A stretch of DNA of 64,000 bases from Pseudofrankia inefficax. Its GTDB lineage: Bacteria; Actinomycetota; Actinomycetes; Frankiales; Frankiaceae. Positions 1-64,000 of the stretch are shown here, one piece after another. Where the stretch lies: the NCBI RefSeq assembly GCF_000166135.1, contig NC_014666.1:186001-250000 (forward strand), read 5' to 3'. The notes beneath the pieces were generated by a model that was not told the DNA's origin, did no database searches, and was given only the letters and a program-made list of their open reading frames with translations. Made by a program: the position numbers and the translations under genes. Each line of letters starts with the position of its first letter. Positions within the stretch are counted from its first letter, which is position 1.

Positions 1-871
<871 letters not shown>

Positions 872-1102
872 TGGCCCTCCTATGTGGCCCACGGGCCACG
901 GGTCCGCGGGCCCGCCGCGAGGGCCACCCGGCGGTGCTGGCGCCTGTCGGAGCAGGGCCACGTGGGGCCGGGCGGTCCACCCGCCGGGCGACGTCCCGTC
1001 CCCGCGAGCGCATCGCCGTTGATGCACTAGGTCACGCACGGTACCCGCAGTGACCGGTCCCCTCCACGCGGCCCGACGTGGTCGGCCGGTACGGTCCGCG
1101 TT

Positions 1103-2857
1103 ATGCGGTCCGAATCGCCTCGCCGAGACAACGCGCGGACCGTAAGGGACTTGGCCCTGCGTCTTCGAACGACAACGAGGATGGCCGCCGCGCCCGTCAT
1201 TGGGCCGGATCCCGGGTCCGGCGCGGCGCATCAGCGCGGGCCGGCCGGTGACGACGGCGGGTCCACGGCGGACCACGCACAGGCCACGGGCGCTCGGCCG
1301 GCCCACCTCGCCGAAGGCCGTTCCGGGGCCGACGGGCGGCCGGGCACCGGCCGGCTCGGCCGGGCCGTGACGCGCTGGCGGGCGCCCTGGTCGGCCACCC
1401 GGCTCTGGGGATTCTGGGCGGTCACCCGGCTGCTGCTGCTCGCGCTGGTGTGGGCCGGCCATCCGCTCGGCGCCCAGCAGGGCGTGCTCGGCGACGTCCG
1501 GCTCTATGACGGCTGGGGAACGGCGTTCATCCACGGCCACGGCCTGCCGGTCGGCGACCAGAAATGGCAGTACCCGCCGGGGGCGGTGCTGGTGTTCGCG
1601 GTCCCGGCGCTGGCGCACGCGCTCGTCCTGCTGCCGTACCGGGTCGGATTTCCGCTTCTCATGCTGGCCGTCGACGCCGGTGTCACCACGGCCCTGGCGC
1701 GGGTGCGCGGACCCGACGTGGGTGGCCTGCCCGCCGGGTCGCCGGGCTCCCGGCTGCCCACGGCGACCCCCGCTCCAGCCCTCCCGGGACCGGGGGCGCG
1801 GGTGTGGCTGGTGGGCACCACGCTGCTAGGGCCGGTCACGCTGGCCCGCTTCGACCTGGTTCCGGCGGCCTGCGCCGTGGCCGGCCTGCTCCTGCTCGTC
1901 CCCGCCAGGCGCGGCGGGGCCGGGATCTCAGGCCCGCGCTATGGCCGAGCGGGCTTCGCAGCGGCCGTGGGAGCGCTGGTCAAGGCCTGGCCGGCGTTCC
2001 TGCTGATCGCGCTCGGCCGGGCCGCGCTCGTCCCCCAGGTCTCGGCCGAGGCGCCGGCCGGGCCGGCGATCTGGCGACGGCTGTGGAGCCGGCCACTGGT
2101 CCGGGCCGGCGCGGGAGCCGTCGGCGCGGCGCTGCTGGTCGGGCTGCTGCTGGTGGGGGCCGGCGCCGGCGGGGACCTGTTCGGCTTCCTGGGCGCGCAG
2201 CGGGCCAGAGGCCTGCAGTTGGAGGCCGTACCGGCGACGGTGTTCGTCGTCATCCGGATGTTCGGCGTGGGCGAGACCGCGCACTACGAGTACGGGTCGC
2301 TGCAGTTCGGTGACCCGGCCGCGCGCACCGTCGCGACCGCCTGCTCGCTGGTGGAGATCGCGGTCGTCGCCGTCGTGGCGGTGCGCTGGTGGCTTGCCCG
2401 CCCGGCGCCGGTCCCAGGCCGCGCGCCGGCCCGAGGCCCGGCGGCGACCGTGGGGGACCGGCTGCTGGCCCTGCTGCTGGTCCTGCTGGTCACCTCACGG
2501 GTGCTCAGCCCGCAGTACCTGATCTGGGTGCTGGCGGTGGCCGCGGCCGTCGCCGCCCTCGGCGCCACCGAGCCGCCCGACGGTGATCTCGGCGCCGACC
2601 CGGCCCAGGCGCACCGGCGGGCCGCCCTGGCCCTGCTGCTCGCGGTGGCCGCCATCAGCCAGCTGATCTACCCGTGGCGGTACAACGACATCATCGAGGG
2701 CCGGCCGGTCACCAGCCTGGTGCTGGTCGCGCGCAACGTGCTGCTGCTGGCGGCGTGCTGGCGGGCGGTCCTGGTCATCGCGTGGCGGCCTGCCGGTCGT
2801 CGTCCTCGGGGCCGGGCGCGGACCGACGCGGCTGCCCCGAGCGATCCGTCGAGCTGA
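1103..2857 (+). CDS. GT87 (DUF2029) family polyprenol-phosphate-mannose-dependent mannosyltransferase-like membrane protein
   Basis: 584 residues. The first ~95 are polar and low-complexity; the first membrane segment is near 101-119, followed by an extracytoplasmic loop with DVRLYDGW (131-138) and QYPPGA (156-161), the arrangement typical of GT87 enzymes that use a polyprenol-phospho-sugar as donor. Further hydrophobic segments follow, including the conserved late RVLSPQYLIW segment. The family adds mannose (PIM/lipomannan-type glycans) or arabinose-like sugars outside the membrane; the acceptor is not predictable here. The start may lie downstream of 1103, since the N-terminal region is not conserved-looking. 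Its 3' end overlaps the convergent MptB-like gene by 83 bp. Confidence 0.8.
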   Translation: MRSESPRRDNARTVRDLALRLRTTTRMAAAPVIGPDPGSGAAHQRGPAGDDGGSTADHAQATGARPAHLAEGRSGADGRPGTGRLGRAVTRWRAPWSATRLWGFWAVTRLLLLALVWAGHPLGAQQGVLGDVRLYDGWGTAFIHGHGLPVGDQKWQYPPGAVLVFAVPALAHALVLLPYRVGFPLLMLAVDAGVTTALARVRGPDVGGLPAGSPGSRLPTATPAPALPGPGARVWLVGTTLLGPVTLARFDLVPAACAVAGLLLLVPARRGGAGISGPRYGRAGFAAAVGALVKAWPAFLLIALGRAALVPQVSAEAPAGPAIWRRLWSRPLVRAGAGAVGAALLVGLLLVGAGAGGDLFGFLGAQRARGLQLEAVPATVFVVIRMFGVGETAHYEYGSLQFGDPAARTVATACSLVEIAVVAVVAVRWWLARPAPVPGRAPARGPAATVGDRLLALLLVLLVTSRVLSPQYLIWVLAVAAAVAALGATEPPDGDLGADPAQAHRRAALALLLAVAAISQLIYPWRYNDIIEGRPVTSLVLVARNVLLLAACWRAVLVIAWRPAGRRPRGRARTDAAAPSDPSS

Positions 2858-4670
2858 CGGTCCGGGTGGCGATGGTCGCCGCGGTGATCAGCAGGGCGGC
2901 GCCGGCGACGGCGGTGACCACCAGCGGGAGCACCCCCTCCGGCCCGTCCGGAGCCAGCAGCCGCCAGGTCTGCGCCAGCGGGGACAGCGTCGCCCCGCAC
3001 AGCCAGATCGAACCGGCGACGGTCACCCCGACGACGGTGCGGCAGCGTCGGCGCGGGATCAGCGCGGCGGCCGGCGAGCCGGCGGCCAGGTGCTGGAGAT
3101 GCCAGCCCGCGGCGAGAACTCCCAGCATCGGCAGCGTCGGCGCTAGGTACCACGGGTAGAGCACGGGGCTGCCGAGCGCCACCGCGAGGCCGCCGATCCC
3201 GAGCACCAGAAGCCCGTCGTAGCCGGCGTTCCCGGCTGGCACCGCGGTGTCCCCGTCCCCGCGCCCGGCGGCGGCGGTCGGCGCCGTGCGGGCCGGCCGC
3301 CGCCAGGCCAGCCACAGCAGGCGGGCGCAGACCAGCCCGGCGACGGCGAGGGCCGCGGCGCGGGCGCCCGTCAGCAGGACCGACCCGCTCCCGGTCGACG
3401 CGTGCACCCCGCCGAGGCGGGCGAGCGCCGCGATGAGGCTCGCCAGCACCGACGCCGGCGCGACACCCGTGGTCAGCGCGCCGGAGGTGCTCAACGCGTG
3501 CAGCCAGGTCAGGCCGAAGCCGCTGCCGAGCATGCTCAGCCCGAGCACGGCCAGCGCCACGGTGAGGTCGACGACGATGGTGCGCGCCATCGCCCCCCGG
3601 CCGGCGGCGGCCCTGGCGTCCCTGGCCTGGGCCACGAGCAGCCAGACCAGCCCAAGGAAGGCCGTCGCCTTGACGGTGCCGGCGAAGCAGGCCAGCGCGA
3701 CCGCCCCGAGCCCGGCGAGGCAGACAGCGCCCCCGAAAGCGCCCGAACCGGTCGCGGGGACGGCACCGGGGGTGTCCGCTGGCCGCGCCGCGGACCGGCG
3801 CCGATCCAGCAGCAGAGCCCCGGCCAGCGCGGCGGTGACCAGGGCGTCGAGGTGCATGCCGCCAATCAGGTGGATCACGGTGACCGGGTTGGCCCCGACG
3901 AGCGCGACCGCGACGGCGACCGCCCGGCCGGGCGACCTGTCCTCGCTCGCCTCCCCGCGGGACGACGGGTCGCCGGCCGCGCCGGGCAGGTCGGCCACGA
4001 GGCGGTACGTGCAGACGACCAGGGCCGCTACGGCGAGGACCGCGAGGATGCGCAGCGTGACCAGCGCGACGGTCGGGCCGGCGCCGAACAGCTGGGCGAC
4101 CGTCGCCGCGAGGCGTTCGACGGCGACCGCGCCGCCGCCGTACGGGGTGTGGGTGTCGCGCCAGCGTGGGTCGACGGCAGCCATGAACGCGGCCCCGCGC
4201 GAGTCACCGGCCAGGGCCGCGACGCCGTGGGTGGCGGGGTCGATGCCGCGCCTGGCCAGCTCGCCCTGGGCGGCGTACGCGTAGGCGTCCCGGCTGAAAA
4301 GCGGCGGGCCGAACGCGAACGGGGCGGCCCAGGCGACGGTCGCGGCCAGGGCCTCCCTGGGCCGGAGCCGGTCGGTCAGCGCCAGCCGGACCAGCACCAG
4401 CCAGCACACGCACAGCCCGATCACGGACAGCGCGCTGATCCCGGCGAGCGTGCCCCGTGTGATGCTGGTGGGTGGGACTGGTGGAAGAATGCCCCACCAG
4501 GATGTCGGATCGGTTGCGCGCGGATCACGGGGGCCGAGCCGGCCTTCGGCGGTGACGGCGGCGACGGCGGCGATCAGGCCCGCCACGACCAGCCACACCG
4601 TCGCTGAACCTGCCCGTTGGGTCGACCGCGAGACGCCCGGCAGACCGCTGGCCGCACGGGCTTCGCCCAT
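2775..4670 (-). CDS. MptB-like alpha-(1->6)-mannopyranosyltransferase (GT-C membrane protein)
   Basis: 631 residues from the ATG at 4670. The reading frame stays open to 5075, but that extra stretch is Pro/Arg-rich and overlaps the start of the divergent gene, so the shorter start is preferred. About a dozen hydrophobic segments; an extracytoplasmic loop carries SRDAYAYAAQG (about 126-136), a signature of the MptA/MptB lipomannan mannosyltransferases, and a later LYPWYLAPTLP segment is also typical. In corynebacteria and mycobacteria these enzymes build the alpha-1,6-mannan backbone from polyprenol-phosphomannose. Its location between two other membrane glycosyltransferase-type proteins suggests a glycolipid or lipoglycan locus. 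The exact linkage is inferred from family only. Confidence 0.8.
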   Translation of the reverse strand: MGEARAASGLPGVSRSTQRAGSATVWLVVAGLIAAVAAVTAEGRLGPRDPRATDPTSWWGILPPVPPTSITRGTLAGISALSVIGLCVCWLVLVRLALTDRLRPREALAATVAWAAPFAFGPPLFSRDAYAYAAQGELARRGIDPATHGVAALAGDSRGAAFMAAVDPRWRDTHTPYGGGAVAVERLAATVAQLFGAGPTVALVTLRILAVLAVAALVVCTYRLVADLPGAAGDPSSRGEASEDRSPGRAVAVAVALVGANPVTVIHLIGGMHLDALVTAALAGALLLDRRRSAARPADTPGAVPATGSGAFGGAVCLAGLGAVALACFAGTVKATAFLGLVWLLVAQARDARAAAGRGAMARTIVVDLTVALAVLGLSMLGSGFGLTWLHALSTSGALTTGVAPASVLASLIAALARLGGVHASTGSGSVLLTGARAAALAVAGLVCARLLWLAWRRPARTAPTAAAGRGDGDTAVPAGNAGYDGLLVLGIGGLAVALGSPVLYPWYLAPTLPMLGVLAAGWHLQHLAAGSPAAALIPRRRCRTVVGVTVAGSIWLCGATLSPLAQTWRLLAPDGPEGVLPLVVTAVAGAALLITAATIATRTVSSTDRSGQPRRSAPGPEDDDRQAATR

Positions 4671-4732
4671 GACCAACCGGCCGGCGCCCCTGCGTGGGCG
4701 ACGAGTCGGAGATGTCTGGGAGGTATCACCGG

Positions 4733-6775
4733 GTGGCAGGACCTCTGGCCGTGCCCGGATCGCCGACTGGCCCGCGACCGGGGGCTGTGCCAGGGTCGGC
4801 AGTGCCACGGCCGGGTGATCCGCCGCCTGGGCCGCGGGCACCCGGGGCTCCGGCGGATCCGGCGGAGGTAGCGGCCACGGAGGTGGTCCCGGTGCCGAGC
4901 CGTCCCGCTCTGGGCGATGAGCCGGGTCGGTCACTCCCGTCGTCCTCCTCGTTCGTCGGCACGGCGCCGTCGGCCGCGACCGGTCCCTCGACCATCGAGC
5001 TGCCCCGGACGGCCGGCGCGCCCACGGACGAGGCCGTGGCCGACCCGCCGATCCAGGGGATCGTCCCCGGCCCACCGACCGGAACCGGTCACGCCCCCCA
5101 GGACCCTACGCGGGTGGGCGAAACCGTCGGGCCAACCGATGATCGGGCCCTGCCTGCCGGCCGCGCCGGGCGTGCCGGCGGTGGCTGGCGACTCGTGCGG
5201 CTGGTCGCGGTCCAGGTTGGCCAGCTCGTCCGGGCGCGGCCCTGGCTGCTGACCGCCGCGCTGTGCGCGCTCTCCCTGGGCCTCGGGCTCACCGGCCCCG
5301 ACACGCCGGCCCAGGAGTACCGCGTCTGGCTCTTCGAGCACGGTGGCGCCCGGCTGTGGGACGACCAGTGGTACGGCGGGCACACCATCCCGGGCTACAG
5401 CGTCCTGTTCCCGCCGCTCGGGGCGCTGTTCGGCGCCCAGCTCCTGGCCGCGCTGTCCTGCGTGGCCTCGACGGTGCTGGTGGCGCGGCTGCTGCGCGGG
5501 CCGCGCGCCCGGCGTGGCCACGACCTTCCGGTGCTCTGGTTCGGCGTCGTCACGGTCGCCGACCTCATCGTCGGCCGCGGGCCGTTCGCGCTCGGACTGG
5601 CGTTCGGCGCGCTGGCCGTGGTCGGGGTGCGCGAACGCCGCTGGTGGGTCGCGCTGATCGGCGCGGTCTGCTCGTCGCTCGCCTCGCCGCTGGCCGGCGC
5701 GTTCGTGCTGCTCGTCGGCGTCGCCCTCATCGGCAGCCTGTCGTGGCGGCGCATCTGGCCGCTGGTCGGCGCGATCTGCGGGATCCTGGTCTCGCTGATC
5801 TTCCCTGAGGAAGGCACGCAGCCCTTTCCAGCGCTGACCTACCTGTCGTTGCTGACCCTGATCGTCGCGGGATTGCTGGTGGTGCCGCGCCGGGAGCGGG
5901 CGGTGCGCCGCGGGCTGCTGCTCTGGGCCATGGCGGCCACGGTGTTCTTCCTGCTGCCGACGACGGTCGGCGGGAACATCACGCGGCCGGCGACGCTGCT
6001 CGCCGGGCCGATGGCCGCCGTGCTGCTCTCCAAACGGCCGAAGATCCTGCTGATCGTGGCGGTGCCGCTGATCGGCTGGTCGATCGGGCCGGTCCAGGGC
6101 GCGCTTGCCACCCAAGGTGATCCTTCCGCGGCTTCCAGCTACTACAGCGGGATGTTGGACTACCTGGACCGGGGCGGCCCGGTGCCGGTCGGCCGGGTGG
6201 AGGTGCCGTTCACCCAGGCGCACTGGGAGGCCCGCTACGTCGCGCCGAAGGTACCGATGGCCCGAGGCTGGCTGCGTCAGCTGGACAGCAAGTACAACTC
6301 GCTGTTCTACGACGGGACGCTGACCGCGAAGACCTACCACGACTGGCTGCTGGCGCGCGGAGTCACGTACGTGGCGCTGCCGGACGTCCCGCTGGACCCG
6401 TCAGCCCAGGCGGAGGCGGTGCTGTTGCGGTCCGGCCTGCCGTACCTGCAGCTCGGCTGGTCCAACGCGCACTGGAAGATCTGGATCGTGACCGACGCGT
6501 CCGGCCTCGTGCAGGGGCCGGCGCAGCTGACCGAGCTGGGCGTGAGCTCGATGGCGGTCAACTTCGACAGACCGGGCCTGGCCACTGTCCTGGTGCACTA
6601 CACGTCGTTCTGGTCGATCACCGAGGGCAATGCCTGCGTCTTCAAGGCAGCCGGCAACTGGACCGGGATCCTCGCGAGCGAGGCCGGCCCGGTGCGCCTG
6701 GGAACCCATCTGTCGGTCGACGGCCTCACTCACGCCAGCGAGCTGGACTGTCCCACCGACCAACGGGTCCACTGA
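4733..6775 (+). CDS. multi-pass membrane protein, GT-C-like, with C-terminal extracytoplasmic domain (function unassigned)
   Basis: 680 residues from GTG 4733, chosen because GGGAGG (4718-4723) lies nine bases upstream; the frame is open from ATG 4694. About 140 residues of Pro/Gly-rich N-terminal tail are followed by roughly ten hydrophobic segments and then a soluble domain of about 200 residues. The loop after the first membrane segment has EYRVWLFEHGG and DDQWYGGHTIPGYS, which resembles the first extracytoplasmic loop of GT-C transferases and oligosaccharide-processing proteins, but I see no diagnostic catalytic motif. Divergently arranged with the MptB-like gene (62-bp gap between chosen starts), so a shared envelope-glycan role is plausible. 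It could instead be a polymerase- or transporter-like protein. Confidence 0.6.
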   Translation: MAGPLAVPGSPTGPRPGAVPGSAVPRPGDPPPGPRAPGAPADPAEVAATEVVPVPSRPALGDEPGRSLPSSSSFVGTAPSAATGPSTIELPRTAGAPTDEAVADPPIQGIVPGPPTGTGHAPQDPTRVGETVGPTDDRALPAGRAGRAGGGWRLVRLVAVQVGQLVRARPWLLTAALCALSLGLGLTGPDTPAQEYRVWLFEHGGARLWDDQWYGGHTIPGYSVLFPPLGALFGAQLLAALSCVASTVLVARLLRGPRARRGHDLPVLWFGVVTVADLIVGRGPFALGLAFGALAVVGVRERRWWVALIGAVCSSLASPLAGAFVLLVGVALIGSLSWRRIWPLVGAICGILVSLIFPEEGTQPFPALTYLSLLTLIVAGLLVVPRRERAVRRGLLLWAMAATVFFLLPTTVGGNITRPATLLAGPMAAVLLSKRPKILLIVAVPLIGWSIGPVQGALATQGDPSAASSYYSGMLDYLDRGGPVPVGRVEVPFTQAHWEARYVAPKVPMARGWLRQLDSKYNSLFYDGTLTAKTYHDWLLARGVTYVALPDVPLDPSAQAEAVLLRSGLPYLQLGWSNAHWKIWIVTDASGLVQGPAQLTELGVSSMAVNFDRPGLATVLVHYTSFWSITEGNACVFKAAGNWTGILASEAGPVRLGTHLSVDGLTHASELDCPTDQRVH

Positions 6776-7262
6776 TCTCTCGCGGCGCGGCCCGCGGGCC
6801 CGCCTGACGGGCCATCCACGCGGTCGGGGAGTGGCCGCGACGGCGTAAACCGGGTTGGGAACCCGGGGTTGCGCCTAGGAGGGCGGGATTCGGGTGGAAG
6901 ATAGCCTTTCAGGCCCGTCCCGCGGCCGTCTCGCGGGATGATCTGGCCAGACGGGAGGTCTGTCTCGTGGCTGGGCGGAGGTGTCGGGGGTCCGGGGTGT
7001 CGCCGATCTACCGTGTCGCCGATCTACCGTGTCGGCGTTCCGACAATTCGCCATTCGGCCCGGGGCTGATGTCGTTGTTTGGACGGACATCGAGATATGG
7101 ATGGCCGGGGCTGTTCGGACTGGCGGGGGCAGGTGCCGGCGGCCGGACAGGTCGGTGATCTGGCAGCATGGCCGGCACGATCAGTGCCGGCTACGCACGG
7201 TTTCCACGTAGCAAGGTTCCCAAGTCGGTCTGATCGCGTCGCGGCGGTGGGGTACGGAGGCC
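6776..7262. other. 487-bp intergenic region upstream of the PP2C gene
   Basis: No supportable gene. It holds a short 16-bp tandem repeat (6997-7034) and, immediately before the phosphatase, GGAGG at 7256-7260 as ribosome binding site. No clear promoter hexamers or strong terminator were seen. Confidence 0.5.
6997..7034. repeat. 16-bp tandem direct repeat, 2.4 copies
   Basis: The unit GTGTCGCCGATCTACC occurs at 6997-7012 and 7013-7028, followed by a six-base partial copy. It lies about 230 bp upstream of the PP2C start. Function unknown. Confidence 0.8.
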
Positions 7263-8690
7263 ATGAAAAGCTCACTGCTACCGATCATGCTGATCGTCGT
7301 CCTGGTTGTGGGCGCCACGGTCTTCGTCGTGCTGTCCAGTCGCTCCGGTCGGACGACGTACGGCCCCGGCGCGCAGCCGCCTCCCACCCAGGACGGGTCA
7401 CGCGCCCGCCGCCGTGGGCGCAACGACGGGAGCCGGCGGGACATCGGCCGACCGATCCGACGCGGCGGCGGGAGCACGTTCGGCCCGCCGGACGTCGAGT
7501 ACTCCGATCCGGGCGACCTCGTGCCCGGACTTGGCCAGCGACCGGCCGCCGCGCCTGCCCCCGACGTCGACGCCCGCCGCGTCGACCCTGCCCTCGGCCA
7601 AGCCTGGAGAGATGACGTGACGACGCAGGTTCCGACGGACGGCGGCTGGCCGGCCGACGACCGTGACCCGGACGCCACCGGCTGGGCTCCGCCGCCCAGC
7701 GGTGCGCCGCACCCCCGGGCGGCCGAGACCGGCCCGACGCCGGTCGGCGGCCAGGACGCGGCGCCGACGATCGAGGACGACGCCTGGAACCTGCCCGCGG
7801 GCCGCGACAGCCACCAGCAGCCCGCCGCCCCCGCCAGCTGGCTGGAGGCCGCGCCACCGCCCGCCGAACCGCCGCCGGCGCCCGCGGCGCCCCTGGCTCC
7901 CGCCGTGGCACCGAGCGCCGCGGCGGACGCGACGATGGTCACCGCGACGGCCGGCCCCTACGTCGCCGACGAGCCCGAGCACTTCTCCTCGTCACCGCTG
8001 CGGCTGGCCGCTGCCGGCCGGACCCGGCGGGGAAAGCGCGGCGGCCCGAACGAGGACGCCTTCGTGGTGGTGGACGGCCTGCTCGCGGTCGCCGACGGAG
8101 TAGGTGGCGAGGCCGCCGGGCAGATCGCGTCCACACTGGCCGTGACCACCGTCGCCGGCTTCCGGCCGCAGTACGCCGACGACCCGAGCGAGGGCCTGCG
8201 CGCCGCGGTCGTGCGCGCGAACAAGATGGTCCGGGAGCGGCCCAAGGCGGAGCCGAGCTGGCGGGGCATGGCCTGCACGCTCGACGTCGTCGTGCTCGGC
8301 CGGCAGGAGCAGACCGGCCGGACCATCACCGTCGCCCATGTCGGCGACAGCACGGTCTGGCTGCAGGCGGGCAAGGGCGAGCCGCGCCAGCTGACCACCC
8401 CGCACGCGATCACCGGAGGCCCGTTGCTGAACGCGATCGGCCTGGCCGACGAGGTCGAGATGGACCTCTTCCAGGTCGCGGTCCAGGCCGGCGACCGGGT
8501 GGTGCTCTCCAGCGACGGCATGACCAAGGTCATGAAGCCCGAGCAGCTCTACGGCCTGCTGCACCAGCTGGCGAACGATCCCCCGGAGCGCGCCGCCGAC
8601 GCGCTCGTCGAGGCGGCCCTGCTCGCCGGTGCCCGCGACGACACCACGGTCGTCGTGGCCGACCTCGTCCCGGAGCCCGCCCCGCGCTAG
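7263..8690 (+). CDS. membrane-anchored PP2C-family serine/threonine phosphatase
   Basis: 475 residues. One N-terminal membrane anchor (about residues 5-25), an Arg-rich then Pro/Ala-rich disordered linker to about 245, and a C-terminal PP2C domain (about 249-470). Metal-binding and catalytic motifs are present: NEDAF (D265), ADGVGG (D278), AHVGDST, SSDGM and ARDDTT. The family dephosphorylates Ser/Thr phosphoproteins with Mn/Mg. The Arg-rich segment right after the anchor suggests by the positive-inside rule that the catalytic domain is cytoplasmic. This is the reverse domain order of PstP-type phosphatases, where the catalytic domain precedes the membrane segment. No kinase gene lies nearby. 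The ATG start follows GGAGG by only two bases. Confidence 0.92.
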   Translation: MKSSLLPIMLIVVLVVGATVFVVLSSRSGRTTYGPGAQPPPTQDGSRARRRGRNDGSRRDIGRPIRRGGGSTFGPPDVEYSDPGDLVPGLGQRPAAAPAPDVDARRVDPALGQAWRDDVTTQVPTDGGWPADDRDPDATGWAPPPSGAPHPRAAETGPTPVGGQDAAPTIEDDAWNLPAGRDSHQQPAAPASWLEAAPPPAEPPPAPAAPLAPAVAPSAAADATMVTATAGPYVADEPEHFSSSPLRLAAAGRTRRGKRGGPNEDAFVVVDGLLAVADGVGGEAAGQIASTLAVTTVAGFRPQYADDPSEGLRAAVVRANKMVRERPKAEPSWRGMACTLDVVVLGRQEQTGRTITVAHVGDSTVWLQAGKGEPRQLTTPHAITGGPLLNAIGLADEVEMDLFQVAVQAGDRVVLSSDGMTKVMKPEQLYGLLHQLANDPPERAADALVEAALLAGARDDTTVVVADLVPEPAPR

Positions 8691-8698
8691 CGCGGGGC
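8679..8698 (+). terminator. perfect GC palindrome across the PP2C stop codon
   Basis: GCCCCGCGC-TA-GCGCGGGGC, a 9-bp perfect inverted repeat with a 2-base centre overlapping the TAG stop. No U-tract follows, so it may be a GC-hairpin (L-shaped) terminator or simply a palindrome. Confidence 0.4.
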
Positions 8699-9040
8699 GG
8701 GCCGCGCGGCCGGGGATCATCGACCTCGGCCGCCCATCCGGCGGCGGATTCCGGCTCGCGGAAGCCGCGCGGCGGAGGCGCTCATGGGTGCCGTCCGGAG
8801 GCGTAGTCGCCCCGGAGCTGCGGCGATCGGCTGCTAGGGTCATCTCGGGAATGCCAGGTACCGCCGCCGTACGCCGTAGATGCCCCCCGCTGGGCGCGTC
8901 CGCGGGGGTGTGGCGACGAAGTTGGCGCGGGGGATTCACGACGGGGGCGTAGGCAGCGCCATGACTGCACGTGCGGGAACAGGCCTGGCGCGACGGGGGC
9001 CGGCGGCGACCTGCCGCCGCGGGCTTGCGGGGGAGACGCC
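8691..9040. other. 350-bp intergenic region
   Basis: No gene or clear regulatory motif seen apart from the palindrome overlapping the preceding stop codon and the GGGGGAG ribosome binding site just before the GT2 start at 9041. Confidence 0.4.
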
Positions 9041-10039
9041 GTGAGCACGGTAAGTGTCGTCGTCTGTAGTCATCTGGTGGCGCGGTTCACGCTGTTGGTG
9101 GCGGCGCTGGAGTCGTTGCGCGCACAGACCCGGGCGCCCGACCAGGTCGTCGTGGTCGTCGACGGCGATGACGAGCTGTTGAAGAAGCTGCACGACCGTG
9201 GTGGCGACGAGCTGGTTCTGTCGACCGGCGGCCGGACGGGCCTGTCCAATGCCCGCAATACCGGTCTGCGGGCCGTGACGACGGACTTCGTCGCGTTCCT
9301 GGACGATGACGCGACCGCGGAGCCTGCCTGGCTTGAGGCGCTGATGGCGGCCGTGTCGAGTTCCGCGAATGTGCTCGGGGTCGGCGGCCGAACGCTGCCC
9401 GCGTGGGAGAGTAAACAGCCGGCCTGGTTTCCGGACGAGCTGTTGTGGACGGTCGGGTGCAGTCATCTGGGGCTGCCGGCGTCGTGCCAGCCGGTCCGAA
9501 ACGTGTTCGGCGGGTGTGCCCTGTTCCGGCGGCCGCTTTTCGACGAGGTCGGTGGCTTCGACGACCGGCTGGGCCGCAAGGCGAAGGGCGCCGCGGGGTG
9601 CGAGGAGACCGAGTTCTGTATCCGGGCGCAGCGCCTGCACGCTGGTGGCACCTTCCTGTACGAGCCAGCCGCCGTCATCCATCACCGGGTGCCGCTCGGG
9701 CGCAGCTCGCCCCGCTACGTGCTGCGCCGCTGCTGGGAGGAAGGGCGGTCGAAGGCGCTCCTCAGGGTGATCACTCGTGGGGTGGGGCAGCCGGAGCGCG
9801 CGGCGCGCCGGAAGTCGTCGTTGGGTCCCGAACGGGACTTTCTGCTGCGGGTTCTGCCCTCCGGCGTGTTCGGCGGGCTTCGGGCGGCGGTGCGCGGCCA
9901 GCCCGCCGCGGCCGGCCGGGCCCTGCTGCTGCTCGTGGGTTCCGCGACGACCGTGGTCAGCTTCGTGGGGGCGGCGCTCCTGTCCACCCGTCGTGGCGGA
10001 GCGACCGTGCCGGAGCCGGCTGGGCTGGCCCAGCCGTGA
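9041..10039 (+). CDS. family 2 glycosyltransferase
   Basis: 332 residues, GTG start with GGGGGAG just upstream. N-terminal GT-A fold: VSVVVCSHL, a VVVVDGDD segment near 36-44, SNARNTGL (69-76) and the metal-binding DDD at 88-90. A mid-domain GCEETEFCIRAQRL stretch supplies the acceptor-side acid expected in GT2 enzymes. A hydrophobic segment near 287-313 suggests membrane association. It probably adds one sugar to a lipid- or polymer-bound acceptor at the inner face of the membrane. The polysaccharide deacetylase gene begins 25 bp downstream, suggesting co-transcription and a shared surface-glycan role. Donor sugar is not predictable. Confidence 0.88.
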   Translation: MSTVSVVVCSHLVARFTLLVAALESLRAQTRAPDQVVVVVDGDDELLKKLHDRGGDELVLSTGGRTGLSNARNTGLRAVTTDFVAFLDDDATAEPAWLEALMAAVSSSANVLGVGGRTLPAWESKQPAWFPDELLWTVGCSHLGLPASCQPVRNVFGGCALFRRPLFDEVGGFDDRLGRKAKGAAGCEETEFCIRAQRLHAGGTFLYEPAAVIHHRVPLGRSSPRYVLRRCWEEGRSKALLRVITRGVGQPERAARRKSSLGPERDFLLRVLPSGVFGGLRAAVRGQPAAAGRALLLLVGSATTVVSFVGAALLSTRRGGATVPEPAGLAQP

Positions 10040-10064
10040 TCGGCCCAGCCGTGACTGGTCAGCT

Positions 10065-10877
10065 GTGACCACGCGGTCCGACCGTGGTCACCTTCCGGTC
10101 CTGATGTACCACAGTGTCGGGCAGGGGGCGAGCAGCGCGTTTCGCCGCTGGCAGGTCGACCCGGGGCTGTTCGCCGAGCAGCTGGGCGCGCTGGTGGACG
10201 CGGGCTACCGGCTGGTCGGGCTGTCCGCGGCGTTGGACGAACCGGACGAGCGCACGGTCGCCGTCACGTTCGATGACGGGTTCGTCGACTTCCTCGGCGC
10301 GACGGAGCTGCTGGTCGCCGCCGGCTGCGGCGCCACGTTGTATGTGCCGACCGCGCATGTCGCGCGGCGTGCCCGGTGGATGGCGGGCTATCGCGAGGCC
10401 GAGCTGCGGATCATGGACTGGTCGGAACTCTCCGAGGTCGCGGCGGCCGGGATCGAGGTGGGGTCGCACGGGCACGCACACGCGGAGCTGGACCTCATGC
10501 CCGCGCATCTCATGCGCGCGGACATCCTGTTGAGCCGCCGCATGCTGGCCGACCGGCTGGGCCGCCCGGTGCGTAGTTTCTGCTACCCGTTCGGCTACCA
10601 CACCCGGACCGTCCGCTCGGCGGTCGCTTCGGCGGGCTTCGCGTCAGCCTGCGAGGTCGGCTACGGCCTGCATCCCCGAGCGGGCGACGCGTTCGCGGTG
10701 CGCCGGCTCATCGTCACCGGCGACACCCGGCCCGCCGACATGCGCCGACTCGTCACCGAAGGCCAGGACAGCCCGGTGATGCAGCTACGCCGCCGGACCC
10801 GGACCCCGTGGCGGATCTACCGCGCCGCCCACCACATCGCCACCCGGAGCCATGCCGAGGCCGAACCGGGCGACTGA
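10065..10877 (+). CDS. polysaccharide deacetylase (NodB/CE4 family)
   Basis: 270 residues from GTG 10065. The frame is open further upstream, but that part lies inside the GT2 gene, so the first start after it is used; the ribosome binding site is weak. Family motifs are complete: TFDDGF (catalytic Asp pair D70/D71), SHGHAH (H135 and H139, the metal-binding His-x3-His), and CYPFGYHT further on. LMYHSVG near the N-terminus is also typical. CE4 enzymes remove N- or O-acetyl groups from polymers such as chitooligosaccharides, peptidoglycan or exopolysaccharide. No signal peptide is seen, so it acts in the cytoplasm or at the membrane face, perhaps on a precursor made with the adjacent GT2. The 3' end converges on the phosphoesterase gene (26-bp gap). 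Confidence 0.88.
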   Translation: MTTRSDRGHLPVLMYHSVGQGASSAFRRWQVDPGLFAEQLGALVDAGYRLVGLSAALDEPDERTVAVTFDDGFVDFLGATELLVAAGCGATLYVPTAHVARRARWMAGYREAELRIMDWSELSEVAAAGIEVGSHGHAHAELDLMPAHLMRADILLSRRMLADRLGRPVRSFCYPFGYHTRTVRSAVASAGFASACEVGYGLHPRAGDAFAVRRLIVTGDTRPADMRRLVTEGQDSPVMQLRRRTRTPWRIYRAAHHIATRSHAEAEPGD

Positions 10878-10903
10878 CGACGGCCGAGGCGGCGCCCCTG
10901 ACC

Positions 10904-12496
10904 TCAGGCCGAGCCGGCCTCGCCTGGGCGCGGGCGGGTCAGCATGAAATCGTCGAACGGCGGCTCGTCGGGGGCGAGCGAGTCGTGGACCGTGACGCGG
11001 ATCGTCGTGGTGCCGCCGGGCTCCCCCGGGTCGACGCGCAGGGCGGCGAACGCGTACGGGTGCTCGGTCGAGCGGGCCGCGAGCCACGGCGCGGCCTCGA
11101 GCCGGTAGACCGTGCGCCGCCGGCCCGCGCCGTGGCGCTTCTCCGCCTCGACGACCACCCGGCCGGCGGGCGGGTCGAACAGCGCCTCGGAGCTGGGCGT
11201 CGACGAGCCACCCGTCCCGATCGTGACGTGCACCGCGCCGGTGGTCGCGTCGATCCGCTCCAGCTCGGCGCCCGCCGGCCTCGCGGTGAGCGACCCGACG
11301 ACGGGCCGAGCGGTCGCCCGCGGAGCGGTGCTCAGCACGGCGGGCTCGGTCGTCAGCGCCGGCAGCGGGGTCAGTTCGGTGGAGTCGGGCACGACACCCC
11401 GAACCGGGTGGGTGCGCTCGTAGTGGTGCTCGTGGCCGCAGAGCACCAGGTCAACCTGGTAACGGTCGAAAAGCGGCAGCCACGCCGCGCGCAGGCCCAG
11501 ATCACCGCCGTTGTGGTAGGCGGCGGTGGACATCGCGACCTGGTGAACGCCGACGATCACCCAGTCGATCGCGCCGTCGGCGCGGGCCTCGCGCAGGGTG
11601 CGCTCCAGCCAGGCGGTCTGCCGGCCCTCGCTGAAGCCGTACAGGTACACCTCGCCGTGGTCCTGGTAGCAGACGTCCTCGCCGAAGAGCATGACGAACC
11701 GGGCCCGGCCGACCGTGAAGGCGTACCAGAGACCCTCGTAGTCGGGCCCGGCGCCGTTGGGCGGCGAGGCGAAGTACGCCTGGTACGGCGTCAGGCCGAA
11801 GCGGCCCATCCCGCGCTCGCTCTCGTGGTTGCCCGCGACCGGCATCCACGGGCGGTGGCGGGCCGACGGCGCGATCATCCGGAACCAGTCGGCCCAGGCC
11901 CGGGCCGGGTCCTGGCGCAGGCTCGCGTAGGTCAGGTCGCCGATGACGAGGTGGAACAACGGGTCGTACCGGTCGAGCGCGCCGACGACCGCGCGGGACG
12001 CGGCCGTGCCGTACGGGTCGTCTGGCTCGTCGGTGCCGTGGTCGCCGAAACAGGTGAAGGTGAAGGCCTCGCCAGGGTCGCCAGGCGCCGCGGCGGTGCG
12101 GAACTCGCCGGTGGCGGGTGCCTCGGACGGCGCCGGCTCGATCGTGTACCGGTAGCGCGTGCCGGGCCGCAGCCCGCCGAGCCGGGCGTGGTGGACGTGG
12201 TGGCGCCGGCGGGCCGCGTCCCGGAACGTGCTGGTCGTCGCGTCCGCCCGCTCGGCCGTGTCGTCGTCGGGAACCGGGTCCAGCGGGACGCTGTCCGGCC
12301 CGGCCGGCGCGAACCGTACCGCCGGCCGCTGCGGCCGCAGCCCCTGGCGCAGGGCCGAGAGGGCGCCCGCCGGAGCCGAGGCGGCACCCCTGGCGGCCGG
12401 CTCGCCGTCGGCCAGCCAGGAGACGACCATCGACGTGGCGGGATCGGGACCGAACGTCAGATGAACTCCGCTACCCACCGACGGTTGTCGTGCCAT
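10904..12496 (-). CDS. purple acid phosphatase-like metallophosphoesterase
   Basis: 530 residues from ATG 12496, preferred over ATG 12541 because a G-rich ribosome binding site (GGGGGG) lies at suitable spacing. An N-terminal fibronectin-III-like purple-acid-phosphatase domain (about 1-140) precedes the metallophosphoesterase domain with all metal ligands: FGDHG (about 150-154), GDLTYA (186-191), GNHE (222-225), VGVHQ and GHEHHYERTHP. These bind a dinuclear metal centre and hydrolyse phosphomonoesters or related esters. No signal peptide or membrane segment is apparent, unusual for this mostly secreted class. Substrate unknown. It follows clpC on the same strand with a gap of about 120 bp. 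Confidence 0.87.
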   Translation of the reverse strand: MARQPSVGSGVHLTFGPDPATSMVVSWLADGEPAARGAASAPAGALSALRQGLRPQRPAVRFAPAGPDSVPLDPVPDDDTAERADATTSTFRDAARRRHHVHHARLGGLRPGTRYRYTIEPAPSEAPATGEFRTAAAPGDPGEAFTFTCFGDHGTDEPDDPYGTAASRAVVGALDRYDPLFHLVIGDLTYASLRQDPARAWADWFRMIAPSARHRPWMPVAGNHESERGMGRFGLTPYQAYFASPPNGAGPDYEGLWYAFTVGRARFVMLFGEDVCYQDHGEVYLYGFSEGRQTAWLERTLREARADGAIDWVIVGVHQVAMSTAAYHNGGDLGLRAAWLPLFDRYQVDLVLCGHEHHYERTHPVRGVVPDSTELTPLPALTTEPAVLSTAPRATARPVVGSLTARPAGAELERIDATTGAVHVTIGTGGSSTPSSEALFDPPAGRVVVEAEKRHGAGRRRTVYRLEAAPWLAARSTEHPYAFAALRVDPGEPGGTTTIRVTVHDSLAPDEPPFDDFMLTRPRPGEAGSA

Positions 12497-12615
12497 CGTC
12501 GTTTGCCCCCCGTTCGTGTCCGTGTGCTCGTGCGCCGACATGCGGAAGGGCGGCCACGAATCCGTGACCGCCCCTCCCGAGCCCTGCTGTTCAGTTTATG
12601 TCGTGCTAGGTGCCC

Positions 12616-15126
12616 CTATTCGCCGGACTTGGCCAGGTCGATCGGGGGCGTGTCCGGGACCGAGCTGGGCTTGGTCTCACCGCGGAAGACGAACTTCGCG
12701 TCCTCGGCGGTGGGGTCGCCCTCGACGTCGCCGATCACGATCTCGCCCGGCTTCAGGGTGCCGTACAGGATCTTCTCGGACAGCACGTCCTCGATCTCGC
12801 GCTGGATCGTCCGGCGCAGCGGCCGGGCGCCCAGCACGGGGTCGTAGCCACGGACGGCGAGCAGCTGCTTGGCGGCCGGCGTGAGCTCCAGCGCCATGTC
12901 CTTGTTCTTCAGCTGCGCGTCGACCCGCGCCAGCATCAGGTCGACGATCTGGATGATCTCGTCCTGGGACAGCTGGTGGAAGACGATGATGTCGTCGATG
13001 CGGTTCAGGAACTCGGGCCGGAAGTGCTGCTTGAGCTCGTCCTGGACCTTGGCCTTCATGCGCTCGTAGTCGACCGCGCCCTGACCGGTCGCGAAGCCGA
13101 TGCCGGGGCCCTTGGAGATGTCGCGGGTGCCCAGGTTCGACGTCATGATCAGGACGGTGTTCTTGAAGTCGACCAGCCGGCCCTGGGAGTCGGTCAGGCG
13201 ACCGTCCTCCAGGATCTGCAGGAGCGTGTTGAAGACGTCCGGGTGGGCCTTCTCGACCTCGTCGAAGAGGACCACGGAGAACGGCTTGCGGCGCACCCGC
13301 TCGGTGAGCTGGCCGCCCTCCTCGTAGCCGACATAGCCGGGCGGCGAGCCCACCAGCCGCGAGACGGTGTGCTTCTCCATGTACTCGGACATGTCGAGCT
13401 GGATCAGTGCGTCCTCGTCGCCGAACAGGAACTCGGCCAGCGTCTTGGACAGCTCGGTCTTACCGACACCGGACGGGCCGGCGAAGATGAACGAGCCGCC
13501 TGGGCGCTTCGGGTCCTTCAGGCCGGCCCGAGTACGCCGGATCGCCTGGGAGACGGCCTTGATGGCCTGCTGCTGGCCGATGACGCGCCGGTGCAGCTCG
13601 TCCTCCATGCGCAGGAGGCGGGCCGTCTCCTCCTCGGTGAGCTTGAAGACCGGGATGCCCGTCCAGATGGCGAGCACCTCGGCGATCTCCTCGTCGCCCA
13701 CCTCGGCGACGACGTCCATGTCGCCGGCCTTCCACTCCTTCTCGCGCTTGGCCTTGTCCGCGATCAGGTTCTTTTCCTTGTCGCGCAGCGAGGCCGCCTT
13801 CTCGAAGTCCTGCGCGTCGATCGCGGACTCCTTGTCCCGGCGGACGTTCGCGATGCGCTCGTCGAACTCGCGCAGATCCGGCGGAGCGGTCATCCGGCGG
13901 ATGCGCATCCGGGAACCGGCCTCGTCGATCAGGTCGATCGCCTTGTCCGGCAGGAAGCGGTCCGAGATGTACCGGTCGGCCAGTGACGCGGCGGCGACCA
14001 GGGCGGCGTCGGTGATCGAGACGCGGTGGTGCGCCTCGTACCGGTCGCGCAGGCCCTTGAGGATCTCGATGGTGTGCGCCACCGACGGCTCCGCGACCTG
14101 GATCGGCTGGAAACGGCGCTCCAGCGCGGCGTCCTTCTCCAGGTGCTTGCGGTACTCGTCGAGCGTGGTCGCACCGATCGTCTGCAGCTCGCCACGGGCC
14201 AGCATCGGCTTGAGGATCGACGCGGCGTCGATCGCGCCCTCGGCGGCACCCGCGCCGACGAGCGTGTGCAGCTCGTCGATGAACAGGATGATGTCGCCGC
14301 GGGTGCGGATCTCCTTGAGGACCTTCTTCAGGCGCTCCTCGAAGTCACCGCGGTAGCGGGAGCCGGCGACCAGGGCGCCCAGGTCAAGCGTGTAGAGCTG
14401 CTTGTCCTTGAGCGTCTCGGGCACCTCGCCCTTGACGATCGCCTGCGCCAGGCCCTCGACGACGGCGGTCTTGCCGACGCCGGGCTCGCCGATCAGGACC
14501 GGGTTGTTCTTGGTCCGCCGCGACAGGACCTGCATGACCCGCTCGATTTCCTTCTCGCGCCCGATGACCGGGTCGAGTTTGGCCTCGCGGGCGGCCGCGG
14601 TCAGGTTGCGGCCGAACTGGTCGAGCACCAGCGACGTCGACGGCGTGCCCTCGGAGGGAGCGCCGGCGGTGGCCGGGTCGCCCTTGCCCTGGTAGCCGGA
14701 GAGCAGCTGGATGACCTGCTGGCGGACCCGGTTGAGGTCGGCGCCGAGCTTGACCAGCACCTGGGCGGCGACGCCCTCACCCTCGCGGATCAGGCCGAGG
14801 AGGATGTGCTCGGTGCCGATGTAGTTGTGACCGAGCTGCAGCGCCTCGCGCAGGGAGAGCTCGAGGACCTTCTTCGCGCGCGGGGTGAAGGGGATGTGCC
14901 CGCTCGGGGCCTGCTGGCCCTGACCGATGATCTCTTCAACCTGCGACCGCACACCCTCGAGCGAGATCCCCAGCGACTCCAGCGCCTTCGCCGCGACACC
15001 CTCGCCCTCGTGGATCAGGCCGAGAAGGATGTGCTCGGTGCCGATGTAGTTGTGGTTGAGCATCCTGGCTTCTTCTTGAGCCAGGACGACGACCCGACGT
15101 GCCCGGTCGGTGAATCTCTCGAACAT
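12616..15126 (-). CDS. clpC: ATP-dependent Clp protease ATP-binding subunit ClpC
   Basis: 836 residues, full length for ClpC. Two N-terminal Clp-N repeats (about 1-70 and 80-145, each with an [14 protein letters not shown] segment), first AAA+ domain with Walker A GEPGVGKT (213-220), a UVR/coiled-coil M-domain near 420-470, and a second AAA+ domain with GPSGVGKT and [10 protein letters not shown]. It unfolds substrates and feeds them to ClpP. Start ATG 15126 follows an AAGGAG ribosome binding site. In mycobacteria the neighbour is lsr2 then lysS; here lysS is divergent across a 666-bp gap and no lsr2 is present. Confidence 0.97.
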
Positions 15127-15792
15127 GTGCGCTCCTTCGAGCTGCGACCGACCACACGACAGCCGGTATCCGCATGCTAGCTCCGCCGAGGCATGTCCTC
15201 ACGCATCGAACAGAAACCTACCCGTCAGAACCCGGCCACCTCGGCGCGGACAGGGCCGACAGCGCCGTCGTGCCCCGATGGGTCCAGACGTCTTCCTCGA
15301 CGCCCATCGCAACGGTGACCGAGCAGACATGATTCCGGCATGGCGTTCCGCCGAGAGCGGAAAGGTCCAGGCTCACCTGGCAAGGCCTACCCGCCCGTGC
15401 GGCTACCTACCCGACCGGCCCGAGGAACTGACGCCCCGCGCGCATCGATGATCGCCGGGGCCTGGTGATCATTGTCGGCTCGTGACTTGATCGCCGTTTT
15501 GGCCCTCAGGTGGTCGTAGACGCCGGGCGATACAGCCATGCGAGGGCGGAAACGGCGATCTTGCAGGTGCCGAGGAGGTGCCAGCTCCCACATCCCTCCG
15601 CGCCGCCCGACGGCGCACGGGGCCCGGGCGGCAGATCGGTACGCTGGGTGTTGCCTCGTGGCGCATCGGTGCGCCCGGGAGTCGCCAGGCCGCGACCCAG
15701 GGGCTGCCCGTCCGTGCCATCGCGGCGCCGGCCGGCCTCGGACGGTGGCGCGGTGAGCGACGGTCGCGCGGTGTGAAGAAGGTGCGGGTTCG
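15127..15792. other. 666-bp clpC-lysS divergent intergenic region
   Basis: No convincing gene; the open frames here lack coding features. It contains the first copy of the 72-bp palindromic element (15489-15560). Promoters for clpC (minus) and lysS (plus) must lie here, but I could not pick confident hexamers. Confidence 0.5.
15489..15560. repeat. 72-bp palindromic repeat element, copy A
   Basis: Left arm GATCGCCGTTTTGGCCCTC (15489-15507) pairs with right arm GAGGGCGGAAACGGCGATC (15542-15560) in 17 of 19 positions. A near-identical element lies at 22104-22176: both share the arms, an internal TACAGCCATGCGAGGGC segment and the flank TTG. This is the pattern of a dispersed REP/MITE-like palindrome. 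Confidence 0.8.
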
Positions 15793-17259
15793 ATGACAGC
15801 CGACGAGCCGACGGTCGACGGGGCGGCACGGCTGCCCAGGTCCGGGTACCAGACGGACCTGACGTCGGCGGACGTCCAGGCGGCGCCGGACGGGACGCCG
15901 GCCCGCGTCGCCGGGCGTCTCATGCTCTGGCGCCGGATGGGTGGCCTTGTCTTCGGGACCATCCAGGACCGCGCCGGCCGGGTGCAGATCTCGCTGAACC
16001 GCAACGAACTGGGCGAGGAGACCTACAAGGAGTGGCACAGCTCGGTGAAGGTCGGCGACTTCGTCGGCGTCACCGGCGTCGTCTTCACCACCCGCAAGGG
16101 CGAGCGGACCGTCGGCGCCACCGACTTCGCGGTGCTCAACAAGGCCGTGCGCGCGCTGCCGGACAAGTGGCACGGCATCGCCGACGTCGAGACCCGCTAC
16201 CGGCGCCGCTACCTGGACCTGCTGGCGAACCCCGCGTCCCGGGAGCGGTTCCAGACCAGGTCCCGGGTGATCAGCCGAATCCGGCGCTTCCTCGACGACG
16301 CCGACTTCCTCGAGGTCGAGACGCCCGTCCTCACCGAGGCGGCCTCCGGCGCCGCGGCGCGCCCGTTCATCACCCGGCACAACGCGCTGGGCGAGGACTT
16401 CTACCTGCGCATCTCGCCGGAGACCTACCTCAAGCGGGTCGTCGCCGGCTCGTTCGACCGCGTCTACGAGATCGGCCGGAACTTCCGCAACGAGGGCATC
16501 GATCCCTCGCATCTGCAGGAGTTCACGATGCTGGAGTGGTACGCGGCGTACTGGGACTACCGCGACAACATGCGCTTCGTCCGTGAGCTGATCCTGGCGA
16601 TCCTCGACGACGTGATCGGTTCCCGGACGGTCACCTACGAAGGAACCAAGCTCGACTTCGGCGCGGACTGGCCGGTCATCGACTACCGGGATGCGGTCGA
16701 AAGTCGTACCGGGGTCGATTTGCGGGTCGTGCGCGACTTCGAGACGTTGAAGACGAAGTGCGCCGACCTCGGTCTGGATGTCAGCAAGGCGGCCTCCTAC
16801 GCGGCGCTCGTCGACCTGCTCTACAAGAAGACGGTCCGGCCCGAGCTGGTCCAGCCTTGCTTCCTGGTCGGGCATCCGGTGGAGCTGGTGCCGCTGGCGC
16901 GGCGCAGCGACGACGACCCGACCCGGCTCGACATGTTCCAGGTCGTCGCGAACGGCTGGGAGCTCGTCAAGGCGTACTCGGAGCTGGTCGACCCGGTCGA
17001 CCAGCGCGAGCGGCTGGAGGAGCAGGCCGACCTGCGCGCGGCCGGCGACGACGAGACGATGATGCTCGAAGAGGACTTCATCGAGGCGATGGAGTACGGC
17101 ATGCCCCCCATGTCCGGCCTGGGGCTCGGTATCGACCGGTTCATCGCGCTGATTACGGATGCTCCGACATTGCGCGATGTCGTCCTCTTCCCGTCCATGC
17201 GCGGCGCGAAGGGCCCAGAGTCGACGGAGCCGGCGCAGGCCGCCGGACCGGAAAGCTGA
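15793..17259 (+). CDS. lysS: lysyl-tRNA synthetase, class II
   Basis: 488 residues. N-terminal OB-fold anticodon-binding domain (about 35-150, with ARVAGRLMLWRRMGG), then the class II catalytic core: motif 1 near RSRVISRIRRFLDDADFLEVETP, motif 2 FRNEGIDPSHLQEF, and motif 3 GLGLGIDRFIAL near the C-terminus. It charges tRNA-Lys. The ATG follows a weak GAAGG. It is transcribed opposite to clpC and to coaX/nadC/nadB/panC, whereas in mycobacteria these genes are co-oriented. A hairpin follows the stop codon (17261-17304). Confidence 0.97.
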   Translation: MTADEPTVDGAARLPRSGYQTDLTSADVQAAPDGTPARVAGRLMLWRRMGGLVFGTIQDRAGRVQISLNRNELGEETYKEWHSSVKVGDFVGVTGVVFTTRKGERTVGATDFAVLNKAVRALPDKWHGIADVETRYRRRYLDLLANPASRERFQTRSRVISRIRRFLDDADFLEVETPVLTEAASGAAARPFITRHNALGEDFYLRISPETYLKRVVAGSFDRVYEIGRNFRNEGIDPSHLQEFTMLEWYAAYWDYRDNMRFVRELILAILDDVIGSRTVTYEGTKLDFGADWPVIDYRDAVESRTGVDLRVVRDFETLKTKCADLGLDVSKAASYAALVDLLYKKTVRPELVQPCFLVGHPVELVPLARRSDDDPTRLDMFQVVANGWELVKAYSELVDPVDQRERLEEQADLRAAGDDETMMLEEDFIEAMEYGMPPMSGLGLGIDRFIALITDAPTLRDVVLFPSMRGAKGPESTEPAQAAGPES

Positions 17260-17260
17260 T

Positions 17261-17304
17261 TTCGGCCTATTTCCGGCTGAGGCTGACGGAAGGCCACGGC
17301 CGAA
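17261..17304 (+). terminator. nested hairpin after lysS
   Basis: Outer arms TTCGGCC (17261-17267) and GGCCGAA (17298-17304) enclose inner arms TTCCG (17271-17275) and CGGAA (17287-17291). It begins two bases after the lysS stop codon. No U-tract, so factor-independent function is uncertain. Confidence 0.45.
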
Positions 17305-17327
17305 TGCGTTGTATATAACCGGCAAGG

Positions 17328-17368
17328 TCCCAACTATCGGCGGAAAACAGGCTCGCCGGTAGTTGGGA
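17328..17368. promoter_or_regulatory. 15-bp inverted repeat between lysS and the exopolysaccharide GT2 gene
   Basis: Left arm TCCCAACTATCGGCG (17328-17342), right arm CGCCGGTAGTTGGGA (17354-17368): 14 of 15 pair, and the odd position is a G-T pair in RNA. An 11-base A-rich loop separates them. It sits just downstream of an AT-rich GTATATAA (about 17311-17318) that could be a -10 region, and about 80 bp before the GT2 start at 17447. Candidate operator or leader attenuator for the polysaccharide operon. Confidence 0.5.
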
Positions 17369-17446
17369 AACGCCTGAAGAAATGGCAGTATCAGGGCGCC
17401 CCCAGGGTGCCCGGCCGACACCGGGCCATATTCCGGACAAGGAATC

Positions 17447-18652
17447 ATGCCGGGTGACATCGGTTACTACCTCGTCTATCTGCCGCTCGGGACGATCGGT
17501 CTCGTGCGGTGGCTGTGCTGGCTGGCCCGCCGTATCCCGGCCGCGCTGTACCGGCCGGTGGGTGGCGACCTGCGACTGCCGCTGACCGTCGTCGTGCCCG
17601 TCTACCAGGAGGACCCGGAGGTCTTCACCCGGGCGCTGACGTCCTGGCTGGCGAACGACGTCGACGAGGTCATCCTCGTCATCGACGCCACCGACACCGC
17701 GTGCCGCCGGATCGCGGCCGACTTCCCGGTGACCGTTCTCGTCACCGAAGTCCCTGGAAAACGTGACGCGCTGCGCCGCGGCTGGGAGGCGGCGAGCACC
17801 GAGCTGGTCGCGCTGGTCGACTCGGACACCATCTGGGCGGACGACGTCGCCGCCGAGGTGTGCAAACCGTTCGCCGACCCGGCCGTCGGCGGGGTGGCCA
17901 CCCGGCAGAACGTGTACAACCCGCGCGGTTTTCTGCAGCGGATCACCGACCTGTTCCTCGACTGCCGGTACTTCGACGAGAACGCGGCCCAGTCCGTGAT
18001 GGGCCGCGCGCTGTCCTGCCTGTCGGGTCGTACGGCGATCTACCGGCGCGCTCTGCTCGTCGAGGTCAGCCACGAGTTCATGACCGAGAAGTTCCTCGGG
18101 GTCCAGTGCATGTCCGGCGACGACAAGCGGCTGACCACGCTGCTGCTGGAGCGGGGCCACGCGACCGTGCTCCAGCGCTCGGCCCGGGTCTGGTCCAGCT
18201 TCCCGGACACCTGGCGGCTCTTCTGCCGGCAACGGCTGCGGTGGGCGCGCAACACCTGGCGGTCCGACCTGCGGGCGCTGTCACGGCGCTGGGTGTGGCG
18301 CCGGCCGTTCCTGGCGTTCTCGATGGTCGAGAAGGCGGTCAGCGGTTTCACCCTGCTGGTCTCGCCGACGTTCATGACGCTCGCGCTCCTGCGCCACCAC
18401 TGGTTCTTCTGTGGCTGCCTGGCCTGCTGGTGGTGGCTGAGCCGGGCCGCGAAGGCGCTGCCGCACCTGCGCCGGCAGCCGTCGTCGTTCTTCCTCATCC
18501 CCGGCTGGATTCTCGTCTCCTTCGCGATGTCAGTGATCAAGATAGGCGCGCTGGTGACCGTGCGACGCCAGCGCTGGCTCACCCGCCAGGTGGCGGTCGA
18601 GAACGGGGTGGTGGTGCGCACGGCCGGGGCGGCCGTCGAGGCGATCTCATGA
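17447..18652 (+). CDS. membrane-bound processive family 2 glycosyltransferase (hyaluronan/alginate synthase-like)
   Basis: 401 residues. An N-terminal hydrophobic segment (about 7-27) precedes the GT-A domain: PVYQED (51-56), the metal-binding DSD (D125, D127), SGDDKRL (223-229, catalytic acid region) and QRLRW (262-266), the QxxRW signature of processive beta-glycan synthases. Two to three hydrophobic segments follow (about 295-375). The order matches hyaluronan-, chitin- and alginate-synthase (Alg8) type enzymes that polymerise and extrude a chain across the membrane. The stop overlaps the next start (ATGA), so it is coupled to the beta-helix gene. Substrate unknown; together with the sugar-nucleotide dehydrogenase, uronic acid is a reasonable guess. 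Confidence 0.85.
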   Translation: MPGDIGYYLVYLPLGTIGLVRWLCWLARRIPAALYRPVGGDLRLPLTVVVPVYQEDPEVFTRALTSWLANDVDEVILVIDATDTACRRIAADFPVTVLVTEVPGKRDALRRGWEAASTELVALVDSDTIWADDVAAEVCKPFADPAVGGVATRQNVYNPRGFLQRITDLFLDCRYFDENAAQSVMGRALSCLSGRTAIYRRALLVEVSHEFMTEKFLGVQCMSGDDKRLTTLLLERGHATVLQRSARVWSSFPDTWRLFCRQRLRWARNTWRSDLRALSRRWVWRRPFLAFSMVEKAVSGFTLLVSPTFMTLALLRHHWFFCGCLACWWWLSRAAKALPHLRRQPSSFFLIPGWILVSFAMSVIKIGALVTVRRQRWLTRQVAVENGVVVRTAGAAVEAIS

Positions 18653-20445
18653 GCCGGGCCCGGCGGCCACGGGTGCGCGGCTCCCGGTGGTTCCCGCCGG
18701 GCCCAGCCCGGTCGCTGGCCGCGGCGGCGGTCGTGGCGGGCCTCGTGCTCGCCCCAGCGGCCACCGCGCTGGCGGGGACCGCGCAGGCGCGCGTCCCGCC
18801 GGACCATCGGCTGGTCCTCGGCGCGAGCCGGGTGGACGTCCTGCTCGACGGCCGGCTGGTGAGCCGGGTGGTGCGGCCGCCGGGAGTCGTCGAGATCAGC
18901 TGGCTGGTCGGCCGGGTGCCGGCCGACTGGGTCGCCGGCAGCGGCGACGGGACGGTCCGGCTGAAGGCCGAGCTCAGCCTCGGTCGGGGAGCCGCGCTCG
19001 AGGTCGGGCCGCGCACGAGCCGGCTCGAGCTGGTCGGGGGCGCCGACCCGCGGGCGAGTTCCGGGATCTCCGTCCAGGGCGGCACCCTGCAGCTGCTGGG
19101 GACGACCGTCGCGTCGGTCGACCCGAGGACCGGCCGCCCGGTTCCGGCTGGCCTGCCCGGCCGGCCCTGGCTGTCGGCCGGCGCCGGCGGCCGGGTCGAC
19201 CTGCGCGACAGCCGGGTGACCGGCCTGGGCGACGGGACGACGGGGGCGCGGTCCGCGGGGCTGTTCCTCGGCCCTGGCGCGACCGGCTCGGTGCTGCGGT
19301 CGACCTTCGCCGGCAACGGGATCGGCCTGGTGCTGGCGCAGACCCAGGCGGTCAGCCTGAGCGGGGTCACGGTGACCGGCTCGGTGAGCGACGGACTGCT
19401 GCTGCGCGGCGACGCCGGCACGACGCTGGCCGCGGTGACCAGCACCGACAACGGTCGCGACGGTGTCGTCATCCTCGGCGGCGACGGCCGGCGGCTCGGC
19501 GGTCTGCGCACCGAGCACAACCAGCGGTTCGGCGTGCGCGCGGCCCGGCTGCGCGACCTGGAGCTGACCGGCCTGCGCTCGGTCGACGACACCGAGGGAG
19601 CGCTCCTGCTGGTGGGGTGCCGGTCGTGCGTCCTCGACGATCCGGGGGTCCAGGGCGGTCGGGTCGGGCTGCGGATCGGGGCCGCCAGCGGCCCGGTCCG
19701 GGTCGGCGGTGGCGTCGTGCGGGGAGCGGCGTTCGGCGTCCAGCTGGCGCCCACGGCCGGCCAGGTCACGCTGACCGGCCTGACCGTCAACGGCGCGACC
19801 CGGGTCGGCGTCGAGATCGGTGGCTCCGGGGCCGCGTTGCACGGTGTCCAGGTCAGCCAGGCCGGCGTCGGCGTCCGCGTCTACGGGCAGGCCGCCGGCG
19901 CGTTGCTCGACCAGGTGACGGTGACCGGCGGCCGGGACGGCATCGTCGCCACCGACGGCACCCGTGGGCTGACCGTGACCGGCCCGACCGTGACCGGCGT
20001 CAGCGGCACCGGCCTGCGGCTCGCGTCCACCGGGCTCACCGTGCGGTCCGGCACGGTGCGCGACGCGGCCGTCGGCGCGGCCCTGCCCGGCGCCGGGCAC
20101 CTGGCCGGGTTGCGGATCTCCGGCGTGGCACGCGGGATCTGGGTCGGTGAACGCGGGAGGATCACCGCGCAGGGAGTCGACGTCCTCGCCGCGCGGACCG
20201 GGATCGAGGTCGACCGCGGCGGCACGTTCGACCTGTCCTCGTCGCGGGTGGTGGCGGCCCGCGCGCTGGTCGGCGAGATCGACCGGCATGGAGCGAACAC
20301 CATCGCGCTGCCGCCCTTCCCGTGGTTCGGCCTCGCGGCGCTCGTGGCGGTGCTGCTCGCGTTCGGCCTGGAAGCACTGCACCGGGTCCGGGCTGGCCGG
20401 TCCGGTCCGCCGCGCGCGCCGGACCACGTCCTGAACATCACCTGA
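18649..20445 (+). CDS. secreted, C-terminally anchored right-handed parallel beta-helix protein
   Basis: 598 residues from ATG 18649, which overlaps the GT2 stop codon (ATGA). Signal peptide: Arg-rich head, hydrophobic core at about 24-40, then an ALAGTAQA-type cleavage region. The body consists of repeated 20-25-residue turns rich in G, V, T and D (for example GLRLASTGLTVRSGTVRDAAVG), typical of pectate-lyase/PbH1 beta-helices. A final hydrophobic segment (WFGLAALVAVLLAFGLEAL) followed by basic residues anchors it. No AlgG-type DPHD motif is visible, so it may be a structural or carbohydrate-binding beta-helix instead of an epimerase. Position directly after the synthase suggests it acts on the emerging chain. 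Confidence 0.75.
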   Translation: MSRARRPRVRGSRWFPPGPARSLAAAAVVAGLVLAPAATALAGTAQARVPPDHRLVLGASRVDVLLDGRLVSRVVRPPGVVEISWLVGRVPADWVAGSGDGTVRLKAELSLGRGAALEVGPRTSRLELVGGADPRASSGISVQGGTLQLLGTTVASVDPRTGRPVPAGLPGRPWLSAGAGGRVDLRDSRVTGLGDGTTGARSAGLFLGPGATGSVLRSTFAGNGIGLVLAQTQAVSLSGVTVTGSVSDGLLLRGDAGTTLAAVTSTDNGRDGVVILGGDGRRLGGLRTEHNQRFGVRAARLRDLELTGLRSVDDTEGALLLVGCRSCVLDDPGVQGGRVGLRIGAASGPVRVGGGVVRGAAFGVQLAPTAGQVTLTGLTVNGATRVGVEIGGSGAALHGVQVSQAGVGVRVYGQAAGALLDQVTVTGGRDGIVATDGTRGLTVTGPTVTGVSGTGLRLASTGLTVRSGTVRDAAVGAALPGAGHLAGLRISGVARGIWVGERGRITAQGVDVLAARTGIEVDRGGTFDLSSSRVVAARALVGEIDRHGANTIALPPFPWFGLAALVAVLLAFGLEALHRVRAGRSGPPRAPDHVLNIT

Positions 20446-20461
20446 CCCCCGCCCGCCTTCT

Positions 20462-20485
20462 GTCTGGACGGCCATCCGTCCGGAC
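20462..20485. terminator. 10-bp stem-loop between the two beta-helix genes
   Basis: GTCTGGACGG (20462-20471), loop CCAT, CCGTCCGGAC (20476-20485): 9 Watson-Crick pairs plus one G-T. It lies 17 bp after the stop and about 45 bp before the next start. No U-tract; could attenuate transcription or stabilise mRNA. Confidence 0.4.
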
Positions 20486-20529
20486 CGCGCCGGGCGCCAC
20501 CGCCGGACACACCGGAGATGAGGACAGCT

Positions 20530-21981
20530 GTGTCAGTGACATCGCGGATGACACCGGTCGGCCTTCCGTCGGCCAGGCCGCTGGCCGGGCCACGGCTGGC
20601 CCGCCGCGCCGGGCCGGGTGCGGCGGCGCTCGCGCTCGGCGTGCTCGGGCTGACGGTGGTCGGCGCCCCGGGTGCCGCCCAGGCGACCGCCTGCGCGGGC
20701 CAGGTGCGGTACGCGGCGACCACCAACACCCTCTACCTCACCTCCGGCACGGCGACGCCGACGGAGATCAAGGCGGCCTGCCCGGCGGCGCCGTTGACCC
20801 TCACCAACCCGGCGTCGAACACCTGGGAGCTGGACGCCGATCTGGTCGTCCAGAACGGCGCGAGCCTGCTGCTTCACGGCGCCGCGGCCGGTGGCGACGT
20901 GAACGTGCTGCGGCTGCGCAGCCCCGCCGACGCGCTGAAGACCCATGTCAGCACGATCACCGCCCAGTACGGCGACCTCGACCTGAGCTCGGTGACCGTG
21001 ACGTCCTGGGACCCGGACACGGCGGCGCCCGACACCAACCCGACCCTGCCGGCGGGCGCCCCGGCCGACGCCCGCGGGCGCGCGTTCATCCGGGCGGTGT
21101 CGTACCTGGACGGCTCGACGCCGCGCGAGTCCCGGCTGGACATCGTGAACAGTGACGTCAGCAACCTCGGCTGGTATGACGCCGAAAGCTACGGCGTCTC
21201 CTACAAGGGCCGTGGCTGCGACGCCAGCCACCTCTCGGTCTGCGCGGCGCTGAACGTGTACGGATCCGAGAAGAACAGCCATTTTCACCAGAACTACATG
21301 GGCACGTACCTGTATGACGGCTACCAGCTGGCCTTCACCGGGAACGAGTACGACCACAACGTCATGTACGGGCTCGACGGGCACGACGACTCGGACTATC
21401 TGACGATTACGCACAACCATTTCCACGACAACGGCGACCACGGCGTCATCTGTTCGCAGCGGTGCGACCACCTGACCATCGAGGACAACGAGAGCGACCA
21501 CAACGGGATCCCGCCGTTCGCGTTCCCCGACGACCAGGATGTCTCCGACAACCAGGTGCACGGAATCATGCTGCACCGGGGCATCACGGACTCGGTCGTG
21601 GCGGACAACTACGTCCACGACCAGCCGAACGGCGCCGGCATCGCCGTCTTCGACAGCGTCGGGAACGTGGTCAGGAACAACACCGTCACCCGGGCGAAGT
21701 ACGGACTGCGGTTCAGCGTCGGCGCCACCGGGACACGGCTGCTCGGCAACTCGGTGACCAGCAGCGGCAAGTACGCGGTCTACACCTACAAGGGCAACGA
21801 CGTGCCCACCTACTCGACCGCCTCCGGCCGGCCGACGAACCTCTACTTCGCCGGCAACACGCTGAACAGCGGCTCCGGCGTAGCCCTCCAGATCAACGAC
21901 GCGGACGGGACGACCTTCGCCGGCAACACGATCACCGGAACCACCCAGACCCGCGACAGCACCGGCACCACGTTCAGCTGA
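20530..21981 (+). CDS. AlgG-like secreted parallel beta-helix protein (putative polyuronate C5-epimerase)
   Basis: 483 residues from GTG 20530, which has GAGGA five bases upstream; an in-frame ATG at 20518 would have its ribosome binding site too close. Signal peptide with cleavage near AAQATA. Counting from the upstream ATG 20518, the beta-helix includes YGLDGHD (284-290) followed by DYLTITHN and HGVICSQ (308-314). In Pseudomonas AlgG the catalytic strip reads YG-x-DPHD, then HGII about 20 residues on; here the motif is D-G-H-D at the same relative place. AlgG converts mannuronate to guluronate in the polymer. The Pro-to-Gly change leaves the Asp and His intact. Epimerase activity is inferred. 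Cysteines at several turns suggest extracytoplasmic disulfides. Confidence 0.75.
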   Translation: MSVTSRMTPVGLPSARPLAGPRLARRAGPGAAALALGVLGLTVVGAPGAAQATACAGQVRYAATTNTLYLTSGTATPTEIKAACPAAPLTLTNPASNTWELDADLVVQNGASLLLHGAAAGGDVNVLRLRSPADALKTHVSTITAQYGDLDLSSVTVTSWDPDTAAPDTNPTLPAGAPADARGRAFIRAVSYLDGSTPRESRLDIVNSDVSNLGWYDAESYGVSYKGRGCDASHLSVCAALNVYGSEKNSHFHQNYMGTYLYDGYQLAFTGNEYDHNVMYGLDGHDDSDYLTITHNHFHDNGDHGVICSQRCDHLTIEDNESDHNGIPPFAFPDDQDVSDNQVHGIMLHRGITDSVVADNYVHDQPNGAGIAVFDSVGNVVRNNTVTRAKYGLRFSVGATGTRLLGNSVTSSGKYAVYTYKGNDVPTYSTASGRPTNLYFAGNTLNSGSGVALQINDADGTTFAGNTITGTTQTRDSTGTTFS

Positions 21982-22004
21982 GCCCGGACCCTGGCGGCTT
22001 GGCC

Positions 22005-22068
22005 CTCGGCTGATCTGGCACTTGGCTGATCTGGCTCTTGGCTGGTCTGGCTCTCGGCTGTCGTGCCG
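22005..22068. repeat. 16-bp tandem repeat, three good copies plus one degenerate
   Basis: CTCGGCTGATCTGGCA (22005-22020), CTTGGCTGATCTGGCT (22021-22036), CTTGGCTGGTCTGGCT (22037-22052), then a diverged copy starting CTCGGCTG. It lies just after the AlgG-like gene and about 35 bp before palindromic element copy B. Confidence 0.75.
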
Positions 22069-22103
22069 CCTCCGGGCAAGGCGCGCCGTTCCGGAGTTCC
22101 CAT

Positions 22104-22176
22104 GATCGCCGTTTCGGCCCTCGCATGGTCATAAAAGCGCTGCGGTTACAGCCATGCGAGGGCGAAGACGGCGATC
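22104..22176. repeat. 73-bp palindromic repeat element, copy B
   Basis: The left arm GATCGCCGTTTCGGCCCTC is extended by GCATGG (22104-22128) and pairs with 22152-22176 at 22 of 25 positions. Same family as 15489-15560, including the internal TTACAGCCATGCGAGGGC segment and trailing TTG. Located between the convergent AlgG-like and PL7 genes, where it could also act as a bidirectional terminator. Confidence 0.8.
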
Positions 22177-22220
22177 TTGTCGGCCTTGGGACGAGGCGAA
22201 CCTCGTCAGATGCGACGCGG

Positions 22221-23114
22221 CTAGCTGTGGGAGACGCGGAGGTCGTAGAGGGCGACCTCGCCGTAGGCATCCGGTGGCTCGCCCTTGCTCAGGTTGGACT
22301 GGGTGTAGCAGCCGGCCTTGAAGTACAGGCCGCCCTCGCGCAGCGGGAACGTGACCGGGGCCTTGTCGTTGTAGTAGACGCTGACCAGTCCGCCGGCGGC
22401 GACCATGCGGATCCTGAAGACCGTGCCGAGCACGTAGTGGGTGTTCAGGTCCCCGACGTTCTGGCCGTCGTGCTCGACGTACAGCCGGCTGCCGTCGAGG
22501 CGGATCATGGCGACGTAGCCGTTCGCGTCGTGGATCTGCCCGGCGACCATCTCGGGCTTCCTGGTCGGCAGATGTGTGATCGCCTCTCGGATGCTCATCG
22601 TGTTGGTGCCCGTGGTGCTCGACCAGGCGGCGGGGACCCGGTCCGCGGACATCTCGCGCAGCTCGGAGCGCGGGTAGGAGGAGCCGGGGGTGGTCGCGCC
22701 GTTGACGGGGGCGCGGAAATGCACCCCCTTGTTGTCGCCCGTGGGCGTGAAGTACGGCGCCATCGAGAAGGTCCTCAGCGCCGGCCGGCTGATCTGGGCG
22801 GCCTCCCGGCCGTTGGTGGAGTCGGCGCCGGGCGCGCTGGTGACCGGCAGCGTCAGCTTCCACTTCGACAGGTCCAGGATCTGGGCCGGAACCGGCGCGG
22901 TCGAGGAGCCCGCGGCGGCCGCGCCCACGCCGCCGGCCGCGGGTGACGGTGCCGGCGCCTGAGGCGCCAGAGCCGCCGGCAGCGGGCCGCCGGCGGGCGC
23001 GACCGGGCGGGGCGCCGCGCCCTGCTGGCTAGGTGGCAGCCGCGGCGCCGGGAGGCAGGCGGTGAGTGTCGCCATCCCGAGCACGACCCCGAGCACGCCA
23101 CGTGCCGGTCTCAT
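22221..23114 (-). CDS. PL7-family alginate lyase-like lipoprotein
   Basis: 297 residues. The lipoprotein signal ends in TLTAC (Cys20), then an Ala/Pro-rich linker to about 78. The catalytic domain opens with LSKWKLTLPV (82-91) and carries all three PL7 signatures: RSELRE (149-154), QIH (193-195, catalytic His region) and YFKAGCYTQ (264-272, catalytic Tyr region). PL7 enzymes cleave alginate-type beta-1,4-linked uronates by beta-elimination at the cell surface. It is transcribed convergent to the AlgG-like gene and divergent from the dehydrogenase operon across a 573-bp gap. A lyase beside a synthase may trim or release polymer, as AlgL does for alginate. The exact uronate is not proven. Confidence 0.85.
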   Translation of the reverse strand: MRPARGVLGVVLGMATLTACLPAPRLPPSQQGAAPRPVAPAGGPLPAALAPQAPAPSPAAGGVGAAAAGSSTAPVPAQILDLSKWKLTLPVTSAPGADSTNGREAAQISRPALRTFSMAPYFTPTGDNKGVHFRAPVNGATTPGSSYPRSELREMSADRVPAAWSSTTGTNTMSIREAITHLPTRKPEMVAGQIHDANGYVAMIRLDGSRLYVEHDGQNVGDLNTHYVLGTVFRIRMVAAGGLVSVYYNDKAPVTFPLREGGLYFKAGCYTQSNLSKGEPPDAYGEVALYDLRVSHS

Positions 23115-23687
23115 CTGTCACAACCTCCGGATGCTGCGATCACACGGTCGTCCGTGCGCGGCCCGCCGATTGTGGGCCGACCGGCGGGGCCAGCCCGCCT
23201 CTCGCCGAAGGGTGTGTCCCACCGGTGTCCATGCTGATGGGCTGGCATGTCGTTGTTGACAGCGCCGAATTTGGGCGACGCGGCGCGCGAATGTAACCCG
23301 GCTACGTATGTTTTCGTCCGCTAAGTGACCGGCGGGCGACTTGGATCACATTTACGTCTAGTGTGTCATCTTTTCCTTATGGCCTTTTGGCCGCCGACCT
23401 GAACAATGCGATGATTTTGACCTCCTGATTCACGGACTTGTTACCAGCGGAATCCCGACGATCCCGCTCCGAGCCATGTAATCTCATGACTGCGCGGCGT
23501 ATCCGAGTGAGTGACCCGCGCGCGCCAAATCGGGAAATACCGGCGACCTGCCATGCGATGGGGTCGCGGTTCTACGGCAGCCAAACCCACTCCGCTGGCC
23601 GTTGCCCGAGCAGCAGCATCCGCCCGGCCTGGCGCCACCCATGACGACCGGCGCGCCGCGGGACAAGCGCGTCCGAGGAGTGAACCA
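23115..23687. promoter_or_regulatory. 573-bp AT-richer divergent control region (PL7 gene versus dehydrogenase operon)
   Basis: The stretch 23280-23480 is visibly poorer in GC than the surroundings, with runs such as ATGTTTTCGTCCGC, ATCTTTTCCTTATGG and GATTTTGACC. GGCC-TTTT-GGCC at about 23387-23398 is a small perfect hairpin. A TTGACC at 23417-23422 could be a -35 box, but no good -10 follows at 16-18 bp. No supportable gene. It should hold both promoters. Confidence 0.45.
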
Positions 23688-24668
23688 GTGAGAATATTCA
23701 TCATCGGGTCCGGTGTCGTCGGCACGGCCACCGGCCGTGGATTCATAGAAGCCGGCCACCGCGTCACCTTCGTAGACGTCTCTCCCCAGCGCGTCGAGGA
23801 CCTCACCGCCCGGGGCCTGGACGCTCGCGCCCGGATTGACCTCGCCACCGAGGAAGCGGCATACATTTTTCTGACGCTGCCGACGCCGAACGATGGCACG
23901 CGCTATGACCTCACCGCGTTCCTGGAGGGCACCCGGGCGGTCGGCCGGGCGCTGCGCGAGGCCGATGCGGTGCACACCGTCGTTGTCCGTTCGACGGTTA
24001 CGCCGGGGACCACAGAGGGTCTCGTCGGCCCCGTTCTGGAACGTGAGTCCGGGCTGCGTCAGGACGAGGGCTTCCTGTTGGCGAGCAACCCGGAGTTCCT
24101 GCGCGCGGCCTCCGCCGTAGCGGACTTCCGCTGGCCCCGGATGACCGTCGTCGGCGCCCGCAACAGGCGCGTCCGCGAGCGGCTGGTCGAGCTGTTCACC
24201 CCGTTCGGCGGCGAACTCCGGGTCTTTGCCGAGCCGATGACCGCCGAGTTCATCAAGTGCGCGCACAACATCTTCAACGCCACCAAGATCTCGTTCTGGA
24301 ACGAGATGCACGCCGTCGCGCAGCGGGCCGGTCTGGACCTGGCCGAGATCGCCGAAACGGTGGCCCGCTCCGCCGAGGCGTCGTTCAACCCCACCTACGG
24401 GATCCGCGGCGGCGCGCCCTACGGCGGCGCCTGCCTGCCGAAGGACACCAAGGCCTTCCTCGGGTTCGCCGACACGCTCGACATCGACATGCCGCTGCTG
24501 CGCGCGGTCGTCGAGGTGAACGACCGGCTCGTCGGGAGCCCTTCGGCCGTCCCGGTGCCCGCCGCGTTGGTGCCCGCCGCGATGACCGGTCCGCCGCGGA
24601 TAGAGATTCCCGAGCAGCCGACCGGCGACCGGGTCCCCGCCAGGGCCGCGGAAAGCCCGGTGCGATGA
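23688..24668 (+). CDS. UDP-glucose/GDP-mannose 6-dehydrogenase family protein lacking the C-terminal domain
   Basis: 326 residues from GTG 23688, with GAGGAG seven bases upstream. NAD-binding Rossmann start FIIGSGVVGTATG (4-16), TLPTPND (63-69), STVTPGTT (102-109), SNPEFLR (133-139), the central helical domain with AEFIKCAHNIFNATK (186-200) and catalytic GGACLPKDT (Cys249). The family oxidises UDP-glucose to UDP-glucuronate or GDP-mannose to GDP-mannuronate. After VVEVNDRL (about 284-291) the sequence turns into a Pro/Ala-rich tail and stops, so the usual third domain of about 100 residues, which completes nucleotide-sugar binding, is absent. The 64 bp before the next gene cannot encode it. 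First gene of the operon running to 30887. Confidence 0.85.
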   Translation: MRIFIIGSGVVGTATGRGFIEAGHRVTFVDVSPQRVEDLTARGLDARARIDLATEEAAYIFLTLPTPNDGTRYDLTAFLEGTRAVGRALREADAVHTVVVRSTVTPGTTEGLVGPVLERESGLRQDEGFLLASNPEFLRAASAVADFRWPRMTVVGARNRRVRERLVELFTPFGGELRVFAEPMTAEFIKCAHNIFNATKISFWNEMHAVAQRAGLDLAEIAETVARSAEASFNPTYGIRGGAPYGGACLPKDTKAFLGFADTLDIDMPLLRAVVEVNDRLVGSPSAVPVPAALVPAAMTGPPRIEIPEQPTGDRVPARAAESPVR

Positions 24669-24732
24669 CCCCCGTCGCCTACGGCCCGACGGCTCGCCCG
24701 ACAGCCGGCCCGGCTCGTCCGGGAGGCGGCCG

Positions 24733-25998
24733 ATGAAGCACTGGCTTCCGTGGCTGGGCCTGGTCGCCTTCCTGCGCCCGCTGATCGAGGTGTTCATCCT
24801 CGCGATCGGGGAGTGGTGGTTCCACGCCGGCTTCAAGGAGAACCCCGGCCTGTTCAGCCGCTACGTCATCCAGATCACGACGGTGGGCCGCGAGCAGGAC
24901 CGGGTCAACGAGATCATCCGCGAGATCCGCGACTACCCGATGACGATGAACTACCAGATCTGGGTGGTGAACGAGCCGGGCAACGACGACGTCTACCCGG
25001 ATGCCGACCGCGTCGTCACGGTGCCCGTCGAGTTCGAGTGCGTCGCCCAGTACAAGGCCCGGGCCCTCGAGTACAGCCGGCTGGTCCGCCAGCAGCTCGG
25101 TTACAACCAGGGCGACACGAAGATCACATTCCTGGACGACGACACGTCGCCGACCTGGGAGTACCTGGAAACCGCCTTCGCCGGCGACTACGACATCTGC
25201 CAGGGCGTGACGGCGCCGCGGATCGGTTACGGCGTCCGGCCGTTCAGCCACTTCCTGCTCAGCCACGTCGACGACCTGCGGTTCCACAACTGCATGACGT
25301 ACTGCTCGTCGTTCCAGGGCATCTTCGGCAAGCCGCTGTTCGTGCACGGCGAAGGCCTGACGATCACCGGTTACACCGAGGAGACCGTCACCTGGAACTG
25401 GCGAATCTTCGCCTCGGAGGACCTCACCTTCGGCTGCAACGCGGCGGCGAAGGGGCTGCGCTGGGGCTTCTTCCACGAGTACATCCAGCTGACCTCGCCG
25501 TGGACCTGGCAGGCCTACTTCAAGCAGCGCCGCCGGTGGATGTGGGGCAACATCCACGCGATCGTCAACCGGGACGTGCTGCCGAGGGGCGCCGCGATCC
25601 GGATCGCGATCCGCTACTTCCTCAGCCTGTTCACCTTCTTCGCCTCCGGAACCTCGGTGGCGCTCATCCTCACGCACACGATCGACCTGCCCGGCTGGGC
25701 GCATTCCCTGTTCTGGTGCTCGCTGGTGATCTGGCTGGTGAACTTCGCGCTCTCCGGCTGGGTGAACGCCGGCCTGCGCACGGCGGAGCAGACCACCGCG
25801 CAGTTCTGGTGGAACCGGGTGACGCAGACGGCGGCGGCGGTGGTGCTGTCCCCGGTCACCGCGACCTTCACCATCGTCGCGCTGATCGTGACGCTCTACA
25901 TGGGCAACCCGCGCAGCTTCGAGGTGATCGCCAAGACGGCGGCGACCAGCGGGCAACGTGAGTCCAGCCGGCCGCTCGTCCGGGGGGCCGCCTCGTGA
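24733..25998 (+). CDS. membrane family 2 glycosyltransferase with QxxRW motif (Egghead/synthase-like)
   Basis: 421 residues. N-terminal hydrophobic segment (about 7-30), then a GT-A domain with FLDDDTS (DDD 135-137), the ASED acid motif (SED 228-230) and QRRRW (265-269). C-terminal hydrophobic segments (about 285-305, 318-340 and 360-395) complete a synthase-like topology. The ITTVGREQDRVNE opening and overall layout recall Egghead-type beta-mannosyltransferases as well as alginate/cellulose-type synthases. The sequence is otherwise unlike the GT2 at 17447, so the locus has two distinct membrane GT2 enzymes. It starts 64 bp after the dehydrogenase and overlaps the next start (GTGA), implying translational coupling. 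Confidence 0.82.
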   Translation: MKHWLPWLGLVAFLRPLIEVFILAIGEWWFHAGFKENPGLFSRYVIQITTVGREQDRVNEIIREIRDYPMTMNYQIWVVNEPGNDDVYPDADRVVTVPVEFECVAQYKARALEYSRLVRQQLGYNQGDTKITFLDDDTSPTWEYLETAFAGDYDICQGVTAPRIGYGVRPFSHFLLSHVDDLRFHNCMTYCSSFQGIFGKPLFVHGEGLTITGYTEETVTWNWRIFASEDLTFGCNAAAKGLRWGFFHEYIQLTSPWTWQAYFKQRRRWMWGNIHAIVNRDVLPRGAAIRIAIRYFLSLFTFFASGTSVALILTHTIDLPGWAHSLFWCSLVIWLVNFALSGWVNAGLRTAEQTTAQFWWNRVTQTAAAVVLSPVTATFTIVALIVTLYMGNPRSFEVIAKTAATSGQRESSRPLVRGAAS

Positions 25999-27518
25999 CC
26001 GGGCCGACCAGGCGGTCTCGCGACGATGAGGACCGCCACGCCCAGGAAACCGTGCGAGTCCCGTCCCCGCGGTCAGGCGGGGCCGACGAGGTCGGCGGCG
26101 GGGCGACGAGCGCGGGCGGCGCCCGCCGGGCGGCCGCGCGCGCCGCCAGGGCGACCGCCGCCGGCACCCGCGGTCGCGGCGTGTACCTGCTGGTCACGGT
26201 GATGACCCTGGTCGCCGCGGCGGTCCTGAGCGTGACCGTCGGGCGCCACTACCGGGCGCTCACCTCGACGTCCGAGTTCTTCCACCGGCATGCCTACACG
26301 CCGTCCTACGACCCGATCAGCAACGTCGAGCGGGGCCTGCAGCCGAACACCATTGACACCAGGACCAGCAAACCGGACCCGTCGATCAGGGCGATCTCGA
26401 TCAGCCCGACCGGCGTGGACCTGCTGGTCGGCGGCCAGGTCCACCACAGCTTCCCCCAGCAGGCGTCGGTCAACGGGCTGCCCCAGCTGGCGTCGATCGT
26501 CAACGATCCGGACTGGCTGGAGTACGACGGGCAGGGCCATGCGGTGCTGCACGCCGCGCTGGTCGTCGTCGGCCAGACGGCGTTCACGATCGACGCGCCC
26601 GTCACGAGCCTGGTCCTGGAGTCCCGCCGCGGTGTCCTGCTCGGCGCGGAGAGCGGAACGCTGGCGATCGACGGGGTGAGCATCCGGCCCAGCGCACCGA
26701 ACCCGGACCCCGGCCAGCGCGCGCTCGACCAGCGACAGCCGTTCATCGTCGCCGCCAGCCGGTCTCAGCTGATCATCTCCCACAGCCACCTCAGCACCCT
26801 CGGCCGGGACTGGAACAGCTCCTACGGCGTCTCCTGGACCGACGGTGCCAGCGGAAGCATCACCAACAGCGAGGTCGACCACACGTTCATCGCGACCTAC
26901 ACCGATGCCGCGCACGACGTGACGATCGCCAACAACTGGCTGCACGACAACGCGCTCTACGGCGTCGACCCGCACTCGAACTCGACCCGGATCGTGGTCC
27001 GGCAGAACCTCAGCGAGCACAACGGCCGGCACGGGATCATCTTCTCGGACAACGTCACCGACAGCGTCGTCGAGGACAACGTCGCTCGGGACAACCACCT
27101 GAACGGCATCATGATGGACGCCCAGAGCACCGGTAACCGCATCGTCGGGAACTCCGTCACCGGGAACCGAGGTGACGGGCTGGTGCTCGCCTCGTCGCCG
27201 CACAACGTGCTGACCAACAACACGGTCACGGACAACCGGATCGGCGTCATGGTCCGCGGCGCGGACGGGGACGAGGGCGTGACCCTGCGCGGGAACGAGA
27301 TACGCGGCAACCAGCTCGCGTCACAGGGGATCTCGCTGGCGGGCAACAAGGTCAGCGGCAACGGCACCACCTGGCGACCGCGGGTGCTCGCCGTGATCTG
27401 GTCCCTGGTGCCGGTCACGATCCTGCTGCTGATCGGTTTCACCAGGACGCTGCGCCGGCGCCGTGGTCGCGCCGTCGGCCGCGGCCACCGACCCTCGGCG
27501 GTGACCATCGGTGCCTAG
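25995..27518 (+). CDS. AlgG-like membrane-anchored parallel beta-helix protein (putative polyuronate C5-epimerase)
   Basis: 507 residues; GTG start overlaps the GT2 stop. Polar N-terminus, membrane anchor at about 62-81, an extracytoplasmic beta-helix, and a second membrane segment at about 467-487 (AVIWSLVPVTILLLIGF). The helix carries YGVDPH (322-327) and RHGIIFSDN (345-353), matching the catalytic strip of AlgG-type mannuronan epimerases (YG-x-DPHD then HGII), except that the final Asp of DPHD is Ser. Later turns such as NRIVGNSVTGN and HNVLTNNTVTDN are canonical NosD/AlgG repeats. Double anchoring at the outer membrane face beside the synthase suggests epimerisation or guidance of the growing chain. 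Whether the DPHS variant is catalytic is unknown. Confidence 0.78.
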   Translation: MTGPTRRSRDDEDRHAQETVRVPSPRSGGADEVGGGATSAGGARRAAARAARATAAGTRGRGVYLLVTVMTLVAAAVLSVTVGRHYRALTSTSEFFHRHAYTPSYDPISNVERGLQPNTIDTRTSKPDPSIRAISISPTGVDLLVGGQVHHSFPQQASVNGLPQLASIVNDPDWLEYDGQGHAVLHAALVVVGQTAFTIDAPVTSLVLESRRGVLLGAESGTLAIDGVSIRPSAPNPDPGQRALDQRQPFIVAASRSQLIISHSHLSTLGRDWNSSYGVSWTDGASGSITNSEVDHTFIATYTDAAHDVTIANNWLHDNALYGVDPHSNSTRIVVRQNLSEHNGRHGIIFSDNVTDSVVEDNVARDNHLNGIMMDAQSTGNRIVGNSVTGNRGDGLVLASSPHNVLTNNTVTDNRIGVMVRGADGDEGVTLRGNEIRGNQLASQGISLAGNKVSGNGTTWRPRVLAVIWSLVPVTILLLIGFTRTLRRRRGRAVGRGHRPSAVTIGA

Positions 27519-29847
27519 GCCCGCGGACCTCCGCCTGTTCGCGCCGTCCATCCCGCCGGCCCGCGGCGCGGACGTCACGGAGCGGGGGGCTGCCCGCGGC
27601 GCGGACAGCCAGCCGGCCCCGGACGTCCTGGTCGGCCCGGTCCCGGCGGCGGCTGGCGAGCCGGCTGAGGCCGAGCGAGCCGGTGACCAGGGTGCGCCGG
27701 AGGCGGACACCGGCGCCGGCCGGCGGGCTCGGGAGTTCCGGCCCGACATCGAGGGCCTGCGAGCCGTCGCGGTGCTGCTGGTGGTCCTGGGGCATTCGAA
27801 CCTCGGCGTCCCCGGCGGCTTCGTCGGCGTCGACGTCTTCTTCGTGATCTCCGGGTTCCTCATCACCCAGCAGCTGCTGCGCGAGCGGGCGACCCGGGGG
27901 CGGATCTCGTTCCGTCGCTTCTACGCCCGAAGGGCCCGCCGGATCCTGCCGGCGGCGGCGGTGGTGATCGTGGCGACGGTGCTCGCCTCCTGGGCGTGGC
28001 TGTCGCCGCTGCGCGTGCGGGACATCGCCTGGGACGCCGTGTACTCCGCGTTCTCGGCCGTGAACCTCAGGCTGGCCCACAGCGGCACCGACTACTTCCA
28101 GTCCGCCGCGCCGCCGTCGCCGCTGCAGCACTACTGGTCGCTCGCGGTGGAGGAGCAGTTCTACCTCGTCTGGCCGTTGCTGCTCACGCTCGTGACCCTG
28201 GCCGCCACCGCGGTCACGGCCCGGCGGCGCCGCTCGGCCCCGCCCGAGGCCGGCGACGAGGGCCGGCCCGTGCCCGGCACCCGACCGGTGGTGCTCGTGC
28301 TGCTCACGGTCGTCGCCGGCTCGCTGCTGCTCAGCGTGGTGGTCACGGCCCGGTCGGCCCCCTGGGCCTATTTCGGCGGTCACACCCGGGCGTGGGAACT
28401 GGCACTGGGCGCGCTGGTCGCCGTCTGGGCGCCCGCGTTCGAGCGGATGGGACGGGCGCTGTCGAGCCAGCTCAGCTGGCTGGGCCTGGCCGGGATCGCC
28501 GTCGCCGCCTTCGCCTACGGCGACAGCACGCCCTACCCGGGCACCGCCGCGCTGCTGCCCGTCGGGGCGGCCGCGCTGGTGGTCGCCGGTGGCTGCGCGG
28601 CGCCTCGGAAGGGGGCCGAACTGCTGCTGGGGCGCGCGCCGCTGCGGCTGGTCGGCCGGCTCAGCTACTCCTGGTACCTGTGGCACTGGCCGGTGCTGCG
28701 GATCTGGCCCGAGGCGACCGGCCGCCCGTTCCACACCGGCGAGAAGCTGGCGGCGCTCGGGCTGTCCCTGGTGCTCGCCTGGCTCACCTACCTGCTGGTG
28801 GAGAACCCGGTCAGGACCCGGCCGCTGCTGGTCCGCCGGCCGTCGCTCGGCCTGGGCCTTGGCGGGGCGCTGGCCGCGGCGGCCGCCGGCCTGGCGCTGC
28901 TGGTCGCCGCCGTCGACACGGTGCCCGGCGGGCGGTCCAGCGGGCCACTGCGGGCGCTGGACGCGACCGGCGCGGCCCCCACCGCGCCCACGGCCGCCGG
29001 GATCACGACGCAGCCCAGGTTCGTGGGCGTCGGCACGAGCTCGTTGACGCCGCTGATCACCCAGTCGGCCCGGCTGCGCGCCCTGCCGACCAGCCTGCAG
29101 CCGTCCCTCGCGAAGGCCGGGGACGACCTCGGCGAGAACAAGTGCCGGACGCCGATCACCTCCAGTACGCCGATCGACTGCGTCGCCGGTGACCCGAACG
29201 GGTCCTCGACCGTCGTGCTGTTCGGCGACTCGCACGCCAACCAGTGGTTCAACGCCCTGGACGCGATCGCGAAGGAGTCGCACTGGCGGCTCGTCCCGTA
29301 CACCAAGGGCGGGTGCCCACCGCCGTACTACCCGAACTTCTACCTGGACGAGCTCAAGCGGGTCTACACCGAGTGCTATGCCTGGCGGGACGCCGTGTTC
29401 GCGCGCATCGCGGCGCTGCGCCCGGGCCTGGTCGTGATCGGCTCGGAGGCGCGGGTTCAGGCGAAGGACGCCGGGCCCGGCGCGACGACCGATCTCGTCC
29501 GGACGCTGCGGGCTACCGGCGCGAAGGTCGCGTTCCTGGAGGACACGCCGTTCCCCGGCTTCCAGGTGCCGGACTGCCTGGCCAGCCACCCTTCGAACGT
29601 GACGTCCTGCATGGTGACCATCCAGAAGTCGAAGATCGCCGAGCCGCAGCGCGAGATCGAGGACCGCGGCGCGCTGGCCGGCGGCGCGACGCTGATCGAC
29701 CCGTTGCCCTGGCTGTGCGTGCGCGACCAGTGCCCGCCGATCATCGGCAACGCCGTCGTCTACGCGGACAACAGCCATCTCACCGGCACGTACTCGACCC
29801 TGCTCGCGCCCTTCCTCGGCCCAGCCCTGCGGGCCGTCCTGCGATGA
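27511..29847 (+). CDS. acyltransferase-3 / SGNH fusion, polysaccharide O-acetyltransferase (OafA type)
   Basis: 778 residues; GTG start overlaps the previous gene by 8 bp. After about 75 polar residues comes the acyltransferase-3 domain with ten or so membrane segments, beginning REFRPDIEGLRAVAV and containing the conserved GHSN His (H95) and FFVISGFLI. The C-terminal extracytoplasmic SGNH domain has GDSH (572-575) and the catalytic DNSH dyad (D753, H756). AT3-SGNH proteins move acetyl (or similar) groups across the membrane and attach them to surface polysaccharide. In this operon it would play the part of AlgI/AlgJ/AlgX in alginate O-acetylation. It overlaps the lyase start by ATGA. Confidence 0.9.
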   Translation: MPRPADLRLFAPSIPPARGADVTERGAARGADSQPAPDVLVGPVPAAAGEPAEAERAGDQGAPEADTGAGRRAREFRPDIEGLRAVAVLLVVLGHSNLGVPGGFVGVDVFFVISGFLITQQLLRERATRGRISFRRFYARRARRILPAAAVVIVATVLASWAWLSPLRVRDIAWDAVYSAFSAVNLRLAHSGTDYFQSAAPPSPLQHYWSLAVEEQFYLVWPLLLTLVTLAATAVTARRRRSAPPEAGDEGRPVPGTRPVVLVLLTVVAGSLLLSVVVTARSAPWAYFGGHTRAWELALGALVAVWAPAFERMGRALSSQLSWLGLAGIAVAAFAYGDSTPYPGTAALLPVGAAALVVAGGCAAPRKGAELLLGRAPLRLVGRLSYSWYLWHWPVLRIWPEATGRPFHTGEKLAALGLSLVLAWLTYLLVENPVRTRPLLVRRPSLGLGLGGALAAAAAGLALLVAAVDTVPGGRSSGPLRALDATGAAPTAPTAAGITTQPRFVGVGTSSLTPLITQSARLRALPTSLQPSLAKAGDDLGENKCRTPITSSTPIDCVAGDPNGSSTVVLFGDSHANQWFNALDAIAKESHWRLVPYTKGGCPPPYYPNFYLDELKRVYTECYAWRDAVFARIAALRPGLVVIGSEARVQAKDAGPGATTDLVRTLRATGAKVAFLEDTPFPGFQVPDCLASHPSNVTSCMVTIQKSKIAEPQREIEDRGALAGGATLIDPLPWLCVRDQCPPIIGNAVVYADNSHLTGTYSTLLAPFLGPALRAVLR

Positions 29848-30887
29848 CCGGGCCGACCCGGCCGGCGGGACGCGGGTACCAGGCCCGGACTCGCGGCTCG
29901 CGGCGCGACCGGATGGTCCGCGGCGTGACCCTGGTCGTGCTGCCCGCGCTCGCCGGGCTGGCCGCCTGCTCCGGCGGCCGGCCACAGGGCGGCCACGGTG
30001 GCTCGGCGCCGACGCCCGCGCCGACGGCGTCGCGCTCCGGGCCGGCCGCCGCCGACGAGCCGACCGCGCCGACCTCGCCGCTGGCCCGGTTCTTCGGGGA
30101 CGACCTGGTCATGCGCTCCCGTGGCTCGTTCAACCTGGACAAGGTGCGCCTGGTCTCCAGCGGTGACCGGTGCGTGCCGACGTACCTGCGGGTCCGCTAC
30201 CCGGCCGGCTCGGCCAGCCAGCTCTCGGTCCGCAACGAGGACGCGCCGACCGGTGGGGCCCAGGCCTACCTGCTGCTGAAGTCCGGCCCGACCGACATCC
30301 TGCATCTGAGCTACCGTGTCCGGTTCCCGGCCGGCTTCCAGTTCAACAAGGGCGGGAAACTGCCTGGACTATTCGGCGGCGACCACGTGGCGGGCGGCAA
30401 CATCCCGGACGGCTCGAACGGCCTGTCCACCCGCTACATGTGGCGGGCCGGGGGCGCTGGCGAGGTGTACGCCTACCTACCGTCCTCGCAGGTGCACGGC
30501 ACCAACATCGGCACCGGTAGCTGGAGTTTTCCGCCGGGTCAGTGGGTGACGATGCAGCAGCGGGTTCGTCTGAACACCCCGGGCCAGGCCGACGGGTCGA
30601 TCACGGTCTGGATGGACGGCCGGCAGGCCCTTCGAGTCGACAACCTGCTGTTCCGGGACAGCGGGACGCTCCAGATCGACGGCCTGTTCTTCTCCACCTT
30701 CTTCGGCGGCGGCGACACCACCTGGGCAAGCCCCACCGACCAGTACGCCGACTTCGCCGACTTCCAGGTCTCCCCGAACTACATCAACGACACGATGCCC
30801 GCCGGGTGCGCGCCTCCGGGCCCGACGATCACCCCGAGCCTGTGGCCATCCAGCGAGACTTCCGACGGCTCAGGGCCAGACCAGTAG
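29844..30887 (+). CDS. PL14-like polysaccharide lyase lipoprotein
   Basis: 347 residues from ATG 29844, overlapping the previous stop. The lipoprotein signal ends LAGLAACS (Cys42); a Pro/Ala-rich linker runs to about 80. The beta-jelly-roll domain shows YRVRFPAGFQFNKGGKLPG, LSTRYMWR, EVYAYLPSSQ, GSWSFPPGQWVTM and DGLFFSTFFGG, the conserved series of the PL14 group (alginate/glucuronan-type lyases). Family members cleave polyuronates by beta-elimination. As last gene of the dehydrogenase-GT2-epimerase-acetyltransferase operon it probably trims or releases the product at the cell surface. Assignment to PL14 rests on recognised sequence blocks; specificity (mannuronate, guluronate or glucuronate) is open. 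Confidence 0.78.
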   Translation: MTGPTRPAGRGYQARTRGSRRDRMVRGVTLVVLPALAGLAACSGGRPQGGHGGSAPTPAPTASRSGPAAADEPTAPTSPLARFFGDDLVMRSRGSFNLDKVRLVSSGDRCVPTYLRVRYPAGSASQLSVRNEDAPTGGAQAYLLLKSGPTDILHLSYRVRFPAGFQFNKGGKLPGLFGGDHVAGGNIPDGSNGLSTRYMWRAGGAGEVYAYLPSSQVHGTNIGTGSWSFPPGQWVTMQQRVRLNTPGQADGSITVWMDGRQALRVDNLLFRDSGTLQIDGLFFSTFFGGGDTTWASPTDQYADFADFQVSPNYINDTMPAGCAPPGPTITPSLWPSSETSDGSGPDQ

Positions 30888-31075
30888 GCACCGCCCTCGC
30901 CGTCCGCGCGCCCCGACCCGGTCGCACGGCGCTCGCGATAGCAGTACGAATCCCGGTCGGTCACCAGGACCTATCGGGTCGCAGGCGTCTTGGCAGGTGC
31001 CATCAAGGCTCCCGCCCCTTCCCGGTGCAGATCGACATCACTCAGCTGTAGCCGTCGCTCCGGGTCTCCCCGCCC

Positions 31076-32587
31076 GTGGTGCGGCCGCGGGATCGTTCGG
31101 ACGTTTCGGTCCATTGCGGTGATGTCACGAATGGTGGTCGACTCGGCCGCTATCGTGTCCGTCTGGCGGGCGGGGGCGTCCGGGGCGGGGGGATCGAGGC
31201 CTTGTTCGGGTTCGAGTTTCAGACGGCCAATGCGTTCGTGAAGGGGCCGTTCGTCGCCGGGGTGGGCGAGCGCCAGGTCGCCTGGCGACACACGCTTACC
31301 AAGGCGACGCTGGAGGGCGACGAGTCCCGCCGGCCGGGCGCGACCGCGGACCTGGAGTTCGTCACCCCGGCCGTCGAAGACCTGCAGAGCGCGAATGCGG
31401 CCGTGGGTGCCCTCACCGGGCTCGCCCAGGCGATCCTGGACACCAGGCCGGTCTCTGGCGGCATCCGGATTTTCAAAAAAGGCGGCCAGCTCGCCGGAGG
31501 CGTCTGGCAGGCCGACTGCGCCATCCTGATCCACGACGAGACGTTCGGCGCGCAGGCGCAGGGCACCGTCGGCGTGCCGCTGACCGGGATCGGCACGCTG
31601 CTGTCCAAGGTGTGGGCCCGGACCGCCGGGCACAGCGATTCGCATTCCCAGGTCGCCCAGGAGGAGAGCGGATTCTTCGAGTACCTGAGCACCGCGATTC
31701 CCGCCTGTCAGGAGGCCGAGAACGTGGAGGCCGCCGAGCTTTACGGTTTCCTGACCGCGTGCCATCTGTTCCTGGTCCGGGCCACCCGCGCGCCGCTGTC
31801 GTTCGTGTCCGGCGAGGACCTGACGGGGTTTCACCCGACCGAGAGCAAGGGCATCTTCGACTTCAGCGACCGCCCCGATGTCCGGGCGGCGGCGGCGCGG
31901 GTGCGCGGTCTGGAGGCGCCGCCCGAGCGCGCACTGGTGAAGGTCGGTTCCGACTCGCCGAAGGACATGTTCCAGCTCCTACACCGCACCGACTTCCACT
32001 CGATGTACCTGGCGGTGCCGGAGAAACAGCGGAAGATCATTGAAGGGCGCCCGGTCGCCGAGGCGCTGTGGCCGCCGGAATGGAGCGGCGCCGAGGCGTT
32101 CGTGTTCCCGCTGCCGTACCGGATCGAAGCCGAGGCAACGGACACTCGGGCCCGCGGCCTCGAACCGCTGACCAAGGCCGAATGGATCAACGAGAAGGCG
32201 CCCAGGCTGGAGCGCGCGCCCGTCACCTGGACGCTCGTCGACCACGGCCCCACCATCGGCGACTGGTGGACGTCGGTGCAGAAGGGCGACGTGCGCCGGG
32301 ACGGTATCCCGAAGGACGCCGCCTCACCGCCGCCCGGCTTCCGCGGGCGGGACCCGAAATACCTGGCCACATTCCCCGACTCGTCCATCGAGGACAAGGC
32401 GACCTTCTACGGGATGGGTTCCTTCCCCATCGACGTCGACAAGAAGACGGGCATCCCGCTCGCCGTGTACGAGCACCGCGACCTCATGGCGGACAAGGAC
32501 ATCCCGCCGCAGGAGAAGCTCGGCCTCGCCCAGTGGTCGACGGTCGTCGCGGTGTTCGTCGAGCACTACGTGCCGACCCTCGGCTGA
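31076..32587 (+). CDS. hypothetical protein, unrecognised family
   Basis: 503 residues if GTG 31076 is the start; TTG 31202 or another site may be the true start, because the first ~40 residues are Arg/Gly-rich and not protein-like, and no clear ribosome binding site is visible. The body looks like a soluble cytoplasmic globular protein: no signal peptide, no membrane segment, balanced charge. It opens FGFEFQTANAF and has DLEFVTPAVEDL near residue 90, faintly like the FGxE...E-hhSPP pattern of amidoligases, but without enough motif support to claim it. Two His-rich spots (AGHSDSHSQ and LLHRTDFHS) are noted. It ends 21 bp from the convergent DUF218 gene. No function proposed. Confidence 0.6.
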   Translation: MVRPRDRSDVSVHCGDVTNGGRLGRYRVRLAGGGVRGGGIEALFGFEFQTANAFVKGPFVAGVGERQVAWRHTLTKATLEGDESRRPGATADLEFVTPAVEDLQSANAAVGALTGLAQAILDTRPVSGGIRIFKKGGQLAGGVWQADCAILIHDETFGAQAQGTVGVPLTGIGTLLSKVWARTAGHSDSHSQVAQEESGFFEYLSTAIPACQEAENVEAAELYGFLTACHLFLVRATRAPLSFVSGEDLTGFHPTESKGIFDFSDRPDVRAAAARVRGLEAPPERALVKVGSDSPKDMFQLLHRTDFHSMYLAVPEKQRKIIEGRPVAEALWPPEWSGAEAFVFPLPYRIEAEATDTRARGLEPLTKAEWINEKAPRLERAPVTWTLVDHGPTIGDWWTSVQKGDVRRDGIPKDAASPPPGFRGRDPKYLATFPDSSIEDKATFYGMGSFPIDVDKKTGIPLAVYEHRDLMADKDIPPQEKLGLAQWSTVVAVFVEHYVPTLG

Positions 32588-32613
32588 CCCGCGCGGACTG
32601 CGGCCGGGTCAGC
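32583..32613. terminator. bidirectional hairpin between convergent genes
   Basis: GCTGACCCG (32583-32591) and CGGGTCAGC (32605-32613) are perfect 9-bp arms with a 13-base loop. Each arm contains the stop codon of one of the two convergent genes. Confidence 0.6.
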
Positions 32614-33220
32614 AGCTTCGTTGCCAGATCAGCGCCTTGAACATCGCGCTCCACTGGTAGGCGATGAGGTAGGGCCAGTCGCGGAAGGGCGGGTCGACGC
32701 TCACCATGATCTTCTTGCCGGCGTAGCAGCGGTCGATACGCAGCCTTGCTCGGACGTTCTGGGACCTGTCGGTAACGAAGATCATGCGCGTCCAGCCGTA
32801 CCGCGCCGCGAGCCGGCCGGCCTCGCGGGCCTCACCCTGGGTCGTGAACGGGTCCGGTCGGAAACAGATCACCTTGACGTTCGGGACGGTCGGACAGTGC
32901 CGCGCGTTCGGCGTGGAGAGCGCGAGTACGGGCGCGTAGCCCGCGCGGGCCAGTTCCAGCGCGCGGTCGCGGCGGTCGCCGGCTCCGCCCAGCATCAAGA
33001 TCGCATTCGCGCGGGCTGGACGGTCGGTGGGTGGGAAGACAATGATCGCCAGGGTCGCGCCGATGAACAGTATGAAGAGGACTACCAGCGCGGCTGCCGT
33101 GCGTAGGATCGCGCGCCTTGGGAACCTGCGTCGAACCGGTCCGTCGGCGACGGCGGGACCGATCGGAGCGGGTACGACCGGACGAAACTGCCGCGGGAGC
33201 CGGACCAGACTTCGGGACAC
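32609..33220 (-). CDS. DUF218 (YdcF/SanA/ElyC-like) membrane protein
   Basis: 203 residues. Basic N-terminus, single membrane anchor at about 40-61 (AALVVLFILFIGATLAIIVF), then a DUF218 domain: ANAILMLGGAGDRRDRALELARAG (opening strand and helix), TQGEAREAGRLAARYGW (the conserved T-xx-E segment) and MIFVTDRSQNVRARL. Relatives such as SanA and ElyC act in envelope or undecaprenyl-lipid carrier homeostasis; the biochemical activity is unsettled. Located within polysaccharide genes that depend on polyprenyl phosphate, which makes a lipid-carrier role attractive but unproven. Convergent with the orphan gene at 31076. Confidence 0.75.
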   Translation of the reverse strand: MSRSLVRLPRQFRPVVPAPIGPAVADGPVRRRFPRRAILRTAAALVVLFILFIGATLAIIVFPPTDRPARANAILMLGGAGDRRDRALELARAGYAPVLALSTPNARHCPTVPNVKVICFRPDPFTTQGEAREAGRLAARYGWTRMIFVTDRSQNVRARLRIDRCYAGKKIMVSVDPPFRDWPYLIAYQWSAMFKALIWQRSC

Positions 33221-33570
33221 ACCTCACGATGTCACGCACGGTTGACACGAACCGACATCGCAACGAGACCTGACCGGCAACGGGACCCAGGTCACAGCCG
33301 GAACTCGCCGGACGCGCGGGTGCTGCGTGATCGCCCGGGTCCGAACGGGTTGGTGTAGCTCTGCGGACGGCTGGTCTATCCGAGGGCGCCAAGTCCGTCG
33401 AGGGAATCACGATCCGCCAACACTTTTTGACTCTGACGAGGAGCTCGACGAGTTCCTCGCGTTCACCTACGCCGAGCGTCGACGCGACGTCGCCTGAGCC
33501 GCGGCCACGGTCGGGCGATGTCGAGTCGTTCGCCGGCCCTGTGACGCGGGCTTGATTGTCGCGTTCCTGG
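33221..33570. other. 350-bp intergenic region with possible gene remnant
   Basis: Apart from the short open tail at 33411-33497 described separately, no gene or regulatory motif is supported. It lies upstream of the DUF218 gene and downstream of the GDSL lipoprotein gene, both on the minus strand. Confidence 0.4.
33411..33497 (+). pseudogene. possible 3' remnant of a small gene
   Basis: A plus-strand frame reads TLFDSDEELDEFLAFTYAE followed by RRRDVA and a TGA at 33495-33497. The acidic, helix-forming, compositionally balanced tail looks more protein-like than the surroundings, but no start codon or upstream domain can be found. It may be the end of a decayed small gene or chance. Confidence 0.2.
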
Positions 33571-34494
33571 CTATTTGCCCTTGAAGAGGTAGCCGTAGAC
33601 GGCGTCCGCTATTGCCTGTTCGCCCTGGGCGTTCGGGTGAGCGCTGGCCGTCGTGCCCGCGCCGAGGAGTTCCACCGGATAGAGCCAGGAGTCGGTGGTA
33701 CACAGCCGATGGCCGTTGAGCGTGTTGGCGGTCGAGACGAACTCGACGCCGGCCTTCCCGGCGGCCCGCTTGGCAACTCGGTCAAGGTCGTCGTTCAGCC
33801 CGACGAGTTGCACTCGCTCGGTGCTGTCCATCCACTTGCAGGTGTTGTCGCTGCGGCTCGGGAAGATGTCCGGATATCCGACGACGAGGATCCGCGCGTT
33901 CGGGGCCGCCGCCTTCACGCCCTGGTAGGCGGTCTGCAACAGGCCGGGCAGCTGGTTCTCGACGAACTGCACGCTGTTGTTGTCATGACCGGTCCAGAAG
34001 CAGCGCCACACCACGCAACTGGCGATAGTTGGCCCGAAGCCCGCGTCGTTGCCGCCGATCGTGATCGTCACGACGTCCGGATGGACCCCTGCTGACAGCA
34101 GCGACTTCAGGGCCGTGATCTGGGCCGACTGTCCGTGGAAGGCGCTCGTCAGCGAGTAGGTCTTGGCACCGGAACAGGCGAGCAGCTTCACCGTCGAGCC
34201 GGTCAGCTGCTGGCCGAGCAACCTCGGCCACGCGCTGGCGCTGCGGTGACAGGTCGCCGCGTCAGTGTCGAACGGCGCGTTGCCCTCACCCGAGGAGTAC
34301 GAGTCGCCGAGGGCCACGATCGTCAGCGGCTGGTCGCGGGTCAACGGTTTCCGCGTCGACGATCCGGTGGCGGCGTTCGCGACCGTCGGGGGCTGACAGG
34401 CGGTGAGCAAGGTCGCGATGGTCACGAAGAGGCTGACGACACCCAGCGCGACGAGGCGACGAGCCCGCGCCGAAGCGGGCGCACGCAGCTGCAT
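33571..34494 (-). CDS. SGNH/GDSL hydrolase lipoprotein
   Basis: 307 residues from ATG 34494; the frame is open to 34659, but the shorter start gives a proper signal peptide with lipobox LLTAC (Cys33). Catalytic blocks: ALGDSYSSGEG (nucleophile Ser65), GGND, and SAHPN near the C-terminus (His). Cysteine pairs suggest disulfides, as in the secreted Streptomyces/Mycobacterium esterase group. It hydrolyses esters at the cell surface; in this setting an acyl- or acetyl-polysaccharide esterase opposing the AT3-SGNH acetyltransferase is possible, though lipid esterase is equally plausible. It follows the sugar transferase gene on the same strand. Confidence 0.88.
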   Translation of the reverse strand: MQLRAPASARARRLVALGVVSLFVTIATLLTACQPPTVANAATGSSTRKPLTRDQPLTIVALGDSYSSGEGNAPFDTDAATCHRSASAWPRLLGQQLTGSTVKLLACSGAKTYSLTSAFHGQSAQITALKSLLSAGVHPDVVTITIGGNDAGFGPTIASCVVWRCFWTGHDNNSVQFVENQLPGLLQTAYQGVKAAAPNARILVVGYPDIFPSRSDNTCKWMDSTERVQLVGLNDDLDRVAKRAAGKAGVEFVSTANTLNGHRLCTTDSWLYPVELLGAGTTASAHPNAQGEQAIADAVYGYLFKGK

Positions 34495-34719
34495 GGTCTC
34501 GGAGCGTAGCTGCCCAGCTCCCGGTCGGCCGTCGCGTAGCGGCCATGAGGAGGCACGTCCCGTGTCGCGTGCGAGACCGCGCGGCGTGTCTCCCGGACAT
34601 AGCGGACATGTCAGCGCGAGGTCTGCTATCTGGCCGGGACCTCCAGCATCGCCGTGCATGGCGGCCGCGGATGGCCGTCAGGTGGCGGCCCCTGGGGCCG
34701 CGCTGTCCACGCTGGCGGG

Positions 34720-36402
34720 TCAGTACGCGCCTTCGCGCTTGACGACCGCGAACAGGGTCCGCCACAGAATGATCAGGTCGAGCGCGAGCGACCAGTTCTC
34801 GACATAGCGCAGGTCCAGCCGCACGGCCTCGTCCCAGTCGAGGTCCGAGCGCCCGCTGACCTGCCACAGGCCGGTGAGGCCGGGCCTGACCATCAGCCGG
34901 CGGTGCACGTCTCGCTCGTAGGCGGCCACCTCACGTGGCAGCGGCGGCCGTGGCCCGACCAGCGACATGGTGCCGATCAGCACGTTGAACAGCTGGGGCA
35001 ACTCGTCGAGCGACCATTTGCGCAGGAAGCGGCCCACCGGAGTGACCCGAGGGTCCTCCTTCATCTTGAACAGGAGGCCGGCGCCCTCGTTGCTGGCCTG
35101 GAGCTCGACGAGCCTGTCCTCCGCGTCGGTGTACATCGAGCGGAACTTGAACATCGTGAACTCGGTGCCGCCCTTGCCGACCCGGACCTGCTTGAAGATC
35201 GCCGGGCCGCGGCTGGTGAGCCGGACCGCGAGAGCCAGACTCAGGAACAGCGGCGAGGCGAGCAGGATGACACTGAGCGCGAGGCCGCGGTCGAGCGCGG
35301 CCTTCATCAGGCGCCGGGAGCCGGTGAGCTCGGGCTCCTCGATGTGCAGCAGCGGCAGGCCGGCGACGGGCCGCAGGTGGATGCGTGGCCCGGTCACGTC
35401 GGTGATCGCCGAGGAGACGAGCACGTCGACGTCGGACCCCTCCAGCTTCCACAGCACGCGTTGTAGCTGTTCGCCGCCGAGTTGCGGGCCGATCGCCACC
35501 GCCGTCGCGTGGGCGGAGCGGATCGCGTTCTCCAGGTTGTCGGACGTGCCGATGATCGGTACGCCGGCGAGGTCGAAGCCGGCCCGGTCCGGACGGTCCG
35601 AGCTGTGCATGCCGGGAGCCCGGTCCAGGACGACCCCGACGACGTTCCAACCGGCGCCGGGGTCGCGCTTCGCGGTCCTGATCAGGTGGGCCGCGGTCTC
35701 GCCGGAGCCGACGACGACGACCCGGTGCTGGGCCTGGCCGGATCTGCGCAGGCGGTGCAGCCGCTCCCGCACGACCACGCGCCCCATGAGCGTCAGCACC
35801 AGAGCGGTGGGGAAGAGCACCGCCAGGTAGCCGCGGGCGACCTCGGCCTTCGTCGCGTAGGAGACGAGGGCCACGACCGCGACCAGGCGGACGGCGGCGT
35901 TGAGGACCCGGCGGAACTCCTCGGACCCGATCTCGAGGAAGCGGTGCTCGTAGGCCCGGTTCAGGGCCATCGTGATCACCCAGGCGATGGGCAGCAGGAG
36001 CGAGGTGATCAGGTAGGGCCGGTTGGTCGACGGCGTCTCGCCGAAGTGGACGATGCCGCCGAAGCGGATCAGGTACGCGATGCCGGTTCCCGCCAGGCAC
36101 GCGGCCATGTCGGCGAACACCACCGCGCGGGCGTAGTCCCGCTCCCAGCGCAGCTCCGCCCGGTAGGGCTCGCGCGGCCCGTCGTGTGGCTGTGACGTCA
36201 GCAGGGCCTGTTCGGCGGCGCTCCGCTTCGTGGCGTGCGGGTTCCTGGGTTCCGGCGGCTTGCCGGCGAGTCGGTTGCGGAAGTTCCGCATCGAGACCCG
36301 CAGGGTGGTCTCGGTGTCCTCGACCGGTGGCTCAGCCGGAGACGGAATGATCGGAAGCGGTCCGGTCGGGGTCTTCGACGCCTTCGAAGTGATCTCCGTC
36401 AT
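34720..36402 (-). CDS. polyprenyl-phosphate sugar-1-phosphate transferase (exopolysaccharide initiating enzyme), paralog 1
   Basis: 560 residues from ATG 36402, with GGGAG upstream; the frame is open to 36606 but that part is Arg-rich and unlike protein. Four N-terminal membrane segments (first near AVVFADMAACLAGTGIAYLI), a CoA-binding-like Rossmann domain (VVVVGSGETAAHLIRTAKRD), a further membrane helix, and the bacterial sugar transferase domain with FKFRSMYTDAEDR, RKWSLDELPQLFNV, SLVGPRPPLP and GLTGLWQVSGR. It transfers a sugar-1-phosphate from a nucleotide sugar to polyprenyl phosphate, starting repeat-unit synthesis. A close paralog lies immediately upstream (36657-38993). Both end in KREGAY. 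Confidence 0.93.
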   Translation of the reverse strand: MTEITSKASKTPTGPLPIIPSPAEPPVEDTETTLRVSMRNFRNRLAGKPPEPRNPHATKRSAAEQALLTSQPHDGPREPYRAELRWERDYARAVVFADMAACLAGTGIAYLIRFGGIVHFGETPSTNRPYLITSLLLPIAWVITMALNRAYEHRFLEIGSEEFRRVLNAAVRLVAVVALVSYATKAEVARGYLAVLFPTALVLTLMGRVVVRERLHRLRRSGQAQHRVVVVGSGETAAHLIRTAKRDPGAGWNVVGVVLDRAPGMHSSDRPDRAGFDLAGVPIIGTSDNLENAIRSAHATAVAIGPQLGGEQLQRVLWKLEGSDVDVLVSSAITDVTGPRIHLRPVAGLPLLHIEEPELTGSRRLMKAALDRGLALSVILLASPLFLSLALAVRLTSRGPAIFKQVRVGKGGTEFTMFKFRSMYTDAEDRLVELQASNEGAGLLFKMKEDPRVTPVGRFLRKWSLDELPQLFNVLIGTMSLVGPRPPLPREVAAYERDVHRRLMVRPGLTGLWQVSGRSDLDWDEAVRLDLRYVENWSLALDLIILWRTLFAVVKREGAY

Positions 36403-36656
36403 GACCGCTGCTCCCGCGCGTCGCGCGTGATGTCTCCGACTCGGGGGCCTGCGAGCGCGTCCTGGCGGCGAGGCTGGCCGTCTGGCGGGAGCAGCCACAC
36501 AACCACGCGTAATCCTCCGCTCGGCGCCGACTGGTCCAACGCCGCGGGTTCCGCACTGATCCGTCCGTGCGCGGTGTCGCGACGTCTGCCCTGAAAGTAC
36601 CAACACCGCCTATCCCGCTCTTTGCGGGCGGTCGCGGGGCCCGAACCGACGTCCTG

Positions 36657-38993
36657 CTAGTACGCGCCCTCGCGCTTGATGACGGCGAAGACGGTCTTCC
36701 AGAGGATCATGAGATCCATGGCCAGGGACCAGTTCTCCACGTAGCGCAGGTCGAGGCGGACGGCCTCGTCCGTCGGCAGGTCGGAACGGCCGCTGACCTG
36801 CCACAGGCCGGTCAGGCCGGGCTTCACCATCAGCCGCCGGTGCACGTCGTCCGCGTACTTGGCGACCTCCCGGGGCAGCGGCGGGCGCGGGCCGACCAGC
36901 GACATGCTGCCGTTGAGCACGTTGAACAGCTGTGGCACCTCGTCGAGCGACCACTTGCGCAGGAACCCGCCGGCGCGGGTGATCCGCGGGTCGTTCCGGA
37001 TCTTGAACATGAACTCGTCCTCGCGCTCGTTCTGCGCGGCGAGCTCGGCCAGCCTTGCCTCCGCGTCGATGAACATCGACCGGAACTTGAACATGGTGAA
37101 CTCGCGGCCGCCCCGGCCGACGCGGGTCTGCCGGAAGATCGCCGGGCCACGGCTGGTCAGTCGGACGGCGAGCGCCAGCCCCAGCAGCAGCGGAGCGAGC
37201 AACGTCAGGGCGATCAGGGCGACGCCCCGGTCCAGCAGGCCCTTCATCAGCCGGCGGGCGCCGGTGAGCTCGGGCTCCTCGATGTGCAGCAGCGGCAGGC
37301 CGGCGACCGGGCGCAGGTGGATGCGCGGGCCGGTCACGTCGGTGACGGCGGAGGAGACCAGCACGTCGACGTTGGACCCCTCCAGCGCCCACAGCGCCCG
37401 GCGTAGCCGCTCCCCGTCCAGCTGTGGGCTGATCGCGACGGTTGTCGCGTCCGTGAGCCGGATCGCCTCCGGAAGCGCCTCGGACGTCCCGACGATCGGG
37501 ATGCCGAGCAGGTCAAATCCCGCACGGGCGAGCCCGTCGTGGCTGTGCCGGCCCGGTGCCCGGTCCAGGCAGACGCCGACGACGTTCCACCCGGCGCTCG
37601 GGTCCCGGCGGGCGAGCCGGACCAGCGAGGCGGCGGACTCCCCGGCGCCGACGACCAGCACCCGGTGCTGGCAGCGGCCGACCCGGCGCATCCGGTGCAG
37701 CAGCCAGCGCGCCGCGACCCGGCTGATCAGCGTGAGGAGGGTCGCCAGTGGGAAGACGATGAGCACGTAGGCGCGGGCGACCTCGAACTTCGTGGTGTAC
37801 GACCCCACGGCGACCACCGCGATGAGGCGGACGGCGGCGTTGACGACCCGGCGGAACTCCTCGGAGCCGCCGCCGAGGAACCGGCCCTCGTAGGTCCGGT
37901 TCAGCGCCATCGTGAGCACCCACACGACCGGGAAGACGGCGCTGACGAGCAGGTAGGGCCGCAGCTGGGTCGGCGCCAGGTCGAAGACACCGACGTCACC
38001 GAAGCGCAGCAGGTAGGCGACCCCCGCCGCCAACGCGCCGGCGGCGAGGTCCGCGCCGATCACCAGGCGGGTGTACTTGCGCTCCCAGGAGACCTGGGCC
38101 CGGTAGGGCTCCCGGAGGGACCAGCCGTCGAGGGCGGTGGCCTCGCGCCGCCGTGGCGAGCTGGCCGGCCGAGACGACCGAAGGCGGGGCAGCGGGTCGG
38201 CCCCGTCGTCCAGGTCGCCGGCGTCGTCGCTCGTCGCGGCGTCCGGTGGCCCCGGGCCGTCCGTCGTCGCCCAGGTGTCGTCCGCCGCGTCGTCGGCTGT
38301 GTCATCAGCCAGGTCGTCGTCCAGCGGCTCGTCGACGTGGGGCAGGTCAGCCGGGACGACGTCGACGAGGCCGTCACTCGGCAGGGCTGGCTCGCGCAGC
38401 CCGACGCTCTCCAGCCCGCCCTGGGGAAGCGGCAGCAGGATGGGCCCGGTCAGCGCGTTGGGGTCGGTGACGGCGTCCCCGGCCGCCTCGTCGGCCGCCG
38501 GCTCGCCGGTCGGCTGGGCGGGGACCCGTGGCTGTGCCCGCCGGGCGCCCGCGCGGGTCGAGATCGCGGGCACGTTGACGGTCGCCGCGTCGTCGCGGCG
38601 GTTCGCGTCGTCCTGACCTGCGGCGCTCAACGACAACCGCTGTCGCGGAACTCGCACCGTGGGCTCGCCATCGGTGACAGTGTCGTCGGTCTTGTCATGA
38701 TCTACGGCGTTCTCGTCCATGGCGCTGAGCTCCAGCGGACTCCGGTCGGCGGCATCGGCCGTCGTGGCGCCACCCGGACGGGCCGCCCCCGCGGCCGTGT
38801 CATGGTCGGCGCCATCGGCGAGCGCGGCACCGGGGCGTTCTGCGTCGGGGTGCTCCGTGCCGGGACGATCATTATCGGATTGCCCGGCACTGGGCGGCCG
38901 GTTGTCAGTGATCGGGAGGTCTGTCGGGTCCCGCTGAGGGTCGTTTTCCACATCTCGCGCATATGTCCCGATGATGTTGACCGTTTCCGTCAA
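36657..38993 (-). CDS. polyprenyl-phosphate sugar-1-phosphate transferase, paralog 2 with long acidic N-terminus
   Basis: 778 residues. The first ~300 are disordered and very acidic (Asp/Ala-rich, for example DDTADDAADD); the rest matches paralog 1 domain for domain: membrane segments, Rossmann domain with VLVVGAGESAASLVRLARRD, and sugar transferase domain with FKFRSMFIDAEARL, RKWSLDEVPQLFNV, SLVGPRPPLP and GLTGLWQVSGR. It initiates polysaccharide repeat synthesis on polyprenyl phosphate. The acidic extension is absent from paralog 1 and could be a regulatory or protein-interaction tail. The two genes are in tandem, 254 bp apart by chosen starts, indicating duplication with divergence. Confidence 0.92.
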   Translation of the reverse strand: MTETVNIIGTYARDVENDPQRDPTDLPITDNRPPSAGQSDNDRPGTEHPDAERPGAALADGADHDTAAGAARPGGATTADAADRSPLELSAMDENAVDHDKTDDTVTDGEPTVRVPRQRLSLSAAGQDDANRRDDAATVNVPAISTRAGARRAQPRVPAQPTGEPAADEAAGDAVTDPNALTGPILLPLPQGGLESVGLREPALPSDGLVDVVPADLPHVDEPLDDDLADDTADDAADDTWATTDGPGPPDAATSDDAGDLDDGADPLPRLRSSRPASSPRRREATALDGWSLREPYRAQVSWERKYTRLVIGADLAAGALAAGVAYLLRFGDVGVFDLAPTQLRPYLLVSAVFPVVWVLTMALNRTYEGRFLGGGSEEFRRVVNAAVRLIAVVAVGSYTTKFEVARAYVLIVFPLATLLTLISRVAARWLLHRMRRVGRCQHRVLVVGAGESAASLVRLARRDPSAGWNVVGVCLDRAPGRHSHDGLARAGFDLLGIPIVGTSEALPEAIRLTDATTVAISPQLDGERLRRALWALEGSNVDVLVSSAVTDVTGPRIHLRPVAGLPLLHIEEPELTGARRLMKGLLDRGVALIALTLLAPLLLGLALAVRLTSRGPAIFRQTRVGRGGREFTMFKFRSMFIDAEARLAELAAQNEREDEFMFKIRNDPRITRAGGFLRKWSLDEVPQLFNVLNGSMSLVGPRPPLPREVAKYADDVHRRLMVKPGLTGLWQVSGRSDLPTDEAVRLDLRYVENWSLAMDLMILWKTVFAVIKREGAY

Positions 38994-39425
38994 CGGTGCC
39001 CCCGCCCCGCCTGTGCTGTGCCGTTTCGTCCGGATTGATGGACTGAGTCGCCAATCCTAGCTGCTCCTGGTTACGTACCAGGTCCGAGGCCTCGACCGCG
39101 GTCGATCGAAAGCGCCTGATCGTGCGACCTCGGAGCCGGCAACGGTCGAAACGACAGCTCGTTCGGGAGTCTAACTGCCGCTCATTGCCGCACCGAAGTT
39201 CTTACAGGTAACTGCGTCGCATCTTGGACTGTCCCACCCGTCGATCGCCCATGGTCTGGATGTGGTCCGGAATCCGGGCTGCCCGTGCTGCACTGATGCC
39301 CGGGTTCTCGCATCGTTGAGCGTTTCTGCGTGCTGGTAGACATTCCGGTTTTCTCGGGTTGGCTGGTCGTGGTTGGCGGCGAGGTGAAGGCGATCGGTGG
39401 TCGGGCGGTCGTCGGGTCGGCCGGT
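38994..39425. other. 432-bp intergenic region upstream of sugar transferase paralog 2
   Basis: No gene supported. Contains an inverted repeat at 39066-39082 that is a candidate operator; the rest is a moderately AT-richer spacer. No confident promoter hexamers. Confidence 0.45.
39066..39082. promoter_or_regulatory. inverted repeat CCTGGT-TACGT-ACCAGG
   Basis: Perfect 6-bp arms with a 5-base centre, 73 bp upstream of the ATG of the paralog-2 sugar transferase (minus strand). Size and position fit a dimeric repressor site, but no regulator gene is adjacent. Confidence 0.35.
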
Positions 39426-40178
39426 TCAGGCATTCTTGGCGAAGACGAGCCGCAGTCCGATCAGTGTCAGGTGCGGCTCGTGCACCTGGAGGGTCTCGCT
39501 CTCCTTCAGGACGAGCGGGGCGAGGCCACCGGTCGCGACGGTGGTGGCCTCCGTCCCGAGTTCGGTCCGGATCCGGCGCACCAGCCCGTCGACCTGCCCG
39601 GCCACTCCGTAGATCATCCCGGACTGCAGCGCCTCGACGGTGCCCTTGCCGATCACCGACCGCGGCGGCACCAGCTCGACCTTGCGCAGCTGGGCGGCCC
39701 TGGAGGCCAGTGCGTCCAGCGCGATCTCGATCCCCGGGGCGAGCGCCCCGCCGAGGAACTCGCCCCGCGCGGATACCACGTCGATGTTGGTGGACGTGCC
39801 GAAGTCGACCACGATCGTCGGCCCGCCGTGCAGGTGATGGGCGGCCAGCGTGTTCATGATCCGGTCGGCGCCGGCCTCCTTCGGGTTGTCGATCAGGATC
39901 GGCACGCCGGTGCGGGTGCCGGGCTCGACGACGACCACCGGTACGTGCTTGAACAGCCGGCCCGCCATCCGGCGGATCTCGCGCAGCGCCGCCGGCACCG
40001 TCGAGCACACCGACACCCCGTCGATCCGGTACTCGCCGATCAGGCCGCGGTAGAGGAACGCCAGCTCGTCGGAGGTGGCGTTGGCCTGGGTGCGCACCCG
40101 CCAGGAGTCGGCCAGCGTCTCGCCCTCGAAGACGCCGAGGACCGTGTTGGTGTTGCCGATGTCGATCGTCAGCAGCAT
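39426..40178 (-). CDS. coaX: type III pantothenate kinase
   Basis: 250 residues, normal for CoaX. ASKHA-fold motifs: LTIDIGNTNT (3-12, phosphate loop with catalytic Asp), PYR-like segment RTGVPILIDNPKEAGADR, VVDFGTSTNIDVV and GGALAPGIE. Phosphorylates pantothenate, the first committed step of CoA synthesis. Last gene of the panC-nadB-nadC-coaX operon, 21 bp after nadC. In mycobacteria coaX is close to lysS; here about 22 kb of polysaccharide genes separate them. Confidence 0.95.
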   Translation of the reverse strand: MLLTIDIGNTNTVLGVFEGETLADSWRVRTQANATSDELAFLYRGLIGEYRIDGVSVCSTVPAALREIRRMAGRLFKHVPVVVVEPGTRTGVPILIDNPKEAGADRIMNTLAAHHLHGGPTIVVDFGTSTNIDVVSARGEFLGGALAPGIEIALDALASRAAQLRKVELVPPRSVIGKGTVEALQSGMIYGVAGQVDGLVRRIRTELGTEATTVATGGLAPLVLKESETLQVHEPHLTLIGLRLVFAKNA

Positions 40179-40199
40179 GAGGTCATTTCCATCGTCGTT

Positions 40200-41177
40200 C
40201 TACTTGTCGAGAGTCAGGTCGAGGCCGAGATCCAGCGCCATCACCGAGTGGGTGATGCCGCCGACCGAGAGGTAGTCGACCCCGGTGGCCGCGACCTCGG
40301 CGGCCACGTCGATCGTCAGCCCACCGCTCGCTTCCAGCAGCACCCCGGCCGGCCGGGCCAGCGCCACCGCGGCGCGCAGCTCGTCCGGGGTCATGTTGTC
40401 CAGCAGGATCAGGTCGGCGCCGGCCGCGACGGCCTCGCGGACCTGCTCGACCGTGTCGCACTCGACCTCGACCGGCAGGTCGGGGAACGCGGCGCGCACG
40501 GCGGCGAACGCGGCCGCCACGCCGCCGGCGGCGACCACGTGGTTGTCCTTCACCAGCGCCGCGTCCACCAGCGACATCCGGTGGTTGACGCCGCCGCCGG
40601 CCCGCACCGCGTACTTCTCCAGCGCGCGCAGGCCAGGCATCGTCTTGCGGGTGTCCCGGACCGCGGCGCCGGTCCCGGCGATCGCGTCGGCCCAGGCCCG
40701 GGTCACGGTCGCGACGCCGGACAGGTGGCAGAGCAGGTTGAGCGCGGTGCGCTCGGCGGTCAGCAGGCCGCGCACCGGGCCGCGGACCCGCAGCACCTCG
40801 GTGCCGGGCCCGATCCGGTCGCCGTCGGCGGCCGTCAGGGTCACCTCGGCGTCCGGGCCGACCATGGCGTCGAACACGGCGGCAGCCACCGGGAGCCCGG
40901 CGACCACGCCGCGGGCCCGGGCGACGATCCGCCCGACAGCGACCAGGTCGGCGGGCACGGTCGCGGCTGAGGTGACGTCCACCCCGAGCCCGCTCGCGGC
41001 CGGCAGGTCCTCGGCGATCGCCCGGGCCACCACGTCGCCGACGGCCGACGGGTCGAGACCGGCCTCGGCCAGCGCCTTCTCGGTCGTGGCCGACCAGCCG
41101 GGGCGCCGGGCGAGCGTCGCCTGGTCGCTCGCTGGCGACGACCCGAACCCGAAGCTTGCCTTCATCCTGGGGCTCAT
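40200..41177 (-). CDS. nadC: nicotinate-nucleotide pyrophosphorylase (quinolinate phosphoribosyltransferase)
   Basis: 325 residues from ATG 41177, overlapping the nadB stop (ATGA) with GGAAGG upstream; the open frame further upstream lies inside nadB. Motifs: EDLP, ARARGVVAGLPVA, ERTALNLLCHLSGVAT, DTRKTMPGLRALEKYAVRAGGG with the conserved Arg/Lys quinolinate-binding residues, NHRMSLVDAALVKDNH, VEVECDT and LLEASGG. Converts quinolinate and PRPP to nicotinate mononucleotide in de novo NAD synthesis. Translationally coupled to nadB. Confidence 0.96.
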   Translation of the reverse strand: MSPRMKASFGFGSSPASDQATLARRPGWSATTEKALAEAGLDPSAVGDVVARAIAEDLPAASGLGVDVTSAATVPADLVAVGRIVARARGVVAGLPVAAAVFDAMVGPDAEVTLTAADGDRIGPGTEVLRVRGPVRGLLTAERTALNLLCHLSGVATVTRAWADAIAGTGAAVRDTRKTMPGLRALEKYAVRAGGGVNHRMSLVDAALVKDNHVVAAGGVAAAFAAVRAAFPDLPVEVECDTVEQVREAVAAGADLILLDNMTPDELRAAVALARPAGVLLEASGGLTIDVAAEVAATGVDYLSVGGITHSVMALDLGLDLTLDK

Positions 41178-42928
41178 GGTGCCTTCCCTTCGGCGGCGCC
41201 GCCCGCGGTGACCCCATCCGGCGGCGCGGGGGCGTACGTGACGTCGAGCAGGCCGTCCGGGTCCATCCGCAGCAGCAGGTGGCCGCGCCACGCGTCGTCG
41301 GCGTCGGCGAAGTCCTCGCGCCAGTGCGAGCCGCGGGTCTCCGTCCGCGTGGCGGCGGCGGCGACCAGCGCCGTCGCGACCGTGCGCAGGTTCGTCATCT
41401 CCCAGGCCTCCGGGCCGGCGGCGACCGTCGCGCCGGTCAGCCGGACGTCGCCGACGTCGGCCAGCGCCTTCGCCGTCGTGAGCAGGCTCGGCGCGCTGCG
41501 CAGGACGCCCGCGCCCTCGGTCATCACCCGCTCCAGCTCGACCCGCTCGGCCGGGTCGGCCAGACCCGCCGAGCCACGGTCGACGACGGCCTCGACCGGG
41601 GCTCCGGGCGACGGCAGGCCGCCGGCCAGGTCGTCGGCGATCCGGGCGGCGAACACCAGGCCTTCGAGCAGGCTGTTCGACGCCAGCCGGTTCGCGCCGT
41701 GCACCCCGGTGCAGGCCGCCTCGCCGCAGGCGTACAGGCCCGGCACGCTGGTCCGGCCCTGGGTGTCGGTGCGAACCCCGCCGCTGGCGTAGTGCGCCGC
41801 CGGCGCCACCGGGATGGGCTGGGTGACCGGGTCGATGCCGTGCTCCCGGCACCGGGCGGTGATCGTCGGGAAGCGGCGCAGGATCGTCTCCTCGCCGAGG
41901 TGGCGCGCGTCCAGAAAGAGATGGTCGACGCCCTGGGCCCCCATCACCCGCGACATCTGCTTGGCGACCACATCGCGAGGCGCCAGGTCCTCAAGGGGAT
42001 GAACGCCCGACATGACCCGCTCGCCGGCCGCGTCCACCAGGAGGGCGCCCTCGCCGCGCATCGCCTCGCTGATCAGGGGCTGTTGGCCAGCCGACGCCAC
42101 GCCCGGGATCCGCAGCGCCGTCGGGTGGAACTGGACGAACTCCAGGTCGGCGATGACCGCCCCGGCACGCAGCGCGAGTGCGACGCCGTCGCCGGTGGAC
42201 ACCGACGGGTTCGTCGTCGACGCGTAGATCTGGCCCATCCCGCCCGTCGCGAGGATCACGGCCCGCGCCAGGACCGCGCCGACCCCGTCGCGGGTGCCCT
42301 CACCGAGCACGTGCAGGGTGACGCCGGCCGCCTGCCCGTCCGCGTCGACGAGCAGATCGAGCACGAGGGCGTGCTCGATCACGTCGATGCCGTCGTCGGC
42401 GAGCAGCGCGGCGATCAGCGCCCGCTCCACCTCCAGCCCGGTGGCGTCGCCGCCGGCGTGCACGATCCGGTCGCGCAGGTGACCGCCCTCCCTGGTCAGC
42501 GACAGCTCGCCGGCCGCGGTGAGGTCGAACCGGGCGCCGAGCGCGGCCAGCTCCCGGACTCGCGCCGGGCCTTCCGTGACCAGCACCCGCACGGCCGCCG
42601 GGTCGCACAGCCCGACACCGGCGACGAGGGTGTCGCGCAGATGGTCGTCGGGGGAGTCCTCGGCGGCCAGCGCCGCCGCGATCCCGCCCTGCGCCCACCG
42701 GGTCGAGCCCATGTCGAGCAGCGCCTTCGTCACCAGCAGCACCCGGCTCGTCGGCAGCTGGGCGCGGACCCGCTGCGCGGCGGTGAGCCCCGCGACGCCG
42801 GAGCCGATCACGACGACGTCGGCGTGCCTGGTCCAGCCGGCGCGCGGCGCGCCGAGCCGGGCGGGGAGCACGGGCAGCGAGGGCAGGCCGACCGGCGCCG
42901 CCGGCGTGGCCAGGTGTGTCGATGTCAC
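41174..42928 (-). CDS. nadB: L-aspartate oxidase
   Basis: 584 residues, GTG start overlapping the panC stop (GTGA). FAD-binding [14 protein letters not shown] (38-51), [20 protein letters not shown] with the substrate/FAD region, [25 protein letters not shown], and [19 protein letters not shown] with the catalytic His/Arg region; [27 protein letters not shown] closes the fold. Oxidises L-aspartate to iminoaspartate for quinolinate synthesis. No nadA is present in the window, so quinolinate synthase must be encoded elsewhere. Confidence 0.96.
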
Positions 42929-43827
42929 GGTTCCCCCGCTCCGGGCCCGGGGGCGGGCGCCACGGTGAGCTCGATGTTGTCGATCAGGCGGGTGGAGCCG
43001 ACGCGCGCGGCCACCAGCAGCAGCGCTGGTCCGCCGGCCGCGCCGACGGGGCCGAGGTTGTCGGGGCTCGCGAGGGCGAGGTAGTCGACCTCGACGCCTG
43101 TCTCACCGGCCAGCACGGCGCGGGCCGCGGCCAGCGTCGCGTCCGTGCCGCCGTCGGCCGCCGCGACACCGGCGGCCAGCGCCCGCGACAGCGCCAGCGC
43201 CGCCGCGCGCTGCGGTGTCGTCAGGTAGGTGTTGCGGCTGGAAAGGGCGAGGCCGTCCGGCTCGCGCACCGTCGGCACCCCGACCACGGTGACCGGGAAG
43301 GCCAGGTCGGCGACCATCCGGCGGATGCAGACAAGCTGCTGGGCGTCCTTGCGGCCGAAGAAGGCCAGGTCCGGGCGGACCAGGTGCAGCAGCGTCGCGA
43401 CGACCGTGAGCATGCCGTCGAAGTGCCCTGGCCGGCTCGCGCCTTCGAGGATCTCGCCGAGGGGCCCGGCGTGCAGCGTCACCAGCGGCCGCGGGTCGTG
43501 GATGACGGCCGGCGCGAAGACGACGTCCGCGCCCTCGCGGGCGCACACCTCAAGGTCGGCGTCGAACGAGCGCGGGTAGCGGTCGAGGTCTTCGGTCGGC
43601 CCGAACTGGAGAGGGTTGACGTAGATCGTGACGACGACCTGGTCGGCCCGGCGGCGCGCCTCGCGGATCAGGGCCGCGTGGCCGTCGTGCAGCGCACCCA
43701 TGGTCATCACGACGGCCCGGGTGCCGGCCGGCTCGGCCAGCACCCGCGCGAGCTCGGGTCTGGTACGTGCGACGACAGGGCGGAGACGTGCGCCGGGGAC
43801 CGGCTGCGCGGTTGGTGCGTAAGGCAT
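42925..43827 (-). CDS. panC: pantothenate synthetase
   Basis: 300 residues from ATG 43827, the usual family length; the open frame continues to 44055, but that extension has no family counterpart. Motifs: [15 protein letters not shown] (HIGH-like nucleotidyltransferase signature), [55 protein letters not shown] (KDxQQ) and [11 protein letters not shown] (SSRN). Condenses pantoate with beta-alanine using ATP. It heads the operon with nadB, nadC and coaX, joining pantothenate/CoA and NAD synthesis. Confidence 0.96.
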
Positions 43828-44010
43828 GGGGCCGTTCCAGTCCTCGCGGCGGTACCGGACGTCCGGACGACTGTAACCCCAACGCAACGACCATGGAGTC
43901 AGTGTGACTGTAACTACCTCCGCAGCCCGTGCTCCGTGACGCGTGGGGCGGTGCCCCGACTCCCCGACGATCAAGATTCGGTCGGGACTGGGAAAGGCGG
44001 GACAAGAAAA

Positions 44011-44049
44011 GTGCCGGCTCCGCCAGCGGGGGACTGGCGAAGCCGGCAC
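44011..44049 (-). terminator. rho-independent terminator of the MMPL gene
   Basis: GTGCCGGCTCCGCCAG (44011-44026) pairs with CTGGCGAAGCCGGCAC (44034-44049) at 15 of 16 positions around a 7-base loop. On the minus strand the stem is followed by TTTTCTTGTC, a U-rich tail, so it fits termination of the MMPL transcript (stop at 44085) before panC. Confidence 0.85.
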
Positions 44050-44084
44050 GATCACGGGCGCCGGAGCGGGGGCGCCGGGACGGG

Positions 44085-46619
44085 TCAGCCGGTGTGGCTC
44101 GGGAACCGCGTGCCCTGGACGGGGATGCCGCTTCCCGAGGCGCCGGCGGCCGGGAGCTCGCCGTGGCCGCCCTGGCGGGGGCGCCAGACTCGGTCGCCGA
44201 GCAGGGTGAGCAGGGCGGGCATCAGGAACACCCGGATCACCGTCGCGTCCACGAAGATCGCGGTGCCCAGACCGATGCCCAGCTGCTTCATGCTGACCTG
44301 GGAGAGCGTTGCGAAGATCGAGAACACGGCGACCATGATGATCGCGGCGCTGGTGACCACGCCGGCGCTGCTGCGCAGTCCGGCCAGTGACGCGGACCGC
44401 ATGTCCAGGCCGGACTGCCGCGCCTCCCGGATGCGGGAGAGCAGGAAGACCTGGTAGTCCATCGACAGCCCGAACAGGATTACGAACAGCATCAACGGGA
44501 GCCAGCTGACGATGCTGCCGGTGGCGGTGAAGCCGAGCAGCCCGTCGGCCCAGTGGTGCTGGAAGACCAGCTCAAGCACGCCGTAGGCAGCGCCGACGGA
44601 CAGCAGGTTCAGCCCGACGGCGACGCCGGCGATGGCCGCGCTGCGGAAGGACAGGTACAGCAGCCCGAAGGCCAGCAGCAGGACGAACCCGATGACCAGC
44701 GGGGTGCGGGTGGACAACTGGTCGTTGAAGTCGATCGAGGCGCTGGCCTCGCCGCCGACGTAGGCGTGCGCACCAGGGACCTTGTCGATCGTGGCTGGCA
44801 CCAGGTTGTCGCGCAGCTGGTGGGCCGCGTCGATCGACGCCCTGTTGTCACCGGTGCCGGCGAGCGGAAGGATCACCCGCGCCACCTTCTTGTCCGCGCT
44901 GATGTCGACGACCATCGGCTCGTAGCCGACGTGCGCGGCGACTGCCCGCGTCCGCAGCTCCTGGATGGCGGCGCTCACCGGAGCGGCGGTGACGTCGGGC
45001 GCGGTCACGGCGATCACGGCCGGGACCGGGCCGCCGGGGAACGCGACCAGCAGCCGGTCGTAGGTGTGGACGATGGGCAGGTCCTTCGGCAGGTCCGAGA
45101 CGCCCAGGTCGGAGGTGTGCAGCCGCAGGGTCGGCGCGGCCAGCGCGAGCAGCAGGCCACCGGAGACGACGGCCACGGCCACCGGCCTGCGCATCAGCCG
45201 GTCGAGCAGCCGGACCCGGTCGGGGCGGCCCTGCTCGCGGCGGGCCGGGCGCCGGGCGGCAGCGGCGGCGCGCTGGGCGCGGTCCTCCTCGGCCTCCTCG
45301 TCGGCAGGCAGCCCGGACCGACGCGCCGCGCTGGCCGCGATGCGGGCGGCCTTGCGCTCCCGGCGGTTGCCCGGCGCGGCGGCGTGGTGCCACGGCAGCT
45401 TGCCGAGCTCGATCCGGTCGCCGAGCATCGACAGCAGCGCCGGCAGCACGGTGATCGAGCCGAGCAACGCGATCAGGACGACGATGATCGTGCCCACCGC
45501 GATCCCGGTGAACGCGGCCATCCCCGTGATCATCAGACCGGCCAGCGAGACCGCGACCGTCAGGCCGGAGACGAACACCGCGTGCCCCGACGTCTCGGCC
45601 GCGATCTCCAGCGCTCGCCGCGCGCTGTGCCCCTTGGCGCGCTCCTCCCGTTCGCGGCGGATGTAGAACAGCGCGTAGTCGACGCCGACCGCCAGGCCGA
45701 TCAGCAGCATCACCGAGGTGGCGGTCTGGTTGGTCGCCATCAGCCGGCTGCTGAAGGCGACGGCGCCGATCGCGCCGACAAACGCGGTCAGCGCCAGGCC
45801 GACCGGGACCAGCGCGGCGACGACCGCGCCGAAGACCAGGAGCAGGATCGCGAGGGTGATCGGGATCGAGAGGTACTCGGCCCGCTGGAAGTCCTTGCCG
45901 ATCGTCTTGTTCAGCGCCTTGTCCGCGCTGGCCGAGCCGAACTGCTCGATCGACATGCCCTGGTGGGCGGCGCCCGCGGCGGTGACGGCGTCGACCACCG
46001 GCCCGACGCGGCTGTCCGCGTCGTCGACCGTGCCGAGCAGGTCGAAGGTGATCAGGACGGACCGGCCGTCGACCGAGATCAGCCCCGGGTCGGCCGTCGC
46101 GCCGGGCGTGGCGATCGGCGTGCGCACCGAGGTCACCTCGTGCGTCGCGACGATCCGCCGGACGACGTCGGTGACCGCGGCCTGGACCTGCGGATCCGCG
46201 GCCATGCCGCCGGCCGGCCGGGTCGCCAGCTGGATCAGGACGTTCTCGCTGTCCCGGTCGACGAAGCCATGGTCGCGCAGGGCCTGCTGGGCCTGGCCGT
46301 CCTGGCCGACCGTCCAGTCCTGGGACTTGAGGTTCTTGGTGCCGATCATGCTGCCGACCAGCACGAGGGCGACGACGGCGACCAGCCAGCCGGCAACGGC
46401 GAGCTTGCGGTGCCGCACGCTCCAGCGGGCCGCGCGGGCGGCCACGTGCCCGCCGCGGGAACGGCGCCGGTGGCTGCCGGCAGTCGGGGCGACGGCGTTC
46501 GGAGTGACGGAGGACTCGGGACGGCCGGAGCCGCCCGGGCCCGAGGCGGGCTCGAGGTCGGTGAGTTCGGGAGCCGGGTCGGTGGCTGCCGAGGCGGCGT
46601 CCGGCTGTCGTGTGCGCAT
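44085..46619 (-). CDS. MMPL/RND-family membrane transporter
   Basis: 844 residues from ATG 46619; the longer open frame to 47066 overlaps the divergent gene and is rejected. Two repeats of one membrane segment, a large extracytoplasmic domain, and five or six membrane segments. First unit: segment near [20 protein letters not shown]; the membrane bundle includes [23 protein letters not shown]. Second unit: [26 protein letters not shown], the conserved GxxxDY proton-relay segments of MMPL proteins. A basic cytoplasmic loop lies between. Actinobacterial MMPLs export lipids, glycolipids or antimicrobials. The neighbouring polysaccharide flippase is divergent across 223 bp. Cargo unknown. Confidence 0.9.
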
Positions 46620-46722
46620 GCCTCGACGGTCCCGGAACGCGAACTCATGGTCACTGGAGCGGGCCGGCGGATCCAGGGTGGGGACAGCGGAACCGGCCGT
46701 GCGTGTGAGTACCCCCGTCGGC

Positions 46723-46740
46723 GGTGGGGAATTCCCCACC
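46723..46740. promoter_or_regulatory. 18-bp perfect palindrome in the MMPL/flippase divergent region
   Basis: GGTGGGGAATTCCCCACC reads identically on both strands. It lies 104 bp upstream of the MMPL start and about 100 bp upstream of the flippase start, a suitable position for a dimeric regulator controlling both genes. Confidence 0.5.
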
Positions 46741-46809
46741 CCTGTCGCACTCCGTATCGTCGGGAAGCGGCTATCGGACGACGTCAACGCTGCCGTAACG
46801 GCGGGCTGG

Positions 46810-46815
46810 GATAAT
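46810..46815 (+). promoter_or_regulatory. possible -10 box for the flippase gene
   Basis: GATAAT lies 19-28 bp upstream of the possible starts 46834 (GTG) and 46843 (ATG). No good -35 hexamer is visible at 16-18 bp, so this is weak. Confidence 0.3.
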
Positions 46816-46833
46816 GCGCTGACGACTCGGTGA

Positions 46834-49824
46834 GTGAGGGTGATGAGCGACGCTGGGAGTGGTCCCAAGGCGGGTCCGGAGACGGACGAGGCCAAGGCGG
46901 CCACCAGGGGGAGCAGCGAGACGCCGGGCGGGCGCGGACACTCCCCGTCACCAGCCGAGCCGGAAGCGTCGCGAGGGGTCTCCACGCGGCGGCGGACGGA
47001 ACCAGGCCGTGGCGAGACGCCTGCCGAGGGCTCCGCCCGGGTCGACGAAGGCAGCCAGACCATCAAACTGCCGCCCGGGCAGAACCCGGCGCCGTCGCCG
47101 CCGTCCGTCTACTCCCGGGCCGCGGTCCGGGTGGCGGTCGACGAGACGACGACCACACCCCGCCCCGGCGGGGGCCCTCGCGAGCCCACCGCGCCGCCGG
47201 CCCCACCGTCGGTCTATACGTCCACTCCGCCCCGCGGGGCCCGGCGACCCGAGGCCCCCGGCGAACGGACCACGCGGGTGGAACGGCCCCGGCCCGAACG
47301 GCGTGACACCGTCGATCCAGCCGCGCCGCCGGCGAGCGGAAGCTCGCCGGCCGGCGAGCGGACGACCAGGGTCGACCGGTCGCGGGTCGAGCGCCGGGAC
47401 ACGGTCGATCCGGCCGCGCCGCGGACACCGGGACGTGGCGCGGGCGTGCCGGCCGCCGGGTCCGCCGCGCCCTCGGCGGAACACACCGCGAGGGTCGACC
47501 GGTCGCGGGTGACGCGGCGGGACACCGTCGATGACCCGGCGGCCGTGACGAGCCGCGGCGCCGGCCCGCCGAAGGCGCCGCCGCCGGACAGCACGGAGCT
47601 GCTCGACCGCCGCAAGATCGCGGGAGCCACGTCCGGTGACCGGCCCTCCGCAGCCGCCGCTGGCCGAGCCGCGACCGACCGAGCGTCGACGGGCGGCGCC
47701 CCGACCGACCGGGCCGCGACCGACCGGGCCGCTGCTGGCCGAGTGGCGACCGACCGCGCTTCGACCGACCGAGCGTCGACCGACCGCGCCGCGGGTGGTC
47801 GAGCGCCGGCTGAACGGGCCGTGACCCAGGCCACCAGGCCCGTCGGCCACCGCGCCGCGACCCCGGAGCCGAACCCCGCCGAGACGACGATGCGGATCTC
47901 CCGCCGGGACCTCCCGGGCGGGAGGCAAGGGCGCATGGCCCTGCTCGCCGACCCGTCGATGGCCGAGACGACGATCCACATGTCGCGCTCGGCGATGCCG
48001 CCGGGCTCGCTGTTGTTCCAGACCGGCCCGGTTCCGATCCCGCTTCGGGAGGAGCTGACGGCGGCCGCGCCGACGCCGCCCGCCGAGGAGTCGGAGTCAC
48101 AGGCGCCGTCGCTGCTGCGCCGAGTGCCGGCCGGCCTCATCGACTCCAGCCTGTCCTCGATGGGCAGCTTCCTGATGGGCCTGTTCGCGCAGTACTTCCT
48201 GCCGGCGGCCACGCTGGGCACGTACGGGCTGTTCTACCAGGCCTTCATCGCCGTGTCGGTCATCCCGACGGGCATCGTGTTCTCGCCGGTTGAGTACACG
48301 TCGGCGGGCGTCGCGGCCCGGCGCCGGCGGGTGCAGCTGCTGCCGCAGTCGCTGCAGCTTGGCATGGCGCCCGCCATCCTGGCGGCGCTCCTGGTGCCCT
48401 TCGTACTGATCATTCCGTCGGACGGGCAGTCGGTCGGCTCCCGGGTCGGGTTCGCCGTGACGGCTGCCCTGGTGGCCGTGGCTTCCCCGATGCAGGACCA
48501 CATCCGTCGGATGCTGCATCAGGCAGGAATGTCCTGGACCGCGGCGGCGACGTCCCTGGTGCAGGTCGTCACGGTCGCGGTGGGACTGGTGGTGGCCAAG
48601 GTCGCCCATGTGCCGCCGGCCTGGGTGCCGTTCGGCGCGCTCGCGGTCGCGAACCTGGTCTCCGGCGCGTTCGCGCTGTGGAAGGGCAAGCCGGGCAACC
48701 GGGCGCCGATGCTGCTGAAGCTGCGGTCCCTGTTCGCGCTGGGCGGCTGGATCGTGGTGGGCAACGTGTTGTCGGCCAGCGGCCCGTTCATCAACTTCGC
48801 GCTGCTGACGGCGCTGGCCAACTCGACCGACGTCGGTAACGGCGAGGGGTCCCGGGTTCTGGCGCAGCCGGTCACCGTGCTGGTGATCGGCCTGCTCGCG
48901 GTGCTCAACCCGGAGATCATGGAGGCGGCGCACAATCGCGCCGTCCGGAAGTTGATCAAGATCTGCCTGCTGTTCTGGGGCATGGTCGCGGTCGCGATCC
49001 TCGCCTGGGCGCTGCTGGTCGGCTTCGAGTGGCCGTTCAACCCCCTCCCCAGATTCCAGAAACCGGCCTACGAGGTACACGGCCTGCTGCCATGGACGAT
49101 CATCACCGAGGGTGCGGGCTACAGCGTCCTGGTGCTGATCACGATCGCGAACGCGGCCGGGCGAGCGCGGGCCGCGTCGGTCGCGAGCCTGGTGGCCGTC
49201 GTGGTCTCCGGCGTCGCCGTCGCGGCGACCGCCAAGCACTTCGGCCCGTTCGCCCTGATCTGGGGTGCCGGAGCCACCGTCGTCGCGATGTACGCCGTCA
49301 ACGGGGCCGTCGTCCTGAACGAGTTCCGTCGCCCGGCGCGGCCTGCCGCCGCCGCGCCATCCGCCGCCGCGGAACCACCGGTTCGTCCGGCCTCGGCCCC
49401 ACCGAGCCGTCCCATGGCGGGTCCGGCTCGTCCGGTTCCGGGCCAGGCCCGGCCCGTTCCAGGCTCGGCTCGTCCCGGTCCGGCATCGGGCCGTCCGGCT
49501 CCGGCGTCGGGCCGTCCCGTTCCGGGGCCGGGCGGCCCGGCGATGCCAGGGCAGGGCCGGCCAGCCGCACCGGGTCCCGTGCCGGCCCGCCTGCCACCTG
49601 CCGGAACCAGGCCGGACGACGCTCCCACGCGCCGGGGACCGCTGCCCGCGCCACCGCCGGCCGCGCCGCCCCGCCCACCGGCACCGGCACCGGCGCCGGC
49701 ACCACAGCCACAGCCACAGCCGGTCGCGGAGCAGCCCGCCCCGGCGCCGCGAGGTGGGCGAGGCCGGCATTCCCGCGGTGGGTCAGGCCTTCGCAGGCCT
49801 GACGTGTTCGACCGAAAGCGCTGA
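46834..49824 (+). CDS. polysaccharide flippase (Wzx/MOP-type) with long disordered N- and C-terminal tails
   Basis: 996 residues from GTG 46834; ATG 46843 (three codons later) is also possible. Residues ~1-420 are disordered, with repeated cassettes of the type ERTTRVDRSRVERRDTVD and later ETTMRISRRD and ETTIHMSRS. Residues ~425-830 form a MOP-family membrane region with about 12 segments (FLMGLFAQYFLPAATLGTYG, FSPVEYTSAG, ALGGWIVVGNVLSASG). The last ~160 are Pro/Ala/Gly-rich, ending in a basic tail. MOP flippases move polyprenyl-linked repeat units outward. First gene of the second polysaccharide locus. The Thr-rich repeats resemble phosphorylation/FHA docking sites, as known for mycobacterial MviN, but this is inference. 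Confidence 0.8.
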   Translation: MRVMSDAGSGPKAGPETDEAKAATRGSSETPGGRGHSPSPAEPEASRGVSTRRRTEPGRGETPAEGSARVDEGSQTIKLPPGQNPAPSPPSVYSRAAVRVAVDETTTTPRPGGGPREPTAPPAPPSVYTSTPPRGARRPEAPGERTTRVERPRPERRDTVDPAAPPASGSSPAGERTTRVDRSRVERRDTVDPAAPRTPGRGAGVPAAGSAAPSAEHTARVDRSRVTRRDTVDDPAAVTSRGAGPPKAPPPDSTELLDRRKIAGATSGDRPSAAAAGRAATDRASTGGAPTDRAATDRAAAGRVATDRASTDRASTDRAAGGRAPAERAVTQATRPVGHRAATPEPNPAETTMRISRRDLPGGRQGRMALLADPSMAETTIHMSRSAMPPGSLLFQTGPVPIPLREELTAAAPTPPAEESESQAPSLLRRVPAGLIDSSLSSMGSFLMGLFAQYFLPAATLGTYGLFYQAFIAVSVIPTGIVFSPVEYTSAGVAARRRRVQLLPQSLQLGMAPAILAALLVPFVLIIPSDGQSVGSRVGFAVTAALVAVASPMQDHIRRMLHQAGMSWTAAATSLVQVVTVAVGLVVAKVAHVPPAWVPFGALAVANLVSGAFALWKGKPGNRAPMLLKLRSLFALGGWIVVGNVLSASGPFINFALLTALANSTDVGNGEGSRVLAQPVTVLVIGLLAVLNPEIMEAAHNRAVRKLIKICLLFWGMVAVAILAWALLVGFEWPFNPLPRFQKPAYEVHGLLPWTIITEGAGYSVLVLITIANAAGRARAASVASLVAVVVSGVAVAATAKHFGPFALIWGAGATVVAMYAVNGAVVLNEFRRPARPAAAAPSAAAEPPVRPASAPPSRPMAGPARPVPGQARPVPGSARPGPASGRPAPASGRPVPGPGGPAMPGQGRPAAPGPVPARLPPAGTRPDDAPTRRGPLPAPPPAAPPRPPAPAPAPAPQPQPQPVAEQPAPAPRGGRGRHSRGGSGLRRPDVFDRKR

Positions 49825-49858
49825 CGGGCTTCTTCGATGTCGCGAGTGAGCAAGAACC

Positions 49859-49881
49859 ATCACTCTTTGCGTATGAGTGAT
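49859..49881. terminator. small inverted repeat after the flippase gene
   Basis: ATCACTC (49859-49865) and GAGTGAT (49875-49881) are perfect 7-bp arms with a 9-base loop, 35 bp after the stop codon. Weak stem without a U-tract; possible terminator or operator. Confidence 0.3.
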
Positions 49882-50027
49882 TCCATAGAGTGGTGGCATC
49901 TGCATGCGCGGGCCTCATGACTGGCTCACAGCCGGAGGCTCTAGGCTGGCATCGACGGGGCTCCCGTGTAGAAGGTCTAGCCGTGTCCGCAGGTGGAGCG
50001 CGATCCGGCTCGCCCAGACCCGGCCCT

Positions 50028-50057
50028 GATGTTCGACAGACGGATGTTCGACAGACG
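50028..50057. repeat. 15-bp tandem direct repeat before the GT2 start
   Basis: GATGTTCGACAGACG occurs twice back to back (50028-50042, 50043-50057), immediately before the ribosome binding site GGAG (50057-50060) of the GT2 gene at 50069. Confidence 0.75.
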
Positions 50058-50068
50058 GAGACGCTGCG

Positions 50069-51046
50069 ATGACGGAATCCCGGGTACCTGAGGTCAGCAT
50101 CGGGATTCCGGTGTACAACGGCGCTGACTACCTCGGCACGGCCATCGAGTCGCACCTCGCGCAGACCTTCGGCGACTTCGAGCTGGTGATCTCGGACAAT
50201 GCCTCCACCGATGGCACCGAGGAGCTCTGTCGCGGCTACGCGAAGGAGGACTCGCGGGTTCGCTACGTGCGCCAGGCGGAGAACATCGGCGCGAACGCGA
50301 ACTTCAACGAGGTCGTCCGGCTCTCTCGGGCTCCTTACTACCGGTGGGCCGCCGACGACGACACGTTGTCGCCCGAGTACCTGGAAAAGACGTACGGCCT
50401 GTTGAGCAAGGACGACGACGCGGTCCTGTGTCACTCCTTCACCACGTACATCGACGAGGACGGCAAGGAGCTGCGCCCGGCCGGCGACGGGGTCGGCTTC
50501 GTCGACGACAAGGGCACCTACGTCGACGGCCCGGACCCGAACATCGCCACCCGGCAGCTGCGCTCCCCGTACCCGCATGTCCGGTTCCGGGACGTGCTGC
50601 TGCACACGAAGTGGTGTTTCGAGATCTTCGGGCTGATGCGCCGCGAGGTCCTGCTGAGCACCGCGATGCAGCAGAAGTTCTACGGCACCGACCGCGTGAT
50701 CCTCGCCGAGATGGCGTTGCTGGGGACCTGGCGGGTGGTCGAGGAGCCGCTGTGGCAGCGCCGCTCGCACTCGGGCGCCTCGAACAACATGAGCGTCTGG
50801 CAGAAGGCCAAGTGGAGTAATCCAGACGCGAAGAAGAGCCTGCTGCCCCCGGTCTCCAACATGATCCGCGGCTACATCGACGCGATCGACCGGCACACCT
50901 TCCCGCCGGTCGAGAAGGCGCAGTGCTACGCCGCGGTCGGCGTGCTCGCGGTCCAGCCGGACAAGTTCCGCAAGCTGCTGGTACCCGGGCCGCACAACTA
51001 CTTCGGTATCGGCAACAAGCAGTCGAACGCCGCCCACCGGCTGTAG
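50069..51046 (+). CDS. family 2 glycosyltransferase
   Basis: 325 residues, ATG with GGAG eight bases upstream. GT-A domain: VSIGIPVYNGADYL (9-22), VISDNASTDGT (40-50), ENIGANANFNEVV (71-83) and the metal-binding DDD at 96-98. No membrane segments, so a cytoplasmic, membrane-peripheral transferase adding one sugar to a polyprenyl-linked repeat unit. The C-terminal region (about 200-325) is less typical and may set the acceptor. Sits between the flippase and a GT4 gene, within the Wzx/Wzy-type locus. Donor unknown. Confidence 0.9.
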   Translation: MTESRVPEVSIGIPVYNGADYLGTAIESHLAQTFGDFELVISDNASTDGTEELCRGYAKEDSRVRYVRQAENIGANANFNEVVRLSRAPYYRWAADDDTLSPEYLEKTYGLLSKDDDAVLCHSFTTYIDEDGKELRPAGDGVGFVDDKGTYVDGPDPNIATRQLRSPYPHVRFRDVLLHTKWCFEIFGLMRREVLLSTAMQQKFYGTDRVILAEMALLGTWRVVEEPLWQRRSHSGASNNMSVWQKAKWSNPDAKKSLLPPVSNMIRGYIDAIDRHTFPPVEKAQCYAAVGVLAVQPDKFRKLLVPGPHNYFGIGNKQSNAAHRL

Positions 51047-51164
51047 TTCACGGGGCGGCCGCCTCCCGGAGCCGCCAGCACGGCGGGATGGCGGACGGCT
51101 GCCCGCTCCCGCGTCGAGGGGGAGCCGGCGCCGGTGGCGTTGGCACGAGGGAGGATGGCCGACG

Positions 51165-52433
51165 GTGAAGGTCGCGATCGGGGCATTTGCCTGCGGTCCC
51201 GGGGGTGGCTCCGAGCCAGGCGCTGGCTGGGAGTGGACCCGTGCCGCGGCGCTGCGCCACGACGTGTGGGTCTTCACCGACCCCTCGTGGATCGAGCCGA
51301 TTCGGGCCGCGGTGCGCGCCGAGCCGGAACTGCGGCTGACGCCCGTCGAGGTGCCGGCGCCGGCCTGGGCCAACTACCCGGGCGACTTCGGCCGCGGCGA
51401 GCGGATGCGTTACGTGGCCTGGCAGTACTTCCTGCGCCGGGCGGTCCGCGCCAAGCACGCGGAGATCGGCTTCGACATCACCCACCACATCACGTACGCG
51501 GCGGACTGGATGCCGTCCGGTGTCGTGCTGCCCGGCGTCCCGTTCGTCTGGGGCCCGGTCGGCGGAACGGCGCCGCTGCCGTCCCAGTTTCGCGAGCAGC
51601 TGGGTGACAAGCAGTTCGCCGTCGAGGTGGCCCGCGGGGTGATCACCGCCGCCGGGCGGGTCGCCTGCGGCGAGGTGCTGTCTCGACGGGCGAGCGTGAT
51701 GCTCGCGGCGAACGAGGACGTCGCCCGTCGGTTCCGCCGGGCGCACCCGCGGGTCGAGCCGAACATCGCGCTGCACCTGGACGAGCTGCCGCTGGCCACC
51801 CCCGTTCCCGACCGCGGCGCCCAGCCGGCCGCGGCCACGGCACGCCCAGTGGCTGCCGCCGCGCAGGTCGCGGGCACCGAGATCACGGGCACGGACGGGG
51901 CGAAGCCGCCGCGGCGCGCGGTCTTCGCCGGCCGGCTGCTGGCCTGGAAGGGTGTCCGGCTCGCCGTGGCGGCCCTCGCGCGGCCGCACGCGGAGGGCTG
52001 GACCCTGGACATCTACGGATCCGGACCGGACGAGGACCAGATCCGCGCGGCGTGCGAGCAGCTCGGCGTCGCCGACCGGGTGACGCTGCACGGTCAGCGG
52101 CCGCGCGACGAGGTGCTCAAGGCCCTCGCGACCTGTGACGCGCTGCTGTTCCCGTCGATGCACGACAGCGCCGGGTGGATCGTCGCCGAGACGCTCGCGC
52201 TGGGCCGGCCGGTGATCTGCCTGGACATCGGCGGCCCGGCCATGCAGGTCGGCGAGGTCAGCCGGTTCGGGATGGGCCCCCGGGGTATCCGGGTCCGCCC
52301 GTATGGTGACGTCGTCGGCGCGCTCGCCCGCGCGCTGCGCGACTGTCCCGGCCCGCTGGAGCCGGACCGGCGGTTCGACGTCGAGCGGCTGCCGAACCTT
52401 CTTGACGAGCTTTACGTCAAGGCCGCTCGGTAG
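51165..52433 (+). CDS. family 4 glycosyltransferase
   Basis: 422 residues from GTG 51165, with GGGAGG about ten bases upstream. N-terminal Rossmann half begins KVAIGAFACGPGGGSEPGAGWEW, with HHITYAADW and GPVGGTAPLP motifs typical of this GT4 subgroup. The C-terminal half has RAVFAGRLLAWKGV, LDIYGSGPDEDQIR, and SMHDSAGWIVAETLALGRPV, which holds the nucleotide-sugar-binding acid and the C-terminal Glu of the GT-B fold. A short Ala-rich insertion separates the halves (about 210-240). It adds a sugar with retention of configuration to the growing repeat unit. Donor and linkage unknown. Confidence 0.9.
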   Translation: MKVAIGAFACGPGGGSEPGAGWEWTRAAALRHDVWVFTDPSWIEPIRAAVRAEPELRLTPVEVPAPAWANYPGDFGRGERMRYVAWQYFLRRAVRAKHAEIGFDITHHITYAADWMPSGVVLPGVPFVWGPVGGTAPLPSQFREQLGDKQFAVEVARGVITAAGRVACGEVLSRRASVMLAANEDVARRFRRAHPRVEPNIALHLDELPLATPVPDRGAQPAAATARPVAAAAQVAGTEITGTDGAKPPRRAVFAGRLLAWKGVRLAVAALARPHAEGWTLDIYGSGPDEDQIRAACEQLGVADRVTLHGQRPRDEVLKALATCDALLFPSMHDSAGWIVAETLALGRPVICLDIGGPAMQVGEVSRFGMGPRGIRVRPYGDVVGALARALRDCPGPLEPDRRFDVERLPNLLDELYVKAAR

Positions 52434-52840
52434 TCGGATCTCTGCGAGCCCGGTTCGGGTAGTTAGATCGCCCGACTCTGCCGTTACCAGATAGTCTTGA
52501 CCCTACCGTTGCTGGACGGTCGTGGAAGGTTCGCAATGCGGCCACGCCCGACCGAGGCGCTGCGACTACAGGGCTGTGGCTCCAGCGGGATCTCGTTGGT
52601 GCCCCGGTTACCTGTTGGCGGTCCGGTGTCGCCATCCTCCAGATGTCGGTCGCGTTCTGTGGAAAATCAAATGCGCAGACGGCTCGGATGCCGCTGCCGT
52701 CTTACGTCCCGGCGGGGCGTATGTGGGGTCGATGTAACCTGAGACCCTCATATCGACCGGCGTGTCCTTCGGGCCCCTCCAGGCTTGAGGCGCGATCATC
52801 CCTGTCCTGCGCGCTGGCCGCCCTAACCACCGGGAAGATC
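52434..52840. other. 407-bp intergenic region upstream of the Wzc-like gene
   Basis: No gene supported, though the Wzc-like frame is open through its second half. It contains a TTGACC (about 52497-52502) reminiscent of a -35 box without a clear -10, and a somewhat AT-richer patch near 52660-52680. Probably holds the promoter for the chain-length/polymerase genes. Confidence 0.4.
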
Positions 52841-54421
52841 ATGGATGCACTTGAGGTCTCACCGTTCGCCCCGACGGTCTTCGGCGCAATGGCCCGCCGG
52901 CGTGGGCTGGTCCTGGTGTGTGTCGTGCTGCTGGGCGCGATCGGGATCGCCGTCGGGGTGAAGACGTCCAGTGCTGCCACCGCGAAGGCGTCCCTCATCG
53001 TCGCGGACCCGTCGACGGGCAGCACCGACTCGCACTACTCGGCGAACCAGGCCGCGGTCATGAGGCTCCCGGTCACGGCGACTGCCGCCGCGAAGCTGGT
53101 CAACCAGCAGTTCCCGAGCGCCAACCTGACTGGATCGCAGCTGCACCACGACCTGTCGGTCAGCCTTGACCAGAACAGTGACCTGATCACCGTGTCCTAC
53201 CGCGACAGCAGCCCGCAGATCGCGGCCGCTGCCGCCAACGCCGTCCTCAAGGCCTACCGCGACGCGATCGTCGCCAGTAACAAGGCCACCAACGATGCCG
53301 CGCTGGCGCAGATCACGGGCGCGCTCAAGACGCTGAACACGGAGATCGCCACGCCGGGCTCTGCCGCGTCTCAGCCGAACTCGACGGAAAACCAGCTCAA
53401 GTCGCGACTGATCGAGCAGTACGTGCAGTTGCAGTCCAACTCCACGGTCTCGGAAGACGGCATCGTGCAGTCCTCGCCGGCCGCGATTCCCACGGGTCCG
53501 TCCAAGTCCGCCGCCATCCGCTTCGGTCTGCTCGGCATCGTGCTCGGCCTGCTGGTCGGCGCGGCCCTCGCCTACTTCACCGTCAACCGGCGGCCTCGGA
53601 TCGAGAACCGCCTGGAGCCCGAGCTCCTGCTGGAGCGGCCTTTCCTCGCCGAGATCCCTGACTTCACCCTGGACCGCCTGCCGAGTGACCTCCCCGCCTT
53701 CGACGGCGAACGATCGGCAGCCGCCGAGGGTTTTCGGTTCGCCGCGGACGCGCTGGAGTCGGGCCAGACGTACGCGGTGATCTCGGCGACCTCCGGCGAC
53801 GGCAAGAGCGTGACGGTAGCCAACCTCGCAGTCACCGCCGCGAGGTCCGGCAAGCGGGTCCTCGCCATTGACGCCAACTTCGACGGCCAGGGCCTGTCCT
53901 GGCTGCTCGGGGTGCCGGCCGAGCGGGTCGGGCTGGCCGAGGTGCTGCACGGTTCGATCAGCGCCGAAGAGGGCATCCGGCTCGTCGAGCAGGTGCCGGG
54001 CAAGCTGTTCATCCTCCCGCCCGGCCTCGCGGACGACGGCCGCCCGGTCGTGTTCGACCACGAGGCGATCGGCGACATGCTCAAGGAGGTTCGCCGCCGG
54101 TTCGACCTCGTGATCATCGACGCTCCGGCGGTGCTGGAGCGGGCGGCCGGCACGGCGCTCGCGAAGCAGTCCGACGCGGCCGTCGCGATCATCCCGTTCG
54201 GCGCCGACATCCGGGTCACCGAGGAGTTCGCGAAGCGGATCAGCCTGCTGAACCTGCCGGTTCGCGGCTACTTCTTCACCCGCTCGCCGCGCCGTGCCGG
54301 CGCTGGTGCCGGCAAGCGGCGCGCCGCGCAGCCGGCCGCCAGGAAGGCTGGCCTACCCGGCGGATCCAACGGCCAGGGCGGCAACCGGTACAACAAGCCC
54401 TCTGTCGGATCCGGGGTATGA
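52841..54421 (+). CDS. Wzz/Wzc-like chain-length regulator with cytoplasmic BY-kinase-type ATPase domain
   Basis: 526 residues from ATG 52841 (GGGAAG upstream), chosen because the protein then opens with the usual short cytoplasmic end and membrane segment (about 24-43). The extracytoplasmic Wzz region runs to about 225, a second membrane segment lies near 228-250, and the ATPase domain follows: Walker A SGDGKS (318-323), Walker A' region IDANFD (D344), Walker B VIIDAP (D427). Such proteins control polysaccharide chain length and polymerase activity. The usual second Asp of Walker A' is Asn346, and the tail has one Tyr instead of a tyrosine cluster, so classical autophosphorylation is doubtful. 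Overlaps the next start by ATGA. Confidence 0.85.
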   Translation: MDALEVSPFAPTVFGAMARRRGLVLVCVVLLGAIGIAVGVKTSSAATAKASLIVADPSTGSTDSHYSANQAAVMRLPVTATAAAKLVNQQFPSANLTGSQLHHDLSVSLDQNSDLITVSYRDSSPQIAAAAANAVLKAYRDAIVASNKATNDAALAQITGALKTLNTEIATPGSAASQPNSTENQLKSRLIEQYVQLQSNSTVSEDGIVQSSPAAIPTGPSKSAAIRFGLLGIVLGLLVGAALAYFTVNRRPRIENRLEPELLLERPFLAEIPDFTLDRLPSDLPAFDGERSAAAEGFRFAADALESGQTYAVISATSGDGKSVTVANLAVTAARSGKRVLAIDANFDGQGLSWLLGVPAERVGLAEVLHGSISAEEGIRLVEQVPGKLFILPPGLADDGRPVVFDHEAIGDMLKEVRRRFDLVIIDAPAVLERAAGTALAKQSDAAVAIIPFGADIRVTEEFAKRISLLNLPVRGYFFTRSPRRAGAGAGKRRAAQPAARKAGLPGGSNGQGGNRYNKPSVGSGV

Positions 54422-56109
54422 CGGCTCCAGCCGCCGAGCTGTCGCGTCCGGCCGGCGGCCTGGGCGGGCGGGCCGAGATCGGCCCGCCCGCCAGGCCCGG
54501 CATGTGGATGGGCCGGCGGTGGCGCCCGGCGCCGCGGCCGGCCGCCATGCGCGGCTCGGTGAACTCCGCGGTACGGCGGCTGGAGACGCCCGCCGCCGAG
54601 CGGGCCGCCCGGCGGATGACGATGTTCGGCCTGATCGTCACCTTCGGCATGGTGCTCGGCGGGCGTGGCTTCGCCTACCTGGGTATCGCCCCGATCAACC
54701 TGTACATCAGCGAGATCACCATCATCACGATGGTGATCTACAGCCCGACCCGCGCGTACATCACCGGCCTGCTGCGCCAGACCGGCCGGGCGGGGCGGCT
54801 GCACCTGCTCGCCGTCGCGATGGTGGTGTTCTTCAGCTACGGCGTCATCGAGACCGTCCGTGGCCTGTTCGACGGTGGCAGCTCGACCACCCTGCTCAAG
54901 TCGCTGCAGCTGTACTACTACCCAATCCTGCTGTCCTTCGGGATGTGGATGGGCGCCCGGGACCCGAAGATCTTCAGCAAGCTGGTCTGGGCGCTGGCCT
55001 GGGGCAACGCGACGTACGGCATCCTCTACGCGATCGTCCTCAACAAGCTGCAGATCACGGTCCCGGGCAACCCCGGCGCGCCGCTGTTCGACCTGGGCCT
55101 GACGAATGCGGCCATGGCCATCCTCGGACTGATCGTCTACCACCGTCGCAGCAAGTGGCTGATCCCGCTGATCCTGCTGAACGTGGCGGTCCTGTTCGGC
55201 CACCAGATCCGGGCCGAGTGGCTGGCCCTGATCGTCTCGCTGGTGATCTACTGCGTGCTGACCCGGCAGTACCGTCGGCTGGTGGCGGGCCTCGGCGTCG
55301 TCCTCGTCTTCGCGACGATCATCACGATCATCAACGTCAAGATTCCCGGCCCGAGCGACCGCGGTGGCGCCGTGCGGCCCACCGACGTCATCGGCCGCGC
55401 GGTCGGCTCGGTCGACCCGGAGCTCGCCAGCCAGTTCACCAGCGCCGAGCGGGTCCAGGGCGCGAACGGCACCGCCCAGTTCCGCCAGGAATGGTGGAAC
55501 GGCATCTGGCACAGCGCCACCAGTGACCCGACCTTCCTCCTCTTCGGACACGGCTACGGCTTCAACCTCCAGACGCTGGCGCCGCCCGGCAACGTGGACA
55601 CGACGGTCCGCAGCCCGCACAACATCATTTTCTACTCGATCGGCTACACCGGCTTCGTCGGCGTCGCGCTGATGGCACTGCTCTTCTACGCGATCGCCCG
55701 GCAGCTCTGGACGGTCTTCAAGCGGACCGGGAACCCCGTCGGCCTCGCGCTGATGGCGCTGATGGTGACGGCGTCCCAGTTCGAGCCGTTCCTCGAGTCG
55801 CCGTTCGGCGCGGCGGCCTGCTACCTGACGCTCGGCATGTGCCTCGCGCCGCTGATGCGGCTCGGTGGCGGGGATGGTCGCAGGCTGCCGGCCCGGCTGG
55901 AGCGGGCGCTGGCCGGGATGGCCCACGACCGGCCGGCGCTGGACCTCGAGCCGGCGCCGATCCCGGCGCAGCGCCGGTACGCCTCCCGGGGTGGACCCGT
56001 CACGAGCACGGACCTCATCCCGGAGCCGGGCAGTTCCGGCTCGGAGGGGCCGCCGCTGCGCAGGCCGGCCGCGCTCTCCGCGGGAGCGCCGCGGCCAGGG
56101 CGAAGGTGA
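54418..56109 (+). CDS. O-antigen ligase/polymerase-like (Wzy-type) membrane protein
   Basis: 563 residues; ATG overlaps the Wzc-like stop. About 65 polar residues precede ten or more hydrophobic segments; a large extracytoplasmic loop near 320-400 is followed by SPHNIIFYSIGYTGFVG, the H-N/S-x-x-x-x-x-x-x-x-G signature of the O-antigen ligase superfamily (Wzy_C/RfaL). These proteins polymerise polyprenyl-linked repeat units or ligate glycans outside the membrane. Coupling to the chain-length regulator and a flippase in the same locus supports polymerase function. The cytoplasmic C-terminal tail (about 490-563) is Pro/Gly-rich. Confidence 0.88.
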   Translation: MTAPAAELSRPAGGLGGRAEIGPPARPGMWMGRRWRPAPRPAAMRGSVNSAVRRLETPAAERAARRMTMFGLIVTFGMVLGGRGFAYLGIAPINLYISEITIITMVIYSPTRAYITGLLRQTGRAGRLHLLAVAMVVFFSYGVIETVRGLFDGGSSTTLLKSLQLYYYPILLSFGMWMGARDPKIFSKLVWALAWGNATYGILYAIVLNKLQITVPGNPGAPLFDLGLTNAAMAILGLIVYHRRSKWLIPLILLNVAVLFGHQIRAEWLALIVSLVIYCVLTRQYRRLVAGLGVVLVFATIITIINVKIPGPSDRGGAVRPTDVIGRAVGSVDPELASQFTSAERVQGANGTAQFRQEWWNGIWHSATSDPTFLLFGHGYGFNLQTLAPPGNVDTTVRSPHNIIFYSIGYTGFVGVALMALLFYAIARQLWTVFKRTGNPVGLALMALMVTASQFEPFLESPFGAAACYLTLGMCLAPLMRLGGGDGRRLPARLERALAGMAHDRPALDLEPAPIPAQRRYASRGGPVTSTDLIPEPGSSGSEGPPLRRPAALSAGAPRPGRR

Positions 56110-56115
56110 CCTGTC

Positions 56116-57303
56116 GTGCGCGTACTTGTGGTGCACAACGACTACGTCAGCGCCAACCCGTCCGGGGAACGCCGGGTCGTGAACGACGACCTGGAGAACC
56201 TGCGGGCGGCCGGCGTCGACGTTCGGGCCTACATCCGGTCCAGTGACGAGATCCAGGGGCTGACCGGCGCGGCCAAGGCCGAACTGCTGGTCCGCCCGGT
56301 CTACTCCCGTGAGGACACGGCGAAGGTCGCCCAGATCCTGCGCGACGACCGGATCGACGTGCTGCACCTGCACAACCCGTACCCGCTGATCTCGCCGCAG
56401 GTCGTCCGGGTCGCGGACGCGGCCGGCGTGGCGGTCGTCCAGACCGTGCACAACTACCGGATGGCGTGCGTCAACGGCGCGTTCTTCCGGGACGGCGAGA
56501 TCTGCACGAAGTGCGCGACGAAGCGGGTGCCGCTGCCGGCGATCCAGCACGGCTGCTACCGCGAGTCACGGGCGCAGAGCGTGGTCATGGCGGCGGCGCT
56601 GACCGCCCACCGGCCCACCTGGCAGCTGGTCGACCGGTTCCTGCCGGTCACGTCGTTCATGGTGAAGCACCTGCGTGACGCCGGCATCCCGGCCTCGCAG
56701 ATCACGCCCAAGCCGAACACCGTGCACGACCCGGGCCCGGCGACCGCGCCGGGTCGGGGCCTGCTGTTCGCGGGCCGCCTGGTCGAGGAGAAGGGCATCC
56801 AGCTGCTGCTGGCCGCCTGGGACCACTTCCACCGTCACGGCGGCGGCTGGCTGGACGAGCTGACCATCGTCGGCGAGGGGCCGCTGCGTACCGAGGTGGA
56901 ACGGGCCGCGCGGGCGCTGCCCGGGGTGCGCTACCTCGGGCCGGTCCCGAGCGAGCAGGTCGGCGAGCTGATGCGCGCGTCGGCGGCCGTGGCCGTCCCG
57001 TCGCTGTGGTTCGAGGGCTTCCCGATGACCGTGTTGGAGGCGTACGCCCGCGGTCGCGCGGTCGTCGGCACCTCGGTCGGTTCGGTGGGCACCGTCGTCG
57101 ACGGCGAGGTCGGCTGGCGCACCGCCGGCACCGAGCCGGAGGACCTCGCCGCCGCGCTCGCCGAGGTCGATGCCCTCACCGCAGCCCGCCGTGGCGCTGC
57201 GGCGAGGACCCGCTTCGAGACGTCGTTCACCCCCGAGGTCGTCACCAAGCAGCTCGTCGCCATCTACGAGGACGTGCTGGCCCTGCGCCGCGCCCGGCCC
57301 TGA
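56116..57303 (+). CDS. family 4 glycosyltransferase
   Basis: 395 residues, GTG start 6 bp after the polymerase stop. GT-B fold: RVLVVHNDY, a donor/acceptor cleft segment TVHNYRMACVNGAFFR, then a cysteine cluster (EICTKC ... HGCYR) characteristic of one GT4 subgroup and possibly metal-binding. C-terminal half: LLFAGRLVEEKGI, LTIVGEGPLR, VAVPSLWFEGFPMTVLEAYARGR with the conserved acid pair. Adds a sugar to the lipid-linked repeat unit. Together with GT2 50069, GT4 51165 and the initiating transferase it suggests a repeat of at least four sugars. Confidence 0.92.
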   Translation: MRVLVVHNDYVSANPSGERRVVNDDLENLRAAGVDVRAYIRSSDEIQGLTGAAKAELLVRPVYSREDTAKVAQILRDDRIDVLHLHNPYPLISPQVVRVADAAGVAVVQTVHNYRMACVNGAFFRDGEICTKCATKRVPLPAIQHGCYRESRAQSVVMAAALTAHRPTWQLVDRFLPVTSFMVKHLRDAGIPASQITPKPNTVHDPGPATAPGRGLLFAGRLVEEKGIQLLLAAWDHFHRHGGGWLDELTIVGEGPLRTEVERAARALPGVRYLGPVPSEQVGELMRASAAVAVPSLWFEGFPMTVLEAYARGRAVVGTSVGSVGTVVDGEVGWRTAGTEPEDLAAALAEVDALTAARRGAAARTRFETSFTPEVVTKQLVAIYEDVLALRRARP

Positions 57304-57356
57304 GGCCGGGCCGGCGCTGGGGCCGGTTGCGCGCTGCCGAACGGGGCCGAGCCTCA
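57301..57356. terminator. bidirectional inverted repeat between convergent genes
   Basis: TGAGGCCGGGCC (57301-57312) and GGCCGAGCCTCA (57345-57356) pair at 10 of 12 positions; each arm contains one of the two convergent stop codons. The long loop (32 bases) is also GC-rich. Confidence 0.5.
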
Positions 57357-59042
57357 GCTCGCGGGCGGGACCGCGACCGCGGCGATGATGCCGTGGGTGT
57401 CGCGGCCGGAAGCCTGCCAGGCGGTGAACGAGCCCGCGCCGAGGCTGAACAGGTTCGAGGTCGGGGTGACCTGGCCCCAGGTGAGCACACTGTTGTCGGT
57501 GAAGACGATGTCGGTGCCGTCGCTGCCGAAGGCGAAGGCCGCCGTCGGGATGCCGATCGAGATCACGTTCCCGTTGATGGCGTAGTGCGCCGGGTGGATG
57601 CGGCCGCCGTAGTGGGACGCGATGCCGAAGCCGCCGTGCGTGCCGACCTGGATGAAGTTCTGGTCGACGGTGGCGTTGGCCGAGTCGGACAGGAAGATCG
57701 CCGAGTACTGGCCCCGGGTGTCGAACTGGCGGTTCATCGCCAGGTCGGTGTCGCCGTTGCGGCGGAACGTGTTCTTGGTGATCTCGATGCCGCCGTCGTT
57801 CGCCTCGTACCAGACGCCGGCGGCGAGGTTGTCCTCGAACAGGCTGCCCGTGACCTTGATGTTCTTGTTCCCGGTGTCGAACCAGGTGCCGGCGCCGTAC
57901 GAGTCGTGAATCCAGTCCCCGCTCAGGCTGACGTTGGACCGGCCAGACAGCTTGACCCCGCCGGCCTCGTCCCAGTACGAGTAGCGCTCGACGTTTGACC
58001 AGCCGATCTCGGTGTTGGTGATCTGGATGTTGTTGCCGTTCGGCGCCGCATCGAGATGCGGGTCGCCGCCGATGCCGAGGTCGCCGTTGAGCAGTACCTG
58101 CATCGAGCCGGAGCGGCCCTGCTGGTCGGACGCCTGGTCGCCGCTGCCGGAGTAGGACCCGGTGGTCGGCGCGATCGTCCCGACGATGGTGTTGTCGATC
58201 TCGGTGTTGATGCCGCGGCCATGGTGGCCGAGCACCAGGCAGTCCTTGATCGTCCAGCCGGTCTTCATCTCGATCCCGGCCTCGTTGAAGCCGGTCGCGG
58301 TCTTCTCGACGGTGAGGTTCACCAGGTTGACGTTGGTGGCGGTGCCGTTGGTGTCGCCGACGCCGACCCGGCGGACGGCCAGCTCGAAGCGGTGTCCGGC
58401 CGGGTCGTCCGCGATGTACACCCGGTGGCTGTCGTAGTCGATCCAGAAGTCGCCCGAGCCGACCTGGCCACGCTGGGCCTTGTGCAGCAGCGGGACGTCG
58501 TCGCGGTGCAGCAGGTCGGTGTCCAGGGCGTCGATGTCCGGGGTGACGCCGTCCCACAGAGCCGCGACCTTGCCGCGCAGCGGCCAGGGGTCGGTGAAGT
58601 ACCAGAGCCTGCCGTCGCGGTGCCAGGACGACGCGGTGACGGCGTTCGCGCCGTCGATCCGGGTGCCGTCCCTGCTCTCACCCTGCAGCGTCTGCCCGCT
58701 CTTGGGGATGACGCTCTCCCGGTAGGTGCCGTTCTTGATGTAGATGGTCGCGCCCTCGGGCGCCGCGTCGACCGCCTTCTGGATGCTGGTGTACCGCTGA
58801 CCGGCGCCGACGACGTACGGCGTGTCCGGTGCGGGGTACGTGGCCAGGTTCCCGGTCGGCGCCGCCGTCGGCACGCCCTGTTCGAGCGTCCCTGGCGCGG
58901 CCGGCGTCCCGTGGCCGCCGCCGCAGGCCGCGAGCAGGACGGCCGCGGCTGCCAGCCCGGCGGTGAGCGCCGCGAGCGCTCTCGGCCGTCGGCGCGCCGG
59001 AAAACCCCAGGTCGTCGTGGTCGTGTCGGCGGGAGCCCCCAT
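57354..59042 (-). CDS. surface lipoprotein with right-handed parallel beta-helix
   Basis: 562 residues from ATG 59042; the frame is open to 59129, but the shorter start gives a proper lipoprotein signal with AVLLAAC (Cys40) and avoids overlap with the upstream gene. After a short linker, YTSIQKAVDAAPEGATIYIKNG (about 85-106) is the typical start of pectate-lyase-fold proteins, followed by ~15 turns with N/G/D-rich loops (VNLVNLTVEKT, GIEITKNTFRRNGD, ATVDQNFIQVG). No PL or AlgG catalytic motif is recognised. It could bind or modify the polysaccharide made by this locus, or be a glycoside-processing enzyme of unassigned family. Minus strand, downstream of the GNAT/CelD-like gene. Confidence 0.78.
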   Translation of the reverse strand: MGAPADTTTTTWGFPARRRPRALAALTAGLAAAAVLLAACGGGHGTPAAPGTLEQGVPTAAPTGNLATYPAPDTPYVVGAGQRYTSIQKAVDAAPEGATIYIKNGTYRESVIPKSGQTLQGESRDGTRIDGANAVTASSWHRDGRLWYFTDPWPLRGKVAALWDGVTPDIDALDTDLLHRDDVPLLHKAQRGQVGSGDFWIDYDSHRVYIADDPAGHRFELAVRRVGVGDTNGTATNVNLVNLTVEKTATGFNEAGIEMKTGWTIKDCLVLGHHGRGINTEIDNTIVGTIAPTTGSYSGSGDQASDQQGRSGSMQVLLNGDLGIGGDPHLDAAPNGNNIQITNTEIGWSNVERYSYWDEAGGVKLSGRSNVSLSGDWIHDSYGAGTWFDTGNKNIKVTGSLFEDNLAAGVWYEANDGGIEITKNTFRRNGDTDLAMNRQFDTRGQYSAIFLSDSANATVDQNFIQVGTHGGFGIASHYGGRIHPAHYAINGNVISIGIPTAAFAFGSDGTDIVFTDNSVLTWGQVTPTSNLFSLGAGSFTAWQASGRDTHGIIAAVAVPPAS

Positions 59043-59118
59043 GGGCCCAATTCTTACGTAACGGAAGACCGTTGAAGATTTTCTTGCCTTGAACTTTGCT
59101 TGTTTTCTGTCCGTTGGG

Positions 59119-60498
59119 CTAGTCGCCACCTCGGATTGTGTGGAGGTGGAACTCGCGTCGGTAACGCAGCGCCGCCGACAGCGGCCAGTAGGCCGCGAAG
59201 GCCAGCCGTGCCGCCGGCGTCGGCGGCACCACGAGGAACTGCGGGTAGTAGTCGACCTGCTCGCTCCAGCGCAGTTTCGCCTCGTCCGGGCCGGCGGACA
59301 GATGGAGCCGGTCGGCGCCCCGCGCCATCGCGTCGGTGGCGACGGTGTGGATGATCAGCGCCATCGGTGAGTAGTTCCACGCCTCGGCGGACAGCCCGGA
59401 GACCGACAGGTAGCTGGCCCGCGTGTTGGTCAGCACCAGTTGGGCGGCGATCACCTCGCCGTCGAGCTCAAGCTGGTAGATCGCGGCCCGGCCGCGACCG
59501 GCGAGGTCCACCACCGCCTCGCGCAGGAACGGCTCCGCGAGGCCGGTGAGCGAGTTCATGTGTGATTCCTTGCCCGTCAGAGCCGACCGGGCCGTGTGCA
59601 ACTGGCGCAGCGTCTCGAAGGCCGCGGCGATCTCCTCCTTGCCGGTGACCGCGCGCACCGACCAGGGTTTGCCCGTCTTGGTCAGCCGGTTGCGGGCGCG
59701 ACGTACCGACTCCTTCACGTTCCGCTTGAGTACCAGGGGAGCGGGAGCGGTCGGCAGCGGCAGGGTGACGACGGCGCGTGGCGCCTTCCCCATGATCGTC
59801 GGCGGATGCTCCGCGGCCGACGTCGGCCGGAACCACTGGGCCTCGAGCCAGGGCACGTCGCGGTCGAGCGTGATCTCGATCCAGTGGGCGCGGGCGTCGA
59901 CGGGTGCGCGGTCGATCAGATAGCGCAGCGCGGTGCGGGTGACGCCGCGGGGGTCCTCGCCGGGATGGGTGAGCGGGGAAGGAAGCTCGGTGATCCCGGA
60001 CGTGATCAGGCAGCCGAACAGCTGGATCGAGCGGAAGGCCAGCCCGTGGCGGCCGATGGTGGCCAGGTAGCAGGGCAGCACGCCGACGAGCCGGCCCTCG
60101 CGACGGACCGTGACAACCCAGAGGTCGTCGTCGACCGGAACGTAGGTCCGGGCCCACGCGAGCAGCCAGCCCGGGTCGTTGAACGGGTTCTGGTGGCCGG
60201 CCTCGTACAGCCGCTCCCATTCGGGGCGAAGCGCGGCGATCTCGGCGTGGCTGGCGAGCCGGCCGACCTCGTAGCGCTCGTCGCCGGGCCGCTCGGTGAC
60301 CTCAGCCGGAGCGCCCAGCCGCTGGCGCGCGGTGGTGACGAGGGCCCGTCCGACCGACCGCGCGCCGGCCAGCGACCGGGCCAGGCCGGCGGCGCCGTCG
60401 CCGAGGGGACGCGCGGTCGAGGCGCTGGTCGGCAGCGCCTGCGTCAGCATGACCGGAGGAAGGACGGCCGACATCGGCCGTCGAGGGAGAACGGACAT
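59119..60498 (-). CDS. GNAT-fold acyltransferase, CelD/BcsL/FemAB-like
   Basis: 459 residues from ATG 60498. A polar N-terminal ~70 residues, then two GNAT-like lobes: NPFNDPGWLLAWARTYVP (the NPF/xDPxW opening of this family), VGVLPCYLA, LKRNVKESVRRARNRL (conserved basic helix), and the second lobe AIYQLELDGEVIAAQLVLTN with SYLSVSGLSAEAWNYSPM and LHLSAGPDEAKLRWS. Family members are found in bacterial cellulose and exopolysaccharide loci and are thought to transfer acyl or aminoacyl groups to sugars. Cytoplasmic. It is divergent from rfbF across an 850-bp gap and shares strand with the beta-helix lipoprotein. Confidence 0.83.
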   Translation of the reverse strand: MSVLPRRPMSAVLPPVMLTQALPTSASTARPLGDGAAGLARSLAGARSVGRALVTTARQRLGAPAEVTERPGDERYEVGRLASHAEIAALRPEWERLYEAGHQNPFNDPGWLLAWARTYVPVDDDLWVVTVRREGRLVGVLPCYLATIGRHGLAFRSIQLFGCLITSGITELPSPLTHPGEDPRGVTRTALRYLIDRAPVDARAHWIEITLDRDVPWLEAQWFRPTSAAEHPPTIMGKAPRAVVTLPLPTAPAPLVLKRNVKESVRRARNRLTKTGKPWSVRAVTGKEEIAAAFETLRQLHTARSALTGKESHMNSLTGLAEPFLREAVVDLAGRGRAAIYQLELDGEVIAAQLVLTNTRASYLSVSGLSAEAWNYSPMALIIHTVATDAMARGADRLHLSAGPDEAKLRWSEQVDYYPQFLVVPPTPAARLAFAAYWPLSAALRYRREFHLHTIRGGD

Positions 60499-61350
60499 CA
60501 GATCCCGCCATACCGAAGGTTTGTGGCAACGACGACTCGACGGTTGGGGACACCGCCTCTGATGGGTGCCGCGGTGGGAACAGCCCTGCTCGCGGCGTTA
60601 AAGGTGTTTTCGACCTCGTCGACACCGATGCCCCCCGGGAAACGGACGCTCGCAGGTCGCGTCCCGTCCGGACCTGCCGTTAGGGCAGTGTCGGCGATCG
60701 GGTGGGGCGCCTCAACGTCGTCTACCACGCGCAGGCGAGGCCCCATGCCGGCAAATCTAGCATTTTGATCACTAACGAGCCTCTGGCGCGTGCGACCTGT
60801 CGTTTGCCGGACATCCCAGCCGGTCCAACCGTCAGAGATCCGTCACGTTCTGACACCTAGGTTCCCGATGTCGGACGCGCCAGGTAGCCCGCCCAGCGGG
60901 CCGCGAGCGTGATCTGTGGGCCGCCTGTGGGGCCTGGGGTGCCCGATGTCCACTGGAATGCGTTGTGTAGCATCCCTCGAAGAAATGGCCTGGTAGGCGG
61001 CGCGAGGGGGGTTGGTCCGCGCATCGGATAAGTGGCTATGAGTAGCTGTGATCCGAGTAAATGGTCCCGCCTTGACCGTGTGGCGCACGGGGATTGCAGG
61101 CGCGGCCAGTAGATCCCTGGGCGACACCTGCTGTTCACACTACGGCCGTCGCTCCCGCGGCTGCGCGGGGCCGCCGGCTTGGTCCGGTCAGCGACGCTGC
61201 TCGCCGGGCAACGACGCCGCGGCCAGGCAACCCGTTGGTCCCCGGCCGGCATTACGGCCGACAGGCATCGCCACGCGGCGGTCGCGCGGACCGGCGTCGG
61301 ACGCCCTCCGGCTGACCGCGGGCCCATCGCCAGGAGAACGAGAGGGAAGC
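60499..61350. other. 852-bp divergent intergenic region (CelD-like gene versus rfbF)
   Basis: The longest gap in the window. No supportable gene: open frames are Arg/Pro-rich mirror frames without starts or families. AT-richer patches near 60755-60770 (TCTAGCATTTTGATCACTAA) and 60960-60990 could hold promoters. The rfbF ribosome binding site AGAGGGAAG is at 61341-61349. Confidence 0.45.
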
Positions 61351-62130
61351 ATGAAAATTGGCATCCTCGCGGGTGGGCTCGGTACCCGGCTCGCGGAGGA
61401 GACCGCCATCAAGCCGAAGCCGATGGTGGAGATCGGTAACCAGCCGATCATGTGGCACATCATGAAGTACTACGCCCACTTCCACCTGACCGACTTCACG
61501 GTGGCTCTCGGCTACCGCGGCGAGTACATCAAGCGGTGGCTGGTCGACTACGCGTCCCTGGCGGCAAACGTCTCGGTCTCGTTGCGGGACGGCAAGGTGC
61601 AGTGGCACGAGCCGGAGACCGAGCGCGAGGACTGGAACGTCAGCCTTGTCGAGACCGGCCTGGAGACCAACACCGGTGGCCGGATCAAGCGGCTTCAGCC
61701 GTGGATCGGCACCGAGGGCACGTTCATGCTCACCTGGGGTGACGGTGTCGCGGACGTCGACCTCGACGCCCTGCTCGCGTTCCACAAGTCACACGGGAAG
61801 CTCGCGACGCTGACCGCTGTGCGCCCGCCGGCCCGGTTCGGCCACATCGAGATGGACGGTGACCGGATCACCGAGTTCTCGGAGAAGCCGCAGACCGGCG
61901 AGGGCTGGATCAACGGCGCCTTCTTCGTGCTCGAGCCCGAGATCTTCGACTACATCGAGGGCGACTCGACCCAGTTCGAGAAGGAGCCGCTGGAGGAGCT
62001 GGCCAAGGACGGCCAGCTCATGGCGTACAAGCACAGCGGCTTCTGGCAGTGCATGGACACCATTCGTGATCGAAAGCTGCTGCAGACGCTCTGGGACTCC
62101 GGCAGCGCTCCATGGAAGGTCTGGGACTAA
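61351..62130 (+). CDS. rfbF: glucose-1-phosphate cytidylyltransferase
   Basis: 259 residues from ATG 61351 with AGAGGGAAG just upstream; the open frame further upstream is not protein-like. Nucleotidyltransferase signature ILAGGLGTRLAEET (4-17), KPKPMVEIGNQPIMWHIM, the RfbF-specific TGLETNTGGRIKRL, and LTWGDGVADVD; a late GFWQCMDTIRD segment is also diagnostic. Makes CDP-glucose from CTP and glucose-1-phosphate, the entry to CDP-deoxy and branched sugars. First gene of a cassette with an epimerase 4 bp downstream and a C-methyltransferase after it. Confidence 0.94.
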   Translation: MKIGILAGGLGTRLAEETAIKPKPMVEIGNQPIMWHIMKYYAHFHLTDFTVALGYRGEYIKRWLVDYASLAANVSVSLRDGKVQWHEPETEREDWNVSLVETGLETNTGGRIKRLQPWIGTEGTFMLTWGDGVADVDLDALLAFHKSHGKLATLTAVRPPARFGHIEMDGDRITEFSEKPQTGEGWINGAFFVLEPEIFDYIEGDSTQFEKEPLEELAKDGQLMAYKHSGFWQCMDTIRDRKLLQTLWDSGSAPWKVWD

Positions 62131-62134
62131 CGAG

Positions 62135-63175
62135 ATGCGCATTCTCGTCACCGGTCATGACGGCTACATCGGCACGCGGCTGATTCCCCTGTTCCGCGCC
62201 GCCGGCCACGAGGTCGCCGGCCTGGACAGCGGCCTGTTCGCGGACTGCACGCTCGGGACCGAGCCGGAGGCTGTGCCCGCGGTCCGGGCCGACATCCGGG
62301 ACGCGAAGCCGGAGCACTTCGAGGGCTTCGACGCGGTCGTCCACCTCGCGGCCCTGTCCAACGACCCGCTGGGCGACCTCAACCCCCAGACGACCTACGA
62401 CATCAACGCACACGGCACCGTCGCCGTCGGGCGGGCGGCGAAGGAGGCCGGCGTCGGCCGGTTCGTCTTCTCCTCGTCCTGCAGCCTCTACGGCGCGCAC
62501 GGCGACGCCCCGATCGACGAGTCGGCCGAGTTCCTGCCGGTGACGCCGTACGGCGAGTCGAAGGTGATGGCCGAGCAGGGCCTCGCCGAACTGGCGAGCG
62601 ACGACTTCCACCCGGTGTTCCTGCGCAACGCGACGGCCTACGGTGTCTCGCCCCGGCTGCGCGGCGACCTGGTCGTCAACAACCTCACCGGGTACGCGCT
62701 GACCACCGGCGAAGTGCGGATGAAGAGCGACGGCACCCCGTGGCGGCCGCTCGTGCACATCGAGGACATCGCCCGCGCCATGCTCGCCGTCTGCGAGGCC
62801 CCGGTGGAGAAGATCCACCTTGAGGCCTACAACGTCGGTCGCACCGCCGAGAACTACCGCATCCGCGAGGTCGCCGAGATCGTCGAGGAGATCGTGCCGA
62901 ACAGCAAGATCTCGTTCGCGGACTCCGCCGGCCCCGACCTGCGCAACTACCGGGTCAACTGCGACCGCTTCGCCGACACCTTCCCGTCGTTCGAGCCGGT
63001 CTGGACGGTCCGCAAGGGCGTCGAGGAGCTGTACTCGACCTTCGTCAACGAGGCCCTCACCAAGGCCGACCTGGAAGGCGCCCGCTTCCAGCGGATCCGG
63101 CGCATCCAGGAGCTGATCGACGCGGGGACGATCGACACGTCGCTGAAGTTCACGGCCCCTGGGGCGTCGGCGTGA
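62135..63175 (+). CDS. NAD-dependent sugar epimerase/dehydratase (extended SDR)
   Basis: 346 residues from ATG 62135, 4 bp after rfbF. Rossmann GHDGYIG (7-13), LAALSNDPLGD, SSSCSLYG (112-119, catalytic Ser), TPYGESK (Y139, K143) and RNATAYG. The SNDP and SSCSLYG blocks are typical of SDR proteins found beside rfbF and C-methyltransferase genes. It probably modifies a CDP-linked sugar (epimerisation, dehydration or reduction). Stop overlaps the next start (GTGA), so the methyltransferase is translationally coupled. Confidence 0.9.
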   Translation: MRILVTGHDGYIGTRLIPLFRAAGHEVAGLDSGLFADCTLGTEPEAVPAVRADIRDAKPEHFEGFDAVVHLAALSNDPLGDLNPQTTYDINAHGTVAVGRAAKEAGVGRFVFSSSCSLYGAHGDAPIDESAEFLPVTPYGESKVMAEQGLAELASDDFHPVFLRNATAYGVSPRLRGDLVVNNLTGYALTTGEVRMKSDGTPWRPLVHIEDIARAMLAVCEAPVEKIHLEAYNVGRTAENYRIREVAEIVEEIVPNSKISFADSAGPDLRNYRVNCDRFADTFPSFEPVWTVRKGVEELYSTFVNEALTKADLEGARFQRIRRIQELIDAGTIDTSLKFTAPGASA

Positions 63176-64000
63176 GCGACCTTGGCTGTCGGTCCTGCGG
63201 GGCCGCTGGGCTGAAGCCGTTCCTCGACCTCGGTGCGACGCCGCTGGCGGACGCTCTCGTCACCGAGGAGAACCTCGCCGGGCCGGAGGGGCACTTCCCG
63301 CTGCCCGTCGCGTTCTGCCCGAACTGCTCGCTGGTGCAGATCACCGAGGAAGTGCCGCCCGAGGCGCTCTTCGTCGACAACTACCTGTACTTCTCGTCGT
63401 TCTCGCCATACCTGCTCCAGCACTCCCGTGACCACGCGCTCGGCCTGATCGCCAAGCGCGGGCTGGGCGCCGACAGCCTGGTCGTCGAGATCGCGAGCAA
63501 CGACGGCTACCTGCTGCGCAACTTCGTCGAGGCCGGTGTCCCGGTGCTCGGCGTCGACCCGGCGCCGGACCAGGCCGCCGCGGCCACCGAGGTCGGCGTG
63601 CCGACCTGGGCGGAGTTCTTCGGGACCGAGCTCGCCCGCCGGATCGTCGCGGAGAAGGGTCACGCGGACGTCATCATCGCGAACAACGTGATGGCGCACG
63701 TGCCCGAACTCAACGACTTCGTCGCCGGCATGGCGCTGCTCGTCGCTGAGGACGGCCTGATCACCGTCGAGAACCCGTATGTGCGCGACCTGATCGAGCA
63801 CCGCGAGTTCGACACGATCTACCACGAGCACTTCTGCTACTACTCGTGCACCGCGGTGGACGCGCTCGCCCGCCGCAACGGGCTGTTCCTCAACGACGTC
63901 GAGTACTTCGCCGATCTGCACGGCGGCACGCTGCGCTGGCACCTCGGGCCGAAGGAGAACGTCAGCGACACCGTCAAGGAGTACCTGGCGGACGAGCAGG
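63172..64000 (+). CDS. class I SAM-dependent sugar C-methyltransferase with N-terminal zinc motif, truncated by window end
   Basis: 276 residues visible of a family of roughly 410. GTG start overlaps the epimerase stop. N-terminal zinc-binding cysteines CRSC (C6, C9) and CPNC (C49, C52), then the SAM-binding segment VVEIASNDGYLL (104-115), GVDPAPDQ, and NNVMAHVPELNDF; YHEHFCYYS (His-Glu-His) is the catalytic strip known from TylC3/NovU-type C-3/C-5 methyltransferases of deoxysugars. Predicted to C-methylate a keto-sugar nucleotide. Its presence suggests a branched-chain sugar in the polysaccharide. Confidence 0.9.
   Translation, partial: MSDLGCRSCGAAGLKPFLDLGATPLADALVTEENLAGPEGHFPLPVAFCPNCSLVQITEEVPPEALFVDNYLYFSSFSPYLLQHSRDHALGLIAKRGLGADSLVVEIASNDGYLLRNFVEAGVPVLGVDPAPDQAAAATEVGVPTWAEFFGTELARRIVAEKGHADVIIANNVMAHVPELNDFVAGMALLVAEDGLITVENPYVRDLIEHREFDTIYHEHFCYYSCTAVDALARRNGLFLNDVEYFADLHGGTLRWHLGPKENVSDTVKEYLADEQ

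Follow-up and report, generated by a model that had tools for sequence, protein, structure and literature searches.

The locus described here lies in a 64,000-nucleotide stretch of the Pseudofrankia inefficax genome (8,815,781 bases), positions 186,001–250,000 of NC_014666.1, referred to as the window throughout. Genes were called from codon-position GC content, Pfam matches and translations. An earlier note had named nine parts of a polyuronate pathway between 17447 and 30887, and Pfam, NCBIfam and PDB searches bore out all nine at the positions given below.

On the forward strand, a short NDP-sugar dehydrogenase of 326 aa (putative GDP-mannose 6-dehydrogenase; 23688–24668) is followed by GT2b, a membrane GT2 synthase with DDD, SED and QRRRW motifs (24733–25998), an AlgG-like putative C5-epimerase with the motif YGVDPH (25995–27518; NF038177, 97.8 bits), an AT3-SGNH O-acyltransferase (27511–29847; PF01757, 105 bits; PF19040, 115 bits) and a PL14 lyase with the lipobox LAAC (29844–30887; PF21294, 200.5 bits against a cut-off of 27). 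As read from the sequence, the AlgG-like protein has a hydrophobic segment at each end. The dehydrogenase matches PF03721 and PF00984. Its placement in the UDP-glucose/GDP-mannose dehydrogenase family thus stands, with the correction that the C-terminal PF03720 domain is missing. The genes from 23688 to 30887 had been regarded as one tightly coupled operon. This applies to the junctions with overlaps (GTGA at 25995, 8 bp at 27511–27518 and ATGA at 29844) but not to the dehydrogenase and GT2b, which are separated by a gap of 64 bp.

Upstream on the same strand lies GT2a, a NodC/HAS/Alg8-like membrane synthase with DSD, GDD and QRLRW motifs (17447–18652; PF13641, 110 bits). Both synthases are GT2 enzymes by profile, as expected from their QxxRW motifs. 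GT2a is coupled through ATGA to BH1, a beta-helix protein without YGxDPH (18649–20445; PF13229, 53.4 bits), which is the third beta-helix of the locus. The AlgG-like beta-helix protein BH2 (20518–21981; PF13229, 94 bits) carries the variant YGLDGH and, judging from its sequence, a signal-like N-terminus. Its NF038177 score of 55.7 bits, like that of the AlgG-like protein of the operon, is far below the model cut-off of 700. On the reverse strand, a PL7 alginate lyase with the lipobox LTAC (22221–23114) exceeds the cut-off of PF08787 (132.6 bits) and has all three family motifs (RSELR, QIH and YFKAGCYTQ). The open reading frame 18687–20150 (P0002), arginine-rich and without a family match, was rejected as a shadow frame.

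Conservation and recurrence of the operon

Within the order, searches with the GT2b profile matched 10 of 35 genomes. These belong to two genera and comprise four of the eight genomes of the window's genus and all six of a second, whose loci bear the names Parafrankia or Frankia EI5c. None of the 21 genomes in the other five genera of the order matched, and the identical ten were recovered from 393 genomes of the class. GT2b relatives are encoded by Frankia sp. AgB1.9, Frankia nepalensis, Frankia sp. EI5c and three Parafrankia strains. Frankia and Parafrankia are plant-root actinomycetes, and a surface polyuronate could matter in plant-root hosts.

The order dehydrogenase, GT2b, AlgG-like protein is kept in all ten Frankiaceae, and the AT3-SGNH and PL14 genes come next in nine of them; the tenth contig (L013) ends before them. 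Conservation of the neighbourhood among actinomycetes had been proposed as a check. With the gene order maintained across two genera (10 genomes) and the arrangement recurring in six more families, chance can be excluded. The GT2a–BH1–BH2 module adjoins the operon in only two of the ten Frankiaceae (the window and L012) and PL7 in three (the window, L012 and L013). The 13.4-kb region, taken as a single locus in the earlier note, is therefore better described as a conserved operon with an accessory module (17447–21981) next to it.

Samples of 374–396 genomes of the class and phylum were searched at about four to five scored candidates per genome, so that matches may have been missed. Among 396 phylum genomes, the AlgG-like profile matched five, the window genome included, and the GT2b profile three. 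All five foreign loci found in this way (L038–L042) encode a short dehydrogenase (287, 310, 312, 340 and 307 aa) near a GT2 gene, which is of the GT2b type in L038 and L039 and of the GT2a type in L040, L041 and L042. A frameshift in the draft sequence interrupts the GT2a gene of L040, that of L041 is followed by a BH1 relative (25% identity), and in L042 a beta-helix and GT2a are fused in one 814-aa frame, an epimerase-synthase fusion.

In the reverse direction, the short-dehydrogenase profile gave 11 matches at E ≤ 1e-62 in 374 class genomes, namely the ten Frankiaceae and one further genome (G210, locus L072). Here, GT2a (73% identity), a BH1 relative (about 35–36%) and PL14 (54%) surround the dehydrogenase, all on the same strand, with the BH1 relative coming after GT2a as in L041. 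A 255-aa nucleotidyltransferase frame begins 27 bp past the PL14 frame. In NCBIfam it matches the mannose-1-phosphate guanylyltransferase model best, at 125.5 bits short of the cut-off of 440, and its top three PDB matches are all mannose-1-phosphate guanylyltransferases (113.8, 109.9 and 109.7 bits, compared with 73.7 bits for a UTP-glucose-1-phosphate enzyme).

Altogether, GT2a or GT2b lies alongside the dehydrogenase in 16 of 16 short-dehydrogenase loci from seven families of the phylum, 12 of which were reached via GT2b itself. This selection does not affect the presence of the dehydrogenase in each of the loci L038–L042, which were searched with the AlgG or GT2b profiles, that of the GT2 genes in L040–L042, searched with AlgG, or that of GT2a, the beta-helix and PL14 in L072, searched with the dehydrogenase. 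With some contigs cut, a YGxDPH-type epimerase is present in at least 13 of the 16 loci (one copy reads YGVDXH) and PL14 in at least 11; the epimerase was not found in L039, L041 and L072. Five GT2a-like genes lack a nearby short dehydrogenase. For those of Streptomyces BHT-5-2 (L043) and Embleya (L045) no partner was found, L059 combines the gene with a beta-helix, and in Curtobacterium (L044) and L060 it occurs with a full UGDH. YGxD(P/G)H followed by HG(I/V)(I/V) was found in none of these five loci. Thus, the link to the short dehydrogenase covers the nearer GT2a group and GT2b rather than every GT2a-like gene.

The short dehydrogenase and the synthases

PF03720 is absent from all 16 short dehydrogenases at E values up to 1; Rhizobium AlgD, the L044 enzyme and the three remaining dehydrogenases of the window genome all carry it. 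The short copies range from 287 to 393 aa, the longer ones having low-complexity tails. In the predicted structure of the 326-aa protein (pLDDT 83.5), the blocks up to residue 280 score at least 63, with a dip at 241–250; the last 40 residues (287–326) fall below 50 and are disordered in the model. Tree and BLAST comparisons comprised ten short copies, five near-duplicates and L072 standing outside this set. In the tree, the ten group together as a single clade (99/96), separate from AlgD and UGDH.

Neither trees nor diagnostic columns nor a comparison of folds separate a GDP-mannose from a UDP-glucose dehydrogenase identity. By BLAST, all ten short dehydrogenases score Rhizobium AlgD (105–155 bits) above three full UGDHs (53–105 bits), and the top PDB profile match is AlgD (219.9 versus 204.9 bits). 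AlgD of P. aeruginosa has 436 aa; the Ectocarpus enzyme is said to lack the C-terminal domain. According to the available passage of a study on kelp, SjGMD1 (320 aa) and SjGMD2 (315 aa) both convert GDP-mannose to GDP-mannuronate, with the active motif GGxCLPKDV at 259–267 and 256–264, respectively (PMC4782291). These lengths and motif positions, set against the 436 aa of P. aeruginosa AlgD, suggest that the kelp enzymes have no C-terminal domain either. The same passage lists Val17, Ala146, Val147 and Pro257 among the kelp residues unlike those of bacterial enzymes (PMC4782291). From it we mapped Val17 and Pro257. At the presumed equivalent of Val17 (GxGVVG), all 16 short copies have Val, and at that of Pro257, two residues before GGxCLPKD, 13 of the 16 have Pro. 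This Pro occurs in none of six AlgD/UGDH references, and the first-motif position is Tyr or His in the five of them where the motif was found. Within the literature consulted for comparison, a short GDP-mannose dehydrogenase has been met only in brown algae so far.

In the GT2 tree, which was built without L012, L040 (split gene), L045 (partial) and the later-found L059, L060 and L072, GT2a groups with the Alg8-position GT2 of Rhizobium (90/98, not starred), and hhalign relates the two at a probability of 98 (E 2.6e-13). Topologies placing GT2a without Alg8 (p 0.21) or Alg8 with GT2b (p 0.18) were not rejected, and by BLAST GT2a is nearer to NodC. GT2b occupies a long branch of its own. Its profile revealed no relation to Alg8, the comparison with solved sequences gave one spurious match only (E 0.21), and a plasmid search gave no match.

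Tailoring enzymes

A comparison with profiles had been suggested as a further check, and among solved proteins the epimerase and both lyases are closest to alginate enzymes. The AlgG-like profile aligns with P. syringae AlgG over 284 positions (4ozy, E 1.5e-35; 4nk6, E 1.9e-35). In AlgG, as far as the available text describes it, the His of DPHD and a Tyr are catalytic and an Arg acts as neutraliser (PMC4444821). Tyr and His are kept in the AlgG-like proteins, and the final Asp of DPHD is replaced by Ser or Thr (DPHS in the window). At the position of the Arg in Rhizobium AlgG, all 13 AlgG-like proteins have Asp, Glu or Lys. It is therefore possible that the charge is neutralised in a different manner, perhaps by calcium.

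The closest solved relative of PL14 is the alginate lyase 5gmt (E 1e-34), with which the motifs GGKLPGLFGG, LSTRYMWR and VYAYLP align; vAL-1 follows at E 8e-11. PL7 is closest to AlgAT5 (E 8e-61) and a polyguluronate lyase (E 9e-55), and the glucuronan lyase 7nde is reached at E 1e-5. A lyase and AlgG are encoded in the cluster of all known alginate-producing bacteria, according to the text available (PMC4444821).

Proposed pathway, alternatives and known systems

The assignment to a Gram-positive polyuronate system, now backed by confirmed families and an operon conserved in relatives, is well supported as far as a synthase-and-tailoring system without outer-membrane parts is concerned. We consider it probable that an extracellular polyuronate is produced and modified by this locus; of the candidate polymers, an alginate-like one based on mannuronate is the most likely. 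In the cytoplasm, the short, kelp-sized dehydrogenase would convert GDP-mannose to GDP-mannuronate. The membrane synthase GT2b, joined by GT2a in this strain, would polymerise the sugar and move the chain across the membrane; the fold agrees with this role, and the donor is the presumed one. Outside the membrane, the anchored AlgG-like beta-helix protein would epimerise the chain, an activity and a location suggested by its family and YGxDPH motif. By family, the AT3-SGNH enzyme would O-acylate the chain, and the lipoprotein lyases PL14 and PL7 may trim or clear the polymer. Outer-membrane parts are not needed because the cell is Gram-positive.

The earlier note took no decision on the identity of the polymer. 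Mannuronate is the better-supported monomer, the donor sugar being deduced, because the epimerase is nearest to AlgG and PL14 and PL7 are nearest to alginate lyases, because the dehydrogenase is as short as the kelp GDP-mannose dehydrogenase, and because the L072 operon contains a mannose-1-phosphate guanylyltransferase-like gene. None of this proves the identity of the polymer. A glucuronan or mixed glucuronate, for which UDP-glucose would be oxidised, the GT2s would use UDP-GlcA, the AlgG-like enzyme would turn GlcA into IdoA and PL14 would be a glucuronan lyase, appears unlikely. In its favour, the short dehydrogenase matches a UDP-glucose dehydrogenase best among NCBIfam equivalogs, GT2a has hyaluronan synthases as its neighbours among solved proteins, and PL14 includes vAL-1, which cuts glucuronan. 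Moreover, GT2a-like genes accompany full UGDHs in L044 and L060. These very loci, however, have neither a YGxDPH epimerase nor a short dehydrogenase, and the window genome already possesses two full-length UGDH-like genes. Both lyases score far better against alginate lyases than against enzymes acting on glucuronan, and the guanylyltransferase-like gene of L072 likewise speaks for mannuronate.

It is also conceivable, though quite improbable, that the GT2b operon and the GT2a module are adjacent but independent systems, the latter producing a different polymer. The sporadic linkage of the module would fit, as would L018, in which LysS directly adjoins the dehydrogenase, and by BLAST the similarity of the two synthases does not rise above background. 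Yet both GT2 types recur with the one clade of short dehydrogenases, and PL14 is found with either. Hardly credible is a degradative or defensive locus, whose lyases and beta-helices would attack foreign alginate while the GT2s serve wall synthesis. PL7 is indeed divergently transcribed and adjoins the operon in only three of ten genomes, but the coupled operon brings together a dehydrogenase, a membrane synthase, an anchored epimerase and an acyltransferase, which is a biosynthetic set. A degradation locus was rejected, as no uptake or catabolic families occur among the scanned genes of the window.

The mannuronate-based reading touches on the origin of algal alginate. From the passages available, the alginate-specific steps of brown algae have been derived from an ancestral actinobacterium (PMC8307928), the closest bacterial ManC5-E is actinobacterial (about 30% identity), and an actinobacterial cluster shows ~30% identity to both GMD and UGD (PMC11468063). 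Homologues are mentioned in the literature on algal gene transfer; in the titles and abstract openings of open-licence PMC articles, no description of an actinomycete alginate operon was found. The odds of the transfer are lowered, as the parts seen of these sources indicate, because a Woesebacteriota protein is closer to the algal GMDs (40%) and algal GT2s have no homology with Alg8 (PMC11468063), and because another actinobacterial origin put forward alongside it in the same 2010 work, that of mannitol-1-phosphatase, was later revised (PMC5778160). In the excerpt available, alginate is described as isolated from brown algae, some Pseudomonas and Azotobacter, and unepimerised mannuronan as not found in nature (PMC4444821). 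Gram-positive bacteria may make alginate, too. As a tentative and rather doubtful extension, the locus could be a full Gram-positive alginate operon with a short GDP-mannose dehydrogenase and a living relative of the actinobacterial source of the brown algae; GT2a or GT2b could represent the sequence type of the algal mannuronan synthase, and loci with GT2a and a DPH-less beta-helix (L041, L072) could be natural makers of unepimerised mannuronan. If true, a Gram-positive pathway that uses different synthases, joins epimerase and synthase in one protein and makes do with a minimal dehydrogenase would broaden both alginate biology and the supply of enzymes. The locus offers concrete bacterial candidates, testable at the bench, for the questions of algal gene origin and algal mannuronan synthase.

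With the brown algal pathway, considered here from descriptions only, the locus shares the length class of the dehydrogenase (326 versus 320/315 aa), the kelp Val and Pro marks and a DPH-type epimerase; no algal mannuronan synthase is proven in the text available (PMC11468063). The Curtobacterium pTCL locus (L044) and L060 have a GT2a-like synthase in common with it, L060 also a beta-helix, but differ in their full UGDH with C-terminal domain and in that no YGxDPH epimerase was found. NodC and hyaluronan synthases share the membrane GT-A build and Q..RW with GT2a and GT2b, whereas in the tree GT2a falls with Alg8 (not starred), and the partner genes differ. For the alginate operon, Rhizobium plasmid clusters (L046, L047) served as reference. 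As in the Pseudomonas/Azotobacter-type operon, a dehydrogenase precedes a GT2, accompanied by an AlgG-homologous C5-epimerase, SGNH-type acyl transfer and a cluster lyase. In contrast, the dehydrogenase is short where AlgD is full-length with a C-terminal domain, AT3-SGNH replaces AlgI/J/F/X, PL14 and PL7 replace PL5, and outer-membrane parts are missing. Since no PilZ protein (Alg44, present in the Rhizobium reference), PL5 or AlgI/J/X was found among the scanned locus proteins of the window and GT2b shows no relation to Alg8, the locus is by membership not a Pseudomonas-type alginate operon, but by its working principle it is like one.

Flanks of the window locus and Frankiaceae dehydrogenase tails

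To the left of the window locus (12616-17259) lie a gene encoding a Clp-family ATPase and one encoding lysine--tRNA ligase, the latter being a flanking gene also in three other Frankiaceae loci (L012, L013 and L018). Shortly past the operon, the opposite, minus strand encodes a GDSL lipase together with a sugar transferase of family PF02397 (33571-36606). The short dehydrogenases of the Parafrankia group (L014-L017, L020 and L021) carry long low-complexity C-terminal tails, which end in a similar terminal peptide and reach slightly past the GT2b start. In L038, a distant phylum relative of the short dehydrogenase and GT2b type, a GH113-family gene (10898-11959) lies downstream of the AlgG-like epimerase.

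Loci with GT2a-like synthases and a Lactococcus plasmid

A GT2a-like synthase is combined with a full-length UDP-glucose dehydrogenase and a beta-helix protein or glycosyl hydrolase in L060 (1551-7184) and in L044 on Curtobacterium pTCL (8923-13494). Loci of this type perhaps represent a second branch, of glucuronate type; both branches are present in one genome, G404. On a Lactococcus plasmid of dairy source (L050), IS6-family transposases bracket a segment (1684-4101) that encodes a nucleotide sugar dehydrogenase along with a GT2, and we would guess at a hyaluronan-like product.

Alginate-type clusters on Rhizobium plasmids

Rhizobium plasmid records yielded six matches, two of which were inspected. 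These plasmids, pRGM101b and pRPC, have zero genes entered in the PLSDB table for their alginate-type cluster regions. Each harbors a cluster comprising AlgD, GT2, PilZ and AlgG (L046, 98-18317; L047, 1919-18583), our reference for the Pseudomonas-type alginate operon, with GMP/ManC and ALGX seen in L046.
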